Of a stretch of DNA of 64,000 bases, positions 1 through 64,000 are shown piece after piece. The stretch spans positions 1-64,000 of the forward strand of contig CANJNZ010000012.1 of NCBI GenBank assembly GCA_947476045.1. Direction: 5' to 3'. This stretch comes from Chthoniobacteraceae bacterium (GTDB taxonomy: Bacteria; Verrucomicrobiota; Verrucomicrobiia; Chthoniobacterales; Chthoniobacteraceae). The notes under the pieces were generated by a model. The model did not search any database. It saw only the letters and a list, made by a program, of their open reading frames with translations, and was not told where the DNA came from. The position numbers and the translations under genes were made by a program. Position 1 is the first letter of the stretch. Every line of letters starts with the position of its first letter.

Positions 1-589
1 AGAGAGAACGTAGCGACCGGAATTCATGGGCCGAAACCGTGGCCGGGACGCTCGTTGACTTCAAATGCGTCACATCATTTTTCATGCGCAAGTCGCTCAC
101 AAATAGATTTCAACAAAAAACCATCAGCCCGTTAACCGGACACCCGTGGGTAAAAACACTGTATTCGAGTAGTTATCCTAACGAAAATCCGTCCATTCAC
201 GCCCCTGTCTTTTTACGGCTTCGTTTTTCGGAATAATAAATGTATGACGCATGGCGTCGAGTATCAGGGGGCACATCTTTATGTGACATGACAGATTTTC
301 AGGGAGAGGTATGGATTAAAACTCATCCCGACAAAACTCACCCATTTAGAACACGCCTTTGAGCCTCCCGATTTTCATTTTCCGAATAATAAATACATCA
401 CACACCGCCTCGGGTTCCGCAGGAAAAACATCGCCCTGCGTAAAAATAGTCAAAAAAAATTGCCAAAGTTACATTGTTGTGTTTTTTAACGCGCCGTTCT
501 CCATCACCTTCACTCAAAACCCTACGTATAAACACTCCCTGAAACACCTAGTCTCACCACGTTCAACCCACTCCAAACTCTCCGCCAAA
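1..589. other. Upstream non-coding region of the first PEP-CTERM gene
   Basis: No convincing gene is visible here. A 65-codon open frame at 39-236 has no recognisable motif and no ribosome binding site. The stretch contains two copies of a 24-bp imperfect repeat (listed separately) and is AT-rich towards 460-490. It most likely holds the promoter and leader of the gene starting at 590, but I cannot fix a -35/-10 pair. Confidence 0.5.
225..401. repeat. Two imperfect 24-bp direct repeats upstream of the first PEP-CTERM gene
   Basis: Copies lie at 225-248 and 378-401, 153 bp apart, and agree at 20 of 24 positions. The shared core is GAATAATAAAT, preceded by TTTTC. The core resembles a -10 region, so they could be duplicated promoter or operator sites for the gene at 590. 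The function is inferred from position only. Confidence 0.4.
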
Positions 590-3500
590 ATGAAACCCAA
601 CAAAACACTCCGCATCCTCTCCACCTCCATCGCAGCATTCTTTGCTTCCTCGCTCGCATCACATGCCGCGACGAATACTTGGACCATCGCTTCTGGAAAC
701 TGGGACACTACTTCTGCAAACTGGTCCGGCACCGGCTCTATCTGGGCCACCGGTGATGATGCCGTTTTTGGCGGGATCAATATTTGGGAGTCATCTGCTT
801 CCAACGGTGCCGGTGCCGCTCAGACAATCACCATCACTCCCGCCGGTGTCTCCGCCAATAGTGTGACCTTCAACTACACGGGCACCAATATCGCCGGGAC
901 GCCAAATCTGACCCTCACCGGAACGGCCAGCATCACGTCGAATCAAGCTGCCCAGGGCACAGACCTTACTCAAGGTAACAACTACTACACGAACACCATC
1001 TCCGCGCCGATTGCCGGGACTGCTGGTCTGACGAAATTGGGTGTCGGCACGTTGAACCTCACTGGAACGAATATCTATTCTGGCACCACCTTGGTCAGTG
1101 CGGGCACTTTGCGTTTGGGCAGTGCAAGCGCACTTCCCGGCGGCATCAATGCGACTGGCGGCACGAGCGGGTTGACCATCAATGGCGGCGTGGTGGAACT
1201 GGCCAATGGAAGCTTTCTGCGAGATCTCGGCGCCGGTGCTGCCCAGTTCCAAATTACGGGTGGGACTAGCGGTTTCAGTGCTCAGGGCGGTGCCGCCCGC
1301 ACGGTGACCGTCAACAACACAGCGGGGCAGACTGTCCAGTGGGGCTCTGCCAGCTTTGCGCCCACGACGTTCCTGCTCAACGCATTTACGGCAACCGCCC
1401 AGCTCACCGTGTCCAACCCCATTGATCTCAATGGAGCTACCCGCACCGTTCGTTCGGATAGCATCGGCACTGGCGCTTTCGCGACACTTTCCGGCGTCAT
1501 CAGCGACAGCACCGCAACAGGCGCTGGTCTCACGAAGACCGGCCTCGGCGTCGTGGAGCTTTCCAACGCCAACACCTACGCCGGAACGACCACCATCAAC
1601 GGTGGTGTTCTCCGTCTCAGCAACGCCAATGCGCTCCCTGGCGGTATCGGCGCGACTGGCGGCACCAGCGGACTGACCCTCAATGGTGGTGTGGTGGAAC
1701 TGGCCAATGAAACCGGGACCGCTGGAGATTTCTTACGAAATGTCGGCACTGGTGTCGATCAGTTCCGGATCACTGGCGGGATCAGCGGTTTCAGCGCACG
1801 CGGGGCGGCGCGGATAGTAGACGTGAACAATACCGGAACAGAGCTTGTATGGGGTTCATCCACTTTTGCTCCCTCTGTGCTGCTGTTGAATGATGTTACT
1901 GCTACTGGCACGCTCAATTTCAAAAACGCCATTGACCTCAATGGACAAAACCGCACGGTTTCGGTGAACTCTTTTGACCAGACGGCCACTCTGTCGGGAT
2001 TAATTCGTGATACCCAAGGGACAAACGGGTTGATCAAGACCGGCATCGGCATTCTTGCTCTGACGAATGCCAGTAGCAGTATCGGGCGACTAGACATCCG
2101 GGGAGGCACAGTCGCCCTCACTGGGACTACAACTAATGTCATTAAGGACGACGCCCTGATTCTCGTGTCAAACAACGATGGGCAGAACACCTCGATCGGC
2201 AGCTCTACACAAGCTGGTGTCAACGCATCCAATACTAACCCCAATGGCGCGGCCGCTGGCGCGGGATATTCGAAATTTGACATCGGTTCCAATAGCGAAA
2301 CAGTCGGAAAAGTGCTTGTGGATGGGTGGGGCATTGTGGCGGGCACGACCGGCGTGCTGACCAGCACTGTTTCCTTTGAGGTGAAAAGCGGTAACATTAC
2401 TGCACAACTCAGTGGAGCGGTTCCCTTGAACAAAAGCTCCGGTGGATTGCTTGTCCTATGGCCTAACAGCGGCACTGGAAGCAATACATACACTGGAGCA
2501 ACCAATATTACTGGTGGCGTGCTGCGGGTGGAGGCACCCAACGCAATTCCTGGCGGTCTCCTTTTTACTGGCGGAACCAGTGCTATCACCATCAATGGTG
2601 GCGTCCTTGAGATCGGGGCTGACAATGCGAACCATAATGCGAACACTCTAAACCGCGCTCTCGGGAGTGGAGTGGATCAAATTCAGATCACCGGCGGACG
2701 AAGCGGTTTCAGTGCTTTTCAAGTTGCCTCCACTGTCAACTTTGGCGGAGCTGGAGCGACTGTCCAATGGGGTTCCTCTTCTTTCAATCCAACCACTTTC
2801 GTGCTCGGTGAGTCATCATCGAATCAGGGCGGATTTTTTGGACAAGCCAATCTCACATTTGCCAATGGATTAGATCTGAATGGCGCTGTTCGCAATATTG
2901 AGGTTCAAAGCAGGCAGACCGCTCCAGGCGTAGTGACCATGTCAGGCGTCATCAGCGACTCGGTCGGCAGCGGTGCCGGGCTTACGAAGACGGGCGTTGG
3001 TATTCTGGCTCTCACTACTGTCGCCAATACATATGCAGGTGTGACCACTGTCAGTGCCGGTGTTTTAAATATTCAAAATGCAAATTCACTCGGCGCTGTA
3101 GGGGCTGGTAATGGAACAGTAGTTCAGGCGGGTGCAGCGCTGCAAATTCAGGGCGGGATTACGACCGCCGCCGAACCGTTGACCTTGAACGGCAAAGGTA
3201 TCGTGAACCAAGGGATGCAAATGCTGAGCAACACGACTGGCGTCCCCACTGGTGAATACGTTTTTTCTTCCGCACTGCCGGGAACTTTTAACAACAACAC
3301 TGGTGCATTGCGCAGCATCTCGAGCAACAACTTCTACCAAGGATTGGTTACGCTCGCATCCGATGCCAGCATCGCATCTGATGCCAACTTACTGAGCGTC
3401 ACCGGCGGTGTCACCAGCGCCACCAATAAGAATTTGTTTGTAAGCGGTTCGGGCGACACGTCCATCAGCGGTGTCACAACGGGCACGGGCGGCGTGACCA

Positions 3501-6046
3501 TGTTGGGTGAACGTCCAGCGGTCACTTCCGGCACCCTCACGCTCACGGGTGCCAGCACTTATACTGGAGATACCAAGGTGCGGATGGGAACCATCAATCT
3601 AACAGGCAGTCTCAATGGCTCAACGGGCACCAATTTGGATTTCATCGGAATGGGAGCCTTTAAGGTGACCGACACCAACCAAAAAATGCAGGCTCTCACG
3701 GTCACTAGCGGCGATGGCACCGTTCGTTCGTCCCGCGTATCAGCCGTCGTCCCGATCACGCAGACATTTGCCTCCTACACAGCGCCGACTGCTGGGCGGA
3801 CTGTGGCATTTGTCAACGATGGCGGAGTCAACGGCACCGACAACAAGACTGTCCTGACCGGTCAATCCACCGGCTTCATGGGAACGCGCACATTTGCCAA
3901 CTCGGCAACTGGCGTTACCACTGGTGATCGATATGCGTTCTATGCTTCTGGCGGCTACGTGAAGGCATATGAAGCCGCAGACGATCCAACTAATTACCTT
4001 GCAGCTCCAACAGGTGCCACGATTGGTGGCAGCACTTCCTCCAGCAACGTAGATTTGACCACCGGTAACATTACCGCTCAAACCACCGCATCCGCCAACA
4101 CCATTACCATGCGGGCCAGTAACATCACCATGGATTCAACGGCATCGAATCTGGTTCTCAGCACCGATGGCTTGCTTTCCAGTGGCGCTTCTGCGGCCAC
4201 TCTAGGCGGCGGCACGACTCCCAGATTGCAGCCAGCTACTGCTGGCGGCGAGTTGGTAGTCCGCGTGAATAATAGCAGCGATGGCTTGACCATCTCTTCG
4301 GTCATCCAGAACAACACGTCTGCCAGTGCCTTCACAAAAACCGGCGCGGGAACTTTGACCATCAGCGCAGCCCCGACCTACACCGGCACGACAACTGTGG
4401 CTGGAGGTAAATTGACTCTTAGCGCGTTAAATAATTCAACATTAGGGAGCGCCAGTGTCGTAGTTGCAGGAGGAGGGTATTTAAATCTCCAGACTATCTA
4501 TGCGATTGGCGGCGATGGCAATGCCGGGGCTAATATCTATACAGGGGGCACATCTAACAACAGCATGACCATTGAAAGTGGTGGTCGTCTCGAAGGTGGT
4601 GCCAGCAATACTACTTCTCATCTTTATCTGGGCTATTGTGTAAATTCCACCTACAACTCCCTCACTGTAAAAGGCCTCAATTCCCGCGTATCTCTTGCTG
4701 GCAATCAAGGAAGTCGCTTCACCCTTGGCCTCTATGGCAACCACAACTCCGTCAGCATTGAAGACGGTGCGCTCTTTGCGATTGGCGGCGGCGGAACTGG
4801 CGGCGGCAGCACCCAACGCATTGGCGACAACAAGGGAGCTGACTACAACAGCATTACCGTCAAAGACCCCGGTTCGTTTTTCTCTGGTATCGCTAATGGC
4901 TATGTTATCGGAAACATGGGAAGCAACAATAGTGTTTCCATTCAGAATGGCGGTATCATGAGTCTCAATGCGTCGTTCATCGGCGGCCAAAACGCCGGTG
5001 TTTACGGTGGAAGCAATAATACGGTTACCATTGACGGAGCTGGCTCACTGCTGACCTCGGGAACCAATACCAACGGCAGTATGACGATTGGTCGCGGTGT
5101 GGATGCCGCCAGTAACGGCGTGACCGTGCAGAATGGCGGCATGCTCTACTTGAAGGGCACGGATAACAAAAACAATGCAGCCGGATCTTCACGCCCCCTT
5201 GAAATCGGCTCTAGTACCGGCTCCAATTACAACTTCATCACGGTGACCGGCACCGGCTCCAGGTTCATTGCCGACTACTCCTATGCCTTAAACACAAACC
5301 AAGGCACTACCGGAACAGGCGGAGACGGACCTATGAGCGCGCTGCTCGGTTATGCCGACGCAGCCAGCGGCAACCACATGGATGTGTATGACGGCGGCTT
5401 GATCGCGATGAATACACGCCTCGATATCGGCGGCACCAATTCTGTGCTGAACATCGGTAACGGCAGCGGAGCAACCCCTCGGGGAACATTCCGTGACGTG
5501 GCCTTGAACACAGCAACTGCGAAGGTGAAGTTGAATAATGGTGTCTTTGAATTCAGCAAAGATCTCGGCGCAATCTTCGGTTCCGGCACAGTCGAACTCG
5601 CTGGCTCTGGCTATGTAAATGCCTCGTGGGATAGCAACTCCATAGATGTCCCGGTGACGGGAACTGGCAGTCTGGTGAAACAAGGCACTGGAACGCTGAC
5701 GCTGACCTCGGGCCTGAATACCTACACCGGCGCAACTACCGTAGAGACGGGAACCCTGAGCATCAGTTCAGGCTACCTCTACGATTCGGCGAATGTTTAC
5801 ATCGGCTCTGGCGGTATCTTTAATCTGAACTTTGCAGGAGTCGATGAAGTCGGCGGGGTGTTTCTCAATGGTGTGCCACAGGACACAGGTCTTTACATTG
5901 GCCGGTTGGGGAGCGGTGCGGATGTGGAAACCAGCTACATCACCGGCAATGGCATCCTGCTAGTCGGTGTGCCGGAGCCTGGCGCAGCGGTTTCGTTGCT
6001 CGGTGGCCTCGGAATCCTGCTCGGCCTTCGCCGCCGCCGCTCGTAA
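590..6046 (+). CDS. Giant PEP-CTERM autotransporter-repeat surface protein (1818 aa)
   Basis: Exported, probably surface-attached protein. The ATG at 590 is preferred over the in-frame TTG at 359 because it gives a clean signal peptide (basic start, hydrophobic run, SHA-A cleavage region) of about 27 residues. The body carries autotransporter-associated beta-strand repeats (GLTKxGxGTLxLxGxNxYxGxT). A module containing GGTSGLTINGGVVELAN recurs at about nt 1120-1500, 1640-2000 and 2540-2960. The roughly 240-residue module shared with two neighbours is at 3590-4314. T5SS/PEP-CTERM-associated repeats (NNSxTxxxGG) occupy about 4530-5300. The C-terminus is a PEP-CTERM signal: PEPGAAVSLLGGLG, a hydrophobic helix, then RRRRS. 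Such signals are processed by exosortases in known systems; none is in this window. No SD precedes the start. Adhesin or matrix function is inference. Confidence 0.9.
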   Translation: MKPNKTLRILSTSIAAFFASSLASHAATNTWTIASGNWDTTSANWSGTGSIWATGDDAVFGGINIWESSASNGAGAAQTITITPAGVSANSVTFNYTGTNIAGTPNLTLTGTASITSNQAAQGTDLTQGNNYYTNTISAPIAGTAGLTKLGVGTLNLTGTNIYSGTTLVSAGTLRLGSASALPGGINATGGTSGLTINGGVVELANGSFLRDLGAGAAQFQITGGTSGFSAQGGAARTVTVNNTAGQTVQWGSASFAPTTFLLNAFTATAQLTVSNPIDLNGATRTVRSDSIGTGAFATLSGVISDSTATGAGLTKTGLGVVELSNANTYAGTTTINGGVLRLSNANALPGGIGATGGTSGLTLNGGVVELANETGTAGDFLRNVGTGVDQFRITGGISGFSARGAARIVDVNNTGTELVWGSSTFAPSVLLLNDVTATGTLNFKNAIDLNGQNRTVSVNSFDQTATLSGLIRDTQGTNGLIKTGIGILALTNASSSIGRLDIRGGTVALTGTTTNVIKDDALILVSNNDGQNTSIGSSTQAGVNASNTNPNGAAAGAGYSKFDIGSNSETVGKVLVDGWGIVAGTTGVLTSTVSFEVKSGNITAQLSGAVPLNKSSGGLLVLWPNSGTGSNTYTGATNITGGVLRVEAPNAIPGGLLFTGGTSAITINGGVLEIGADNANHNANTLNRALGSGVDQIQITGGRSGFSAFQVASTVNFGGAGATVQWGSSSFNPTTFVLGESSSNQGGFFGQANLTFANGLDLNGAVRNIEVQSRQTAPGVVTMSGVISDSVGSGAGLTKTGVGILALTTVANTYAGVTTVSAGVLNIQNANSLGAVGAGNGTVVQAGAALQIQGGITTAAEPLTLNGKGIVNQGMQMLSNTTGVPTGEYVFSSALPGTFNNNTGALRSISSNNFYQGLVTLASDASIASDANLLSVTGGVTSATNKNLFVSGSGDTSISGVTTGTGGVTMLGERPAVTSGTLTLTGASTYTGDTKVRMGTINLTGSLNGSTGTNLDFIGMGAFKVTDTNQKMQALTVTSGDGTVRSSRVSAVVPITQTFASYTAPTAGRTVAFVNDGGVNGTDNKTVLTGQSTGFMGTRTFANSATGVTTGDRYAFYASGGYVKAYEAADDPTNYLAAPTGATIGGSTSSSNVDLTTGNITAQTTASANTITMRASNITMDSTASNLVLSTDGLLSSGASAATLGGGTTPRLQPATAGGELVVRVNNSSDGLTISSVIQNNTSASAFTKTGAGTLTISAAPTYTGTTTVAGGKLTLSALNNSTLGSASVVVAGGGYLNLQTIYAIGGDGNAGANIYTGGTSNNSMTIESGGRLEGGASNTTSHLYLGYCVNSTYNSLTVKGLNSRVSLAGNQGSRFTLGLYGNHNSVSIEDGALFAIGGGGTGGGSTQRIGDNKGADYNSITVKDPGSFFSGIANGYVIGNMGSNNSVSIQNGGIMSLNASFIGGQNAGVYGGSNNTVTIDGAGSLLTSGTNTNGSMTIGRGVDAASNGVTVQNGGMLYLKGTDNKNNAAGSSRPLEIGSSTGSNYNFITVTGTGSRFIADYSYALNTNQGTTGTGGDGPMSALLGYADAASGNHMDVYDGGLIAMNTRLDIGGTNSVLNIGNGSGATPRGTFRDVALNTATAKVKLNNGVFEFSKDLGAIFGSGTVELAGSGYVNASWDSNSIDVPVTGTGSLVKQGTGTLTLTSGLNTYTGATTVETGTLSISSGYLYDSANVYIGSGGIFNLNFAGVDEVGGVFLNGVPQDTGLYIGRLGSGADVETSYITGNGILLVGVPEPGAAVSLLGGLGILLGLRRRRS

Positions 6047-6070
6047 GACGAACGTCCACACACAAATTCA

Positions 6071-6105
6071 AAGCGGGGACGTTGAAAGACGTCCCCGCTT
6101 TTTCT
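6071..6105 (+). terminator. Rho-independent terminator of the first PEP-CTERM gene
   Basis: A 12-bp perfect stem (AAGCGGGGACGT with ACGTCCCCGCTT) closes a 6-nt loop and runs into a T tract. It starts about 25 nt after the stop codon at 6046. The stem core is almost identical to the hairpin after the gene ending at 21895. Confidence 0.9.
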
Positions 6106-6174
6106 ATACTAGCAAATTTACGAAGCGACTGTTTGCAAAAGGAACTATCGCCGCCACTTTAAAAATACCCAACC

Positions 6175-9100
6175 ATGTATCATTCCATCGCCCGCAGTTC
6201 CGCTCGTGCCTTTCGAATCTGCGCACTGCCATTTGCCGCGATGTTTGCGGTGAGTGCAACTGCGGCGAATGTTTCTTGGACGGGTGCGACGGATGCGGTG
6301 TGGAGCACGGGTGGAAACTGGGTGGGCGGGGTTGCTCCGACGGCTGGGGATGTGGCGGTGTTTGATGCGAGTTCCGTGGCGAATTTGAGCAACACGCTGG
6401 GTGTGGACCGGACGATACTGGGTTTGAAAATCGTGACGCCAGGCGGGCTGATTACGATTGGAGCGGGGAATCTGCTGACGCTCGGTGCCGGCGGGATTGA
6501 TATGAGTGCTGCGTCGCAGAATCTGGTGCTGAATGCATTGCTGGCGCTGGCAGCGGATCAATCGTGGAATGTGGCTGATGGACGAGCGCTGACTCTGAAT
6601 GGAACGCTCAGCGGGACGGGAGTGAATCTGAACAAAATCGGGCTTGGTGACGTGACGTTGTCCGGCGCGAATACTTTTAGCGGTATCACGACGCTGGGTG
6701 CGGGCACTTTGAACGTGGGGACGATAGGAGATGGAGGCTTTGCCGGCAATCTCGGTGCGGCCACTTCCAGCGCGAGCAATCTGGTGTTCGCCGGAGGCAC
6801 CCTGCGATACACCGGCAGCACTGCGAGCACGAATCGCAATTTTACGATTCAGGCAGGCAAGTCGGCCACCTTCCATGTCAGCCAGGCGGGCACCAATCTG
6901 ACAGTCTCGGGGGCGTCCCCTGCAACGACGGGTGGTTTGACGAAAGTTGGCGCAGGCACGCTGACGATTGCAAGTTCGCAACTTTACACGGGTGCCACGC
7001 TTGTGACCGAAGGTTCGCTTGCGATCGGGAATGGCGGAACTCTGCCCACGCTCGCGACGAGTGGAATCACGCTGAGCAATGACAGCAATGTGAGTTTCAA
7101 CCATTCCGACACGTCCGTTTTGAGTGCAGCGATTTCCGGCACTGGTTCGTTCACGAAGAATGGAACCGGCACACTGACGCTGCAAGGAGAGCAGAACTAC
7201 AGTGGTGCCACGATCGTCAATGTCGGCACACTGAGGATACAGGGCACCACCTATACCAACGGCATCAATGCATCGTGGTTTAGTAATAACACGACTGCCG
7301 TTCTTAATCTGGATGGTGCCACCTTTAATCCCAATGTGTATGGCCGGTCGTTCACTGGAACGGTGGGGGTGCTGGGGCTGACTCCGAATAACAGTGTGAC
7401 GGCCTACACCGGGCAGGTCAGTGGTTTTATTACACTGGGTGCGAGCGGGGATAATTTCACGACGGCATGGAGCGGTCAATTTGTGCCGAATCTTTCGGGC
7501 AACTATAGATTCCATTCGGCCAATGACGATCACGGGGTCATGTATCTTGACCTCAATAACAATGGAACCTTCGAAAGCACTGAGCGCTACGGAGGCACCA
7601 CTGGAAATTTTGATAATACCAAGACTCTGACAGCAGGCACTGCCTACAATTACATCTACATGTCGCATGAGGATGGTGGCGGTGAGAGTAACAATTTTTT
7701 TGTCACCAAACCCGGCGGTGCCGAGGTGTATGTGAATCCCACAGGTGACGCCAATCAAGGTGGGACATGGCAGGTTCTGGCACAATTCGGCGGGGCCAAT
7801 CCGCTCCCTTTGACGACGCCGGTGACCATCGCGTCGGGCGCAACCCTCGACATCGTCGGCAGCAGCCAGCAGATTGCTTCGCTGACGGGTGTCAGCGGTG
7901 CGAGCATTACCAACAGCAGCACGCTCTTTGATAGCAGCATTACGATCCGTGGAGAGTCCGGCACTTTTACCTTCGGAGGCGCTATCGGTGAAGGCACAAA
8001 AAAAATCAGTCTGACCAAGGCTGGTGGCAGCACACAAATCCTCGCTGGAGCGAACACCTACAGCGGGACGACGAAGATTGCAGGCGGGACATTGATTGTA
8101 ACCGGGAGTTTGCGCGGAACGACCGGAACAGATTTGACCTTCACAGGAACCGGTGCTTTCAACGTGAGCGCGGCGAGCGGGGTGAGCCAGGGGATGGGCG
8201 TGTTGAGTTTCAATGCCGGAGATGGTTTGGTGAAATCCACAAACAACGGAGGGACGAGCACGCTAAGTTTTACTTCGCGCACGGCGCGCGTTGCGGGCGC
8301 GACCGGGAATTTTGTGCTCGAAGGCGGGACGGCGGGCACGCCGGGAAATCCGGGCACACTGGGGACGAACAACATCACGATCGGCGGCGGAGAATTGACG
8401 GCGCGGCTGATGGATCGCGGTCTTTTTTACAATGGGTCCAACTATGCGGCGTATGATGCGGGCGGATTTGTGCGCGGGCTGATTTATGGCGGTATTGATG
8501 CGAGCGCGCCTGCGACCATTGCAGGCGGGGCGACACTTGGGGTGAACGATGCGACGAAGAATGTTGATATGGCCGGAAACATCTCGGCACAGACGACGGC
8601 GTCGGTGAACACGATCCGTGATCCAGGCGCATTTACGATCACGCTGGCTGGAGGGCAGACACTGAGTTTCAACGGTTTTTTGAAATCCGGTGGAAATGAG
8701 GCGATCCTTTCCGGCGGGAACGGGATCACGACGACTGCGGCTGGCAATGAGATGGTGATCCGCACAGACTCAGCAGCCGACAAGCTGACAATCAGTTCGC
8801 CGATTTTGGACAACACCAACAGCAGCCTGACGAAATCCGGTGAGGGCACGCTTGTTTTGTCCCGTGCGAATAGTTACGGGGGCGGCACTTTTCTCAATGC
8901 GGGAACACTCAGTCTCGCAGCAGGGGATCAGACGCTGGCAGCAAACAAACCCTTCGTTATCAATGGCGGCACGCTCGACCTTGGCGGAGGTAGTCATTAC
9001 GTGGGTCTTTTTAGCGGCACGGGCGGTCGGGTGACCGGTAGCGGCGGAACTTTGACTATCCAATTAGCTGCCGCCAAAACGGTCTTTGAGGGAACTTTTG

Positions 9101-12100
9101 AGGGAGCCACGAATTTGATCCTTGTCAGAAGCGCGAACAATCAAGGGGATGGGCTTGGTCAACTCAATCTCAGCTTGACCGGAGTGAGCACGACCACGGG
9201 CAATGTCATGCTTGTGGGGGGCGACGGTATTGCGACCAACAATTCGCTCAATCAGCAGATTTTTCACGGCATCTCGCTGAAGGATGCGGGGCGTCTGCTC
9301 AATGTGGGCACGATCGTTCTCAATAACGGCACGCTTTATATCAACAATAGTGCATCGTCCTCGGCCTTGAACAGCGGGCCTGCGGAAACGAGCGATCGCG
9401 ATCTTGCGGATCGTGTCAATGATGCGGCAGCCATCACGTTGAATGGTGGACGCATTCATTTTCTTGGCCGTGACTCGATCAATTCCAAGGAGACTTTGGG
9501 AGCCGTGGCCGTCAACACCGGCATGACCACGATCCATGCAACACCGGGAGCCTCCGGGAGTGCGGAACTGACCCTCACCAGCCTGACGCGTAATGATGGT
9601 GCGACGTTGATGGTGGACTCGGCAGTCACCGGAACTCTGGGCGTTACCGGCACTGGCAATGGGCGCATCTTTGTGAATTCCTTTTTCGGCACCAACCTCG
9701 CCCCGGTGGGCGCGGGTGTTGGCATCATCCCCGGTGTTTGGCGCGGGACGCGTGGAACCAATACGCTGCTGCCTGTCGGCTACGTTGCGGGGCTTGGCTT
9801 TGTGGGTGTGGGGAGTCCGGGCGGGCCGACATCCTATTCCGGCGCCTTGGATGCAGCCGCAGTCACAGACAATGTGGTGAGTCCCAGCGCATCCGCAGTG
9901 GCAGTAGGTGGTCAGACCATTAACTCGCTGGTGCAAAACGCCAACATCACCTTTGCCTCATCCACGGATGCGCTGACGATCACGAGCGGTATGTTTCTGC
10001 AAGGCCCCAACAATCTTTCCATAGGAACTGTGGCTGCCCGTGGAATAGTGACTTCCGGTCTGCCGAACGGGGAGTTGTTTTTGATAAAGAGTATGGGTGC
10101 CGGAACTGCGCAGACGCTGGGCAATACTCAAATCAACTCGGTCATCAGCGACAACGGAGCAACGCGCGTCAGGTTGGTCGTGGACCAATACAATCGGAGC
10201 GATCTGAATGCCAATTTCTATCTCACTGCGCCGAACACTTATACCGGCGGCACGACGATTTCCGGAATGGTGGATTTCATTCTTAACGGTGCGAGCGAAG
10301 TCGCCGGTGTGGCTCCTATTCCTGCTGCGACGGATCCGTCCAAAGGCCTGATCATCAACGACACCACCGTCACGATGCAGACCAAGGAGCAACAGATTGC
10401 TGCAGCGAATATCGTGACGCTCAACGGCGGCTCCGTGCTAAATCTCGCTGGAGGCGTCAGCGGCAATAACACGCTGGCAGGCATCGTATTCAACAGTAAC
10501 GGAGGGAGGGCGCAGACCCCCTCTGTCTCCGGCGGCACCAAACTGACCATCACCGGCAACATTTCCTCCACCCCGACTAATGTGGCGGTCACACCGCTCA
10601 TCGGTGTGGGAGTGGACCTCAATAATTCGACAGGCCATACCATCACGGTGGATGCGAACCCGAGTGCGACCTACTCGACCGGACTCACGATGAATGCGAA
10701 CATTCAGAATGGTGGGTTTACCAAACTCGGTGCGGGAGTGCTGGAGCTTTCGGGACCCAATACTTTCACGGGTGGTTTAATCGTGAATGCGGGGGTGCTC
10801 CTGGCCAGCAACGCGCAGGCTATCGGCGGCACCACCAACACGGTCACGATGAACAACAATGCAGCATTGTGGCTGGGCGCGCCGACAGTGGGTAGTGCAA
10901 CCAACACCATCGCGGTGGGGGCGGCAGGTGCCTCTCTAGCCAGCGTGCTGTCGGATCGTATTTTGGCAGCAGCGGTCTCCATTGCTGGCGGCGGGGCGCT
11001 GAATGTCAGTCTCGCGGATCCGACTCTGAATAGCGTGGATCGCAGCCTTACCATTAGCGGGCAGCTAACGGGAACTGGCGCGCTTGTTGTTGGTGGTAAC
11101 GCCAGTAACTCGACCAAGTTATTGATTTTAAGCAATGCTACTGGCAACACTTACAGTGGCGGCACAATCATCAATTCCGGCGGACGCGTCCAATTGGGAG
11201 CGACAGTCACTCCACTTGGCAACGCCAATGCGCCGCTCACGATTAACGGCGGCTATTTGGATGTCACTAGAACCGTAGGCGTGGGTAGTTTCACGGGAAC
11301 CGGCGGCACGGTGACAAATACGAATGCGACTTTTCCTAGGACGCTCACCATCGGTAACAACAATGGCACTGGCAACTTTGCCGGAACGATTGTGCAGACC
11401 GCCGGTGCTAATACGCTCAGCTTGATCAAGACAAGCGGAGGCACGATCACACTTTCCGGCACGAACACCTACACTGGCACGACGACGGTGAATGGTGGGA
11501 CGTTGTCGTTTGGCAGCAGCAAGCCGATTGGCACTGGCACGCTGACTCTGAGCGGTGGCGGATTGGACAGCGCGGTGCCGAATTTGGTGAACACGGGTAA
11601 CAATGCCCAGACCTGGAGCAGCGATTTCACGTTCACTGGCACCAACAGCCTGAATCTCGGCACGGGTGCGGTGACGATGAGCGCTACACGCGCAGTGACG
11701 GTCGGCGGCAATGTGCTCACGGTTGGGGGAAATATTTCCGGCTCCGGTTTTGGGCTGACCAAATTCGGCGTGGGCACGCTCGTGCTTTCCGGCACGAACA
11801 CATTCACGGGAACGACGACGCTGAGTGCGGGCACTTTGAGCGTGGGAGCGAATTTAAACCTGGGCACCGGGAACCCGCTCGTTCTGGACGGTGGCACTTT
11901 GCAAATCACAGGGACGACTTTGAATTCGTATGCGGCCGGTTTGATTGGCACCCATGCGGTCACGTTGACGGCGGATAAGACAGTGTCCCTAGACATCAAC
12001 AATGCAGCGAACACTTTTACCATCGCACAGAACCTGACCCAGGGACTCGGCGGCCTGATCAAACTCGGGGCAGGCACGCTCACGCTCAGTGGCACGAATG

Positions 12101-15100
12101 CCTACAGCGGCTCCACAATGGTGAGCGCAGGCACGTTGAAGCTGGACTATGCGACAAACAACACGACAAAGCTGGCTGACACGGCTGCATTGACCCTCGC
12201 TGGAAGCACGCTGGATATCACAGGCGGTTCACACACGGAAATTGTAGCTTCGACGACAATTGCGCCCGGTGCGTCCACGGTAAGTCGAGCGAGCGGCGCG
12301 TCGCTGCTGCGGATGAATGCCCTGACGAGGAATGCGGGAGGTGCCGTGAATTTTACGGCGGACAATATCGCAAGCACGAGCGCTCCGAATGACGCAAGCG
12401 GCATTCTCGGCGTGTGGGCGACGGTGGGTGGGACGGACTGGGCAACGAACTCCGGCACCGATGACGGTGGCGGTGTTGGAAATAACTTCATCAGGGCCTA
12501 CGCATCTGCTGCCTATACAAACATTGCAGCGACCGGTGACATCGTGCCTGTGGGTGTGAACAGCAATGTGCGCATCAACAGCGCGGGGGGCGGAGGCAAC
12601 GATGGATTGAGCGCACCGACGACGGAGATCAACACGTTGATGCAAAATACGGGCACAGCCTCGACGGTGGCGCTGGCCGGCGGCACGCTGCGCGTGAATG
12701 GAATCATGGTCAACCCAGCTGCGGAGAGCTTGGTGATTGGATCTGTGGCGAACAACGGGACGCTGACAAGCGCGACATCGGCGGGAGCGCCGGACCTGAC
12801 ATTGATCAACAACAGCGTAAGCAAACAACTGACGGTCAATGCGGTCATCGCGGATAACACGCTGACATCCACATTAAGCAAGCTGGGCGCTGGAACGGTG
12901 GTGTTGGCAGGGACGAACACCTACAGCGGGGCGACGACGATTGCAGTCGGTGCGTTACAGGTCGGGAATGGTGGCACAACAGGAAGTTTTGGAAGTGGAA
13001 ATGTGGTCAACAATGCCAGTCTGATTTTCAACCGCAGTGACGCGCTTACGGTTTCCAATACAATCAGCGGCAGCGGCGCGCTGACGCAAAGCGGCGCGGG
13101 CACGCTGACGCTCGCCGGAACGAATAGTTACACCGGTGCGACAACTTTGAGCGCAGGCACGCTGAGCGTGGGAGCTGGCGCAAATCTGGGCGGGGCGAAT
13201 ACATTGATTTTTGACGGAGGTATCTTGCAGGTCACTGGGACGTCACTGAATAATTTTGGCACGCACACACCCACGTTCATCAGCGGAAAACCGGTGGTCT
13301 TCGATATCAGTAATTCGGCAAACACATTTACCGTCAGCCAGACAATGAATCAGGCCGGCGGTGTCCTGACAAAGCTCGGAGCTGGCACCCTCGTGCTTGG
13401 CGGTTCGAACACCTTCACTGGAACTACGACGCTGAGCGCAGGCATCTTGAGTGTAGGTGCGGATGCAAACCTGGGCAGCGGGAACGCATTGGTTTTTGAC
13501 GGCGGCACTCTGCAAATCAGCGGGACTGGGCTCACTTCTTATGCCGCCGGTGCGATCGGCAGCCATGCTGTTACGCTGACCTCTGGCAAGACGGTCGGCT
13601 TCGACATTGCGGATGCGGGGAACACATTCAATGTCAGTCAGGTTTTGAATCAAGGTGGCGGCGGTTTGAGCAAAACCGGAGTGGGCACGCTGGTGCTCAG
13701 TAGCGCGAATAGTTACACTGGCGCGACCATCCTCAGCGGAGGCACGCTGAGTGTCGGGCTGGATGCAAATCTTGGCAGTGGAAACGCATTGGTTTTTGAC
13801 GGCGGCACCTTGCAAATCACGGGGACGGCGCTTTCCACATTTGCGTCGGGGGTGATTGGCACCCATGCGGTCACTTTGACAGCAGGCAAGACGGTCGGCT
13901 TCGACATCAACAATGTCGCGAACAATTTCATCGTCAGCCAGGTTTTGAATCAAGGTGCCGGAGGGCTGACGAAGTCCGGCAACGGGCCGCTCGTGCTGAC
14001 TGGCACGAATACCTACAGCGGCCCCACCACGGTGAACGCCGGTGTGTTGCAAATCGGAAATGGTGGAACCACAGGGAGCCTGGGCAGCGGCAGTGTGACA
14101 AACAACAGCAGTCTTGTTTTCAACCGGAGCGATGTGCTCACGGTTTCAGGTGGGATCAGTGGCAATGGCAGTCTTGTCAAAAATGGCGCAGGCACACTCA
14201 CGCTCTCGGGCGCGAGTGCCTATACCGGCCCCACGCTATTGAACACGGGCACGTTGAGTCTTGGTAGTGGCACGGCGCTCGGAACGGGCGCTTTGATCAT
14301 CAATGGCGGCACACTCGACAGCGCGGTGGCCAATTTGATCAACACGGGAAATAACCCGCAGAGTTGGAATGCTGATTTCGCTTTTGCCGGAACGAACAAC
14401 CTGAACTTGGGAACAGGCCCCGTTTCGATCAGTTCTGCGCGCACGGTGACAGTCAACGCCGGCACACTGACTGTCGGTGGAAACATTTCCGGGTCATCTT
14501 TCACAAAGGCCGGTGCTGGCACGCTTGCACTGGGCGGAACAAGCCATTCCTTCTCCGGCGCGGTGACGCTGAACGCGGGCAGGCTGAGCGTGGGAGTGGA
14601 CGCAAATCTCGGCAGTTCTTCAAACGCGCTGGTATTCAACGGTGGCACCCTGCAAATCACGGGCACCGCATTGACCACGTATGCAGCGGGAATGATCGGC
14701 TCACACACTGTCATGTTGACGCCGAATACAACCGTCGGCTTCGACATCGCGAGTGCGGCGAACACGTTTAATGTGAGCCAGGCATTGAACCAGGGTGCCG
14801 GAGGATTGACGAAAGCGGGAGCTGGCACACTTGTGCTCGCCGGGACGAACAGCTACACCGGCATGACGACGGTGGATGGTGGCACGCTGGTTGTTGCTGC
14901 TTCGCTATCTGGCGCAGCCACAGTGAACGCCACAGGAACGCTCTCAGGTAGCAACGTGAGTGTGGGAGATGTGACCGTCAACAGCGGCGGCACGCTGGCG
15001 CCTGGAGTGAATGGCACAGGCGATTTGAACACCGGCACGGTGACGTTCAACCCCGGGAGCATTTATCAATTTCAAATAGACTCTTTTGCGCCCGCTCTCG

Positions 15101-15420
15101 ATTTCCTCAATATCAACGGGAATCTGAACATCGCGAGTGGAGCGATGATGAACACCAGTGATCTCGGAGCGGCGGAATTTTCCGAGGGTGTATCGGTTCC
15201 GATCATCACCTACTCTGGCACGTGGAGCGGAGTTGGGTTCATGGGGCTGCCCGACGAAGCCATCTTCACTGCGGGGCTGAATGCGTATCAAATTTCCTAC
15301 AACGGCGCGGATGGGACTACCAACGAGGTTACGATAACCGTGGTGCCAGAGCCCGGCGCGGCGGTGTCGCTGCTCGGCGGCCTCGGCCTGCTCCTCGGGG
15401 TGCGGCGGCGCCGCTCGTAG
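6175..15420 (+). CDS. Giant PEP-CTERM autotransporter-repeat surface protein (3081 aa)
   Basis: Exported repeat protein. The ATG at 6175 gives a signal peptide with the core RICALPFAAMFAVSA. An N-terminal domain with a DAVWSTGGNWVGG motif is shared with the gene at 25904. Beta-strand repeats follow. A PA14-like segment lies at about nt 7255-7790, recognised from NASWF at its start and then YRFHSANDDHGVMYLD. The recurrent 240-residue module, with LMDRGLFYNG and YDAGGFVRGLIYG, is at 8098-8815. Two divergent copies of another module (about 9560-10170 and 12290-12840; GVW, INTLMQN/INSLVQN) come next, then long tandem repeats (TKxGxGTLVLxGTNTYxG). The end carries PEPGAAVSLLGGLGLLLG and RRRRS. PA14 domains often bind glycans in known proteins, so attachment to polysaccharide is plausible but inferred. 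No SD is visible; the start is only 70 nt beyond the previous terminator. Confidence 0.92.
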   Translation: MYHSIARSSARAFRICALPFAAMFAVSATAANVSWTGATDAVWSTGGNWVGGVAPTAGDVAVFDASSVANLSNTLGVDRTILGLKIVTPGGLITIGAGNLLTLGAGGIDMSAASQNLVLNALLALAADQSWNVADGRALTLNGTLSGTGVNLNKIGLGDVTLSGANTFSGITTLGAGTLNVGTIGDGGFAGNLGAATSSASNLVFAGGTLRYTGSTASTNRNFTIQAGKSATFHVSQAGTNLTVSGASPATTGGLTKVGAGTLTIASSQLYTGATLVTEGSLAIGNGGTLPTLATSGITLSNDSNVSFNHSDTSVLSAAISGTGSFTKNGTGTLTLQGEQNYSGATIVNVGTLRIQGTTYTNGINASWFSNNTTAVLNLDGATFNPNVYGRSFTGTVGVLGLTPNNSVTAYTGQVSGFITLGASGDNFTTAWSGQFVPNLSGNYRFHSANDDHGVMYLDLNNNGTFESTERYGGTTGNFDNTKTLTAGTAYNYIYMSHEDGGGESNNFFVTKPGGAEVYVNPTGDANQGGTWQVLAQFGGANPLPLTTPVTIASGATLDIVGSSQQIASLTGVSGASITNSSTLFDSSITIRGESGTFTFGGAIGEGTKKISLTKAGGSTQILAGANTYSGTTKIAGGTLIVTGSLRGTTGTDLTFTGTGAFNVSAASGVSQGMGVLSFNAGDGLVKSTNNGGTSTLSFTSRTARVAGATGNFVLEGGTAGTPGNPGTLGTNNITIGGGELTARLMDRGLFYNGSNYAAYDAGGFVRGLIYGGIDASAPATIAGGATLGVNDATKNVDMAGNISAQTTASVNTIRDPGAFTITLAGGQTLSFNGFLKSGGNEAILSGGNGITTTAAGNEMVIRTDSAADKLTISSPILDNTNSSLTKSGEGTLVLSRANSYGGGTFLNAGTLSLAAGDQTLAANKPFVINGGTLDLGGGSHYVGLFSGTGGRVTGSGGTLTIQLAAAKTVFEGTFEGATNLILVRSANNQGDGLGQLNLSLTGVSTTTGNVMLVGGDGIATNNSLNQQIFHGISLKDAGRLLNVGTIVLNNGTLYINNSASSSALNSGPAETSDRDLADRVNDAAAITLNGGRIHFLGRDSINSKETLGAVAVNTGMTTIHATPGASGSAELTLTSLTRNDGATLMVDSAVTGTLGVTGTGNGRIFVNSFFGTNLAPVGAGVGIIPGVWRGTRGTNTLLPVGYVAGLGFVGVGSPGGPTSYSGALDAAAVTDNVVSPSASAVAVGGQTINSLVQNANITFASSTDALTITSGMFLQGPNNLSIGTVAARGIVTSGLPNGELFLIKSMGAGTAQTLGNTQINSVISDNGATRVRLVVDQYNRSDLNANFYLTAPNTYTGGTTISGMVDFILNGASEVAGVAPIPAATDPSKGLIINDTTVTMQTKEQQIAAANIVTLNGGSVLNLAGGVSGNNTLAGIVFNSNGGRAQTPSVSGGTKLTITGNISSTPTNVAVTPLIGVGVDLNNSTGHTITVDANPSATYSTGLTMNANIQNGGFTKLGAGVLELSGPNTFTGGLIVNAGVLLASNAQAIGGTTNTVTMNNNAALWLGAPTVGSATNTIAVGAAGASLASVLSDRILAAAVSIAGGGALNVSLADPTLNSVDRSLTISGQLTGTGALVVGGNASNSTKLLILSNATGNTYSGGTIINSGGRVQLGATVTPLGNANAPLTINGGYLDVTRTVGVGSFTGTGGTVTNTNATFPRTLTIGNNNGTGNFAGTIVQTAGANTLSLIKTSGGTITLSGTNTYTGTTTVNGGTLSFGSSKPIGTGTLTLSGGGLDSAVPNLVNTGNNAQTWSSDFTFTGTNSLNLGTGAVTMSATRAVTVGGNVLTVGGNISGSGFGLTKFGVGTLVLSGTNTFTGTTTLSAGTLSVGANLNLGTGNPLVLDGGTLQITGTTLNSYAAGLIGTHAVTLTADKTVSLDINNAANTFTIAQNLTQGLGGLIKLGAGTLTLSGTNAYSGSTMVSAGTLKLDYATNNTTKLADTAALTLAGSTLDITGGSHTEIVASTTIAPGASTVSRASGASLLRMNALTRNAGGAVNFTADNIASTSAPNDASGILGVWATVGGTDWATNSGTDDGGGVGNNFIRAYASAAYTNIAATGDIVPVGVNSNVRINSAGGGGNDGLSAPTTEINTLMQNTGTASTVALAGGTLRVNGIMVNPAAESLVIGSVANNGTLTSATSAGAPDLTLINNSVSKQLTVNAVIADNTLTSTLSKLGAGTVVLAGTNTYSGATTIAVGALQVGNGGTTGSFGSGNVVNNASLIFNRSDALTVSNTISGSGALTQSGAGTLTLAGTNSYTGATTLSAGTLSVGAGANLGGANTLIFDGGILQVTGTSLNNFGTHTPTFISGKPVVFDISNSANTFTVSQTMNQAGGVLTKLGAGTLVLGGSNTFTGTTTLSAGILSVGADANLGSGNALVFDGGTLQISGTGLTSYAAGAIGSHAVTLTSGKTVGFDIADAGNTFNVSQVLNQGGGGLSKTGVGTLVLSSANSYTGATILSGGTLSVGLDANLGSGNALVFDGGTLQITGTALSTFASGVIGTHAVTLTAGKTVGFDINNVANNFIVSQVLNQGAGGLTKSGNGPLVLTGTNTYSGPTTVNAGVLQIGNGGTTGSLGSGSVTNNSSLVFNRSDVLTVSGGISGNGSLVKNGAGTLTLSGASAYTGPTLLNTGTLSLGSGTALGTGALIINGGTLDSAVANLINTGNNPQSWNADFAFAGTNNLNLGTGPVSISSARTVTVNAGTLTVGGNISGSSFTKAGAGTLALGGTSHSFSGAVTLNAGRLSVGVDANLGSSSNALVFNGGTLQITGTALTTYAAGMIGSHTVMLTPNTTVGFDIASAANTFNVSQALNQGAGGLTKAGAGTLVLAGTNSYTGMTTVDGGTLVVAASLSGAATVNATGTLSGSNVSVGDVTVNSGGTLAPGVNGTGDLNTGTVTFNPGSIYQFQIDSFAPALDFLNINGNLNIASGAMMNTSDLGAAEFSEGVSVPIITYSGTWSGVGFMGLPDEAIFTAGLNAYQISYNGADGTTNEVTITVVPEPGAAVSLLGGLGLLLGVRRRRS

Positions 15421-15446
15421 GCGAACCTCCACACGTTGATTTCATT

Positions 15447-15540
15447 CCGCGAAAAACGCGAAAGGTCGCAAAAGTGGATTTTTAGCCGGTTGTTCCCCCG
15501 TCTTCCCCTTGTTTTTCGCGCTGTTTCGCGTCTTTCGCGG
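15447..15540. repeat. Imperfect inverted repeat in the convergent intergenic region
   Basis: The arm at 15447-15463 (CCGCGAAAAACGCGAAA) pairs with 15524-15540 (TTTCGCGTCTTTCGCGG) with one mismatch, across about 60 bp. It sits just after the PEP-CTERM gene that ends at 15420, between convergent genes. It looks like a dispersed REP-type element or could act in transcript ends. Confidence 0.45.
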
Positions 15541-15607
15541 GACTCCCTCGCAGATGAAGGCGGATGGACGCAGATACAGCCTCGCACAAATGGCACGGCA
15601 GGAAAAC

Positions 15608-15686
15608 AAGGAGAGGGGCCGTCCCGGCCCCTTGTGCCCCGGCAGGGGCACCCTTGCAGGGTGCAGGGGCCGGGACGGCCTCTCCT
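15608..15686. repeat. Long GC-rich palindrome, REP-like or bidirectional terminator
   Basis: The outer arms at about 15608-15633 and 15663-15686 contain GGCCGTCCCGGCCCC and its complement. They can form a stem of more than 20 bp with small mismatches. Internal hairpins (TGCCCC with GGGGCA, and CACCCTTGCAGGGTG) fill the loop. It lies between convergent genes ending at 15420 (plus) and 15758 (minus), so a structural transcript end for both is plausible. It could also be one copy of a dispersed palindrome. Confidence 0.55.
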
Positions 15687-15757
15687 TGCGCGCCTTTGCG
15701 CGAGTCTCCATCACTTTGTGAACGCCGCGAACTCCGTGCGAGGCATCAGGCTTGTGC

Positions 15758-18586
15758 TCACTTCACCGTTTTCAAATAGCGGACGATGTCGGCGAGTTGG
15801 GTGTCGGTGAGGCCGGGGGCGAGCGGGAGCATGACGGATTTTCCCTGCACGTAGCCGGCGGCTTTGATGTCGGCGAGGGGGATGTCTTTTGTGCCGCCGC
15901 CCATGCTCATGATGGTGAGTTGTTTTTCGTCGAGCCCTTTGCGGAAGCCTTCGATTTTTGCGCCGTCTTTCATCTCGACGCGGTAGAGGCGGAAGACAGT
16001 TTCGATGGCGGCGTCGGGGTCCACGATGGAGGTGATGAGTCCTTCCAAATCGCGGCTGGCGGAGCCGTCGAGCGGCGGTGCGAGCGCGACGCCTTTGTCG
16101 CCGATGCGGTGGCAGGCGAGGCAGGTGGTTTGCACGAAATTGCGGCCTTCATCGAGCGGTCGGTCGCCGGCGGCGGCGATGGCGGCTTTTACGGCGGCGA
16201 TGCGTTTAGTGATGGCGGCGGTTTCCTCCGCGGTGCGCGCTGGCTGTGTGGCGATGATTTGATCCCAGCGCGGGTCGCTCGCGACGGGAGCGGGGGCTTT
16301 TTCGGTGACGAGGCGCAGCAGGAAATCCTGGAAGGCGCGTTCGTAGGTGCCGCCGAGCGGGAAGTGTCCACGGACTTTGCGCATTTCGACAACCGGCTCG
16401 CTCCAGCGGCGCAGCCATGCGACGTGCTCGGGCGCGGCTCCGGCGCGGCGGAAAAAGCGCAAGATTTCGTAGCGCACGGTCCACGCGGTTTCGTCGGCGA
16501 GCGGCTGTAAAAGTGTGAACGCATCGGCTGCGGGGACTTTCAGTGTGGACATGGCGCGGATGGTTTCGCGGCGGACGTTGGGGTTTTTGCTGGCGAGCAT
16601 TTCCTTCCACAGCGCCTTGTCGAAATTGCCGGTGTCCTCCATCGCCCACAGCGCTGCGATGCGGGTGTCGTCGGGCGTCTTTGCATCGCGGATGATCTTC
16701 GCCAGCGCTGGCGCGGTGGCTTTTCCGCCGCGCGCGGCGATCTGGTGCCATGCGGCGCGCATTTCCCATGTGTTGTCGGCGGAGAGGTGCTTGGGCAGTT
16801 CGGCGACGGGCACGCGCGTCATGTCTGGAATGGTGCGCGCGGTCTGGCTCTTGTGACGGACGCGCCAGATGCGACCGCGCGTTTTATCGCGTCCGGGATG
16901 GTCGCGCGCGACTTCGTTGTGCGAGATGATGCGGTTATACCAGTCGGTGATGTAGAGGCAGCCGTCGGGGCCGAAGGTGATCGCGACGGGGCGGAACATC
17001 GGGTCGGAGCACGTCACGAGGTCGCCCGCTTTTTTGAAAGTGAACACGCCATTTTCGCCCAGATCCATCGAGACGGCGTGGATGGCGTTGAGGATGGGGT
17101 TTGCGACAAAAATGCAGCCGTGCCACGGCGCGGGATACGAGCCTTTGCGGTCGTCGCAAATCGCCTGGCCGCTGAAGCCCGTGCCGCCGAGATTGAGCCC
17201 CTCCGCAGTGGGCGGATGCAAGGGCGCTGCAGGGTGCATTTTCGTCTGGATGAAGCTCGGATACGTCGAGTCCTCCTCGAAGGGCGTGACGCTGAAGCCG
17301 AAGTCATTTGCCTCGTGGATGAACACGCGTCCCTCGCGCGAAACGGCCCACGTCCAGATGTTGTTCATGCCGATGCCGATGGCCTCATGGCCCGTGCCGT
17401 CGGGGTGGAAAGTCGCGATGACCGTCCTGCTGAAATCAATCGTGTGACCGGCGGCGTCCGTCGCTTTTCCGGTATTCAGCACGCCCTGCGAATACACGAT
17501 GCGATGGCCCGGCATGAGCGAGAGCTGATGCGGGAGCGTGTGCGTGTCCTGCACGCCGTAGCCCTTGAAGAGCACTTTGCGCGTGTCGGCCTTGCCGTCG
17601 CCATCGGTGTCCTCCATGAAAAAAATCTCCGGCCCCTGCGCGATGAACGCGCCTTTTCCATAGGGCAGCACCGAGAGCGGCATCACCATGCCATCGGCCC
17701 ACGTGCGCGCCTTTTGCGGGCCTTTCGCGCACGGGTGGTCAATGATCACGATGCGATCCGTGCCGGGCTGTTTCCAGATGTTGGGATCGTTGTCGCGCGG
17801 ATACATCGTCGCCGTCTGCGACCAAAGCCGTCCGGCATCGTCGAAAACGGCCGTCATCGCTTTTGGCAGGCCGGTTTCCTCGCTCGCGACGAGTTCGATT
17901 TCAAAACCCTCCGGCACCGTGAAGGTGGCGCGTTCCTCTTCCGGCGTGTGCGCCACGGCGTCGAGCGCGTTGCCTTCCTTCACGTTTGCTTTTGGGGCCG
18001 GTTTGGGTGCGGCTTTCAGTTTTGGTCCGAGCGCCGTGAGATCCTTTACGTCGCCGCCCGCGAGCAACACGTAGTCGAGGCCGAGCATGAATTTCTTCGC
18101 CGCCTTCGCATTTGCTCCCGTCACAGTGAAAGCCAGCCGATGATCGCCCGCCGTCAGCGCCACCGTTTCGCCCAGCGCGAGGGTGCCGCTGTGAACCACG
18201 CCGTCATTGTAAAAATCCAGCGCGCCCGCGAGTTTTTTACCATCGAGCGACACATCGAAAACCCCGTAGTCCGCCGCCTTCGTGAACCCCGCGCCGATGC
18301 GGAAATTCCCCGCCGTTGCCACTGGCAGTGTGAATTCGAGCACATCCCCCGGCTTTGCCTCGAACCACCATAGCTGCGCATTCCCGCTCCAGCCCCCGTC
18401 GCCATAAGGCCGCATATCCTGCACATGCGTCTTTCCCATCTGCCTGGCCACCTGCAATTTCTCCCCTTCGAGTAGGGTGCTCGTTTTCCCCGCAGCCGCA
18501 TCCTGCGCGTGCAGAAAAATCGGTGCTCCGAAGGCTAGAGTGGCGAGAGTTGCGGTGAGGAAAAACCGGGCGTTCAGCGAAGTCAT
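15758..18586 (-). CDS. Secreted membrane-bound-dehydrogenase-like protein with C-terminal heme domain (942 aa)
   Basis: Probably a periplasmic c-type cytochrome with a sugar-dehydrogenase-like beta-propeller. The ATG at 18586 is chosen because it starts a signal peptide (about 28 residues, ending near LHA-Q). The open frame continues 82 codons upstream without protein-like features. In order: a carbohydrate-binding-like beta domain (about 35-195), a propeller of the PVC membrane-bound dehydrogenase type (about 210-580; FTVPEGFEIELVASEE near its start, FGPDGCLYITDWYN near its end), HEAT-like helices (about 600-780), and a C-terminal Pirellula/Verrucomicrobium-type heme domain with CLACH at 822-826. 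The substrate is unknown. It stands alone on the minus strand inside the PEP-CTERM locus, and the 42-bp array lies upstream. The family assignment is from motif recognition; the alternative is a general PQQ-free glucose/sorbosone dehydrogenase-like protein. Confidence 0.88.
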   Translation of the reverse strand: MTSLNARFFLTATLATLAFGAPIFLHAQDAAAGKTSTLLEGEKLQVARQMGKTHVQDMRPYGDGGWSGNAQLWWFEAKPGDVLEFTLPVATAGNFRIGAGFTKAADYGVFDVSLDGKKLAGALDFYNDGVVHSGTLALGETVALTAGDHRLAFTVTGANAKAAKKFMLGLDYVLLAGGDVKDLTALGPKLKAAPKPAPKANVKEGNALDAVAHTPEEERATFTVPEGFEIELVASEETGLPKAMTAVFDDAGRLWSQTATMYPRDNDPNIWKQPGTDRIVIIDHPCAKGPQKARTWADGMVMPLSVLPYGKGAFIAQGPEIFFMEDTDGDGKADTRKVLFKGYGVQDTHTLPHQLSLMPGHRIVYSQGVLNTGKATDAAGHTIDFSRTVIATFHPDGTGHEAIGIGMNNIWTWAVSREGRVFIHEANDFGFSVTPFEEDSTYPSFIQTKMHPAAPLHPPTAEGLNLGGTGFSGQAICDDRKGSYPAPWHGCIFVANPILNAIHAVSMDLGENGVFTFKKAGDLVTCSDPMFRPVAITFGPDGCLYITDWYNRIISHNEVARDHPGRDKTRGRIWRVRHKSQTARTIPDMTRVPVAELPKHLSADNTWEMRAAWHQIAARGGKATAPALAKIIRDAKTPDDTRIAALWAMEDTGNFDKALWKEMLASKNPNVRRETIRAMSTLKVPAADAFTLLQPLADETAWTVRYEILRFFRRAGAAPEHVAWLRRWSEPVVEMRKVRGHFPLGGTYERAFQDFLLRLVTEKAPAPVASDPRWDQIIATQPARTAEETAAITKRIAAVKAAIAAAGDRPLDEGRNFVQTTCLACHRIGDKGVALAPPLDGSASRDLEGLITSIVDPDAAIETVFRLYRVEMKDGAKIEGFRKGLDEKQLTIMSMGGGTKDIPLADIKAAGYVQGKSVMLPLAPGLTDTQLADIVRYLKTVK

Positions 18587-18830
18587 CCCCGCTTCCACCA
18601 CGCGGCACCGCATTTGGCAATACCCGTGAATGGCAAAATCAGGGGTCGCCGCGGTTCTTCTTTCCATGCAACTGCGGGGTCCGTCAGGACGGGGCAACGT
18701 GGGGATACCATTTTTCGCGGCATCCCACCCGACTGTCCCCGTAGCGCTCCTGAGCCTTCCGGCAGAACTGCCGCCGCTTCCGGTAGCCATACCATTTCTC
18801 GGAGTGACGATACCATTCCGTCTGGGAGGC

Positions 18831-19308
18831 ATCCCTTTTCAAAAGTGGAGTTCCTCTTTTCTCGAGGGAGGCATCCCTTTTCAAAAGTGCAGCATCCCTT
18901 TTCTCGCGGGAGGCGTCCCTTTTCAAAAGTGTAGTTCCACTTTTCTCGTGGGAGGAATCCCTTTTCCAAAGTGTAGCTCCTCTTTTCTCGCGGGAGGTAT
19001 CCCTTTTCAAAAGTGTAGCTCCTCTTTTCTCGGGGGAGGCGTCCCTTTTCAAAAGTGTAGCTCCTCTTTTCTCGGGGGAGGCGTCCCTTTTCAAAAGTGG
19101 AAGTCCTCTTTTCTCACGGGAGGCATCCCTTTTCAAAAGTGTAAGTCCTCTTTTCTCGCGGGAGGAATCCCTTTTCAAAAGTGTAAGTCCTCTTTTCTCG
19201 CGGGAGGAATCCCTTTTCAAAAGTGTAGGTCCTCTTTTCTCACGGGTGGAATCCCTTTTCAAAAGTGTAAGTCCCCTTTTCTCGCGGGAGGCATCCCTTT
19301 TCAAAAGG
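18831..19308. repeat. 42-bp exact-period tandem array (11 full units plus a partial)
   Basis: Units start at 18831, 18873, 18915 and every 42 bp to 19251, with a broken twelfth at 19293. There are no insertions or deletions. Each unit holds the near-palindrome CTTTTCAAAAG and a purine-rich GGGAGG preceded by TTTTCTC. Units 5 and 6 differ at one base and units 8 and 9 are identical, which suggests recent amplification. The period equals 14 codons, so long frames stay open on both strands (IPFQKC..SFL..G on plus, LLKRD.SREKRG.. on minus), but no start or RBS favours one. Weaker IPF-encoding remnants flank the array on both sides. It lies upstream of the minus gene that starts at 18586. It is not a CRISPR because there are no variable spacers. 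Confidence 0.9.
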
Positions 19309-19876
19309 GAACGATACCTTTTGGCGCGGAATCGCTCCGATTTCCTCTGAAAACGCGCCCTTTCCCTCCAGAAAAGCCCCTCTGTAGCCCTAGAACAGCG
19401 GCGGGAACCCGGACAAGCCCGCCCGACGGACGACAGCCGATGCGCCTTGAAAATAGCCCGGCACTCTGAATGGCCGGGCTATTGTCAATCCTGCTTTGCC
19501 AACAAACCAGATAGGTAGTGTGTAAACGGTTTCCAGAGCTGCTTTCGTTTGTGTTTTTATTGTTATAAACAGAAAAAAAATCCCACTTTCCGGGTGTTTC
19601 GCCCGGCAAATTCGACTTTTCTGCGGGAAAAACATCACGCTTTTTCATCGCTCCTGCGTAGGTATTTCTGCTTTATTTTGCGTTGGGATAATAATGTTCA
19701 AAATAAAACTTGCAATCGTTGGGCATTCGGAATCTTTTATCAGCATTCACTCCGTAGTTCGGTAGTGGATACCAACCTTCAATCCGGTAGAAATACCAAC
19801 CTTCAACCTCAAAACAGACACCTTCAATCACCCGACTCATCGCCGTCCAACCCAAACCCTGTCCCAACATACCCAA
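19309..19876. other. Non-coding region before the third PEP-CTERM gene
   Basis: About 570 bp without a convincing gene. It includes a 14-bp direct repeat ATACCAACCTTCAA at 19769-19782 and 19793-19806, with a partial third match near 19816. These lie 70-110 bp upstream of the start at 19877 and could be a regulator site. An AT-rich stretch (about 19545-19570 and 19680-19705) may hold the promoter. Confidence 0.4.
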
Positions 19877-21895
19877 ATGAAAACCCAAACCCTGAAAAAT
19901 ACATCCACCCGTCGCGCCATTCGCATCTGCGCAATTCCCTTCGCCGCCCTCCTTGCTGTTTCCGCATCTGCGGCAGACCTGACTTGGGATAACGGCGCTT
20001 CAACCGGACTTTGGAATACGACCGATGCCAATTTTGGCGGTCTCTGGACCGACGGCAATACTGCCGTCTTCGGCGGCACTGCCAGTTCGACGATTGATAT
20101 CAGCCCTGCAGGCAGGTCTGCTACAGGCGTGAAGTTCAATGTCGGCGGTGACAATATCACGGGCAGCGGTGGCAGTCTCACGCTGACTGGCACCCCGGTG
20201 ATTACGGTTAATGACGGTCTATCCGCTCAAATTTCCGCAGTGCTTGCTGGCGGCGCAGCATTTGCTCTCGAAAGCAATAGCGTCAGCGGTGCAGTCGGCA
20301 GTGGTGGCACTCTGACTACCACGGGGGTTGAGACCATTACCGCCGGTGGATTCACGGTGGGCGGTGCCTCTTCGGGCAATACTTGGAATTTGAATGGCGG
20401 CGGCACGGTCGCCAACGGCACCGGCATTCGCAAGATATACATCGGCAGCGTCAACGAGTCATCCGGCCTTACTACGACTGGCAACAATCGCGTGTTTATT
20501 TCTACTGCTGGAAGCTCGGGTTCTCCTTCATTCAACGTAAGTGGCAACGGTGGTCGGGTAACAGTCGGTTACGCCTCCTCCGGTAACTCTTTGACCGTTG
20601 ATAGCGGTGCCTACGTTGCTCAGACCACTGGTGGCGGCACGAATACTTGGGAACTGGGTGTCATCGCCGGTGCGAACAACAACTCCATGACGGTCACTGG
20701 CACAAATTCATCAGTGGTTTTTGGATCCAACCAGTTTATGAATGTTGGCGTTGCGGGCAATGGCAACAGCGTCGTTGTCAGTGCTGGTGGCTTTTTTAAA
20801 ACCGGCAGGCTAGGCGCTGGCACGAATGGGGGCAAAAATAACTTCATTCAAGTAACAGGGACTGGCTCTACGCTCACCGTTAACACTTCAAGCCAGCCTA
20901 TTATCCAGATAGGATTAATCAATGGCTCTACAGGCAACTACATCAAGATTGATAGCGGTGGCACGTTTAACACCGGAACAGGTGCCTTCAGCCGAGGCTA
21001 TGTGGTGGGTGCGGTAACGGGTGCTGATAATAACTATGTTTTGGTCACCGACTCTGGCTCGTCCTTCACGGTAACAGAAGCCCAGCCTCTCTCATTTGGT
21101 GGCACGGCCGGTGTGAATAATGCCTCTCATGTGATTACGGACAGTTCGGCTGCCGGAAACCACTTCGACGTGGTCAGTGGGGCGAGCACCGTTCAGAATA
21201 GTGTGTATATGATGGGAACAAATTCGGTGTTCAAACTGGGTGATGGCACAGGTATCAGCACCGCGACGGTCAACAATTCGACTGGAAGTGCGATTTATGG
21301 CGCTGGTATCACTCTGTATTCGTCAGGGACGTCGATGAAATTCAACAGTGGTCGTCTTATTGCTGGCAGCGGAGTTGGCGCAAGCGGCTCGCTCATTAAG
21401 GGTGGACCGAGCACCAGCGGAACTGTTCAATTCGACGGACCTGCCTACATTGATATTACGTCCGGTCAAAATAACACTATCACTGCTCCTATCACGGGCA
21501 TCGGCAGTCTCACAAAGGAAGGTCTTGGCACGCTGACCATATCGGGCACAACGCCGAGCTACACGGGCGATACCACCGTCACGTTAGGAACGCTCAACAT
21601 TGCCGCTGGATCGGGCGGTTTCCTGGCCGACACATCCACAGTGACCATCGGCTCCAGTTCTGTTTTCGGACTCAACTGGACTGGAGCATTTGATAATGTT
21701 GCGGCGCTCTACATTGCTGGTTCGCCTGTGACGGGCAGTTGGGGTGCGACTGGCAGTGGTGCCGCCAATATTGACGACACCCACTTCACCGGCACCGGCG
21801 TAATCAACGTGGCGGGTGTTCCTGAGCCCGGAACAGCGGTTTCGCTGCTCGGAGGTCTCGGAATGTTGCTAGGCCTGCGCCGCCGCCGCGCCTAA
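19877..21895 (+). CDS. PEP-CTERM protein with T5SS/PEP-CTERM-associated repeats (672 aa)
   Basis: The smallest of the five exported paralogues. The ATG at 19877 gives a signal peptide with RRAIRICAIPFAALLAVSA. After an N-terminal domain (LTWDNGASTGLWNTTDANF) come T5SS/PEP-CTERM-associated repeats, recognisable by NNSMTVTGTNSSVVF and GNGNSVVVSAGGFF (about residues 215-480). One beta-strand repeat (GSLTKEGLGTLTISG) is near residue 545. The C-terminal sorting signal is PEPGTAVSLLGGLGMLLG then RRRRA. The central repeats are close to those at about nt 33060-33750 inside the gene at 25904. No SD is present. A surface or exopolysaccharide-associated role is inferred. Confidence 0.88.
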   Translation: MKTQTLKNTSTRRAIRICAIPFAALLAVSASAADLTWDNGASTGLWNTTDANFGGLWTDGNTAVFGGTASSTIDISPAGRSATGVKFNVGGDNITGSGGSLTLTGTPVITVNDGLSAQISAVLAGGAAFALESNSVSGAVGSGGTLTTTGVETITAGGFTVGGASSGNTWNLNGGGTVANGTGIRKIYIGSVNESSGLTTTGNNRVFISTAGSSGSPSFNVSGNGGRVTVGYASSGNSLTVDSGAYVAQTTGGGTNTWELGVIAGANNNSMTVTGTNSSVVFGSNQFMNVGVAGNGNSVVVSAGGFFKTGRLGAGTNGGKNNFIQVTGTGSTLTVNTSSQPIIQIGLINGSTGNYIKIDSGGTFNTGTGAFSRGYVVGAVTGADNNYVLVTDSGSSFTVTEAQPLSFGGTAGVNNASHVITDSSAAGNHFDVVSGASTVQNSVYMMGTNSVFKLGDGTGISTATVNNSTGSAIYGAGITLYSSGTSMKFNSGRLIAGSGVGASGSLIKGGPSTSGTVQFDGPAYIDITSGQNNTITAPITGIGSLTKEGLGTLTISGTTPSYTGDTTVTLGTLNIAAGSGGFLADTSTVTIGSSSVFGLNWTGAFDNVAALYIAGSPVTGSWGATGSGAANIDDTHFTGTGVINVAGVPEPGTAVSLLGGLGMLLGLRRRRA

Positions 21896-21922
21896 GCGAA
21901 CGTCCACACAAAGAAATCCAAG

Positions 21923-21957
21923 GGCGGGGACGTTGCAAAACGTCCCCGCCTTTTTTA
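21923..21957 (+). terminator. Rho-independent terminator of the third PEP-CTERM gene
   Basis: The stem GGCGGGGACGTT with AACGTCCCCGCC closes a 4-nt loop and is followed by six T. The flank between stop codon and hairpin (GCGAACGTCCACAC) also matches the gene ending at 6046, so the 3' untranslated region appears duplicated together with the gene end. Confidence 0.9.
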
Positions 21958-22018
21958 TTGAAAACTTTAAGAAACGCCTTCTTGTCAATCGCCACCTTCA
22001 ATTTTGAAATCATCAGCC

Positions 22019-25000
22019 ATGCATTTACTCAAACCCCGCCGCTCTGCCCGCCCCGTTCGGATTTGCGCACTCCCATTCGCTGCGCTCTTCGCGGTTTCCG
22101 CGTCGGCTGGCACACTCTATTGGGACATCAACGGAGTTACGGCGGGTGCTGCTAACACACCCGCATTTAGTGCGGCGGGCACTTGGGGATCAGGAAGTCC
22201 TTGGACGACAGATTCCACGGGCCTTTCGGCCACGATCGCCTATGTGGCGGGAAGCGATGTGGTTTTCTCCGCTGGAACGAATGCGATTTCGACTGCGGTC
22301 ACATTGAGTGGAACGCAAACGGCGAACAGCCTCACATTTGAAGAAGGGCTTGTGAGTATTACCAGCGGCACCGAGTTGACGCTGACAGGGAGTGCGCTGG
22401 TCACCGCTTACCTTTCAACCAATGCCATCAGCTCTGTTGTCGGCGGCACTGCGGGGCTGACCAAACTGGGCGGTGGAAACGTGACCCTTTCGGGCACGAA
22501 TACCTATACGGGTGCGACAGCGATCAGCGCCGGTTCGATTACTGTGGCCACGATCAATGATTTGAGCACGAACGGCACTTTGGGAAACAGCGCCTCGGCA
22601 ATCAGCCTCGGGACTTTGGGCACCACTGGAACGCTGAAATACACGGGTGCCACGGCGAGCACGAACAGGACTTTTGCATTGGCCACGGGAGGCAGTGGGG
22701 CGCTTTTCGTCGAATCAGCGGCTGCGAATCTGACGTTGACAGGCGCGCTCAGTGGCAGCGGCGGTTTCATCAAGGACGGGCTTGGATTGCTCACGCTGTC
22801 GAACACCGGGAGCAGCTATTCCGGCGGCACGACGATTCGCGGCGGCACGCTCGCTATTTCGGCTACGTCGGGCACGCCGCTGGGGCAAAACGTCGTGTCG
22901 AACACCATCAGCATCGGGGCCGGTGCGAATCTGACGCTGGCAGCATCTTCAAACATCGGCTCGAATCAGGGTCTCAGCATCGCCAGCAATCTCAATGCGC
23001 TTGGCGGATACGGTGTCGCTTTCACGCCCGGATCGCTGCCAGTTTTCACCAACAACACCAGCACTTACGGCGGTGTGTATGGAATCAACTACTCCGGCAG
23101 CGGCGGAGTCAGCAGCCTGAGCACGCTGGACTCGACTTTCAACGGCTATGCCGGAGGGGCGAATGGTCATTGGTATCTCGGCTCGCATACCACGGGCACG
23201 TATAACGGCGCGAGTCTCGGTGCGGCGAGTGATGCCACTTATCGCCTCGGCGGCGGCGGCGGGTCTTTGACGTTTTCCGTAGCAAACGTCATCACCGGCG
23301 CGAACGATGTCCTCATCAACTCCAAAGCGGTGAATGGCGGGGGGACAGTGACTTTCGCCGCCTCGCAAAACTACTCCGGCACGACGACTCTCAACATCGG
23401 CACGCTGATCAGCACGGCGAGCAGCGGCACGCCATTCGGAACGGGCAATGTAGCGCTCAATGTGGGCACGATGCAGATCACTCCGAGCACGAGCGGTGCA
23501 AACTCGGTGAGCGGAGTCAGCGCAACGACGGGCAGCACTTTCACCTACGGCGGCGGCGGCACGCTGCAACTCACCAAAAACGGTGCGAGCCTCACTTACA
23601 CGATCGGCAATGCTTCGCCCAGCGGCACGGTGCTATCGCGGGCGGCGGGCACAAAAGGAACGCTCGTCCTCGCGACGACTGCGGTGAGTGGATTGGGGAG
23701 CACGGAAAAATTTCTAGTCAACGGACTGGATGCAAATGCCAACAAGGACGGCACAAGCGCGGGAGCCGGAATCTACGATGCCACAGTCGTAGCTCAGGAA
23801 GGGAGCGGCAATACGGGAGTCGGCACGTTTGTCGAGGCGGATACGCCTGCCAACGGTGGGTTCAGGGAGGCGCTCTACCTTCCGGCAGCAGATTTGGATA
23901 CCATCCCGGCTGGCACCATTTCGGATGTCACCACGAACCTTACCCTCAGCGATACCAGCAACCCCTACGCGATGCGCGTGAAGGCGGATGCTGCCTCGGC
24001 GACCACGCTGACCCTCACCGGCACGACGAAAATCAATGGTTTCGCTGCCAGCAGCACCAACAGCGGATATGGTGGGTTGATCCTGAACCCCACCAGTTTC
24101 AAATCGTTGATCACCGGTGGCACGCTGGATTTCGGAGCTTCGGAGGGAGTCATCTACGTGGGAGCGGGCGCAGGCTTTGGTGAAATCGCCAGCGCCATCA
24201 CTGGCAGCGCTGGTTTGACCAAGTTTGGCCCCGGCACTTTGCGGATAAACAGGGGTCTGGCTTTCACCGGCGGGCTGAGAATTCTCGCCGGCACCCTCAT
24301 GCCAGTCGCTCTTGAAGGAAGCCAGAATTTTAACGTCGGCGGATCGCTGACGATGGCAGGAGGCACTTCGCTGATTCCAGACTACGGCGGGAGTTTTTGT
24401 AAGATTGCCGATCCGATCACACTAACGGATGGGTTTGTCACTTTTAACGCCAGTAACGCCGCCGTAAATGCAAATGCGGATATCATCATTACGGGTGCGA
24501 TTTCCGGGAGTGGCGGGCTCATTGTTACCGGGCAAAACAACAGCAACCGCAGAAAAGTCCATCTGGTGGCGGGAAATTCCTTCACGGGAGGCGTGATACT
24601 GAGGCCGATTGACAGCACGACCAGTGTCCGTCTGGTTATTTCAGAGCCGACCAGTCTGGGAACGGGAACGCTGCGGGTCGAATATGGCGGTGGCACTGGC
24701 AGTTCGAGCGGCATCGGCGGAGGACTCGAAGTGCCGAATGGCAACGCGGGTGATTCCACGGCCAATACGCCACTTTTGGCAACTACCGGTGTGGCCAACC
24801 TTATTGACCTCGCGCCAGGGGCGAATCTCAACATCACCACGAGCGCCACGACAGGACTGAAGCTCACTGGAACGATCTTAGGCCCCGGATCGATCACGAC
24901 GCGTGCGCCGGGAACCGGCACAACCGGGCCGGGGACGCTGACGCTTGCAGGGAATAATACCTATACGGGCGGCACGAATGTCCCTGCGGGCATCATTAAA

Positions 25001-25852
25001 GCAGGCGTGGCTTCCGTGGCCAATGTCAGCGGGGCCTTCGGAAACAACTCAGCAGTTTATCTAGCCAATTCCACTTCCAGCGTAGGCAGTATCGTCGTAG
25101 CGATGGACATCACCGGTTTTGACACCCAAATCGGTTCACTCACCGGCGGCGGGGCGAGCGGCGGCAATGTGACGCTCGGCGCTGCTACACTCACGCTCGG
25201 CGGTGACAACACGAATCCGGCGACATACGCAGGCGTGATTTCCGGGACTGGCGGTTCCGTGACCAAGATCGGCACGGGCACGCAGCCGTTCAGCGGCAAC
25301 AACACCTATACGGGCAACACGACTGTGAGTGCGGGCAAATTGATCGTCAGCGGCACGCTCAGCGGAACCACTGCGGTCTCTGTCACGGGCGGGACGCTGG
25401 AAATTGCGGCGGCTAATCGCATCAACGACGCAGCCACGCTGACAATGAGCGGCGGCACATTCAAGACGGGCGGACTGAATGAAACCGTCGCAGCCTTTAC
25501 ACTCAGCGGCACAGCGGCTGTGGATCTCGGTGCGGGCGCGAGCATTTTCCATCTCGCCAACAGCAGCGCGCAGACATGGAGCGGCGCGCTCAGCATCACG
25601 AACTGGAGCGGCTCGGCTTCCGGCGGCGGCACGGATCAAATTTACTTCGGAGCAGACGCCACCGGTCTCACGGGTGGTCAACTCGCGCTCGTCACATTTG
25701 TGAATCCGCTCGGCTTTGCCGCAGGCAACTATTTTGCAGCGCAACTCGGAACGGGGGAGCTTGTCCCCACGCTGGTTCCCGAGCCCGGCGCAGCCGTTTC
25801 GTTGCTAGGCGGGCTCGGGATGCTGCTCGGGCTGCGCCGCCGTCGCTCGTAG
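22019..25852 (+). CDS. PEP-CTERM autotransporter-repeat surface protein (1277 aa)
   Basis: The ATG at 22019 is preferred over an in-frame TTG five codons earlier. The signal peptide contains RPVRICALPFAALFAVSA. Beta-strand repeats such as GLTKLGGGNVTLSGTNTYTG and GGFIKDGLGLLTLSNTG run through the protein. A middle region of about residues 320-460 is rich in Gly and Tyr and does not match the repeat (GYGVAFTPGSLPVFTNN, GHWYLGSHTTG). The same region type is known in verrucomicrobial repeat proteins, but I cannot name it. The C-terminus is PEPGAAVSLLGGLGMLLG followed by RRRRS. The gene follows the previous terminator after about 60 bp and ends 51 bp before the next paralogue. No SD is visible. 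Confidence 0.88.
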   Translation: MHLLKPRRSARPVRICALPFAALFAVSASAGTLYWDINGVTAGAANTPAFSAAGTWGSGSPWTTDSTGLSATIAYVAGSDVVFSAGTNAISTAVTLSGTQTANSLTFEEGLVSITSGTELTLTGSALVTAYLSTNAISSVVGGTAGLTKLGGGNVTLSGTNTYTGATAISAGSITVATINDLSTNGTLGNSASAISLGTLGTTGTLKYTGATASTNRTFALATGGSGALFVESAAANLTLTGALSGSGGFIKDGLGLLTLSNTGSSYSGGTTIRGGTLAISATSGTPLGQNVVSNTISIGAGANLTLAASSNIGSNQGLSIASNLNALGGYGVAFTPGSLPVFTNNTSTYGGVYGINYSGSGGVSSLSTLDSTFNGYAGGANGHWYLGSHTTGTYNGASLGAASDATYRLGGGGGSLTFSVANVITGANDVLINSKAVNGGGTVTFAASQNYSGTTTLNIGTLISTASSGTPFGTGNVALNVGTMQITPSTSGANSVSGVSATTGSTFTYGGGGTLQLTKNGASLTYTIGNASPSGTVLSRAAGTKGTLVLATTAVSGLGSTEKFLVNGLDANANKDGTSAGAGIYDATVVAQEGSGNTGVGTFVEADTPANGGFREALYLPAADLDTIPAGTISDVTTNLTLSDTSNPYAMRVKADAASATTLTLTGTTKINGFAASSTNSGYGGLILNPTSFKSLITGGTLDFGASEGVIYVGAGAGFGEIASAITGSAGLTKFGPGTLRINRGLAFTGGLRILAGTLMPVALEGSQNFNVGGSLTMAGGTSLIPDYGGSFCKIADPITLTDGFVTFNASNAAVNANADIIITGAISGSGGLIVTGQNNSNRRKVHLVAGNSFTGGVILRPIDSTTSVRLVISEPTSLGTGTLRVEYGGGTGSSSGIGGGLEVPNGNAGDSTANTPLLATTGVANLIDLAPGANLNITTSATTGLKLTGTILGPGSITTRAPGTGTTGPGTLTLAGNNTYTGGTNVPAGIIKAGVASVANVSGAFGNNSAVYLANSTSSVGSIVVAMDITGFDTQIGSLTGGGASGGNVTLGAATLTLGGDNTNPATYAGVISGTGGSVTKIGTGTQPFSGNNTYTGNTTVSAGKLIVSGTLSGTTAVSVTGGTLEIAAANRINDAATLTMSGGTFKTGGLNETVAAFTLSGTAAVDLGAGASIFHLANSSAQTWSGALSITNWSGSASGGGTDQIYFGADATGLTGGQLALVTFVNPLGFAAGNYFAAQLGTGELVPTLVPEPGAAVSLLGGLGMLLGLRRRRS

Positions 25853-25896
25853 GAAGATTTTACCATAGGGGAGATTTAGCAGCGGGAAGATTTTAC
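25852..25896. repeat. Short direct repeat in the 51-bp gap between two PEP-CTERM genes
   Basis: GGAAGATTTTAC occurs at 25852-25863 and again at 25885-25896, ending 7 bp before the ATG at 25904. No terminator separates the two genes, so they may be co-transcribed. The repeat could be a regulator site or a duplication scar. Confidence 0.4.
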
Positions 25897-25903
25897 AGTC
25901 GTT

Positions 25904-28900
25904 ATGAGGAAAAAAAGTCGTAGTCATACGAGTGGTGTTGTTCGCATTTGCGCTCTGCCTTTTGCGGCGTTGTTTGCTGTATCCGTCTCTGCGGCCAATA
26001 TTTCGTGGTCGGGCGCAACAGATGCGGTGTGGAGCACCGGAGGGGATTGGGTTGGAGGTGTTGTTCCCGGTGCGGCGGACGTGGCGGTGTTTGATTCAAA
26101 TTCCACGGCGAATTTGAACACGACGCTCGGAGTGGATCGGACGATTCTGGGTTTGCAAATCACGACGCCCACGGGGCTGGTGACGATTGGCGGTGCGAGC
26201 AAGCTGACGCTGGGTGCGTCTGGAATTGATATGAGTGCGGCGTCGCAGAATCTCGTGCTCGATGCGTTGCTGGCGATGTCGGCGAATCAATCGTGGAACG
26301 TGGGTGCCGGACGGACGCTGATGGTGAATGGAGTAGTGAGCGGAACCAATGTGACTTTGACCAAAATTGGTTTAGGGGATCTGACTTTGAGCGGTGCGAA
26401 TACTTTTACGGGGACAACGACGGTGGGTGGAGGCGGGACGCTGAATTTGACCGGGAGCTTGAACGGGAGCGCGGGGACGAGTTTGGTATTTTCCGGAACG
26501 GGCGTTTTTAACGTGAGTGAGGCGGCCGGAGTGAGTCAGGGTATGGCATCTCTGAGGTTCACGGGAGGCGAGGGCGTGGTGCGCTCCACGAACAATGGAG
26601 GCACGAGCACGGTGAGTTTTACTTCGCGAATTGCGCGCACTGCAGGAGCGACGGGAAATTTCGTGCTGGCAGGCGGGACGGCCGGGACGCCCGGGAGCCC
26701 CGGCACTTTGGGGACGAATAACATCACCATAAATGGAGAGATCAGCGGGCAGTTGATGGATCGCGGCTTGTTTTTTAACGGGTCGAATTACGCGGCGTAT
26801 GATGCGGGTGGATTTGTGCGTGGGCTGATTTACGGGACGGATACGAACGCGCTTGCGCCCATCGCCACTGGAACAACGTTCGGCGTGAGTGACGCGACGA
26901 AGCAGGTGCAGATCAGCGGGGACATCACTGCACAGACGACGGGTGCGGTGAATACGATCAGCGATCCGGGGAGTTTTTCGATCACGCTGGCGGCGGGGCA
27001 GACGTTGAGTTTCAACGGATTTTTAAAATCGGGAGGAACTGCGGCGAGCATTAGCGGCGGGACGGGAATCACGACGACGGCGAGCAATAATGAGATGGTG
27101 ATTCGGACGGACTCGGCTGGTGACACGCTGACATTGAGCACGCCGATTCTGGCGCTTGGAACCAATCGCATCACGAAATCCGGCGCGGGCACGCTGATCT
27201 TTTCCGCAGCCAATACCTACACAGGAGTGACGGGCATCAATGCTGGCGTGTTGCAAATTGGCAACGGCGGCACAGTGGGCAACCTTGGCAGCGGGACTGT
27301 GGTGAACAGTGCGAGCCTTGTCTTTAATCGGAGCGATGTGATCACGATTGCCAATTTGCTCAGCGGGATCGGAACCATCACGCAGGCGGGATCGGGCACG
27401 CTGGTGCTCAGTAGTGCGAATACCTACACTGGAACGACAACGCTAGGAGCGGGCACGCTCAGTCTTAACAACGAATTTGCGATTGGCACGGGCACGCTGG
27501 TAATTAACGGCGGCAGGCTAGACAGCGCAGTAGGGGGGGTGGTCAACAAGAACAACAATGCGCAAAAATGGAATGGAGATTTTGTTTTTGTTGGGAGCAA
27601 CAGTTTGGACCTCGGCACTGGGGCCGTGGTGATGAATGCAAGCCGCACAGTGACGGTGAACGCCAACACACTGACCGTGGGCGGCAGTATTTTGGGCACG
27701 AGTTTTGGTCTGACGAAAGCCGGGGCGGGCACTCTGATTTTGAACGGTGCGAATTCCTACACGGGAGCGACGACGATTAACGCCGGCACGCTGGTGCTTA
27801 CCGCTGTGAATACATACGCAGGCGGAACAACCCTGAATTCTGGCACGCTGATTCTTGGAAACAGCAAGGCGATTGGCACGGGCACGCTGGTAATTAACGG
27901 CGGCACCTTAGACAGCGCCGTAGGGAATTTGGTCAACGACAACAATAACGCGCAGAACTGGAACGCGGACATCGTATTTGTCGGGAGCAACAGTCTGGAC
28001 CTTGGCACCGGGGCCGTGGTGATGAATGCAAGCCGCACAGTGACGGTGAACGCAAACACGCTGACCGTGGGCGGCAGTATTTCGGGCACGGGTTTTGGTC
28101 TGACGAAAGCGGGTGCCGGCACTCTGATTTTGAACGGTGCGAATTCCTACACGGGGGCGACGACGCTCAGCACAGGAACACTGAGTGTGAGTTCGGATGC
28201 CAATCTCGGCGGCGCGAATGCATTGATCCTTGATGGCGGGACTCTGCAAATCACGGGAGTCGCGCTGAATAATTTCGGCACGCACTCGCCAGTATTCACC
28301 ACGGGAAAAACGGTGAGCTTGGACATCAATAATGCGGCAAACACGTTCACGATCAGTCAGGTTTTAAATCAGGGCGGAGGTGGTCTCACGAAATCGGGGG
28401 CAGGCACTTTGGTGCTCTCCGGCGTGAACACATACACCGGCGCGACGACGCTGAATGCGGGCACGCTGAGCTTTGGAAATAGCAATGCGATTGGCGGAGG
28501 CACGCTGGTGATCGTCGGCGGCAATCTCGACAGTGCGGTGGTGGATTTGGTCAACGCGAACAACAACGCGCAGAACTGGAATGGGGACTTTGTTTTTAAG
28601 GGGAGGAACAATCTGAACCTGGGCACCGGGGCCGTGGTGATGAGTGCAGATCGGACGGTGACAGTGAGCGCGAGCACTTTGACTGTGGGCGGTGGTATTT
28701 CGGGCGGAGGCTTCGGATTGACGAAATCCGGCGCAGGCACGTTGGTGTTGGCGGGTGCGAATACTTACACGGGCGTGACGACGGTGGGTGGCGGGGCGCT
28801 GAATGTGAACGGGAGTTTGAACGGAACTGCTGGGACGGCTCTGACGTTCGCGGGGAGTGGCACTTTCAATGTGAATGAAGCGGGCGGAGTGAGTCAGGGT

Positions 28901-31900
28901 ATGAAAGCGCTCAGTTTCAGCGGAGGCGAAGGCCTGCTGCGATCCACGAACAATGGAGGCACGAGCACGGTGAGTTTTACTTCGAGAAGTCCGCGCGCTG
29001 TGGGGGCAACTGGCAATTTCGCGCTGGTCGGTGGGACGCAAGGAGCCGGGGGGACGAACAACATCACGATCAGCGGGGAAGTGAGCGGGCAGTTGATGGA
29101 TCGCGGTTTATTTTTCAACGGTGCGAGCTACGCGGCGTATGACGCGGGTGGGTTTGTGCGCGGGCTGATTTACGGGACGGATGCAAATGCGCTCGCGCCT
29201 GTTGGAGCGGGGGCGACGCTCGGCGTGAATGACGCGACGAAGCATGTGCAAATCAGCGGAAATATCACGGCGCAGACGACGGGGGCGGTGAATACGATCA
29301 GCGTTCCGGGAAGTTTTTCGATCACGCTGGCGGGAGGGCAGACGCTAAGTTTCAATGGATTTTTGAAATCGGGAGGAACTGCGGCGAGCATCACCGGCGG
29401 GACAGGGCTGACGACGATAGCGGGAGGGGCTGAAATGGTGATTCGGACGGATGCGCTTGGAGACACGCTGACGTTGCGCACGCCAATTTTGGTGAACGGT
29501 GCCAGCCGTGTGACGAAGTCGGGGGCGGGCACGCTGGTGTTTGGCGGCGCGAACAATTACACGGGGGTGACGAGCATCAATGCGGGTGTGTTGCAAATTG
29601 GAAATGGCGGTGCGGCAGGCACGCTTGGCGTCGGGGGCGTGGCGAATAGTGCGGTGCTGGCATTTAATCGGAGCGATGTATTCACAGTTACCAATTTGAT
29701 CGGCGGTGTCGGTGCACTCACGCAAGCCGGCACGGGCACACTGGTGCTTTCCGGCGTGAACACATACACTGGTGCGACGACGGTGAATGCCGGGACGCTG
29801 AGTTTTGGAAACAGCAAAGCGATTGGAACGGGCACTCTGGTGATGAACGGCGGCTTGCTGGACAGTGCGCAGGTGAATTTGGTCAATGCCAACAACAATG
29901 TGCAAAGTTGGAATGCGAACTTTGCATTTACCGGCAGCAACAACCTGGACCTCGGCACGGGAGTGGTGCTGATGAATGGGAGCAGGACGGTGAGGGTGAA
30001 TGCCAGCACGCTGACCGTAGGTGGTATTTCAGGGGCGGGTTTCGGACTGACAAAGGATGGCGCAGGCGCGCTCGTGCTTTCGGGTGCGAATACGCTTACT
30101 ACGGCAACCACGATTGTTGGAGGGATGTTGAATGTAACCGGAAGTTTGAACGGGACAACGGGCACGGATTTGACGTTCGTGGGGACGGGGATTTTTAAAG
30201 TGAGCGAGGCGAGTGGTGTGAGTCAGGGGATGGGCGTGCTGAGATTCAATGCGGGCGATGGCGTGGTGAAATCCGCGAACAACGGCGGGACGAGCACAGT
30301 GAGCTTCTCATCCCGGACGGCGCGGGTTGCGGGAGCGACGGGAAATTTTGTGCTGGCGGGAGGCACGAGTGGAATTCCCGGCACGCCCGGGACGAACAAA
30401 ATTACGATTGCTGGAGAATCGAGCGGACCGCTGATGGACAGGGGGCTTTTCTACAACGGTTTCGGCTATGCAGTGTATGACTCCGCCGGGTTTGTGCGCG
30501 GATTGATTTACGGGACGGACGCCAATGCGCCCGCGCCCATTGCTTCTGGCGCGGCGATTGGAGTGAATGATGCGACGAAGAATGTGCAGGTCGCTGGAAG
30601 TATCACGGCGCAGACGACGGCGTCGGTGAATACGATCAGCGTGCCGGGTGGATTCACTTTCACGCTGGCCGGAGGGCAGACGCTTGGCTTCAACGGATTT
30701 TTGAAGTCGGGCGGGAGTGCGTCAGGTATCAGCGGCGGCAACGGGATCACTGCGGCAGCCACCGGGAGCGAAATGGTGATTCGGACGGATTTGGCAGATG
30801 ACGCACTGACGATCAGCACGCCCATTTTAGCCAACGGAAACAGCAGCCTGACGAAGTCCGGAGCGGGCACGTTGATTTTCTCCGCCACCAATACCTACAC
30901 GGGCGGAACTGTGATCAACGCGGGCGTCTTGTTGCTAAACAGCCCCGGTGCTCTGGGCACCACAGCAAGTTTCGGCAGTGTCATCGTGAGTAGCGCCGGG
31001 GCCGCCCTCGATCTAAATGGTCAAACTCCAATAGGTGGAGTGCCGGGCATAGGTGTTCCTCTCGCGATCATTGGCAATGGGATATCCGCGCGGGGTGCGC
31101 TGCGAAACAGCGCAGCCGGAGGGGCGACGTATGCGGGCTTACTATCACTCATCGGCGACAGCAGCATCGTGGCTGGAGTGGGCGGCAATACGGGTGGAAA
31201 TATCATTCTTTCCAACACAGGAACGATCATCGGCCCCGGCTTTGGACTCACACTCGGCGGTGTCGGCAGCGACAGCTTGCTCGCTGGCAACATCGGCACT
31301 GGCAGCGGGTCGTTGACAAAAACCGGAGCTGGGAAATGGACGCTCGCCGGTGCCAGCACCTACACGGGAGTTACAACAATAGCCAACGGTGCACTGAAAC
31401 TCACGGGAAGTCTCAGCGGCAGTGGCGATCTGGTTTTTACCGGCACGAGCGTGATGAATTTTAATCAGGCTGCAAATACCTCGCAGGCGATGGCGGCACT
31501 GAAGTTCAATGCGGGCGATGGCACCTTGCAGTCGAGCCATCCGGGCAGCGGAAATAGCGCGGTGACGTTTTCTTCTCATGCCGCGCACACGGCTGGTGCC
31601 ACTGGAAATTTTGTGACCACCGACGGTATCAACGGAGGCACGAACAAAATCGTGCTGAACGGTGTGGCGTTGAATGCACTGATAGATCCTGCGGAGTATT
31701 ACGCTGGAAACTCTTTTGCCTGGTATGACTCGGGCGGCTACGTCAGGGCCATTCACTACGATGGTGTGGATGCACCGTTATCTGTGACAGGACAGCAGGC
31801 AAACTTGGGAGCGATCACTGGCACGACGAATTTGGAATACATTGGTAACGCGAATCCGCTCACGACGCTTTCGGCGGTGGATTCATTGGATGCGACGCTG

Positions 31901-34900
31901 CTGACCGTGGCGGATGGTTCTTTGTTTTTGGCCGGGCAGGCGATCTCCGGTGCCGGCATCCCCGCCAATACTTTTGTCAGCTCGGTTTTGGGAAATGATT
32001 TAACGCTGTCGCGCTTTGCCTCGGTCGTCACAGGAACAGTCGTCACGCCGTATGCCTCCGTATCCACGCAAAGCACAGGCAGTCTGAATACCCTGCGCCT
32101 CAGCGGGCCGGGTTCGGCACTCACGCTTGATGTTGATCAAACGCTGACTCTTTCGGGCATCCTGCGTTCAGGCGGCGGCAGTTTGGGAGCGATGATATCG
32201 GGAGGAACTGGCATCATGGCCGGCTTTGGAAGGGATTTGGTCGTTCGCGCCGATCTCGCGGCTGATACGTTGGAGATCAAATCACCGATTCTCGACAACG
32301 GCACCGGAGGACTCACGAAATCCGGTGAAGGCACGCTGATCCTCTCGGGTGTGAATACCTACAACGGCGCGACATTTTTGAACGCGGGGACATTGCAATA
32401 CAGCACAACGGCGACGCCCGCTACGGACGCCATCGTGTTCAATGGTGCGAGTGCTGTCGTTAGCATTGACGACTTGGTGAAGCTGTTGATCCGAACAACG
32501 CCCGCTGACGATCCGATAAAATTCAACAACCAGATCACGTTCAATACCTCCGGCCTGATCAAAGCCACCGGCACGACTGGAGTCTTGGTATTTCCCGGCC
32601 CTAAAACGGACTTGAATATCTTCGTGGCTCCCAATGAAACAGGAATCATCAGCGCTGGCTTTTTGGGGACTGGATTTGCTGCGGGCGAAGGCAATAAAAT
32701 CAACAAACTCGGTGCTGGTAAGCTCGTTTTGAGCGGGAACGTGGTATTGGTGGGTGACAATAACGCAGCTTTTGACGCGGGTGTCACCGTCGAGGGCGGG
32801 GGCGAACTGGAAGTGGATGGCACGTTAAAGGCGGCCAGCAGTTCGCAGTCAGGCAGGGGAAATTTTGACAGCAAAGTCGGCGCTACTTCTGGAAACAATA
32901 TTTTGAGAGTCGCAGGCCCGCTGGGGAACACTTTCAGTTTCGGCGGCTTGTTTGTAGGGGAAGACCCCACCGGCAACAATCAGGTCATCATCTCGCGACC
33001 GGGTAACGGAAATATCTTTGGACAGGCCTCTTTCTTAATGTGGGGAAATGGCAAGCAACTCAAGCTGGGTGTTGCCTCTTCCAATAACTCGCTGACTGTC
33101 TCGGATGGAGCGGTTTTTGCGCAAGATGGAGGCGGCGGCACGAACACATGGATCATGGGGGTCAACGCCGGTGCGAATAACAACTTGCTCCTCGTCACCG
33201 GCAGCGGGTCCACGATTAATTTTGGATCCAATCAGGCCATGCAAGTGGGTGCCGCAGGCAGCAGCAACAAGGCCATCATCAGCGCGGGCGGCATATTTAA
33301 TACCCGGCGATGGATCATAGGCGCGAATGGTGGCGACGACAACAGTGTCACGATCACCGGCGCTGGGTCCAGAAGCACCACGAGTAGCACCGGGGCTTTT
33401 AGCACCAACGCAGTCTATGAGATCGGTTCCGTCGCCGGGTCGAATGGCAATTTCATGAGCATCAGTGACGGGGGGATATATTCCTTTTTTGGGTTAGGTG
33501 ACTTATCTGGCACTTCACCCACAAGAGGTAGTAGGAATTTCAGCATAGGACGTGCAGGTGACAATAACTACCTTGAAGTCACTGGTTCCGGTTCGCTGGC
33601 AAACATAAGCTGGAGCCAGACGGGGGTGAACAACACGATCCCGATTTCTGTCGGTGGATATGTTGCTATTGTGAACGACAATGTTGTGACAGTGACAGAT
33701 GGCGGCACTGGCAATCATCTGGACGTCACCAATAGCGGCGAGATGACTGTGAATGTGCCCATCTATGTGATGGGCACCAATTCCACAGTAAATTTGGGCA
33801 ACGGCACAGGAACAGAAACGGGCAAACTTACAGTGGGAGCCGTAGCAAACCAAAGCACGTATCCATTCCCAGTTGCCTCCGGAATTTACCTTAAGAATCT
33901 CAGTTCTGTTTTGCGTTTCAATAATGGCCGCCTGACTGCCGGGGCGGGTATCGGCAACGGCAATCTGGTTTCCGGCACAGGATCTGTGTCACTGGATGGC
34001 CCCGCATTTATTTCCATCGGAGCCGGCCAGAATGATGTGATTAGCACAGCCATCAACGGCATTGGCAGTCTGACCAAGGAGAATACAGGGGCGCTCACAC
34101 TCACCGCCGCCAATACCTACGCCGGGCAGACAATCGCCTCGCAGGGAATATTGGAGTTTCAAATCCCGGCGGCACTTTACAATGCCGACGCCAGCAAGTG
34201 GACGAAGGCAAACATCACCGTGAACTCCGGGGGGACGCTGGGTTTTGCGGTGGGCGGCGCCGGTCAGTTTGTTGCGAACGATATCGCCACTTTTCTGGAT
34301 GCCACGCATCTCGGCGCGAGCGACGCCTCCGCCGGCTTGTTGAGCGGAGGCAGTATCGGCTTTGACACGGCTGGCGGAAATTTTTCCACGAGCATCGTCA
34401 TCAGCAACCCGAACAACGGGGCCAACGCGCTCGGCGTGGTGAAATATGGAGCGAATACACTGACGCTCACCGGAGTGAATTCCTACACAGGGCCGACCAA
34501 AATCAGCGCAGGCACATTGAGTGTCGGGGCTGATGCAAATCTGGGCGGTGTGAACTCGCTGATATTGGATGGCGGCACTTTGCAAATCACGGGGAACACG
34601 TTGAACAATCTCTCCCAGCACACGCCCGTGACAGTCGCGACCAAGACGGTGACCATCGACATCACGGATGCTTCAAACATTCTCACCGTGAGTCAGGCTC
34701 TCAATCAAACCACCGGCGGCCTCACCAAGCTCGGGCCGGGCACGCTGGCGCTCGGCGGCGCGAGCACCTTCACGGGAGCGACAACGATCGCAGGCGGTGT
34801 GCTTTCGATCAACAGCATCCAGAATGCGGGAGGCGCGACAGCGAACGCGCTGGGCAATCCGGCGGTTGGGCCAGGCAGCATCATCAGCCTCGCGGCATCC

Positions 34901-35806
34901 AGCACGCTTCGCTACACGGGTTCCGCAGACGGCGGCAGCAACCGCGTGATCAATCTCAGCACGCCAGCAGGCGGGACATTCACCCTCGACGCCAGCGGCA
35001 GTGTGCCCTTCGCGCTTGCCGGCGGCATCACCAGCGCCGGGACGAGCGGCACGTCCACGCTGATACTCACCGGCAGCGGCAGCGGTTCGGAGAGTGGGAT
35101 CATTGCGAATGGCGACAATGTCACCCAGGTCATCAAAAGCGGGAATGGCCAGTGGTCACTGAACGGAACGAACACCTACACGGGCGGCACCACGGTGAAC
35201 TCTGGAACCTTGCAGATCGTCGGCTCCATTTCCGGCAACATCACGGTGGACGGCGGGACTGTCGTGGCGGCCAATACAGCTTCGACCTCGGTCTCCGGCA
35301 GCACCACGGTGAACAGCGGCGGCACGCTCTCAGGCAGCGACGGGATCGTGGGTAGTGTGTTCGTCAACAGCGGCGGCATTCTGGCGCCGGGAGTGAACAG
35401 CACCGGCACGCTCAATACCGGCACAGTGACGTTCAACTCCGGTGGCATCTTTCAATTTGAAATCGACTATTCGGCCCCCGGGCTCGATATCCTCGTTATT
35501 ACTGGGAATCTGAACATCGCTAGTGGAGCAGTGATGGATTTTAGAGATTTGGCGGGGGTGTCCTTGCCCGAAACGCTCTCGATTCCGATCATGACCTATG
35601 CGGGCGCGTGGAATGGAGGAGGTTTTTCCGGAATGGCCGACGATGCCATCTTCACGGTGGGGCTCAATGCGTATCAAATTTCCTACAACGGCGTAGATGG
35701 AACTACAAACGAGGTCACGCTGACCGTTGTGCCCGAGCCCGGAGCGGCGGTGTCGCTGCTCGGCGGTCTCGGTCTGCTGCTCGGTGTGCGGCGGCGCAGG
35801 GCTTAG
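25904..35806 (+). CDS. Giant PEP-CTERM autotransporter-repeat surface protein (3300 aa)
   Basis: The largest paralogue. The ATG at 25904 starts a signal peptide with VVRICALPFAALFAVSVSA. The N-terminal domain (DAVWSTGGDWVGG) and the C-terminal ~150 residues (SGGILAPGVNSTGTLNTG, LNAYQISYNG) are near copies of those in the gene at 6175. Three close copies of the 240-residue module sit at about nt 26443-27155, 28799-29495 and 30127-30835; a diverged fourth with an insertion is at 31393-32298. Beta-strand repeats between them include two almost identical ~290-bp blocks at about 27480 and 27872. T5SS/PEP-CTERM-associated repeats are at about 33060-33750. The end is PEPGAAVSLLGGLGLLLG and RRRRA. 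The architecture suggests assembly by recombination between paralogues. The surface role is inferred. Confidence 0.92.
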   Translation: MRKKSRSHTSGVVRICALPFAALFAVSVSAANISWSGATDAVWSTGGDWVGGVVPGAADVAVFDSNSTANLNTTLGVDRTILGLQITTPTGLVTIGGASKLTLGASGIDMSAASQNLVLDALLAMSANQSWNVGAGRTLMVNGVVSGTNVTLTKIGLGDLTLSGANTFTGTTTVGGGGTLNLTGSLNGSAGTSLVFSGTGVFNVSEAAGVSQGMASLRFTGGEGVVRSTNNGGTSTVSFTSRIARTAGATGNFVLAGGTAGTPGSPGTLGTNNITINGEISGQLMDRGLFFNGSNYAAYDAGGFVRGLIYGTDTNALAPIATGTTFGVSDATKQVQISGDITAQTTGAVNTISDPGSFSITLAAGQTLSFNGFLKSGGTAASISGGTGITTTASNNEMVIRTDSAGDTLTLSTPILALGTNRITKSGAGTLIFSAANTYTGVTGINAGVLQIGNGGTVGNLGSGTVVNSASLVFNRSDVITIANLLSGIGTITQAGSGTLVLSSANTYTGTTTLGAGTLSLNNEFAIGTGTLVINGGRLDSAVGGVVNKNNNAQKWNGDFVFVGSNSLDLGTGAVVMNASRTVTVNANTLTVGGSILGTSFGLTKAGAGTLILNGANSYTGATTINAGTLVLTAVNTYAGGTTLNSGTLILGNSKAIGTGTLVINGGTLDSAVGNLVNDNNNAQNWNADIVFVGSNSLDLGTGAVVMNASRTVTVNANTLTVGGSISGTGFGLTKAGAGTLILNGANSYTGATTLSTGTLSVSSDANLGGANALILDGGTLQITGVALNNFGTHSPVFTTGKTVSLDINNAANTFTISQVLNQGGGGLTKSGAGTLVLSGVNTYTGATTLNAGTLSFGNSNAIGGGTLVIVGGNLDSAVVDLVNANNNAQNWNGDFVFKGRNNLNLGTGAVVMSADRTVTVSASTLTVGGGISGGGFGLTKSGAGTLVLAGANTYTGVTTVGGGALNVNGSLNGTAGTALTFAGSGTFNVNEAGGVSQGMKALSFSGGEGLLRSTNNGGTSTVSFTSRSPRAVGATGNFALVGGTQGAGGTNNITISGEVSGQLMDRGLFFNGASYAAYDAGGFVRGLIYGTDANALAPVGAGATLGVNDATKHVQISGNITAQTTGAVNTISVPGSFSITLAGGQTLSFNGFLKSGGTAASITGGTGLTTIAGGAEMVIRTDALGDTLTLRTPILVNGASRVTKSGAGTLVFGGANNYTGVTSINAGVLQIGNGGAAGTLGVGGVANSAVLAFNRSDVFTVTNLIGGVGALTQAGTGTLVLSGVNTYTGATTVNAGTLSFGNSKAIGTGTLVMNGGLLDSAQVNLVNANNNVQSWNANFAFTGSNNLDLGTGVVLMNGSRTVRVNASTLTVGGISGAGFGLTKDGAGALVLSGANTLTTATTIVGGMLNVTGSLNGTTGTDLTFVGTGIFKVSEASGVSQGMGVLRFNAGDGVVKSANNGGTSTVSFSSRTARVAGATGNFVLAGGTSGIPGTPGTNKITIAGESSGPLMDRGLFYNGFGYAVYDSAGFVRGLIYGTDANAPAPIASGAAIGVNDATKNVQVAGSITAQTTASVNTISVPGGFTFTLAGGQTLGFNGFLKSGGSASGISGGNGITAAATGSEMVIRTDLADDALTISTPILANGNSSLTKSGAGTLIFSATNTYTGGTVINAGVLLLNSPGALGTTASFGSVIVSSAGAALDLNGQTPIGGVPGIGVPLAIIGNGISARGALRNSAAGGATYAGLLSLIGDSSIVAGVGGNTGGNIILSNTGTIIGPGFGLTLGGVGSDSLLAGNIGTGSGSLTKTGAGKWTLAGASTYTGVTTIANGALKLTGSLSGSGDLVFTGTSVMNFNQAANTSQAMAALKFNAGDGTLQSSHPGSGNSAVTFSSHAAHTAGATGNFVTTDGINGGTNKIVLNGVALNALIDPAEYYAGNSFAWYDSGGYVRAIHYDGVDAPLSVTGQQANLGAITGTTNLEYIGNANPLTTLSAVDSLDATLLTVADGSLFLAGQAISGAGIPANTFVSSVLGNDLTLSRFASVVTGTVVTPYASVSTQSTGSLNTLRLSGPGSALTLDVDQTLTLSGILRSGGGSLGAMISGGTGIMAGFGRDLVVRADLAADTLEIKSPILDNGTGGLTKSGEGTLILSGVNTYNGATFLNAGTLQYSTTATPATDAIVFNGASAVVSIDDLVKLLIRTTPADDPIKFNNQITFNTSGLIKATGTTGVLVFPGPKTDLNIFVAPNETGIISAGFLGTGFAAGEGNKINKLGAGKLVLSGNVVLVGDNNAAFDAGVTVEGGGELEVDGTLKAASSSQSGRGNFDSKVGATSGNNILRVAGPLGNTFSFGGLFVGEDPTGNNQVIISRPGNGNIFGQASFLMWGNGKQLKLGVASSNNSLTVSDGAVFAQDGGGGTNTWIMGVNAGANNNLLLVTGSGSTINFGSNQAMQVGAAGSSNKAIISAGGIFNTRRWIIGANGGDDNSVTITGAGSRSTTSSTGAFSTNAVYEIGSVAGSNGNFMSISDGGIYSFFGLGDLSGTSPTRGSRNFSIGRAGDNNYLEVTGSGSLANISWSQTGVNNTIPISVGGYVAIVNDNVVTVTDGGTGNHLDVTNSGEMTVNVPIYVMGTNSTVNLGNGTGTETGKLTVGAVANQSTYPFPVASGIYLKNLSSVLRFNNGRLTAGAGIGNGNLVSGTGSVSLDGPAFISIGAGQNDVISTAINGIGSLTKENTGALTLTAANTYAGQTIASQGILEFQIPAALYNADASKWTKANITVNSGGTLGFAVGGAGQFVANDIATFLDATHLGASDASAGLLSGGSIGFDTAGGNFSTSIVISNPNNGANALGVVKYGANTLTLTGVNSYTGPTKISAGTLSVGADANLGGVNSLILDGGTLQITGNTLNNLSQHTPVTVATKTVTIDITDASNILTVSQALNQTTGGLTKLGPGTLALGGASTFTGATTIAGGVLSINSIQNAGGATANALGNPAVGPGSIISLAASSTLRYTGSADGGSNRVINLSTPAGGTFTLDASGSVPFALAGGITSAGTSGTSTLILTGSGSGSESGIIANGDNVTQVIKSGNGQWSLNGTNTYTGGTTVNSGTLQIVGSISGNITVDGGTVVAANTASTSVSGSTTVNSGGTLSGSDGIVGSVFVNSGGILAPGVNSTGTLNTGTVTFNSGGIFQFEIDYSAPGLDILVITGNLNIASGAVMDFRDLAGVSLPETLSIPIMTYAGAWNGGGFSGMADDAIFTVGLNAYQISYNGVDGTTNEVTLTVVPEPGAAVSLLGGLGLLLGVRRRRA

Positions 35807-35807
35807 T

Positions 35808-37505
35808 TTATGGCTGCGATTTTTCCTGAATGAGGTCGCCGAGACGGCGGGCGAGTTCTTCCTGGCCTTGGCGGACGTCGTTGAGGCCCTGAAGCGTATC
35901 GTTGAGGCGGTTGTTAAGGTCAGCGCGTTTTTGTTCCTCGCTGACGACGCGGGCTTGGTAGTGTTCGGGGATGATTGCGATGCCGGGGCCGGTGACGTTG
36001 TTCGTGTCGCGTGCTTCGATCCAGTAGTCCACCACGTCGCCTTCGACGAGTGGGGGGATGAGGCGATCCAGCTTCCACTCGAAACGCCGTGTGAGGGATT
36101 TTGGTTCTTCGTTACCGAGGTCGAGGGTGATGGTTTTGTGCGGCGAGCCTTCGATCCAGTTGGTGGCGTAGTGGAGGCGCACGTTGCCGATGCCGAAGTC
36201 GTCCTTCGCCTCGAAGACGACGAGCAGCGTTGCTTTGGCAGTGACGAGCTCTTCTCGACGCGCGGGCCAGAGCACGCGGACAGTCGGCGGCTGGTCGGGG
36301 ACGATTTCGATGCGATAGACGGCCATACCCTTGCTCTCGACGCCCTCGGTATCCACGAGGTGAAAGGTCATACCGCTCACATCTTTCGCGGGGATTTCCG
36401 CGACACCGCTCCACTCCGGCGGCTGCGCGGCGTTGGATTTCAGATCGAATTGTTTCAGTGCGACATTTTTGTCCGCGCCGACGAGTCGGAGCGTGGCGCT
36501 GCGCAGCGGTGCGCTGGCTTTCAAACGCACGGAAAGTTTGGAGCCGGCGAGAAGCTTGAGTTCGCCGGGCGAGCGGTATTGCGGCGCGAGTCTGGTGTAG
36601 GCGGGCCATTGCTGCTGGCACACGAGGCTGAGCACGGTCGGGCGCGGGCGCACGCTGACATGCGCGACAGGAGTCCTGTTGTCACCGAGTTCGAGCCAAT
36701 ACTCGAAGTTCTCCTGCACGCTTTGCAGGCTGCGAAAAAAGTGCGCTTTGTTTAGCGGGTCAGCGTCGAAGGTGAATTCCTGTTTCTTCCCGCTCGTCGT
36801 GCGCAGCAACAGTTTGCCAGCGACCGGGACGATGCCCGCAGCATTTGCCTCGATGCGCACATCGTCGCCGACTGCGATCACGCGGTCGCCGCTGAAACCG
36901 ATGATTTGTGTTTTGCGCGGCAGCGGCACTTCGACAAGGCACGCGCGTTGGAAAAGCGGCCAGCTTGCGCGCCCGCCGTAAAACCACAGCCCGACGGCGA
37001 ACACGAAAGCAACAGCCCCGATTTTCATCCAAAGCCGCAGCTTGTCGGTCTTCACGACGCGCTGAAAATCCACCTGTCGCGTCAGGGCCTCCGTTTCTTT
37101 CAAAAGTGCGCGCACCAGTGCAGGCGGCGTTTCTGCACTCTGGCGGGCGAGCTGCACGCTGGCGATGAATCGGCTGCGAAATTCCGGCAATGCGCGCTCG
37201 ATGTTCAATGCGGTGCGGTCGTTGTCCGGCTTGTTCATCCAGCGCCGGATGCCGAACCAAAACAGCACGAAGCCTGCACCGCCGACTCCCGCGAGGAGAA
37301 ACAGCGCACGCGCCCAGCGCGGCAGGCCGATGAGCCAGTCGAGCGGCATCACCACGGCGAGCCATGCAATCAGCGCGGGCACGGCCATCGCGATTCCGGT
37401 TTCGAGTGCGACACGGCCTGTGCGATTGCGCACACTCGTGAGGCGCGAGGCAATTTCCGGCGAGACGACGGACAGTGGCTGCGGCTCAGCGGTGGTTTCG
37501 GGCAC
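35808..37505 (-). CDS. DUF4175-like membrane protein (565 aa)
   Basis: Membrane protein with a large extracytoplasmic part. After a soluble start come hydrophobic segments at about residues 36-56 and 65-88, then a charged stretch with RRWMNKPDNDRTALNIER and EFRSRFIASVQLA, then a third segment near 165-183. The rest is beta-rich (PPTVRVLWPARREE) with a helical, coiled-coil-like C-terminus. This order resembles the DUF4175 family found in PVC genomes, often near stress or Bat-type gene clusters; length is shorter than many members. It starts 3 bp after the stop of the DUF1549/DUF1553 gene, so the two form an operon. Its stop is 1 bp from the end of the convergent PEP-CTERM gene. Function is unknown and the family call is moderate. 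Confidence 0.65.
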   Translation of the reverse strand: MPETTAEPQPLSVVSPEIASRLTSVRNRTGRVALETGIAMAVPALIAWLAVVMPLDWLIGLPRWARALFLLAGVGGAGFVLFWFGIRRWMNKPDNDRTALNIERALPEFRSRFIASVQLARQSAETPPALVRALLKETEALTRQVDFQRVVKTDKLRLWMKIGAVAFVFAVGLWFYGGRASWPLFQRACLVEVPLPRKTQIIGFSGDRVIAVGDDVRIEANAAGIVPVAGKLLLRTTSGKKQEFTFDADPLNKAHFFRSLQSVQENFEYWLELGDNRTPVAHVSVRPRPTVLSLVCQQQWPAYTRLAPQYRSPGELKLLAGSKLSVRLKASAPLRSATLRLVGADKNVALKQFDLKSNAAQPPEWSGVAEIPAKDVSGMTFHLVDTEGVESKGMAVYRIEIVPDQPPTVRVLWPARREELVTAKATLLVVFEAKDDFGIGNVRLHYATNWIEGSPHKTITLDLGNEEPKSLTRRFEWKLDRLIPPLVEGDVVDYWIEARDTNNVTGPGIAIIPEHYQARVVSEEQKRADLNNRLNDTLQGLNDVRQGQEELARRLGDLIQEKSQP

Positions 37506-37508
37506 GGT

Positions 37509-40500
37509 TTAGTTCGAGATGGTCTCGTTCAAATTCAGCACCACGTTTGCCATCGCCGTCCACGCGGCGAGTTCGGGAATTTTCACATCGGCAGGGCGGG
37601 GGAGGTCTCCGACTTTGGTGAAGTCATCCGCAGCCTTTGCGTCCTGCGCGTAGCGGGCGATTTGGAGATCGAGTGCCTTTTGTAAAATCGCCTGCTCCTG
37701 CTCGCTCGGCGGGCGCGTGACGGCGAGTCGCCACATCAGCGCGAGCCGCGCCTTCGTATCTGTGCCGCCCTCCTTGATCACCTTCTGTGCGAGCGAGCGC
37801 GCGGCTTCGACATAGACAGGATCATTCATGAGCACGAGCGATTGCAGCGGTGTGCTCGTGCGCGCACGGACAGCGGTGCAGAATTCGCGGTTTGGCGCGT
37901 CGAATGTGAGGAAGCTCGGATACGGCGTGCTGCGTCTCCAATACACATACAAGCCGCGACGATATTGGTTCGCATCTCGTGTTTGCTTGTAGGACTGGCC
38001 GCCCATTTCGTTCACGTCCCAAATCCCCGGCGGCTGAAATGGCAGCACGCCCTTGCCCCCCATTTGGGTGTTCAGCAGACCGGAAATTGCGAGCGCATTG
38101 TCGCGCACAAACTCGGCGTCCAATCGGTTCCTCGGGCCATGTGCGAGCAGACGGTTCTCGCTGTCTTTTTCCAAATGTTGCGGCGTGATGCGCGATGACT
38201 GCCGATACGCAGTCGTCATCAGCATCTGCTTGATGACCCGCTTCACATTCCAGTCGCGCTGAAAATCCGCAGCGAGCCAGTCGAGCAATTCCGGGTGGCT
38301 CGGCCATTCACCCTGGTTGCCGAAATCGTTCACCGTCTTTACCAGTCCCGTGCCGAAAATGATCGCCCACCAGCGATTCACTGCGACGCGAGCGGTGAGC
38401 GGGTGCTCCGGCGACATCAGCCACTTCGCTAGGTCGAGGCGCGTGTAGCGTGTGCCGTTTGCAGGCGTTGCGCTGATTGCGGGGAGAAAGGCGGGCGTCA
38501 TCGCGGCGACCTTTTCGCCGTCCTGATCGTAGGCACCGCGCATCTTGATGAACGTGTCGCGCGGCTTGTCCATCTCGACCATCACCATCGTGTTCGGGAA
38601 TTGCTTCTCGATGTTCGCCTTCGTCTTTTTTGCGTTGTCAATTTTCTGCTGCGCACTGGCAAAGGCGGGGGACTGTGTTTCGCGGAAAACTTTCTTCAAC
38701 TGTTCCAACTGCTGCTGCGTGCGTTTGTCTTTCGGCATCGCGGCGATCTCAGCGGCGACGTTGCCGCCTAGCTGGGCAACTTCGTTTGCGGCGAGCGCGC
38801 GTCCGTAGATGCGTAGGTCGTCCACGCGTCCGAAGAATGCTGTCCCCGCCGAGCCACGTCTGCCGATGCTGAACGGCTCCGTCGTTTTGATCGTGTCGGT
38901 GAGCGTATCAATGACGACTTTCACTTTCTCCGGCTGGCCGTTGACGAACATCTTCACGCCTGCACCCTTGCCAGATCCATCGTAGGTGATGGCGAAGTGC
39001 AGGAACGTCTCCGCCGGAAGATTGCGCTCACACTCCACGTGGATCGCATTACCCGGCCATTTGTTGACGAGGTGAAAACTCGGCTTCGTGCCGTGAAACT
39101 CGACATCCCATCCGCGAACGTCGCCCTCCTTCTCCATCTTGCCGAATGGCGAGCCGCCCTTGGATTTCACCTTCAGCCAGGCCGCGACGCTGAATGGCTG
39201 GTCTTTTTCAAAGCCAAACTTGTCGCCGTATTCGATCCAGCCCGTTCCATCCACGCGATAGCTTTTGTCCTTCGCGCCGTCGGTGAAATTTCCGGTGCCC
39301 TTTTCCGTTCCGGCAACTTGCTTACCGTCGTCGCTGGCGCCGTTTCCATCCGCATCGAGCGGAAATTTCACGACCGGTCCCTTCGGCTCTCCTGTTTTCA
39401 GAGTGGCGGCGAGCGTTTTTTCCCACTCGGCCTGCGAAGCATCGAGCTTGGAATCGAGTTCCTTGATTTGCTTTTCCGCTTCAGCGATTTCGCCGTCGAG
39501 ACGTGCGAGTTCCTTCGTTTGCTCCGGTGTCGGCACGGTGATCACGGGCGCGGGATTCTTTTCGCGCACGCCGTCTTTGCCTTTCTCGGGCACGTTGTGG
39601 AAAAACGCATACATCGAGTAAAAATCGCGCTGCGTGATGGGATCGTATTTGTGGTCGTGGCACTGCGCGCAGCCGACTGTGAGGCCGAGCCACGTCACGC
39701 CCGTCGTGGCCACACGATCTACAACGTAGAGATTCAGGTATTCCGACTCGATGATCCCGCCCTCGTCGCTCGTCATCACATTGCGATGAAAACCCGACGC
39801 GACTTTCTGCTCGATGACCGCATTGGGAATCAAATCGCCCGCGAGCTGCTCGGTCGTGAAATCACTGAACGGCTTGTTGTCGTTGAAAGCCTTCACCACC
39901 CAATCGCGCCACATCCACATATCGCGCAGCGAATCGTTGTGATAGCCGCCCGTGTCTGCGTAGCGCGCGAGGTCGAGCCACGGCACCGCCATGCGTTCGC
40001 CGAAATGCGGCGAAGCGAGCAGACGATCTGCCGCTTTTTCGTAGGCGTTCGGCGAGTTATCCGCGAGAAAGGCGTCCACCTCCGCAGGTGTCGGTGGCAG
40101 GCCCGTGAGATCGAGCGTCACGCGACGGAGGATGCGTGTCTTTTCCTCCAGCGGCGAAAATGCAAGCCCCGCGCGCTGGAGACGCTCGGTGAGGAAGGCG
40201 TCAATCGGCGTCGAAGCTCCGGCGATGTTCGGCACCGCCGGCTGTTTCACTTTTTGAAAAGCCCAGTGCCCCGTGTAATTCGCACCCTCTGCTATCCAGC
40301 GCTTGAGCAGTTCGACCTCCGCAGGCTTTATCTTTTTGTGCTCCTTTTGCGGAGGCATGATTTCCTCTGGATCGGTGCTCAGCACGCGCTTGATTAACTC
40401 ACTCTCCGCCGGTTTTCCCGGGATGATGATTTGCGCGCCGCTCTCGCCTTTCCCCATCGCACCCTCCTTTGTATCGAGGCGCATCTCCGCCTTGCGCTTG

Positions 40501-40628
40501 CCGGAATCCGGTCCGTGGCAGGTAAAGCAGTTTTCGGAAAGAATGGGCCGCACTTCGCGGGCAAAATCCACCGGCGCGGCGAGGAGTGGCACCGGTAAAA
40601 GTATCGTGGCGAGAAGCAAAGTTTTCAT
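37509..40628 (-). CDS. Planctomycete-type cytochrome with DUF1549, LamG and DUF1553 domains (1039 aa)
   Basis: Secreted protein of the PSCyt1/PSCyt2/PSD1 class, abundant in planctomycetes and verrucomicrobia and often linked to polysaccharide degradation. The ATG at 40628 starts an 18-residue signal peptide (LLAAP). Further upstream the frame runs into the tRNA gene and is not coding. PSCyt1 has a heme motif CFTCH at 34-38. DUF1549 follows, with LTGLPPTPAEVDAFL, WLDLARYADTGGYHND and, near residue 320, GCAQCHDHKYDPI. A short coiled coil and a LamG-like domain lie at about 440-640 (FSVAAWLKVKSKGG, FFGRVDDLRIYGRAL). DUF1553 occupies the rest (VNRWWAIIFGTGLVKTVNDF, LLDWLAADF). The usual partner, a DUF1501 protein, is absent. 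Instead it runs into the DUF4175-like gene. The substrate is unknown. Confidence 0.9.
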   Translation of the reverse strand: MKTLLLATILLPVPLLAAPVDFAREVRPILSENCFTCHGPDSGKRKAEMRLDTKEGAMGKGESGAQIIIPGKPAESELIKRVLSTDPEEIMPPQKEHKKIKPAEVELLKRWIAEGANYTGHWAFQKVKQPAVPNIAGASTPIDAFLTERLQRAGLAFSPLEEKTRILRRVTLDLTGLPPTPAEVDAFLADNSPNAYEKAADRLLASPHFGERMAVPWLDLARYADTGGYHNDSLRDMWMWRDWVVKAFNDNKPFSDFTTEQLAGDLIPNAVIEQKVASGFHRNVMTSDEGGIIESEYLNLYVVDRVATTGVTWLGLTVGCAQCHDHKYDPITQRDFYSMYAFFHNVPEKGKDGVREKNPAPVITVPTPEQTKELARLDGEIAEAEKQIKELDSKLDASQAEWEKTLAATLKTGEPKGPVVKFPLDADGNGASDDGKQVAGTEKGTGNFTDGAKDKSYRVDGTGWIEYGDKFGFEKDQPFSVAAWLKVKSKGGSPFGKMEKEGDVRGWDVEFHGTKPSFHLVNKWPGNAIHVECERNLPAETFLHFAITYDGSGKGAGVKMFVNGQPEKVKVVIDTLTDTIKTTEPFSIGRRGSAGTAFFGRVDDLRIYGRALAANEVAQLGGNVAAEIAAMPKDKRTQQQLEQLKKVFRETQSPAFASAQQKIDNAKKTKANIEKQFPNTMVMVEMDKPRDTFIKMRGAYDQDGEKVAAMTPAFLPAISATPANGTRYTRLDLAKWLMSPEHPLTARVAVNRWWAIIFGTGLVKTVNDFGNQGEWPSHPELLDWLAADFQRDWNVKRVIKQMLMTTAYRQSSRITPQHLEKDSENRLLAHGPRNRLDAEFVRDNALAISGLLNTQMGGKGVLPFQPPGIWDVNEMGGQSYKQTRDANQYRRGLYVYWRRSTPYPSFLTFDAPNREFCTAVRARTSTPLQSLVLMNDPVYVEAARSLAQKVIKEGGTDTKARLALMWRLAVTRPPSEQEQAILQKALDLQIARYAQDAKAADDFTKVGDLPRPADVKIPELAAWTAMANVVLNLNETISN

Positions 40629-40723
40629 CGTGTGAGAAAAAGAGCGGCAGAGTGCGTAAATCTTAGCCCTGAAAGCCAGCACCGCCAGCATACTTTGAAA
40701 GTTTGAGCCGACGCTGCGGCGGG

Positions 40724-40799
40724 TGGTGGAGCCTAGGGGGTTCGAACCCCTGACCTCCTCAATGCCATTGAGGCGCTCTACCAACTGAGCTAAGACCCC
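40724..40799 (-). tRNA. tRNA-Ala (anticodon GGC)
   Basis: Complete cloverleaf of 76 nt including an encoded CCA. Read on the minus strand, the acceptor 5' strand GGGGTCT pairs with AGGCTCC (two G-T pairs). The D arm is AGCTCAGTTGGTAGAGC. The anticodon arm CCTCA-ATGGCAT-TGAGG gives anticodon GGC. The T arm has GGTTCGAACCCC. The gene is intact. A tyrosine recombinase gene begins about 350 bp from its 5' end, so it is a candidate insertion target. Confidence 0.97.
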
Positions 40800-41150
40800 G
40801 TTCTCTAGTGATAATCAGGCGAATCGCGGGTTGGTAAAAATCCCGGAGTCCCCCCGTTTTGCCCCCCCCGATGCTCGCATGATCCCGTAAGATCATGCAG
40901 ACGCCGGAAGTGCCGAGCCGATTTGGCTTTCGCCCAATCAACCCGCTAAAACGGACGGCGACTATCAACGGCAAAAAAATTCCTTCAAGCAAAAAGAACA
41001 GGTGAGTCAGCGTGAGTCCAATTCGGTGCTAATAAGTCATTCGCAAGCAACACAGGCACAGCAGTTTGTGTGGTTTTATGTGTTGCGAAGACTCGCTGAT
41101 TGGAGTATGAAATATGACCGTCCAATCAGCGCATTCAAATTCTATCAACG
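40800..41150. other. Gap between tRNA-Ala and integrase, with a perfect hairpin
   Basis: No gene is evident. It includes an 8-bp perfect inverted repeat GCATGATC-CCGTAA-GATCATGC at 40877-40898, next to a run of eight C. The stretch probably holds the left boundary of the island and the integrase promoter. The hairpin could be a recombinase or regulator binding site; that is inference from position. Confidence 0.4.
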
Positions 41151-42245
41151 ATGCTCCAAGAAGGCCCAATCGCTCCTGCTATCACGCTCTACATCAAGAT
41201 TCCCGGCTTTGCTGGGCTCTATCGCCATGCGGTGTCTGGACGTTACTACGGGATGAAAAAGCTTAACGGCAAACGACGTGAGAAATCACTCGGCACGACT
41301 GATCGAAAGATCGCTGAGCGCCGCATGAAGGAATGGGTTGGGAACATGGACAAGGTGGATTCCGAGGTGGAGAAGACAACGCTGCGACAATTGCTAGTGA
41401 AGTTCGAGGCTATCACTCAAAGTCAGGTGAAGAACAGTCAGGTGACGACGCGGGCTATCATCAATCATTTCGTGGATTGGTGGTCATTCGGCTTGGACGC
41501 TCAAGTTCGCAACATCCGACCGTCGCACTTGGACGAGTTCCTTGCCGTGCATGAGCCGCGACTGCGCAATACAACTTACAATCGTTACGCTGGTTTTTTG
41601 AAGCAACTGTTCGACATCGCCGTGAATGATCGCGTGATTGCTGAGTCTCCATTTGCTCGCGTGAAAACCCCATGGAAGCGACCGCAAACGCCGGTGCGGA
41701 AGATTCCCACCATTCAACAATTTCAAGCCATCGTCGCTTCCATCCGATCCCAGAGGTTAACGGATCACGCGCAAGACAGTGCAGACTTTGTAGAGTTTCT
41801 GGGCCTCGCCGGATTGGGACAAGCCGAGGCATCTTCGTTGACGTGGGGCGATGTGGATTGGGAACTCAATCGGCTCAACATCCGTCGTCACAAGACGGAT
41901 ACTCATTTTCACGTTCCAATTTATCATCATCTACGTCCGTTGTTGGAGCGGTTGCAGGCCAAGGCGGATCACCCCTCAGCGAGGACGCGAGTATTCAAAA
42001 TCAATGATGCCAAGAAGTCGCTACGCTCCGCATGTGAGCGACTCGGGTTGCCACTCTTCTCCCAACGCAACTTGCGCCAGTGCCTCATCATGCGGCTGTG
42101 GAAAGCGGGGATCGACAAGAAGCTGATCGCCAAGTGGCAGGGGCATCGCGACGGCGGACAGTTGATTATGGACACCTACACCGAAGTGTTTGGTGATGAC
42201 GAGGCGGACTATGAGCGCCAGCAACTGCAAAAGTTGGCAGCGTAG
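41151..42245 (+). CDS. Divergent tyrosine recombinase / phage-type integrase (364 aa)
   Basis: Site-specific recombinase, probably the enzyme that mobilised the island. An N-terminal Arm/AP2-like segment (about 1-60; GKRREKSLGTTDRKIAERR), a SAM-like core-binding domain (about 75-165; NTTYNRYAGFLKQLFDIAV) and a catalytic domain (about 185-355) are visible. In the catalytic domain the box I arginine appears replaced (LAGLGQAEASSLTWGDVDW where AGLR is usual). The box II HxxR is RNLR, so the histidine is also changed. The lysine (RRHKTD), GH (WQGHRDGG) and the nucleophile tyrosine (MDTYTEVF) remain. It may be a specialised subfamily or a weakened enzyme. The ATG at 41151 has no SD. It is adjacent to tRNA-Ala. 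Confidence 0.88.
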   Translation: MLQEGPIAPAITLYIKIPGFAGLYRHAVSGRYYGMKKLNGKRREKSLGTTDRKIAERRMKEWVGNMDKVDSEVEKTTLRQLLVKFEAITQSQVKNSQVTTRAIINHFVDWWSFGLDAQVRNIRPSHLDEFLAVHEPRLRNTTYNRYAGFLKQLFDIAVNDRVIAESPFARVKTPWKRPQTPVRKIPTIQQFQAIVASIRSQRLTDHAQDSADFVEFLGLAGLGQAEASSLTWGDVDWELNRLNIRRHKTDTHFHVPIYHHLRPLLERLQAKADHPSARTRVFKINDAKKSLRSACERLGLPLFSQRNLRQCLIMRLWKAGIDKKLIAKWQGHRDGGQLIMDTYTEVFGDDEADYERQQLQKLAA

Positions 42246-42314
42246 TTGGAGCACGCCTCACGTCGGGACGATTCGCTGAGCGGTGCATGAGCCGGGAGCA
42301 AATTCTTCTTCGCC

Positions 42315-42731
42315 ATGGAAAATCCATTCAAACCAGACGAGAAAGTTTTCACTAAGATCAAAGGAGTCGAAGTTGAGGTCACTATTCGCCTCACCTTCAA
42401 CAACGAGGTGCAAGTAAAGTGCCCTGACGGATCACTACGCTGGCGGACTGCCAAGACTGTATGGCGTGCGACTGTCCCGGCTGATGCAGCTTCGCCCGCC
42501 GCTGATCCTGCACCCGAGCCTGTGCCGGTAGTCGAAGCCACAGCCCCAGCCGAATCCATTGCTCCAGCGGAGGAGCCAGCTCCGAGCGTTGAGGCAACGA
42601 CTGCGAGCAATGAGTCGAGTGCCGCAGCAAGTGAGATTGCCCGTCAGCCTGTCGATGTTCGTATGTTGATTGTATGCAGTGGCGAGGTCGGAACCAAGCC
42701 ACCAAAGACCAAACGCAAGAAACGGAAATGA
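42315..42731 (+). CDS. Small acidic Pro/Ala-rich hypothetical protein (138 aa)
   Basis: I do not recognise this product as a named family. Residues 1-50 look folded (MENPFKPDEKVFTKIKG, EVQVKCPDGSLRWRTAKTVW) and could be a small beta-domain. The remainder is low-complexity, rich in Pro, Ala and Glu, and ends in a basic tail (KTKRKKRK). Its stop overlaps the next start by ATGA at 42728-42731, so the two are translationally coupled. Short proteins of this kind are common cargo of integrated elements. Confidence 0.7.
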   Translation: MENPFKPDEKVFTKIKGVEVEVTIRLTFNNEVQVKCPDGSLRWRTAKTVWRATVPADAASPAADPAPEPVPVVEATAPAESIAPAEEPAPSVEATTASNESSAAASEIARQPVDVRMLIVCSGEVGTKPPKTKRKKRK

Positions 42732-43030
42732 TCCTTCCCGAAGAATCATCTGGTGCAAAGCAGGGGGCGAAATTTGCACTCGGTCAGGTTTTCACGACAG
42801 GGCCGATTTTGCAGAAGCTATCTAAGGCTGAAATCTATGCGGCACTAAGCCGGCATTCGCTGTGTGATTGGGGCGAAGTGCTCAAGGAGGACTGGCAGGC
42901 AAATGATCGTGCATTCATTGAGGGCACTCGACTGTTATCCGCATATCGTTCCAAGGGCGGTCTGAAATTTTGGATCATCACTGAAGCGGATCGTTCCAGC
43001 ACCACCGTCCTTTTCCCCGAGGAATACTGA
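42728..43030 (+). CDS. Mobile-element-associated small protein ('plasmid-related protein' type, 100 aa)
   Basis: The ATG at 42728 overlaps the previous stop (ATGA). The sequence carries the pattern of a widespread but uncharacterised small family often annotated as plasmid-related: a GQVFTTGPILQKL start, CDWGEVLKEDWQANDRA, LLSAYRSKGGLKFWIITEAD and an end with TTVLFPEEY. Members are usually 90-130 residues, as here. The biochemical role is unknown. Its presence supports a plasmid or integrative-element origin for this stretch. Confidence 0.8.
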   Translation: MILPEESSGAKQGAKFALGQVFTTGPILQKLSKAEIYAALSRHSLCDWGEVLKEDWQANDRAFIEGTRLLSAYRSKGGLKFWIITEADRSSTTVLFPEEY

Positions 43031-43194
43031 ATGAAGTTGGATGCATGGCGGTGGTTCAGCGGGCCGGTAGTGAGGTTCGAGAAGGGTGCGAGAACGGGAT
43101 TCTTCGCGTCTTTGCCAGCCGTCTTGGCCCCGGCGCTGGGGTGCTCCGAGCGACAGATGGCAACTACTCCTCCAACCACTAAAATGCTGATGTC

Positions 43195-43485
43195 ATGCCG
43201 TCGCTCGAAGTGCATTGCCGCCTGACCACTCGACTGTTCGGGAAGCCCCACGAGGAAGTGCATCGCTGGCTCAACGAGTTTGAAGGCCAGCCGCCATACG
43301 GCTCAAAGCATCGGCATGTTCGCCATCATTGGGCCGGGGTTCTGCAAGTGTGGGGGTTGTATGGAGGCGAAGCAGCGGAGGTTGCACAGGCGCACATTGA
43401 ACTCGACCTGTTGGAGAGCGGATGGAACTACGGTCAACCGTTCCCGATGGATGAAGAACACTATGTCAGCCTCGGCTACCCGTAA
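43195..43485 (+). CDS. Small hypothetical protein, possibly DUF6915-like (96 aa)
   Basis: A soluble, His- and Trp-rich protein with GKPHEEVHRWLNEFEGQ and the run HRHVRHHWAGV, followed by a helical segment (AAEVAQAHIELDLLESG). The pattern of a histidine-rich helix following a short linker recalls DUF6915-type proteins, but that match is weak. The ATG at 43195 has no SD. The gene is followed by a strong hairpin and a convergent regulator gene. Function unknown. Confidence 0.6.
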   Translation: MPSLEVHCRLTTRLFGKPHEEVHRWLNEFEGQPPYGSKHRHVRHHWAGVLQVWGLYGGEAAEVAQAHIELDLLESGWNYGQPFPMDEEHYVSLGYP

Positions 43486-43547
43486 GAATTTTTCCTTCAC
43501 ATATGACATACACTGTCCTCCCTTTTTGCACTTCGGGAACCAGCTTA

Positions 43548-43568
43548 CCTCGGAAAGAATTTCCGAGG
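43548..43568. terminator. Bidirectional hairpin between convergent genes
   Basis: CCTCGGAAA-GAA-TTTCCGAGG forms a perfect 9-bp stem with a 3-nt loop, and outer CTTA/TAAG can extend it with one bulge. It lies between genes ending at 43485 (plus) and 43608 (minus). There is no long T tract, so termination is probable rather than certain. Confidence 0.55.
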
Positions 43569-43607
43569 ATAAGAACCGGCTCGGGCCTAGGATGGATTTG
43601 CCGTGCG

Positions 43608-43871
43608 TTACGTTTGCGGGAACACGTCGGATAGTCGGACTTTGAGCTTAGCCAACACCTGCTCTACCATGTCCAAAGTCACATTTTGCTCTCCCAACTC
43701 CAGCCGGTGGAGCGTGGATTTTGAGATGCCAACGCGACGCGAGAATTTAGCATAGGGCGTGTCGCCCCGCTCTCGCTTGAGGAACTCTCCGAGTTGCAGC
43801 CGCAGCTTCTTTGGCACATTCGGAGTATGAAGCCAGGCGCGTCCCACATATGGGAAATTTGCTTGCCTCAC
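43608..43871 (-). CDS. XRE-family HTH transcriptional regulator (87 aa)
   Basis: DNA-binding protein with a Cro/C1-type helix-turn-helix: YAKFSRRVGISKSTLHRLEL is the recognition unit, followed by LDMVEQVLAKLKVRLSDVF. The domain fills residues about 22-82. The GTG at 43871 gives 87 residues; a shorter start cannot be excluded. It is divergent from the small gene at 43944, so the 70-bp gap probably contains operators for both. It may control the island or act as an antitoxin-like regulator, but no toxin is adjacent. Confidence 0.8.
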   Translation of the reverse strand: MRQANFPYVGRAWLHTPNVPKKLRLQLGEFLKRERGDTPYAKFSRRVGISKSTLHRLELGEQNVTLDMVEQVLAKLKVRLSDVFPQT

Positions 43872-43943
43872 CCTAGTTCAATGTGGTGAAAGAGTTGTCA
43901 GCGACGCCCCTCGTTGGCGGCTCTGCCAAATTCTAAACTTCTT

Positions 43944-44150
43944 ATGTCCTCCAACATCCAAGTGCTCCGCAATCAAAACGGAAGTCGCATCGGCGAAATC
44001 AGACCTGACAATCAGGGTAATTTTGTGATCTTCAATGCCGACGGGCATCGTCTAGGCACCTACGAAACAAAAAACAACGTGACCCGCGATGCGAACGGCC
44101 ATCGAATCGGTGAGGGCAATCTCCTCACTACCTTGCTGCGCCCCTTTTGA
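43944..44150 (+). CDS. Small repeat protein of mobile elements (68 aa)
   Basis: The ATG at 43944 gives a short protein with internal repeats of the type NGxRIGEIRPDxxGNF, DGHRLGTYETKNN and NGHRIGEGNLL, each predicting a beta-hairpin. The DxxGxRxG...GxGNLLxxLL pattern is common in short uncharacterised proteins on plasmids and integrated elements. Stop and next gene are 11 bp apart (or overlapping, if the TTG at 44147 is used there). Function unknown. Confidence 0.65.
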   Translation: MSSNIQVLRNQNGSRIGEIRPDNQGNFVIFNADGHRLGTYETKNNVTRDANGHRIGEGNLLTTLLRPF

Positions 44151-44161
44151 GCCTCGATCCA

Positions 44162-44800
44162 ATGAAGAACGGTGTCTGGCTTTTCAACAACGGCGCCGTC
44201 CCCGGCCTTTTCCTTGACGAGAGCAAAACGGACAAACCAGACAGCATGCCTCAGAAGGGCGCGGGAAAGGTGGCGAGTTTTCTACTTCAGAGAGAACCAT
44301 TCTTAGACGGCATTTACGACGTGCCGCCGCTGAGGGCTTGGATCAACATGAACCCTCCACCATCGGGCGATGAAGCGAAATCAATCGAATGGTTTAATAA
44401 GGTATGCGGAATCCTCATCTTGGGTGGCGTTACTTTGATGTGGAGGGGAACAATCTACACGACGCTGAAAGAACCCGGCGCGCTGGCCAAGTTGTTGGCT
44501 CTCGAAGCGGAGCTTGTGGACAAGCTGAATTGGGCACCGTCAGACAGCGTGGTCCTGCACGTGATTGCGCTGAACGAACCAGCGGAAGAAACAACGGTTA
44601 CGTGGGGGACTTTGCTTGGCCTCTCATCGCCCAATTCCCAAGAGGAAAACAAGGATGCGCTGCCCGATCTGAACACTGCTCCTGCTCCTTTGCCCGACGT
44701 TGGGGCATCTTTGAAGCAACTCAAGTCTCTCTTGGATGAAGGCCTGATTTCCCAAGACGAATACACCTCAAAAAGAGAAGCAATCATCAGCCGAGTCTAA
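44162..44800 (+). CDS. SHOCT-domain protein (212 aa)
   Basis: The C-terminal 30 residues are a SHOCT domain (LKQLKSLLDEGLISQDEYTS, then KREAI). SHOCT is a short helical module that occurs at protein ends and is thought to mediate oligomerisation or protein contact. The upstream 150 residues are not recognised; they contain a hydrophobic stretch near 78-90 (CGILILGGVTLMW) and may be weakly membrane-associated. The ATG at 44162 is chosen; a TTG at 44147 would add five residues. It is followed after 4 bp by a small membrane-anchored protein, so it likely shares an operon. Confidence 0.65.
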   Translation: MKNGVWLFNNGAVPGLFLDESKTDKPDSMPQKGAGKVASFLLQREPFLDGIYDVPPLRAWINMNPPPSGDEAKSIEWFNKVCGILILGGVTLMWRGTIYTTLKEPGALAKLLALEAELVDKLNWAPSDSVVLHVIALNEPAEETTVTWGTLLGLSSPNSQEENKDALPDLNTAPAPLPDVGASLKQLKSLLDEGLISQDEYTSKREAIISRV

Positions 44801-44804
44801 TCCC

Positions 44805-45224
44805 GTGAGAAAGCCCACCATCGTTGTCATTCTTGCCTCAGTCGCTATTCTCGTCTCCGTTGTCTCACTTGTGCAGCCATCATGGTCGAAGGCTTCGAGC
44901 AGCACCCAGCCAAAAATTGACGAACGCGACAAGCCGCCTTCCGACGAGACGATTGCCAATATGCTTTTGCCCGAGGAAAATGAACAGTTTCATTGGAATG
45001 TTAAGCTACTGGGCATCCAGCGAGGCATTCAATTTGCCAGTGACGGAACATACGGCCCCGTCGGGACGAAGGTTTACCCAGTGCGGCTAACATATGCTTT
45101 CACACATTTTGAGATGCGCCGGCGTCCCGGCGAGGAGCGATACAAGGCGGAAGTTCAGGAAGAAGCCAAAACAGAGGTGCGGTTTTGGCTAAACGAATTT
45201 GGGGAATGGAGGGCGAAGCGCTGA
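44805..45224 (+). CDS. Membrane-anchored hypothetical protein (139 aa)
   Basis: A GTG start at 44805, 4 bp after the preceding stop. An uncleaved N-terminal helix or signal peptide (IVVILASVAILVSVVSLV) precedes a Pro/Ser linker and a beta-rich extracytoplasmic domain (GPVGTKVYPVRLTYAF, EVRFWLNEFGEW). The domain has the look of a small secreted stress or immunity-like protein, but no family match is clear to me. It is followed immediately by a 33-codon frame and then another secreted protein. Confidence 0.6.
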   Translation: MRKPTIVVILASVAILVSVVSLVQPSWSKASSSTQPKIDERDKPPSDETIANMLLPEENEQFHWNVKLLGIQRGIQFASDGTYGPVGTKVYPVRLTYAFTHFEMRRRPGEERYKAEVQEEAKTEVRFWLNEFGEWRAKR

Positions 45225-45225
45225 A

Positions 45226-45327
45226 ATGTCAACGGTAACGCCCTCTCCTGACGTTGCGCCTCTTGAACCGACTCAAAGGGAAATCAAGCGTGCGAAGCCA
45301 GTGCAGATCAAAGAATCCAATCAATGA
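45226..45327 (+). CDS. Candidate tiny coupled gene (33 aa)
   Basis: A short frame from ATG 45226 whose TGA overlaps the ATG of the next gene (ATGA at 45324-45327). It starts 1 bp after the previous stop. The product is basic at its end (EIKRAKPVQIKE) with no hydrophobic segment. Exact fit between neighbours argues for a translated coupling peptide, but no homology is visible and it may only be a translational bridge. Confidence 0.4.
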   Translation: MSTVTPSPDVAPLEPTQREIKRAKPVQIKESNQ

Positions 45328-45752
45328 AATTCCTACACTTCATGACCCTTTGTTGGTTCATCGCGGGCATTGTCACTCAACCCGCCCAAGCTGAAGACAA
45401 GTTCCGTATCAAATCGTTTACCGTTACGCCTGTCGAAATTGACGGCAACGAGCATTTGCTCGTTTTCAATGTCCGATACGACGGATTTACGAAGACACGG
45501 GGGCTGCTCGTTATTCGCGCTCTAACTCCGAAAATCCGCTTTGCTGAGATGTTTCAGGGAAGCAATACGATGACGCAAGATCAGCCTGTTGACGGGGAGA
45601 AAAGGAATACTCTCGTAAAATGCGTGATAGCCCCCAAGGGGGCGAAAATGGTCTTTGAAGCTGAGCTAACCGATACAGGGCAAAAGATTCTGGCTACCTG
45701 CCTCGGCGAGAAAGATGCGGACGATTCAAAGGCCCGTCCAACTAAGCGATGA
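45324..45752 (+). CDS. Small secreted hypothetical protein (142 aa)
   Basis: A signal peptide with cleavage near AQA-E (about residue 23) and a beta-rich mature part (FRIKSFTVTPVEIDGNEHLL, ALTPKIRFAEMFQG). No named family is recognised. Its start overlaps the tiny gene upstream, and its stop overlaps the next start by ATGA at 45749-45752. This indicates co-translation with the RNase H-fold gene downstream. Confidence 0.65.
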   Translation: MKFLHFMTLCWFIAGIVTQPAQAEDKFRIKSFTVTPVEIDGNEHLLVFNVRYDGFTKTRGLLVIRALTPKIRFAEMFQGSNTMTQDQPVDGEKRNTLVKCVIAPKGAKMVFEAELTDTGQKILATCLGEKDADDSKARPTKR

Positions 45753-46288
45753 ATTGCGACTGTGAGGCGGGCTGTGTTTACCTCGATGTCCTGCCGATAC
45801 GAAGTGCCCAAGAGGTTGGCGGATTTGGTCGCGCTGCTACTCGGCGCAGAGGTGTAGCAGTCGCCGCGACTTTAAATTCAAATGGCAAATTGCAGCAGTG
45901 GCGTTCTGCCGACTGCGGGAGATTGGTCGAGTATCTTCGCTCAGCATCGCTCGTAGTTGGTTTTAATTGCATCGCCTTCGATTACGAGTTGATACGAGGG
46001 CATACATCCTTTCGTCGTCCCAAGACCCTCGACCTATTGCTCATCATCAAAGAGGTTCTTGGTCATCGAACTTCGCTGGCGAATGTAGCCCGAGCAACTT
46101 TTGGCAGAGCGGGGCTGGCAGGCGGCAAGGCTCTGGACAAAGCGTTGCGAGAAGGCGACTCGGAGCGTGTAGCAAGGGCGCTCCGGCGAAATCTCAACGT
46201 GATGAAAAGGACGCATGAGCATATTATCTCGGAGCGGTGGTTTGCTGTGACGCAGGATGGGAAGACCAAGCGCTACAAATCGAAATGA
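45749..46288 (+). CDS. RNase H-fold / YprB-like exonuclease-related protein with degraded catalytic motifs (179 aa)
   Basis: The pattern matches the YprB-type ribonuclease H-like exonuclease domain associated with some helicases: RSAQEVGGF after the first strand, LVVGFNCIAFDYELIRG, KTLDLLLIIKEVLGHRTSLA, and a final helix. The acidic residues are eroded. The first DxE is DVL, and the usual late D in the last helix is N (RRNLNVMKRT), while the middle D residues persist. It may therefore be inactive or have another role such as nucleic-acid binding. Its start overlaps the previous stop (ATGA). It is convergent with the gene ending at 46335. Confidence 0.65.
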   Translation: MNCDCEAGCVYLDVLPIRSAQEVGGFGRAATRRRGVAVAATLNSNGKLQQWRSADCGRLVEYLRSASLVVGFNCIAFDYELIRGHTSFRRPKTLDLLLIIKEVLGHRTSLANVARATFGRAGLAGGKALDKALREGDSERVARALRRNLNVMKRTHEHIISERWFAVTQDGKTKRYKSK

Positions 46289-46334
46289 GGGGGCGAAGCG
46301 ACAGTCGGGGCAAGGGCTCCCGATCAACACTCAG

Positions 46335-46757
46335 TCATTTTGTGATGACTTTGATGTAGGCGTAATCGGTCTTTCCGTTGTGTGCGAAGACAGAGACCGA
46401 GCGATAGGTGGTGTGGGGTTCCCAGCGAATCACGAAAGTGCCCTTGAATGTAGGTCGCTCCGGTTTGAGGCCGAGTGCTTTGATTGCATCATCGTCGAAG
46501 GAAACGCCGCTCATGTCGGAAATTGTAATCCAGTCGGCTTTGTCGTTGATAAACACGACTTCAATCTTGCCGCCTCTATATGAGAGCTTCGGTCCCTGCT
46601 TGGTCTTCTCTTGTTGGCACGGCTCGCCAAGAACCTTGGTGACCTCTGCTGGGTCTTTGCCAGCGATTGTCTGGACGTCGAGAATTGGCGCTGCCACACC
46701 AAGCAACGTGTGTGTAACAAAGAGCGAGAGGATGACCGCTGCACGTTTGAAATTCAT
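46335..46757 (-). CDS. Secreted hypothetical protein (140 aa)
   Basis: The ATG at 46757 begins a signal peptide (AVILSLFVTHTLLGVAA). The mature part contains AGKDPAEVTKVLGEPCQQEK, reminiscent of SmpA/BamE-type 'xxGxSxxxVxxxLGxP' motifs, and FVIRWEPHTTYRSVSVFAH. It may therefore be a small periplasmic BamE-fold protein; that is an inference. It starts 16 bp after the stop of the zinc-ribbon gene and is probably in one transcription unit with it. Confidence 0.6.
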   Translation of the reverse strand: MNFKRAAVILSLFVTHTLLGVAAPILDVQTIAGKDPAEVTKVLGEPCQQEKTKQGPKLSYRGGKIEVVFINDKADWITISDMSGVSFDDDAIKALGLKPERPTFKGTFVIRWEPHTTYRSVSVFAHNGKTDYAYIKVITK

Positions 46758-46773
46758 AAATGGAGCGGGAGCG

Positions 46774-47121
46774 TCATTCGGGGTCATCCTCAACGCGGCG
46801 AAGATCGTTCAGCGTTAGCCCGAGATTGCCTGCAATGTAATAGAGATGCTCATCAAGACCGTAGCTGCCGTGTGCAGTATGCTGGAGTCGTTGCTCCAAT
46901 AATGTTGTGCACTGATCCTTATGGACATGGAAGACCTCAAACTCCTCAGGGTCTCCGATCTCGGAAAGTGTGGCCAGATCATCGAGATTTAACACTCCAG
47001 TATCAGTAGAAGGCACCGGAGAGATTGCGACCCCTTGTTCAGCACGTTCTATTCTCTTGCTACATATGTCGCAAACGACAACGGGGGCATATCGTCCTGC
47101 GAGGTGGAAAATCTTAATCAT
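46774..47121 (-). CDS. Small zinc-ribbon-like hypothetical protein (115 aa)
   Basis: Begins with a short hydrophobic strand and VVCDICSKRIERAEQG, a CxxC that can be half of a zinc site; FHVHKDQC near residue 71 supplies further ligands (His and Cys). The C-terminus is acidic (NDLRRVEDDPE). No known family name is assigned. It may be a nucleic-acid- or protein-binding accessory protein. The ATG at 47121 has no clear SD. Confidence 0.6.
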   Translation of the reverse strand: MIKIFHLAGRYAPVVVCDICSKRIERAEQGVAISPVPSTDTGVLNLDDLATLSEIGDPEEFEVFHVHKDQCTTLLEQRLQHTAHGSYGLDEHLYYIAGNLGLTLNDLRRVEDDPE

Positions 47122-47467
47122 TGCAGATGTGTAGCACGGGAAAAGGAATCATTCCAAGCTGGGATTCGTGCCTTTTCCGCATTCTATTTTTGCTTTGCTC
47201 ACTCGGATTTCGCGAAAGAGTAGAGGTGCAATACTCTAAAAGTAGAGCGGTGCACGTTGAAAGTAGATCGCCGGAATGAAGGCAATTCTTTCTACCTCCT
47301 GGCCATGTCGGATACTGAGACAGTTTATCGTGACCACGCCGACAGTAATTGATTGTATTGCGGTGGTAACCACACTTTCAACTAATTGATACTTGTATTC
47401 CTCGTGCGGATCCACCTTCAATGGTGAAAGACACCCTTTTCAAGTTTAACTCCTAATAACGCAGAAC
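47122..47467. other. Promoter-proximal gap before the three-gene operon
   Basis: About 345 bp without a gene between divergent units. Two near-copies of AAAGTAGA-CG occur at about 47239-47249 and 47260-47270. The AT-rich stretch 47350-47400 is a plausible promoter zone for the operon starting at 47468. No hairpin terminator is obvious. Confidence 0.35.
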
Positions 47468-48475
47468 ATGGCAGAATCAGAAGCAGTGGCCAAAATGGCG
47501 GATTTGGCGGCGAGAAAAATTTTCGCGATCTTTGGATGGGATGATCTAAAACATCGGAATCGAAATTGGGAGTGCGTTAACCAAAAAAAGCACAACAGAC
47601 AAAAGTCAAAAACCCATCCTGCTGATGTAGTTTTCCGCTATGTCGACCCCTATTCGGGACGTGATGTGTATGTGCACACTGACCTGAAAAGCTACAAAAA
47701 ATCAACGCTAGAGGCCACGGATCTTAAGAAAGCACTGCGAAGTCTGGCGACAGCTATTGAGTGTGCAAGCACCAGTGCGGGCTGGCAAAATTTGTTTCTT
47801 GATGACACTCGAAACAGCGAAATAGTCGGGATGCTTTTTGTGTTCAACCATGACGGTGGTTACGACGCAGACTTTGAAGGACGACTGGAGGCAATTACAC
47901 CGGCAGCAATTGAACTTCCGAACAACCGATTCATTGGCGTTGTTTCTCCGAAAAGAGTTATTTATCTGAACTCAATTGCGAGTGATGTTCAATGCCTGAT
48001 TGCAGACAAGGAGATACCGCATTTAGAGGATTGTTTCTTCTTTTTCCCTCATCTCATGGAATGCGGAGCGGTGCACCCTCACAGTCGTGCGCTCCCTTTG
48101 CAGCACATGTTGTCGCCTTTGATTGTTTTTGGATACAAACCGACGGCCAAGCGTCCTCAAGGGGGGGTCATAGCTTATTCGGACGGACACGGATCTTCGG
48201 TTGATGAATTCAAATATCTGCTGGATTATTTCATTAGGCATCAGATCGCCGACGGGAAAAAACGCGTGGAAGTAATGTTTTCTCGTCTGGATGTTGGTGC
48301 TGCTGGGCATTTTGAAACGGCTAAACGTGAATTCATTAGAGATTACTGGCCGCTGGCAGGAGATGAGAAAGCGGACGCTGTAAAAACTATTTCGAGTGTC
48401 AGTTTGAACACCATTCAAAGCTCTGTTCCTTCGTTTAGCGAAGAGATACTGGGGATGGCAGAGCACAGTTATTAG
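47468..48475 (+). CDS. Putative PD-(D/E)xK nuclease, first gene of a three-gene operon (335 aa)
   Basis: The N-terminal 120 residues carry a restriction-endonuclease-like core. A helix (AARKIFAIFGWDDL) precedes D53 in ADVVFRYVD, followed after 18 residues by D72-x-K74 (VHTDLKSY) and an Ala-rich helix (SLATAIECA). This spacing fits the PD-(D/E)xK superfamily. The remaining 200 residues are not recognised (FIGVVSPKRVIYLNSIASDV, GGVIAYSDGHGSSVDEFKYL) and may sense or bind a partner. It is 3 bp upstream of the next gene, and the third gene abuts that one, so the three form a cistron. The neighbourhood (integrase, SymE toxin, type I RM) suggests anti-phage defence, but I cannot match it to a named system. 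Promoter probably lies in 47350-47460. Confidence 0.65.
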   Translation: MAESEAVAKMADLAARKIFAIFGWDDLKHRNRNWECVNQKKHNRQKSKTHPADVVFRYVDPYSGRDVYVHTDLKSYKKSTLEATDLKKALRSLATAIECASTSAGWQNLFLDDTRNSEIVGMLFVFNHDGGYDADFEGRLEAITPAAIELPNNRFIGVVSPKRVIYLNSIASDVQCLIADKEIPHLEDCFFFFPHLMECGAVHPHSRALPLQHMLSPLIVFGYKPTAKRPQGGVIAYSDGHGSSVDEFKYLLDYFIRHQIADGKKRVEVMFSRLDVGAAGHFETAKREFIRDYWPLAGDEKADAVKTISSVSLNTIQSSVPSFSEEILGMAEHSY

Positions 48476-48478
48476 CAT

Positions 48479-49639
48479 ATGGCAAAATACGCTCTGCTTT
48501 CGCGCATATATCTCACCGATCAGGAGCTTTTTGAACTGATGTCCCCTAAAAATATCTCAACTACATTGTTACTTAAGAAGTTCCGTTCACGCGGGCTGTT
48601 TTTTAGCAACATTGGCGGCTCAGAAACAACATTCCGCTTAAAAGCTTCGCAACTGCCTTCTGACTGGGATCTTATTGATTCTATCGTCGGCAGAATGGAA
48701 CGTTCTGACCCCGCCGGGAAAAAATCCAATGAAGTGATTAAAAATTGTGTCCCTGAACAGGATATTGAAGCTGCCGTGCGAGAGTTGGAAGCTGTAAGAG
48801 GCAGGAAATACCACGAGATTTATAAAACGACAAAAGCAAGCGGCGATGATAAGACCACGATCATTGAGGTTGGCTTTACCGAGATCGACTTATCTGTCGC
48901 TCTTCCTTACCAACGGCGCCAACGAAAGGTGAAGATTGAAGTTACTGAAGGTGCAGACGGATTATGTATTAATTACACCTCAGGCGCTGCAGCGGACAAG
49001 ATTATTGAGGGGCTGAAGTCTTTTATTCAATACACAACCCCAAATGAACCGGATATTCAGCGTATATCGGTTAATTCTTTGCGAACGGCAGAACTTAGAA
49101 CAAGGTTTTTCATGCTCCTTATTCGAGGCATAGAAGGATTTCAGTTCGACAATTCGACCCAGATACTCGTAGACCGGCGATTTCCAGAGGATGACGAAAG
49201 CGAAGAGGCTGACGAAGAAGAAAACGCATTGGAGCCAGGTCGCCGAAAAGCAGAGACGTTTGCGGAAAAAAAGTTGAAGGGTCTTGTAAATCGCGTGTCG
49301 CTACATGGGGAACAAGTGGAGTCAGCAGATTTGTATGAGCACGCTCGCAATTCTGGATATTACATAGCTGGCATGAAGTGGACAGCGTTCGGACAACGCG
49401 ATTCGCAGGTTCATGTCGATTTCGAAGCGGGTTTTGACGATCCAGTGGAGGGGAAGTCGTTCATTTTTAGCGTCGTCCGACAATGGCAATTTTCTGATGA
49501 GGATCCCGACATTGATGAAACGGTCGAGATGTCTGAGGGTCTGAGGCGTCGATTTGAGCAATTATTATACACTTCCGCTGTTAAGGCACTGAATGAAATT
49601 CTTGAGAGTCAGAAGCAAGCGAGTCCGGGAGAAGAATAA
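48479..49639 (+). CDS. Unknown central protein of the three-gene operon (386 aa)
   Basis: I do not recognise this protein. It begins with IYLTDQELFELMSPKNI, where helical segments resemble a winged-helix or small HTH (ISTTLLLKKFRSRGLFFSN). There is a middle beta-rich region (EVGFTEIDLSVALPY) and an acidic linker near residues 235-250 (DDESEEADEEENALEPG) followed by a C-terminal domain (FEAGFDDPVEGKSFIFSVV). No transmembrane helix or P-loop is visible. Its ATG is 3 bp after the nuclease-like gene. Its own stop is immediately followed by the ATG of the third gene, with a GGGAG-type RBS inside its end. Tight spacing implies fixed stoichiometry and a joint complex, by inference. Confidence 0.6.
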   Translation: MAKYALLSRIYLTDQELFELMSPKNISTTLLLKKFRSRGLFFSNIGGSETTFRLKASQLPSDWDLIDSIVGRMERSDPAGKKSNEVIKNCVPEQDIEAAVRELEAVRGRKYHEIYKTTKASGDDKTTIIEVGFTEIDLSVALPYQRRQRKVKIEVTEGADGLCINYTSGAAADKIIEGLKSFIQYTTPNEPDIQRISVNSLRTAELRTRFFMLLIRGIEGFQFDNSTQILVDRRFPEDDESEEADEEENALEPGRRKAETFAEKKLKGLVNRVSLHGEQVESADLYEHARNSGYYIAGMKWTAFGQRDSQVHVDFEAGFDDPVEGKSFIFSVVRQWQFSDEDPDIDETVEMSEGLRRRFEQLLYTSAVKALNEILESQKQASPGEE

Positions 49640-50335
49640 ATGAGCGTTCGCTTGCTATTCCATCGGATTTCGAAAATGGGGCCAGAGCTTCTAAAGAAGG
49701 TGCGCGAAGGCATCGAAAAGGAATTGTTTTGTAACAGAAGTGATAACGGCTTCTTCCTGGAGTCAGCGAACAAACTAGAAATCTCCGGACGATACGTTCA
49801 GCGATTCGCTTCCCATGAATCAACTCTCGATCCGTTCGGCAATTCGATTGGCTACGAAAGAACGATCTACCGGCACCAAAAATTCACTATTCGCGCAATG
49901 CCTGGCAGACTAATTCTTTACGATTGCGGAACGCTTGCTCGACGGTTGCTTGGAAGATTTGCTGATTTCACCGAATTCGAATTTTTCCTCTCCCCTGTAA
50001 TCTTGAATCCTTTGCATGCTTTTGAATGCCTAAAGGGGAAACTTGAGCGCGCTACCGTCACAATGGCCTTGGTGCAATCCTCTATCGTTGGACCGGACAT
50101 CTCTGTGTCAGCTCGCTTCGAAGGCACGGGGGACGTGTTTCGTGCAGTTAGTCGCCTCTTCCCTAAACGAAAGGACACCTTTTCGCGGATTAAAGTCCGA
50201 GTTTGCAAATCTGGTATTGAGATAATTTGCGAGTTTCGCGAAGATGGTAGGATTACGATTTTTGGCAATGAATGGGAATTGTTGATGCCTGACATCGAGT
50301 CTTTGATCCTAGAAGCGATACGCGGAAGTTCGTGA
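49640..50335 (+). CDS. Unknown third protein of the three-gene operon (231 aa)
   Basis: No family is recognised. The protein has a helical start (FHRISKMGPELLKKVREGIE), a central beta-rich core (YERTIYRHQKFTIRAMPGRL) and a second half with VTMALVQSSIVGPDISVSA and KVRVCKSGIEIICEFREDG. No catalytic motif or membrane helix stands out. It directly abuts the preceding stop (TAA then ATG) and has a purine-rich RBS (CGGGAGAAG). It converges on the SymE-like gene. It is likely a structural or sensing subunit of the same putative system. Confidence 0.55.
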   Translation: MSVRLLFHRISKMGPELLKKVREGIEKELFCNRSDNGFFLESANKLEISGRYVQRFASHESTLDPFGNSIGYERTIYRHQKFTIRAMPGRLILYDCGTLARRLLGRFADFTEFEFFLSPVILNPLHAFECLKGKLERATVTMALVQSSIVGPDISVSARFEGTGDVFRAVSRLFPKRKDTFSRIKVRVCKSGIEIICEFREDGRITIFGNEWELLMPDIESLILEAIRGSS

Positions 50336-50395
50336 TCGGCAATTTCTGTCCGACAAATGGAAACCGACTTTCGGTGTCGTTTTGCGCGCGGTTTC

Positions 50396-50635
50396 CTAGA
50401 ACAGTTCTCCTTGTTGGACTACTTTCAGAGTAGCCGGTTGTCTGCAAACGAGGCTGATCTGATTCTCTGCCACGGTGATCTCCACCGTGCGCCCGCAAGG
50501 GAATCCCGCGTGCTCCAACCAAAGCCCGCGCAATCGTATCATGGCCACAACGATTTCACCTCTTGCTCTCGGTTCAACAGTGTGGCCAATTTTTACAGTG
50601 CGGCGAGACTTCCGAGAGAGTTTGCGTTTAGACAT
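50396..50635 (-). CDS. symE: SymE-like toxin (79 aa)
   Basis: The hallmark SymE domain is clear: MIRLRGLWLEHAGFPCGRTV followed by EITVAENQISLV. SymE toxins are AbrB-derived, SOS-linked proteins of type I toxin-antitoxin loci, normally silenced by an antisense RNA (SymR) in E. coli. This copy is 79 residues, close to the minimal domain, with a basic N-terminus. I cannot see an antisense promoter with confidence. It faces the three-gene operon and lies among defence genes. Call rests on domain recognition. Confidence 0.8.
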   Translation of the reverse strand: MSKRKLSRKSRRTVKIGHTVEPRARGEIVVAMIRLRGLWLEHAGFPCGRTVEITVAENQISLVCRQPATLKVVQQGELF

Positions 50636-50843
50636 TCAAACGAGAATTTTCTTTCCCCTGTGCGTGGAGTGATTGCCCGCCCAATGACAAGGTGAAGTTT
50701 TTTCAGCGATCGAAATCGGGAGTCGCTGTCAGTGGCGGGGAGGGCCAAAACGCGAGGGGGATTTTCAGCGGGCGTTCTTGCCAGATGCACGAAGCTCTCT
50801 CAGCGAAATTGACACAACTCGCGGAAATCGCAGAACACGGGAC
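50636..50843. other. Gap between SymE-like gene and hypothetical gene
   Basis: About 208 bp without a gene. It contains AT/GC mosaic sequence with AAAACGCGAGGGGG near 50750, and the divergent starts of the SymE-like gene and the gene at 50844. Any antisense RNA to symE would start left of this, on the plus strand opposite the gene. I see no clear terminator or operator. Confidence 0.3.
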
Positions 50844-51635
50844 ATGACTACTGCAAAACGAGCTTCAACCAAGCGCGGGGACAGGGAGAAACCTCTGGCG
50901 AAAAGAAAAAGACTTCTGGCGAATTTCAAATGCAACGGAACCCATTCATTTAAGAGCGCATATCGGAGCGCTAATCCGAAAGCGTGGGAGATAAATGAAC
51001 ATTCGCTCGCTACTTTCTTGGCAGAATTGACAGCGGATAAATGCACAGACAAAGCCGACCTCAAAAAGATCCCAAACCTTCTGGCGCACTACGCTCGTGT
51101 CTGCGCAGCGGTGAGAGCGGCCTCCGAAAATAATTCGGACGCAGGAAATGCAGCGTTGCGCGCACTTGTCGAGCAGGCCTCTCTCAACACCAAGCAGATA
51201 GAAGTCACGCCACCGTCACGCGTCCGTCCCATCGCCGCATATATGGTTCGCTTTCCACTTCTATGTGCTAGTCTGCCTTCTGCGCAGGGATCTGCATACG
51301 AACGAATGAAGAAGCTCGGCGTTGGGTTGGCATTTCCCAACTGGCACCCGGGAGCTCGCGCAAAGGCCGATGCGTTTGCTGAAAGGGCCGCTTGGATTCT
51401 CGATCAACTGTCTTTTAACGGCGTTAATCTTTCCGATGCTGCGAAATCGTGGGACGATTTTGAAGAGAAACTTCGCAACTTCACCTTGCCTTCTCTCCTA
51501 CAAGACAAGCGCATCTCAGAGCCTCTTGAAAAATTGATCCACAACGAGAGATTTCCCAGCAGGATTCGGCAACGCGTAAAGGATCGATTGGTTGAGCGCA
51601 TCCGAACAATTCTTGGCCTTAACAAGTCGAGGTAG
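50844..51635 (+). CDS. Hypothetical protein of the island's replication region (263 aa)
   Basis: Not recognised. The ATG at 50844 is preferred over an in-frame TTG at 50778. The N-terminus is strongly basic (TTAKRASTKRGDREKPLAKR), a mark of nucleic-acid binding, followed by helices (LATFLAELTADKCTDKADLK) and a C-terminal helical part (FPSRIRQRVKDRLVERI). It precedes the primase-like gene by 70 bp on the same strand. An initiator or DNA-binding accessory role is possible, by position only. Confidence 0.5.
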   Translation: MTTAKRASTKRGDREKPLAKRKRLLANFKCNGTHSFKSAYRSANPKAWEINEHSLATFLAELTADKCTDKADLKKIPNLLAHYARVCAAVRAASENNSDAGNAALRALVEQASLNTKQIEVTPPSRVRPIAAYMVRFPLLCASLPSAQGSAYERMKKLGVGLAFPNWHPGARAKADAFAERAAWILDQLSFNGVNLSDAAKSWDDFEEKLRNFTLPSLLQDKRISEPLEKLIHNERFPSRIRQRVKDRLVERIRTILGLNKSR

Positions 51636-51705
51636 TAAGCCCTGAAGGCCAGTTGCCGGAACTGCGCGATTCGACCCGGCAAATTGTCATGCTGTCCAGT
51701 TCAGC

Positions 51706-52473
51706 ATGTCTAAAAAACACGAAGGCCATCTGGCCATATTGACGCTGCCCGCTGCTATAGTGCGGGACGCCCGGCTCACGTTTATGAGCACACGCGCAAG
51801 CGCAGACAAAATTACACAGGCGATGGAGGCCTTGGACAGAGCGATATTTGAACCGCCTTGCCTCGGCCTTGAAATCCACGGGGCGTATCCTGCAACCAGC
51901 GATGACCTGATTGCAAATTCGCCAGTCGCTGTTCCGAATGAGCCGAGTTTGCAGAAGGCGGCGATATTAAACCTATTTCGCGACGACGACTTCGTTTTTG
52001 TTTCGGACAAGCTTAACGCCCAAAAAGCCGAGTGCTCTACGCGGCTGAAGTCTTCGATTCAAGGGGGCTCATTCGCTGCGATTCAGCACATTTCTCCGTG
52101 GGTGATGCCCACGCGTGACGTGGCGCCGGGCGCGCCAATTGCCGAAACACGGCGTCTCCTTGTGCTGACTAGTGATCCGCAGGAGGAAACGCCTAGCGCA
52201 GCCGCGATATTTCGTTGGTTGTCAATTCATGTAGGCATGACCCTTCTTGCGGCAACATCTGACACAAGCGGCGTTCACGGCATTTTCGTGCCGCCTGCCC
52301 CTGACGTAGAGGACACCCTCGCTGCATACTTGACATTCCACGGCCTGGTTGAGGGAAGCTCATTCGACACAAATCAACTGCTGCTCCTGCCGGGGACACT
52401 TCCGTATGCGAAGCTCGTCTATTTGGCCGAGGACTGCGGTGAGATCAACAGAGCGTCTGGTCGCGCCATCTAA
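51706..52473 (+). CDS. Primase-like (AEP-fold related) protein, possibly degenerate (255 aa)
   Basis: The last third has the order of motifs seen at the end of archaeo-eukaryotic primase/prim-pol domains on mobile elements: TSDTSGVHGIFVPP (S-x-x-G-x-H-like, H191) and then SSFDTNQLLLLPG (D221, Q224, LPG at 228-230). The expected early acidic pair of the catalytic site is not clear to me, so the enzyme may be divergent or inactive. N-terminal helices are of unknown fold. It lies upstream of the DUF3987-type P-loop gene, the usual partner of such primases. Start ATG at 51706; no SD is evident. Confidence 0.5.
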   Translation: MSKKHEGHLAILTLPAAIVRDARLTFMSTRASADKITQAMEALDRAIFEPPCLGLEIHGAYPATSDDLIANSPVAVPNEPSLQKAAILNLFRDDDFVFVSDKLNAQKAECSTRLKSSIQGGSFAAIQHISPWVMPTRDVAPGAPIAETRRLLVLTSDPQEETPSAAAIFRWLSIHVGMTLLAATSDTSGVHGIFVPPAPDVEDTLAAYLTFHGLVEGSSFDTNQLLLLPGTLPYAKLVYLAEDCGEINRASGRAI

Positions 52474-52547
52474 AGAAGACACACGGGCAATTCGAGTGAG
52501 GGGTTATGGCACTCGAATTCGCCCCGCGTCTTCACACCAATTCAAAT

Positions 52548-52817
52548 ATGAAATATCAACTTATCAGAAATCATGCAGTTGATGAGACTGCACTTTGTGC
52601 GTGTTTGGCTTCGGAAGATTTGTCGCTTCTCAGTATCATTGAGCCGGAAGTGTTAGGCTACGATGAGTTTCAACTGGCGGATGCAGCGTGCCTTTCAGTT
52701 GCGGACATTTATGCCCTCGAGTCGAGCGGTCGCATTCGCAGCACACGTTTGGACGACGGACGGCGCTTCTACAGCTACGGCGAGGTTGCATTCCTTGTCG
52801 GAGAGGAGGCGGTATGA
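52548..52817 (+). CDS. Small HTH-like protein (89 aa), first of four overlapping genes
   Basis: ATG at 52548 (an in-frame ATG at 52506 would add 14 residues). The protein has a MerR/excisionase-like pattern: LADAACLSVADIYALESSGR, then RFYSYGEVAFLVGEE. Such small winged HTH proteins often regulate or direct excision in mobile elements. Its stop overlaps the next start by ATGA (52814-52817), and a strong purine RBS (GGAGAGGAGG) lies near its end, serving the next gene. Confidence 0.6.
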   Translation: MKYQLIRNHAVDETALCACLASEDLSLLSIIEPEVLGYDEFQLADAACLSVADIYALESSGRIRSTRLDDGRRFYSYGEVAFLVGEEAV

Positions 52818-53044
52818 TGATCGCTTGCCTTCGTTGGTTAATGAATTGCCCGTCGGCACTAGCGCGCTCGTTCTCGAATTGGCGCTTCAACCGACAATTG
52901 GATGCCGCGCTCAAAGTGATGCTCCAAAAAGACTTGTCGCTCAGTGACCGCCGCCTGCTGCTGTGTTTGTTGGGCCGTTTCGACGAGGTCGAACGGATGA
53001 ACACCAAGGGTGCGCGTGAAAGGAAGGAGGGAGTGAGGTCATGA
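52814..53044 (+). CDS. Tiny hypothetical protein (76 aa), coupled on both sides
   Basis: ATG at 52814, overlapping the preceding stop, with GGAGAGGAGG just upstream. The product is basic, with a short helical repeat-like stretch (LDAALKVMLQKDLSLSDRRL) and a hydrophobic leading part (MIACLRWLMN). No family is recognised. Its stop (TGA at 53042-53044) overlaps the next ATG (53041). It sits in a chain of overlapping genes that share a transcription unit with the replication-like genes. Confidence 0.55.
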   Translation: MMIACLRWLMNCPSALARSFSNWRFNRQLDAALKVMLQKDLSLSDRRLLLCLLGRFDEVERMNTKGARERKEGVRS

Positions 53045-53274
53045 TCAATCGTTCTGAAAAACCCACGCATGACACCCTTGCCGCGCCTCTACTGCTTAAG
53101 ACACGGGAAGCCTGCAAAAAGCTTGGAGGGATACACCCGCGATCTTTGTCGCGCATGGAGAAGGCCGGATTACTCCGTAGCGTCAAGCTGCTCCGTCACA
53201 AACTATACGCTATCCAAGACCTTGAAGCGCTCGTTGAGAGCCTCAGAGATTGGAACAAGGAGGCGGCTCGATGA
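53041..53274 (+). CDS. Excisionase-like HTH protein (77 aa)
   Basis: ATG at 53041 with an AAGGAGGGAG ribosome site. The sequence LLLKTREACKKLGGIHPRSL then RLLRHKLYAIQDLEALV is typical of a small excisionase-type (MerR-like) helix-turn-helix: helix, turn GGIHPRS, recognition helix, then a wing. Such proteins bind att DNA and steer the recombinase. Here it could serve the integrase at 41151, though no direct link is shown. The next gene overlaps its stop (ATGA at 53271-53274). Confidence 0.7.
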   Translation: MINRSEKPTHDTLAAPLLLKTREACKKLGGIHPRSLSRMEKAGLLRSVKLLRHKLYAIQDLEALVESLRDWNKEAAR

Positions 53275-53489
53275 CTCCAGAAGAATATACGTATGCCTAC
53301 GAGGCGTATATCGAGGCGCAGACCTTCAACGCAGAGTCTTTCTGCAATGCAACCGGCTTAACTGGCGAACAGCTGGACGAGTTGGTTGAAGTCGGAGCGG
53401 TTGTCCCTTTGGAATACTTCGCCCGGCAAATGTTCTCAGCCGCACAGGTCGCTCGTTTTGCAAAGAAAGGAAGCGGGAATCATGAATAA
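53271..53489 (+). CDS. Small hypothetical protein with HTH-like middle (72 aa)
   Basis: ATG at 53271 overlapping the previous stop, preceded by AAGGAGG. Helical throughout: EYTYAYEAYIEAQTFNAESF, CNATGLTGEQLDELVEVGAV and FSAAQVARFAKKG. The second segment resembles a MerR-like helix-turn-helix. It overlaps the start of the P-loop gene (53482) by 8 bp, so translation is coupled. Family unknown; it may be a regulator or an accessory subunit. Confidence 0.55.
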   Translation: MTPEEYTYAYEAYIEAQTFNAESFCNATGLTGEQLDELVEVGAVVPLEYFARQMFSAAQVARFAKKGSGNHE

Positions 53490-55206
53490 CGAAGCGATTA
53501 CGACCGCTCTGGCAACTTGCGGTGTTCGTCAAATGCTCCACCTCTTTTCACAATCAGGTCATCTGAGCCCGACGAAAAACCTGTGTCCGTTTAATGTCAG
53601 TGTCGCGCAGGACAATACTTCTTGGAGCGATAACGGCTCCTTGAAAAAGGGAGATGTCGTTGATCTTGCGGCATTGGCGTTTGGAATCACTCGCGAAAAT
53701 GCGGCAAAGGAAATCCTCTACCTCATCAATGGCCTTTCGTCCGAAGAGATGGAGAAGTTCCATCCGTGCAGTATCCCTGAAGACGAAGACGCCAGCGACC
53801 CTCCGTTTCCTACGGAATGCCTGCCTGTTCTGCTCAAGGAAATGACCGCTGCGATATGCGACATGGAGGGCGTTCCAGACGTGCTTGCCGCCGGAGCTCT
53901 CATTGGTGCGGTAAGCGGCTGTTTGGGTAGCGGCATCGCCGTTGAAAGCAAATCGGACAAAATGGCTTGCGGGAATCTCTACATCCTATTGGAGGCCGAG
54001 ACCGGGACTGGCAAAAGCGGGGTGTGCGAACGGGCCAAAATCCCAATCGAGGACTATGAGAGCAAATTGGTGAATGAACGCTCCGCAGAACAGCCAAAAA
54101 TCACGGCGCGTCTTGCGATAATCGAAAAGTCGTTCAAGGGGATCGGTCACAACAAGGATGCTGCCGAAAGCGACGAGTTGCTTGAGCGGATCACGGCACT
54201 GGAGACTGAACGCGTTCAATTGGAAGCCAGGAGAATGCCTCCAATTCTGCTTACCGGAGATTCAACGAGCGAGCGACTGATTGAGATCATGTCGGCGAAC
54301 GGCGGCGCTACTCTCAGCATGAGCGGCGAGGCGCGCAGTATCGTTCAGGTGCTCACGGGTTTTTACAACGAGGGTAGGATGAACGAGAGTATTTACCTGT
54401 CCGGCTTCACAGTGATGGAACGCATCCGGCAGAATCGGACGGGCCGTGGAGATGGCTACATTGAACGCCCATGTCTAGCGATTGTTTGGATGTTGCAAAG
54501 CGATGCCTTCGCGAAGCTGTGGGATAACAAATCGCTGGCGGAGGGCGGACTGTTGCCGCGTTTTTTGAGCTGTCGAACCTTCGCCAAGTTGCAGTTTGTG
54601 GATGCTGAGCGGAAGGTGTTTCCCGCCGGTCTGGCAGAGCGCTACCAAGCTAGGTTGAATGAATTGGTGGAAGTGTATCGGCTTCACAAAGGAAATCCTA
54701 TCGTCGCCAAGGCATCAACTGAGGCTCGTGGTGTGATTGCGGACTACACGAATAGAATCATTGAACGGAGGATGTCTGGCGACCTGTCCAAGCGCGCGGG
54801 CGGGTTTGCTGCACGGTGGGGTGAAATAAGCTGGAAGTTGGCGCTGGTTTTACACGCGGTCGAACACGGAGCCAAAGCGCACGCAATCGAAGTCACTCCC
54901 CACACTGCGCGCTGTGCCGTGGCTATCGTCTCGTGGTTTGCACTCCAGCAGCTTGACCTTATTGGTGAGCGCGAGAAAGCCGATGAGGACGACAAGCAAG
55001 TAAAAGTGCTGACTCTGGCAAAGAAGTCGGGTCGAACCAATGCTCGCTTGGTTGCAAAGGCTGGAATCTGCGATGTCAAACAGGCTGCAACACTCCTTAA
55101 TCAGTTGGTCAAAGACGGTATGTTGGAGTCAGCGGATCGGATTGGAGCCGGGCGTCCTACCAGATACTTCTACCCGCCTAGCAACCCTAGAGGCGGACCC
55201 AGATGA
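53482..55206 (+). CDS. DUF3987-type P-loop ATPase/helicase-like replication protein (574 aa)
   Basis: ATG at 53482 with RBS AAGGAAGCGGGA. An N-terminal primase-C-terminal-like segment is followed by a DUF3987 domain: LAAGALIGAVSGCLGSGI, then Walker A ETGTGKS (about 173-179), a conserved PPILLTGDSTSERLIEIM and an RPCLAIVWMLQSDAFAKLW motif typical of the family. The C-terminal helical part ends in a winged-helix-like segment (IGAGRPTRYFYPPS). Proteins of this family are replication/helicase-like components of mobile elements, often with a primase upstream, as here. A coiled-coil insertion (RITALETERVQLE) sits between Walker A and the next motif. Confidence 0.8.
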   Translation: MNNEAITTALATCGVRQMLHLFSQSGHLSPTKNLCPFNVSVAQDNTSWSDNGSLKKGDVVDLAALAFGITRENAAKEILYLINGLSSEEMEKFHPCSIPEDEDASDPPFPTECLPVLLKEMTAAICDMEGVPDVLAAGALIGAVSGCLGSGIAVESKSDKMACGNLYILLEAETGTGKSGVCERAKIPIEDYESKLVNERSAEQPKITARLAIIEKSFKGIGHNKDAAESDELLERITALETERVQLEARRMPPILLTGDSTSERLIEIMSANGGATLSMSGEARSIVQVLTGFYNEGRMNESIYLSGFTVMERIRQNRTGRGDGYIERPCLAIVWMLQSDAFAKLWDNKSLAEGGLLPRFLSCRTFAKLQFVDAERKVFPAGLAERYQARLNELVEVYRLHKGNPIVAKASTEARGVIADYTNRIIERRMSGDLSKRAGGFAARWGEISWKLALVLHAVEHGAKAHAIEVTPHTARCAVAIVSWFALQQLDLIGEREKADEDDKQVKVLTLAKKSGRTNARLVAKAGICDVKQAATLLNQLVKDGMLESADRIGAGRPTRYFYPPSNPRGGPR

Positions 55207-55209
55207 GGA

Positions 55210-55507
55210 ATTTCGCCGGTTTCGCCGTTTCGCCGAAACGCCGAACAATCGAAGCGCGATTATCTGGTTGTTTGTCAAAAGGTTCTCTGGAGAGAAGGGA
55301 ATTGGACATTTGCTCTCAGTAATTCTGGTCGTTGTTCCAACTTCTTGCCCAATCATTTGAACAGGGAGAAATTGAACCAATACTCTTTTGAATCTTTTAT
55401 GGTTATGGAATGAACTTTGGAGTCAGAACCTTCCTGTTTGGCTCAAGTTTCTTCCAGCCAAAGAACCCGGCTTAGACGTTTCGGCGAAACGGCGAAACCG
55501 GCGAAAT
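55210..55507. repeat. Perfect 31-bp inverted repeat pair flanking a 236-bp segment
   Basis: The arm at 55210-55240 is the exact reverse complement of 55477-55507. Each arm contains the palindrome CGTTTCGGCGAAACG (or its complement) plus two more CGCC/GGCG turns. The left arm starts 3 bp after the stop of the P-loop gene and the right arm ends directly at the TAG of the serine recombinase gene. The 236 bp between arms has no convincing gene, so either a promoter or a non-coding cargo could be inverted. A MITE-like origin is possible, but I see no target-site duplication. Confidence 0.9.
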
Positions 55508-56128
55508 CTAATTGCTTCCAGAGCCGATGCAATCGCCAGCCAATTTGCTCCTCAACTCTCTCACAAGCTCCGATGCGGTCGAATATGGAATTGCCAACTT
55601 GCGGCTGATTTCCGCTGCTGACAACCCCTCCGCCAGCAAAGCGGCAACCAGCGGCACACGGGTTTGAGCCTTTGGTGGTCTGCCAAGTCTTACTCCGCGC
55701 TGCCTCGCGGCCTTGATACCGCTTTGAACACGTTCAAGGATCAAACTTCTTTCTAGCTCTGCGACCGCCGCCAAAATGTGAAGCTGGAAGCGAGCTGAAG
55801 GGCTGTTTTCAGTCGTGTCTATGTTTTGGGTGCAAACGACAAGCGCCACGCCATGCGTTTGCAGCTCTTGGATTATCTGAGCCAAGTGAACCAAACTCCG
55901 AGCCAATCTGTCGAGTTTGTAACTTACCACTACATCCACCTTCCCTCTGCGGACGAGTGCCATGATTTGATCGAGACCCTCGCGACTCGCCTTGGCACCC
56001 GATGCGGTATCGGTGATCCAGCGAACATCCGTCCAGCCCCGCCTTTTGCAGTAATCTTCCAACTCAGTTCTCTGGCTATCGTGCGTTTGCTGGTCGGTCG
56101 AGACACGGAGGTAAGCGGCAACTTTCAT
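55508..56128 (-). CDS. Serine recombinase / resolvase-invertase family protein (206 aa)
   Basis: Small serine recombinase. The ATG at 56128 is chosen because it places the catalytic motif at the usual distance: AYLRVSTDQQ, with the nucleophile Ser10 and Arg8. The downstream frame contains YKLDRLARS and NSPSARFQLHILAAVAELER, the conserved E-helix region. The C-terminal HTH is GLSAAEISRKLAIPYSTASE. Length and layout match resolvases and DNA invertases (about 180-210 residues) rather than large integrases. Its stop abuts the inverted-repeat arm at 55477-55507. That arm, and its partner across 236 bp, are likely substrates, which makes DNA inversion a reasonable hypothesis. Confidence 0.9.
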   Translation of the reverse strand: MKVAAYLRVSTDQQTHDSQRTELEDYCKRRGWTDVRWITDTASGAKASREGLDQIMALVRRGKVDVVVSYKLDRLARSLVHLAQIIQELQTHGVALVVCTQNIDTTENSPSARFQLHILAAVAELERSLILERVQSGIKAARQRGVRLGRPPKAQTRVPLVAALLAEGLSAAEISRKLAIPYSTASELVRELRSKLAGDCIGSGSN

Positions 56129-56187
56129 TTCGAAGAATCGCTCAAAATATGTCACAAGCTTTTGGGCGGCGCAGAGGCTCGTCGAAT

Positions 56188-56628
56188 TCAAACTGCCTTC
56201 CAAGACGGGGAGACGCGTAGCAACTCACACATCGCGGCTTGGTCACTCTGGATGCACCGCTCGTGTTCGTCGAAAAGCCATGTGCATTTGCCAGTCACGC
56301 CAAAGGTTTTTTCTATCGCGGCACTGGGAACTTCCATTTCTGCGGTCAGGTCTTCACCGTGATGGATGATGAACTTTCGGCCAACTTTGGTTACGCGACC
56401 ACGGGGAAAAGCGTAGGTTAGGAGAGCAATTTCTGCTGCGAGCTTCTTCTCGCTTACACCGAGCTTCTTGGACCATATCGGTGCCAACACCTCGGGCGCT
56501 AGAATCTGCTCGAACCAATCTGTGTGGCCCAAGTCCGCGCCGGTTACGAATCGCAAGGTAACACATTCCCATCCTGTCGGCAGGAGTAGGACGTAGAAAA
56601 TTCCCTCGGCAGGAGAGCGACACATCAC
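56188..56628 (-). CDS. Hypothetical protein upstream of the serine recombinase (146 aa)
   Basis: Not recognised. It contains GADLGHTDWFEQILAPEVLA, a helical LGVSEKKLAAEIALLTYAF and RVTKVGRKFIIHHGEDLTAEM, giving an alpha/beta look. It starts near 56628 (two adjacent ATG codons) and ends 59 bp before the recombinase start on the same strand, so the two may share a message. Possibly a regulator of the recombinase or unrelated cargo. Confidence 0.5.
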   Translation of the reverse strand: MMCRSPAEGIFYVLLLPTGWECVTLRFVTGADLGHTDWFEQILAPEVLAPIWSKKLGVSEKKLAAEIALLTYAFPRGRVTKVGRKFIIHHGEDLTAEMEVPSAAIEKTFGVTGKCTWLFDEHERCIQSDQAAMCELLRVSPSWKAV

Positions 56629-56869
56629 GTTTTATAGAATTTCCAAATTGAGGCTGGGAGGCGTCCGACTGGCAAGCGCGACGAAGCAAAATTTAGCGTG
56701 TCTTCGGCCTTGCGCATCATGCGAAGCAAGCCGCTGAAAAACATCTGCACGCGGGAAGGCAATCGCACTCTGACCGTGACGAGGTAAAGGCTGACTCTAA
56801 AAACCGTTAGTTTTTTCAGCGTGAGTTCTTCGCAGGGTCTCGCTAAACGCTTTTCTTGCCACTACGTAG
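56629..56869. other. Gap before hsdR
   Basis: About 240 bp without a gene between divergent units. A small hairpin AAAAAC-CGTTA-GTTTTT lies at 56799-56815 followed by TCAGC, which could be a terminator-like structure or a binding site. The promoter of the RM operon is expected here but not resolved. Confidence 0.35.
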
Positions 56870-59800
56870 ATGGACTCGCCCCGCACACTTAACAGCAACT
56901 TCTCACACCTTCAGGAGCATGACGAGCAGCTTCTTCGTATCGGCATGCTTGCGGAACGCTATTTTGCGGAAGACCCAAACACGTGCCTTCTAAAACTCCG
57001 CCAGCTTTCCGAAGTGATGGCTCAAGCTGCGGCGACTTACGTCGGCCTTTATCAAAAGCCGGAAGAAAATCAGTATGAGCTTCTCGGGAGGCTTCGCAAC
57101 CAAGGCATTCTACCGTTTGAAATTTACCAGCTTTTCGGAGAAATTCGCCGATCGGGAAATGCAGCCAACCACGCCCTTTCGGGCGATCACAAGGCTGCAC
57201 TGACAATACTCAAGATTACGTGGCAAGTCGGGGTTTGGTTTCACCGCACGTTTAAAGACCCAAAATTCAAAAGCGGACCATTCATTCCGCCGCAGCCCCC
57301 AAAAGACGAAAGCACCGAACTCAAAGTTGAGATGGCGGCACTTTCTAAAGCGCTTGCCGATTATCGGGCCGAGCATCAAGAGCAAGCACGCCAGCTCGAA
57401 TCGTTGGAGTCTCAACTCCGGGCGGCCAAGGACGAGCAGTCCTTTTGGGAAAAAATGGCCGCGGAGGTTGAAGCAGAAAAAATCGAGCTTAACTCCCGGT
57501 TGTCCGCCAAGCAGGCAGAGTCCGTTTCGCAGCCAGTCGCAGCAGTTGCCGCACTCGTCAAAGCAGCCGACTGCGCCGCAACCTCTTTGCATCTGGATGA
57601 AGCCGAAACGCGCCGACTCATCGACAGCCAACTCCGACAAGCCGGTTGGATCGTGGATACTGAACAGCTTCGTTATTCAAAAGGCACGCGACCCCAAAAG
57701 GGAAAAAACATGGCCATCGCCGAATGGCCGACCGCCACGGGGCCAGCGGACTATGTTCTCTTCGTCGGCCTCATGCCGCTGGGTGTCGTGGAGGCGAAGC
57801 GCAAGAATATCAACGTCTCGTCGTCGCTCCAGCAGGCCAAGCGTTACAGCCGCGGCCTCATGCCGTCTGAGGAAATCGAGCTTCACGCACAGAACTGGGG
57901 AGCGGAGGGCGAGTTCCGGATTCCATTTGTGTTCTCTGCTAATGGTCGCCCGTGGCTCCGCCAGCTTGCCACGCACAGCGGCATCTGGTTTTGCGACGTG
58001 CGACAGCCTGACAATCACGGCGATGCTCTCCAAGGCTGGCATTCGCCCGAAGGCCTGCTCGCGCTTTTCAAACAGGATGCCCAAGCCGCGCACCAGCAGC
58101 TCGCGTCGGAGACCTTCGACTACGGTTTCACCGTCCGGGACTACCAGCAGCGTGCCATCCTCAAGACGGAGGAAGCCATCGCCAGTAAACAGCGCGCTAT
58201 GCTCCTCGCCATGGCCACCGGCACTGGCAAGACGAAGACCTGCATCGCCCTCATCTATCGGCTGCTGAAAACCAAACGCTTCCGCCGCATTCTCTTCCTT
58301 GTAGATCGTTCCGCGCTCGGCGAACAGGCGGCGAATGCGTTCAAGGACACCCGCATGGAGAGCCTGCAATCGTTTGCAGATATTTTCGGCATCAAGGAGA
58401 TCGACGAGCAGAAGCCCGACACGGCCACCGCCGTTCACATCGCCACCATTCAGGGCATGGTCGCTCGCGTGCTCAATCCCGCCGAACATGTTCCGCCTCC
58501 TACCGTCGATGAATACGATTGCATCATCGTCGACGAATGTCATCGCGGTTACCTGCTCGACCGCGAGTTATCGGAGACGGAGCTGACCTTCCGCAGCTTC
58601 GACGATTACATCTCCAAATATCGCCGCGTGCTGGACTATTTCGACGCAGTGAAGATCGGTCTCACTGCCACCCCAGCGCTCCACACTACCGACATCTTCG
58701 GCCCACCCATTTACACCTACAGCTATCGCGAGGCGGTGATAGACGGATACCTCATCGACCACGACCCACCCTTCAAGATTGTCACCAAGCTTTCCAAAGC
58801 CGGCATCGTCTGGAAAAAGGGCGAGGATGTGGCGGTCTTGAAAAAACCCTCGTCCCAAATTGAACTCTTCAAAGCGCCCGACGAAATCAAAATCGAGATC
58901 GAGGAGTTTAACCGCAAGGTCATCACCAAACCCTTTAATCGCGAGGTGTGCAAATACCTCGCCAAGGAACTCGACCCAGCTTCTCCACAGAAGACGCTTA
59001 TTTTTTGCGCGAACGATGTCCACGCCGACCTTGTGGTGACGCTCCTCAAGACTGCCTTCAAAAAGGTTTATGGCACCGTGGACGACGACGCGGTGATGAA
59101 GATCACCGGCGCGTCGGACAAGCCCTTGCAATTGATCCGTCGATTCAAGAACGAACGGAATCCGAATGTCGCCGTCACCGTGGATCTGCTCACTACCGGC
59201 GTGGATGTGCCGACTATTTGCAACCTCGTCTTTCTGCGCCGGGTGAACAGCCGCATCCTTTTCGACCAGATGCTCGGTCGCGCGACTCGTCTCTGTGGAG
59301 AGATCGGCAAAGAGACATTCCGCATCTTCGATGCAGTGCGAATTTACGAAGCCCTAGAGGGATTGACTGCCATGAAGCCTGTGGTCGTCGATCCCCAGAT
59401 CAGTTTCAGCCAGTTGGTTCGGGAACTGACCCAAGTTTCAACAGACGAAGCCCGCGCCCTAGTGCGGGACCAGTTCGTTGCAAAGCTCCAGCGGAAAAAG
59501 CGTCACTTGGGTGAGAGAGGCACGCGCGATTTCGAGACCAAGGCTGGGATGCCGCCGGATGCGTTCATCGAGAAGCTGCGCGAGATGCCGCTTGCAGAAG
59601 TCGCCGCTTGGTTCACTCAGAACCCCGATCTCGGCGAGATTCTCGATCGCAAGGGAGAAGGTTCGTCCAACCCCGTGTTTATCTCCGAGCACGAAGACGA
59701 GTTCGTTATTGCCGAGCGCGGCTATGGAAAGGCGACCAAACCCGAGGATTACCTCGCGGAGTTCAAAGCCTTCATCAATTCCAAGGCCAACGAGATTCCG

Positions 59801-60253
59801 GCCCTGATCACCGTTGTCACCCGCCCGCGCGAACTCACACGTCAGCAGTTGCGCGAGCTTTTGTGGGAACTCGACAAGGCTGGGTTCTCCGAGGCGAATC
59901 TATCGGCTGCATGGAAACAGATGACCAATCAGGAAATCGCCGCCCGCATCGTCGGCTACATTCGTCAGGCTGCGCTGGGCGACCCGCTGATTCCCTTTGA
60001 GCAACGCGTGGATCGCGCACTTCAGTCCATGCTGTCATCACGCGCTTGGACCAATCCGCAGCGTCAGTGGTTGCAAAAGATTGCTGCCCAAACGAAGGCC
60101 AATTTGCTGGTGGACCGTGCGGCGCTAGATGAGCCCACTCTCATCTTCAAACGCGAAGGAGGTGGCTTTCCCCGCCTGAACAAACTATTCGACGGCCAGC
60201 TCCAGCAGATTCTCACGCAGTTCAATGATTCGCTCTGGCCGCAGACCGCCTGA
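56870..60253 (+). CDS. hsdR: Type I restriction endonuclease subunit R (1127 aa)
   Basis: Motor and nuclease subunit of a type I restriction-modification complex; cuts unmodified DNA far from the recognition site after ATP-driven translocation. Layout: DUF4145-type helical domain (about 25-135; QLLRIGMLAERYF, FGEIRRSGNAANHALSGDHK), coiled coil (about 150-235), nuclease domain with D294 and E308-x-K310 (ADYVLFVGLMPLGVVEAKRK), then two RecA-like helicase lobes. These carry MATGTGKT (448-455), DECH (555-558), TATP (GLTATPALHTTD) and LLTTGVDVPTICNLVFLR. Length is typical. The ATG at 56870 has no SD. It is 24 bp upstream of hsdM. Confidence 0.95.
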   Translation: MDSPRTLNSNFSHLQEHDEQLLRIGMLAERYFAEDPNTCLLKLRQLSEVMAQAAATYVGLYQKPEENQYELLGRLRNQGILPFEIYQLFGEIRRSGNAANHALSGDHKAALTILKITWQVGVWFHRTFKDPKFKSGPFIPPQPPKDESTELKVEMAALSKALADYRAEHQEQARQLESLESQLRAAKDEQSFWEKMAAEVEAEKIELNSRLSAKQAESVSQPVAAVAALVKAADCAATSLHLDEAETRRLIDSQLRQAGWIVDTEQLRYSKGTRPQKGKNMAIAEWPTATGPADYVLFVGLMPLGVVEAKRKNINVSSSLQQAKRYSRGLMPSEEIELHAQNWGAEGEFRIPFVFSANGRPWLRQLATHSGIWFCDVRQPDNHGDALQGWHSPEGLLALFKQDAQAAHQQLASETFDYGFTVRDYQQRAILKTEEAIASKQRAMLLAMATGTGKTKTCIALIYRLLKTKRFRRILFLVDRSALGEQAANAFKDTRMESLQSFADIFGIKEIDEQKPDTATAVHIATIQGMVARVLNPAEHVPPPTVDEYDCIIVDECHRGYLLDRELSETELTFRSFDDYISKYRRVLDYFDAVKIGLTATPALHTTDIFGPPIYTYSYREAVIDGYLIDHDPPFKIVTKLSKAGIVWKKGEDVAVLKKPSSQIELFKAPDEIKIEIEEFNRKVITKPFNREVCKYLAKELDPASPQKTLIFCANDVHADLVVTLLKTAFKKVYGTVDDDAVMKITGASDKPLQLIRRFKNERNPNVAVTVDLLTTGVDVPTICNLVFLRRVNSRILFDQMLGRATRLCGEIGKETFRIFDAVRIYEALEGLTAMKPVVVDPQISFSQLVRELTQVSTDEARALVRDQFVAKLQRKKRHLGERGTRDFETKAGMPPDAFIEKLREMPLAEVAAWFTQNPDLGEILDRKGEGSSNPVFISEHEDEFVIAERGYGKATKPEDYLAEFKAFINSKANEIPALITVVTRPRELTRQQLRELLWELDKAGFSEANLSAAWKQMTNQEIAARIVGYIRQAALGDPLIPFEQRVDRALQSMLSSRAWTNPQRQWLQKIAAQTKANLLVDRAALDEPTLIFKREGGGFPRLNKLFDGQLQQILTQFNDSLWPQTA

Positions 60254-60277
60254 TTCGCCATTCATCCTCACTCTCTC

Positions 60278-61726
60278 ATGCCCGTCACCCACGATATCGT
60301 CGCCAAGCTCTGGAACCTCTGCAACGTGCTCAAGGACGACGGAGTCACCTACCACCAATACGTCACCGAGCTGACCTATCTCCTGTTCCTCAAGATGGCC
60401 AAAGAGACGGGCACGGAGGAGCAGATCCCCGAAGGTCATCGCTGGGCTGACCTAGAGGCCAAGGGCGCGCCAGACCGCCTTCAGTTCTACAAGCTCGCCC
60501 TCATCCGCCTCGGCGACAAAGGCTCCAAGCTCACCAAGGAGATCTTCGCCAACGCCTCCTCCTTCATCAAGAAGCCCGCCACCCTCTCCACGCTCGTTAC
60601 CGAGATCGACAAGCTCGATTGGTATTCTGCCAAGCAGGAAGGCCTGGGCGACATGTATGAAGGCCTCCTCGAAAAGAACGCCAACGAGAAGAAGTCCGGC
60701 GCTGGCCAATACTTCACCCCGCGCCCGCTCATTGACAGCATGGTCTCCGTGATGAAGCCCACGCTGGACGACATCATTCAGGATCCCGCCGCAGGCACCG
60801 GCGGCTTCCTCATCGCCGCCAATCACTATCTGCGCGAGCACACGGACTTCGACAGCCTCACGGAGGCAAAGCAGCGCAAGTATCAGCGCAATACCTTCTA
60901 CGGCATGGAGCACGTGCAGGACACCCACCGTCTCGCCCTCATGAACCTCATGCTGCACGGCATTGATGGCGGCATCCGCTATGGCGATACACTGTCCGAT
61001 GATGGCACCGCCCTGCCCAAGGCCACGCTCATGCTCACCAATCCGCCCTTCGGCACGAAGAAAGGCGGAGGACTGCCGAGTCGCACGGACTTCACCTTCC
61101 CCACCAGCAACAAGCAGTTCTGCTTTGTCCAGCACATCTACCGAGGCCTCGCCGCAGGCGGACGCGCCGCCGTCGTCCTGCCGGACAATGTCCTCTTCGA
61201 GTCCGGCGTGGGCAAAGACATCCGCAAGGACCTCATGGAGAAGTGCAACCTCCACACCATCCTCCGCCTCCCCACCGGCATCTTCTACGCCCAGGGCGTG
61301 AAGACGAATGTCCTCTTCTTCACCCGCGGCACCACCGACAAGGCCAACACCAAGGAAGTCTGGGTCTATGACCTCCGTGCGAACATGCCGCAGTTTGGCA
61401 AACGCACCCCGCTCACCCGCGAACACTTCACCGAGTTCGACACCGCCTTTGGCTCCGACCCACTCGGCAGCCCCGCCGCGCTGAAAAAGCGCAAGGACAC
61501 CGGCGAGACCGGGCGCTTCCGGAAGTTCACCCGCGAGTGGATCGCCGAGCGCGACGACAGCCTCGATATTTCGTGGCTCAAAGACGACAGCGCCGAATCC
61601 AGCGCCGACCTCCCCGAGCCCGCCATCCTCGCCACCAGCGCGATGGAGGAAATGGAAGCCATCATGGAAGACCTGCGCGGCATCCTCGCGGAGTTGGGTG
61701 AAGAGATCGAGGAGGTGCCAGCGTGA
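60278..61726 (+). CDS. hsdM: Type I restriction-modification methyltransferase subunit M (482 aa)
   Basis: N6-adenine DNA methyltransferase subunit of the type I complex. N-terminal HsdM_N helices (IVAKLWNLCNVLKDDGVTYH) precede the N6-MTase domain. Motif I is DPAAGTGGF (169-177) and motif IV is NPPF (255-258), with GQYFTPRPLIDSMV in between. The C-terminus is acidic (AEMEE-type helices, EEIEEVPA). It follows hsdR after 24 bp and overlaps the start of hsdS by GTGA at 61723-61726, so M and S are made together. Modification protects the host DNA at the site read by the S subunit. Confidence 0.96.
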   Translation: MPVTHDIVAKLWNLCNVLKDDGVTYHQYVTELTYLLFLKMAKETGTEEQIPEGHRWADLEAKGAPDRLQFYKLALIRLGDKGSKLTKEIFANASSFIKKPATLSTLVTEIDKLDWYSAKQEGLGDMYEGLLEKNANEKKSGAGQYFTPRPLIDSMVSVMKPTLDDIIQDPAAGTGGFLIAANHYLREHTDFDSLTEAKQRKYQRNTFYGMEHVQDTHRLALMNLMLHGIDGGIRYGDTLSDDGTALPKATLMLTNPPFGTKKGGGLPSRTDFTFPTSNKQFCFVQHIYRGLAAGGRAAVVLPDNVLFESGVGKDIRKDLMEKCNLHTILRLPTGIFYAQGVKTNVLFFTRGTTDKANTKEVWVYDLRANMPQFGKRTPLTREHFTEFDTAFGSDPLGSPAALKKRKDTGETGRFRKFTREWIAERDDSLDISWLKDDSAESSADLPEPAILATSAMEEMEAIMEDLRGILAELGEEIEEVPA

Positions 61727-64000
61727 AGGAAGTGTCGAATGACGAGTTGCCCGAAGGCTGGACCAAGGCGGCGCTGCAGGATGTCGCTTCCTGGGGCTCG
61801 GGAGGCACGCCATCGCGAAAAAATCCGTCCTACTTCGGCGGCGACATTCCTTGGATTAAGACCGGCGAACTGGATTCGGGACTCATCCTCCAAACCGAAG
61901 AACATTTGACTCATGAAGGGCTCAAAAACTCCAGCGCCAAGGTGTTTCCAAAAGGTGCCGTCGCTGTTGCGATGTATGGAGCAACGATTGGGAAAGCTAG
62001 TATCCTCGGAATCGACGCGGCAACCAACCAAGCCTGTGCCGTTGCGATTCCAGACAAGAGGTTAACAACAAGCCACTACCTATTTCACTATCTTCGCTCG
62101 CAAAAAGAGGCGTTCGTCGGAGCGGGAAAAGGTGGAGCCCAGCCAAACATCTCTCAAGGTCTGATCAAAGAGTGGCCGCTACCGCTAGCGCCCCTCGCAG
62201 AACAGAAGCGAATCGCGGACAAGCTGGAGGCGGTGCTGGGGCGGGTGGAAGCCTGCCGCGCCCGCCTCGACCGCGTCCCCGACCTCCTCAAACGCTTCCG
62301 CCAATCCGTCCTCGCCGCCGCCACCTCCGGCCAACTCACCGAGGACTGGAGGGATGAACACCACATCGACGGGGATTGGCCAGAAGAACGGCTTGAATCG
62401 CTGACCTGCAAAGTCGGAAGCGGCGCAACACCGAGAGGAGGCGAATCAGCATATAAGTCAGAAGGAGTTCCGTTAATTCGATCGATGAACGTCATCTTCT
62501 TTGGATTCAAAGAGGAGGGAATCGCGTTTCTTGATCAGGATCAGGCGCATGATCTTCGCAGCGCCGAGGTAAAAGCTCATGACGTTCTTCTCAACATCAC
62601 AGGAGCCTCGATCGGCCGTGTTACAGTTGCGCCTGCCAAGTTTGAAGGAGCCAGAGTCAACCAGCATGTCTGCATCATCCGGTCAAAGCCTCAGTTGAGT
62701 CCAAAATTCTTGTGTTGGTTTCTGTCAGCTCCAATGATGCAAGGAGCCATTACGGCGGAGAACTACGGTGTCACTCGACAGGCGTTAACGAAGCAGCAAA
62801 TCCTTGATTTCGCGATTCCCCTCCCGACCTCACAAGAACAACAAGAAATCGTCCGCCGCGTCGAAGCCTTGTTCGCCTTCGCCGACCGGATCGAGACCCG
62901 CCTGACCGAGGCCCGCGCCCAAGTGGAGCGCCTGACGCCCGCCACTCTCGCCAAAGCCTTCCGCGGCGAACTCGTCCCCCAAGATCCAAACGACGAACCG
63001 GCATCGGTGCTTTTGAGCAACTTAAAGAAACCATACTCCGGGTCTGTCGACAGAAAAGAAAACCGCAGCCCTAGTCCCTACAGGAAGCCAACGCCTAAAA
63101 AGAATACACCAGCAATGACCGAGAAAAACATTCGTTCTGACAACCGTGTTGAGCAGCTGTCCGACTTCAAATTACACCGGCTAAAGTTGAACGGACGTTT
63201 TGGGCGCTTACTCGATTTTGATGAATGCCTCCGAATGACGAGCCCCAGAGACACAACCCCAATCTGTATGGTCGGCCTCAACGGGTCTGGAAAGTCGAAT
63301 GTCCTCGAAGCGTTATCTGAGATTTTCACCCACTTAGAGTTGATCCTGCTACCGTGGCACCGGGGCACGAAGCGCAAAACAAGCTCTTTGTCATTCGAAC
63401 TAGAATACACAGTGCAGTTTGGTCGCAAACCGCCACGATCCATAAAGATATGGAAGGGAACCGAGGGCAATGCCCAATATTCGGAGACACTAGCAGATGG
63501 TTTGGATCGTGAAATCACTTCTCCTGATGAGCAAAGGAGCCTGCTCCCGCGTAGGGTCATTGGTTACTCGTCTGGTATGAACGAAACGCTAAGTCTGCCG
63601 TATTTTAAGCTTACGGCGCTCTATGTAAAGGAAGTCGCATTGGCTGTGCGACGCGGGCAAGATGAAGACGATTATGTAGCAGAGCCGCGATCACTGTTCA
63701 TCGACTACGAGTCCAATGCGGCCATCCTCCTAGCAAACTTCCTTTTTGCCCCGCCGAGCAAGCTCGCTCTATTCAAACACCATATCAGGGTCGAGGAGGT
63801 TGAATCATTTACGATTCGCTTCAATGCCAAGCCGCCAGCGTTGAAAAGCGGGGTCAAATTGACCGGCCAGCTAACCAACGATCTTGATAAGATTGCGAAG
63901 TGCGCTGGAACCACATTTGATCCGGTTCTTGATGAAAACGTTTTTGTATTTCGCGACGCAAAATTTTACAGGAAGCGCTTTGCGGACGATTTTCCAGATG
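61723..64000 (+). CDS. hsdS: Type I specificity subunit S fused in frame to an AAA/SMC-like ATPase (partial, cut by window end)
   Basis: A single frame runs from GTG 61723 past the end of the window (759 codons seen). Residues 1-430 are a normal HsdS: first target-recognition domain starting LPEGWTKAALQDVASWGSGG, conserved helix (LAEQKRIADKLEAVLGRVEA), second domain (DGDWPEERLESLTCKVGSGA) and second helix (PTSQEQQEIVRRVEALFAFA). Then FRGELVPQDPNDEPASVLL, the usual HsdS end, is followed by a basic linker (430-464) with no stop. An ATPase domain begins near 465 (internal ATG at 63115; HRLKLNGRFGRLLDFDE), with Walker A GLNGSGKS (518-525). It resembles the restriction-system-associated AAA ATPase that normally is a separate gene next to hsdS. 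Walker B lies beyond the window. Confidence 0.88.
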   Translation, partial: MKEVSNDELPEGWTKAALQDVASWGSGGTPSRKNPSYFGGDIPWIKTGELDSGLILQTEEHLTHEGLKNSSAKVFPKGAVAVAMYGATIGKASILGIDAATNQACAVAIPDKRLTTSHYLFHYLRSQKEAFVGAGKGGAQPNISQGLIKEWPLPLAPLAEQKRIADKLEAVLGRVEACRARLDRVPDLLKRFRQSVLAAATSGQLTEDWRDEHHIDGDWPEERLESLTCKVGSGATPRGGESAYKSEGVPLIRSMNVIFFGFKEEGIAFLDQDQAHDLRSAEVKAHDVLLNITGASIGRVTVAPAKFEGARVNQHVCIIRSKPQLSPKFLCWFLSAPMMQGAITAENYGVTRQALTKQQILDFAIPLPTSQEQQEIVRRVEALFAFADRIETRLTEARAQVERLTPATLAKAFRGELVPQDPNDEPASVLLSNLKKPYSGSVDRKENRSPSPYRKPTPKKNTPAMTEKNIRSDNRVEQLSDFKLHRLKLNGRFGRLLDFDECLRMTSPRDTTPICMVGLNGSGKSNVLEALSEIFTHLELILLPWHRGTKRKTSSLSFELEYTVQFGRKPPRSIKIWKGTEGNAQYSETLADGLDREITSPDEQRSLLPRRVIGYSSGMNETLSLPYFKLTALYVKEVALAVRRGQDEDDYVAEPRSLFIDYESNAAILLANFLFAPPSKLALFKHHIRVEEVESFTIRFNAKPPALKSGVKLTGQLTNDLDKIAKCAGTTFDPVLDENVFVFRDAKFYRKRFADDFPD

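Follow-up and report, generated by a model that had tools for sequence, protein, structure and literature searches.

The three adjacent genes at positions 47468–50335 of the window (the whole stretch of 64,000 nucleotides that was analysed) are almost certainly, judging from sequence comparison, a divergent Verrucomicrobiota-type copy of the system Rst_3HP, with proteins Hp1, Hp2 and Hp3 in gene order. The preferred reading as a whole, a divergent Rst_3HP copy in which Hp2 and Hp3 would form a DNA-gripping sensor that brings in or unlocks the predicted nuclease Hp1, is given a probability of about 0.6; the mechanism by itself is less likely than that.

The three genes and their island

Hp1 is encoded at 47468–48475 (335 aa), Hp2 at 48479–49639 (386 aa) and Hp3 at 49640–50335 (231 aa), all on the forward strand, with ATG starts and intact open reading frames. 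The genes are separated by 3 bp (CAT) and 0 bp, so the three-gene operon described in the initial annotation is as claimed. Profile HMMs were built for each gene from 157 relatives, leaving the window out, and run on the 498 reading frames of the window. They matched Hp1 (9.4e-96), Hp2 (2.3e-63), Hp3 (1.7e-28) and no other frame. Because exactly these three of the 498 frames were picked, the three are regarded as real genes.

The surrounding island was also found as it had been described. It carries a tyrosine integrase at 41151 (PF00589, 2.4e-10), a SymE-like protein at 50396–50635 on the reverse strand (PF08845, 2.2e-7) and a type I RM operon with HsdR and HsdM, with HsdS downstream. The GC content is about 46% over the three genes, about 50–55% in the surrounding island and 58–62% upstream of 41 kb. 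A tRNA-Ala at 40724 was considered as the attachment site of the island and rejected, since no exact repeat of at least 14 nt of this region occurs elsewhere in the window.

Identity of the three genes

The PADLOC models for Hp1 (PDLC03004) and Hp2 (PDLC03005) match gene 1 (1.5e-46, residues 2–301) and gene 2 (1.3e-19, residues 11–375), respectively. The PADLOC Hp3 model gave no direct match to gene 3 of the window, and it matches 54 of the 64 aligned Hp3 relatives, which means that this model overlooks divergent Hp3 copies. Gene 3 is nevertheless recognized as an Hp3 homologue through the leave-window-out HMM and through phrog_5850 (4.4e-13). The other two genes also have PHROG matches, gene 1 to phrog_7059 (1.8e-75) and gene 2 to phrog_6531 (3.3e-38). 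In the window, the homologues of Hp1, Hp2 and Hp3 are adjacent, co-directional and in this order, and the homologous trio in the Vibrio phage record PQ189388 carries the labels Rst_3HP Hp1, Hp2 and Hp3. The Pfam search returned no family for any of the three proteins, and the PDB sequence search returned no real relative of them.

A three-gene anti-P1 system of E. coli is presumably the one that was later named Rst_3HP, an identification drawn from the naming together with a figure label and a literature citation. Rousset et al. (2022) reported that three E. coli genes without clear domain, from an E. coli prophage P2 hotspot, protect against P1, and the label HP stands in a figure legend of that paper (PMC9122126). 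The DefenseFinder paper cites Rousset et al. among its sources for such systems (PMC9090908).

The initial annotation had presented the trio as a candidate undescribed system that could be assigned to no named anti-phage system, and had proposed PADLOC as a check. The Hp1 and Hp2 matches and the label in PQ189388 overturn this and rename the trio as Rst_3HP. The system is thus already known, given the PADLOC and PHROG matches, the Rst_3HP-labelled homologues and the published anti-P1 system. The defence role, which had been proposed from context only, is now suggested by homology to Rst_3HP, in analogy to the activity published for the E. coli system against P1.

The window trio shares with Rst_3HP the three gene families, their order, the tight spacing, the mobile-element setting and the invariant PD-(D/E)xK residues. 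It differs in that it is a divergent copy in a Verrucomicrobiota genome, that its Hp3 falls below the PADLOC Hp3 model, and that its Hp1 is about 25–36% identical to any relative found.

Conservation and spread of the trio

Relative loci were collected from bacterial genomes and viral contigs through Hp1 alone, and were then checked for Hp2 and Hp3. In all the Hp1 loci with enough downstream sequence (160/160), Hp2 and Hp3 follow in order; the nine plus-strand exceptions to the trio all run into a contig edge. These 160 loci include the window copy and seven record loci with annotated trios from which the profiles were seeded, and they are not independent cases because viral and genome loci partly overlap. 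The spacing between Hp1 and Hp2 is at most 12 bp in 158 of 158 loci, and that between Hp2 and Hp3 at most 30 bp in 157 of 158. The co-occurrence in other genomes that was to be checked is therefore found, and the fixed association of the three genes is upheld by their constant order.

With one sequence as the query, the viral scan gave no relatives; an alignment query was needed to find the viral loci. Copies of the trio are present in P2-like Klebsiella phages, Pseudomonas inoviruses, plasmids and chromosomal islands. Its position differs among these elements, where it sits as cargo. In a tree of Hp1 and Hp2, the window copy groups with the Verrucomicrobiota copies (SH-aLRT 99), in agreement with its genome. 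3HP thus ranges well past enterobacterial prophages, to Verrucomicrobiota, Acidobacteriota, Thermodesulfobacteriota and Armatimonadota.

The neighbourhood survey covered 130 neighbouring proteins from at most 52 loci. Phage integrase was the commonest Pfam family (6 of the 130), and PADLOC matches were observed for Hachiman HamB, type I RM, JetD, SoFic, Old and AbiEi. These are raw counts, and the defence genes near the relatives serve as context and not as a test. The median pairwise identity is 34% for Hp1, 24% for Hp2 and 18% for Hp3. Hp3 diverges fastest, as might be expected of a sensor in an arms race.

Hp1 as a predicted nuclease

No variation was seen at D53, D72 and K74 of Hp1 among 64 representatives from clustering at 70% identity, so the D...(D/E)xK signature of the PD-(D/E)xK superfamily is present. 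W24, C36, H42, H50, Y58, P61, L73, S75, C99, L123, F124, N127 and P194 are also invariant. The AlphaFold (AF2) model of Hp1 has a pLDDT of 93 and a pTM of 0.91. In this model, a PD-(D/E)xK nuclease domain with the core fold of the superfamily spans about residues 1–165, followed by a C-terminal domain at about 160–320.

Foldseek gave weak matches for Hp1 (best E 1e-3), and the plausible ones among them, HamA and EndoMS for instance, are nucleases. VIA-align of residues ~1–165 returned mostly PD-(D/E)xK proteins with Z of 5–8.6, many of these scores being at a level where chance matches arise; the matches include AF1548, XisH, EndoMS/NucS, HamA, FokI, Can2/Card1, McrC, SduA, LmuA, BamHI and NucC. 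The region 160–320 weakly resembles the RPB5 jaw (Z about 7–8, near the level of chance matches). Hp1 is very probably a nuclease, as predicted by the model together with the invariant residues. The PD-(D/E)xK reading, first made from motif spacing, now stands on firm ground.

In Hachiman HamA, Shedu SduA and Lamassu LmuA, the PD-(D/E)xK domain has broadly the fold seen in Hp1. These systems have other partners, whereas the window operon is without a helicase or SMC partner.

As a separate observation, C36, H42, H50 and C99 form a Cys/His quartet that is invariant in 64 of 64 representatives and could be a metal site.

Predicted folds of Hp2 and Hp3

Genes 2 and 3 share one frame, so Hp2 and Hp3 were modelled together as a single chain; four rows taken from annotated records were left out of an alignment for structure prediction. 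The intervening TAA was read as Gly, and the AF2 model of this read-through chain has a pLDDT of 89 and a pTM of 0.68. In the model, Hp2 consists of a short helical N-terminus, TBP-like domains and an acidic linker at about residues 236–250. The acidic linker that the initial annotation had noticed in the second protein is present (PEDDESEEADEEENALE) and falls in a low-confidence part of the model.

The Hp2 half matches Chl4/CENP-N with a Foldseek E-value of 3.8e-5 (prob 1.00) and a Z of up to 9.0 over 107 residues. TBP-like folds are widespread, and the Chl4/CENP-N score exceeds, but is close to, those of other TBP-like domains. Among the further matches of the TBP-like region are the N-terminal domain of the RnlA endoribonuclease (Z up to 8.6) and the RNA-binding domains of METTL16 (Z 8). 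The Hp3 half gave structural matches to E. coli RdgC (Foldseek 2.2e-6; Z 11.3 over 212 residues) as well as to Iml3/CENP-L (Z 11.5 over 173 residues), and phage RdgC proteins were matched too. Hp3 is thus predicted to have the global RdgC/CENP-L fold, a resemblance of structure only: the Pfam RdgC family (PF04381) matched neither the window Hp3 nor any of the 64 relatives at E 0.1. Both proteins had been called unrecognized; by model comparison, gene 2 appears to contain TBP-like domains with CENP-N/Chl4 as the best match, and gene 3 an RdgC/CENP-L(Iml3)-like fold.

The resemblance of Chl4 and Iml3 to RdgC and TBP has been reported (PMC4080450). In a limited literature search, no report was found of two adjacent bacterial genes that match both CENP-N and CENP-L. 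The likeness here lies in the pairing of Hp3, with an RdgC/Iml3 fold, and its neighbour Hp2, which best matches Chl4/CENP-N; the difference is that the resemblance of both is structural only and on the Hp2 side covers about 107 residues. From these models, Hp2 and Hp3 probably bind nucleic acid. At the level of the family, the RdgC/CENP-L fold of Hp3, the CENP-N-like region of Hp2 and the homology to GapS4 seem to be new here.

Relationship to GapS4

The NCBIfam model GapS4a scores 53.7 bits on Hp1, below its cut-off of 270, which places Hp1 outside GapS4. The GapS4a loci used for comparison are over the cut-off, were drawn from the family to which a Vibrio genome belongs and are shorter than 4 kb each. 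A second gene, GapS4b, adjoins them. By hhalign, GapS4a aligns with Hp1 (prob 96.6, 4.8e-10) and GapS4b with Hp2 (prob 96.0, 4.3e-9), while no link was found between GapS4b and Hp3. Hp1 and Hp2 thus appear from profile comparison to be distant homologues of GapS4a and GapS4b, and this tie between 3HP and GapS4 through two homologous genes seems new. Because the alignments tie GapS4a to Hp1 and GapS4b to Hp2 but not to Hp3, GapS4 looks like a two-gene cousin of 3HP. No Hp3 homologue was seen within the GapS4 sequences of less than 4 kb, and a third gene could lie further off.

The window trio was rejected as an exact GapS4, since it is under the family cut-off and its third, conserved gene departs from the two-gene make-up; GapS4 was kept as a relative. 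A further difference concerns D72-x-K74 of Hp1: at this place, S-x-K stands in each of the three GapS4a sequences examined. These three sequences have conserved acidic residues in an N-terminal helix, and together with the S-x-K this suggests that the active site of GapS4a may be arranged differently from that of Hp1.

Possible mechanism of the trio

No description of a mechanism for Rst_3HP was found in the literature searched. CENP-N pairs with CENP-L as a heterodimer at centromeric DNA, and RdgC binds DNA as a ring (title of PDB 2owy). On account of these two properties, we infer that Hp2 and Hp3 may form a heterodimer that grips DNA. The heterodimer would sense a DNA state specific to the phage and would recruit, deliver or unlock Hp1. 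Hp1 would then cut DNA, either that of the phage only or that of the host too (abortive infection). This clamp-plus-nuclease mechanism, with gripping by Hp2-Hp3 and cleavage by Hp1, is drawn by analogy and is put at somewhat under even odds. The fold hypothesis behind it (CENP-N for Hp2, RdgC/CENP-L for Hp3) can be checked by simple DNA-binding and pull-down assays. A more far-reaching version is rather doubtful: Hp2-Hp3 would be a prokaryotic counterpart of CENP-N/CENP-L, would encircle DNA and arm a PD-(D/E)xK nuclease against phage, and GapS4 would be a two-gene form without the CENP-L-like half.

It is unlikely, though conceivable, that Hp1 of this Rst_3HP copy is an abortive-infection effector that cuts RNA (tRNA or mRNA); Hp2-Hp3 would then be a regulator that senses RNA or protein and forms no DNA clamp. 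RNA is a possible substrate of PD-(D/E)xK domains, and the resemblance of the Hp2 TBP-like region to RnlA and METTL16 would fit such a role. However, DNases make up the great majority of the structural neighbours of Hp1, and the DNA-binding ring of RdgC also argues against it.

RdgC-like proteins also act in recombination, and the trio could serve mobile elements as a cassette for recombination or maintenance, made of an RdgC-like protein and a nuclease, with a secondary anti-phage effect. The RdgC fold of Hp3, the many copies in phages and beside integrases, and the annotation of Hp3 by a depositor as an RdgC-like exonuclease are in line with this. The cassette is nonetheless improbable, since the trio is cargo at differing sites of P2-like phages, inoviruses, plasmids and chromosomal islands, some relatives adjoin Hachiman, type I RM, JetD, Old and AbiE genes, and anti-P1 activity was measured for the E. 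coli three-gene system (PMC9122126). The undescribed defence system first proposed can be dismissed: the missing Pfam families, the Hp3 missed by PADLOC and the low identity of Hp1 would suit it, but the PADLOC Hp1 and Hp2 matches, the Rst_3HP-labelled trio, the leave-window-out profiles that match all three genes and the constant co-occurrence of the genes contradict it.

Other features of the window

HsdS of the type I RM operon and a Septu PtuA-like ATPase are encoded in one open frame (1019 aa), which occupies 61723–64000 and continues past the window end. The PtuA-like part lies at about residues 812–951 (PADLOC PtuA, 9.8e-43; AAA_21). In the extended locus sequence, the fusion (24–3083) is followed by an HNH-type gene with weak PtuB matches (3087–4196). 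By sequence, the fusion and the HNH gene link the specificity subunit of a type I RM system with a Septu-like module.

An inverted repeat of 36 bp (94%, with TTTCGCC-like units) is located at 55210–55245 and 55472–55507, its arms 226 bp apart. A serine resolvase gene (55508–56203, reverse strand) directly adjoins it, and the repeat may be the recombination site of this resolvase. Several small unmatched open reading frames lie upstream of a gene for a DUF3987 protein at 53386–55206 (PF13148, 1e-50), and this region looks like a replication-type module of a mobile element.
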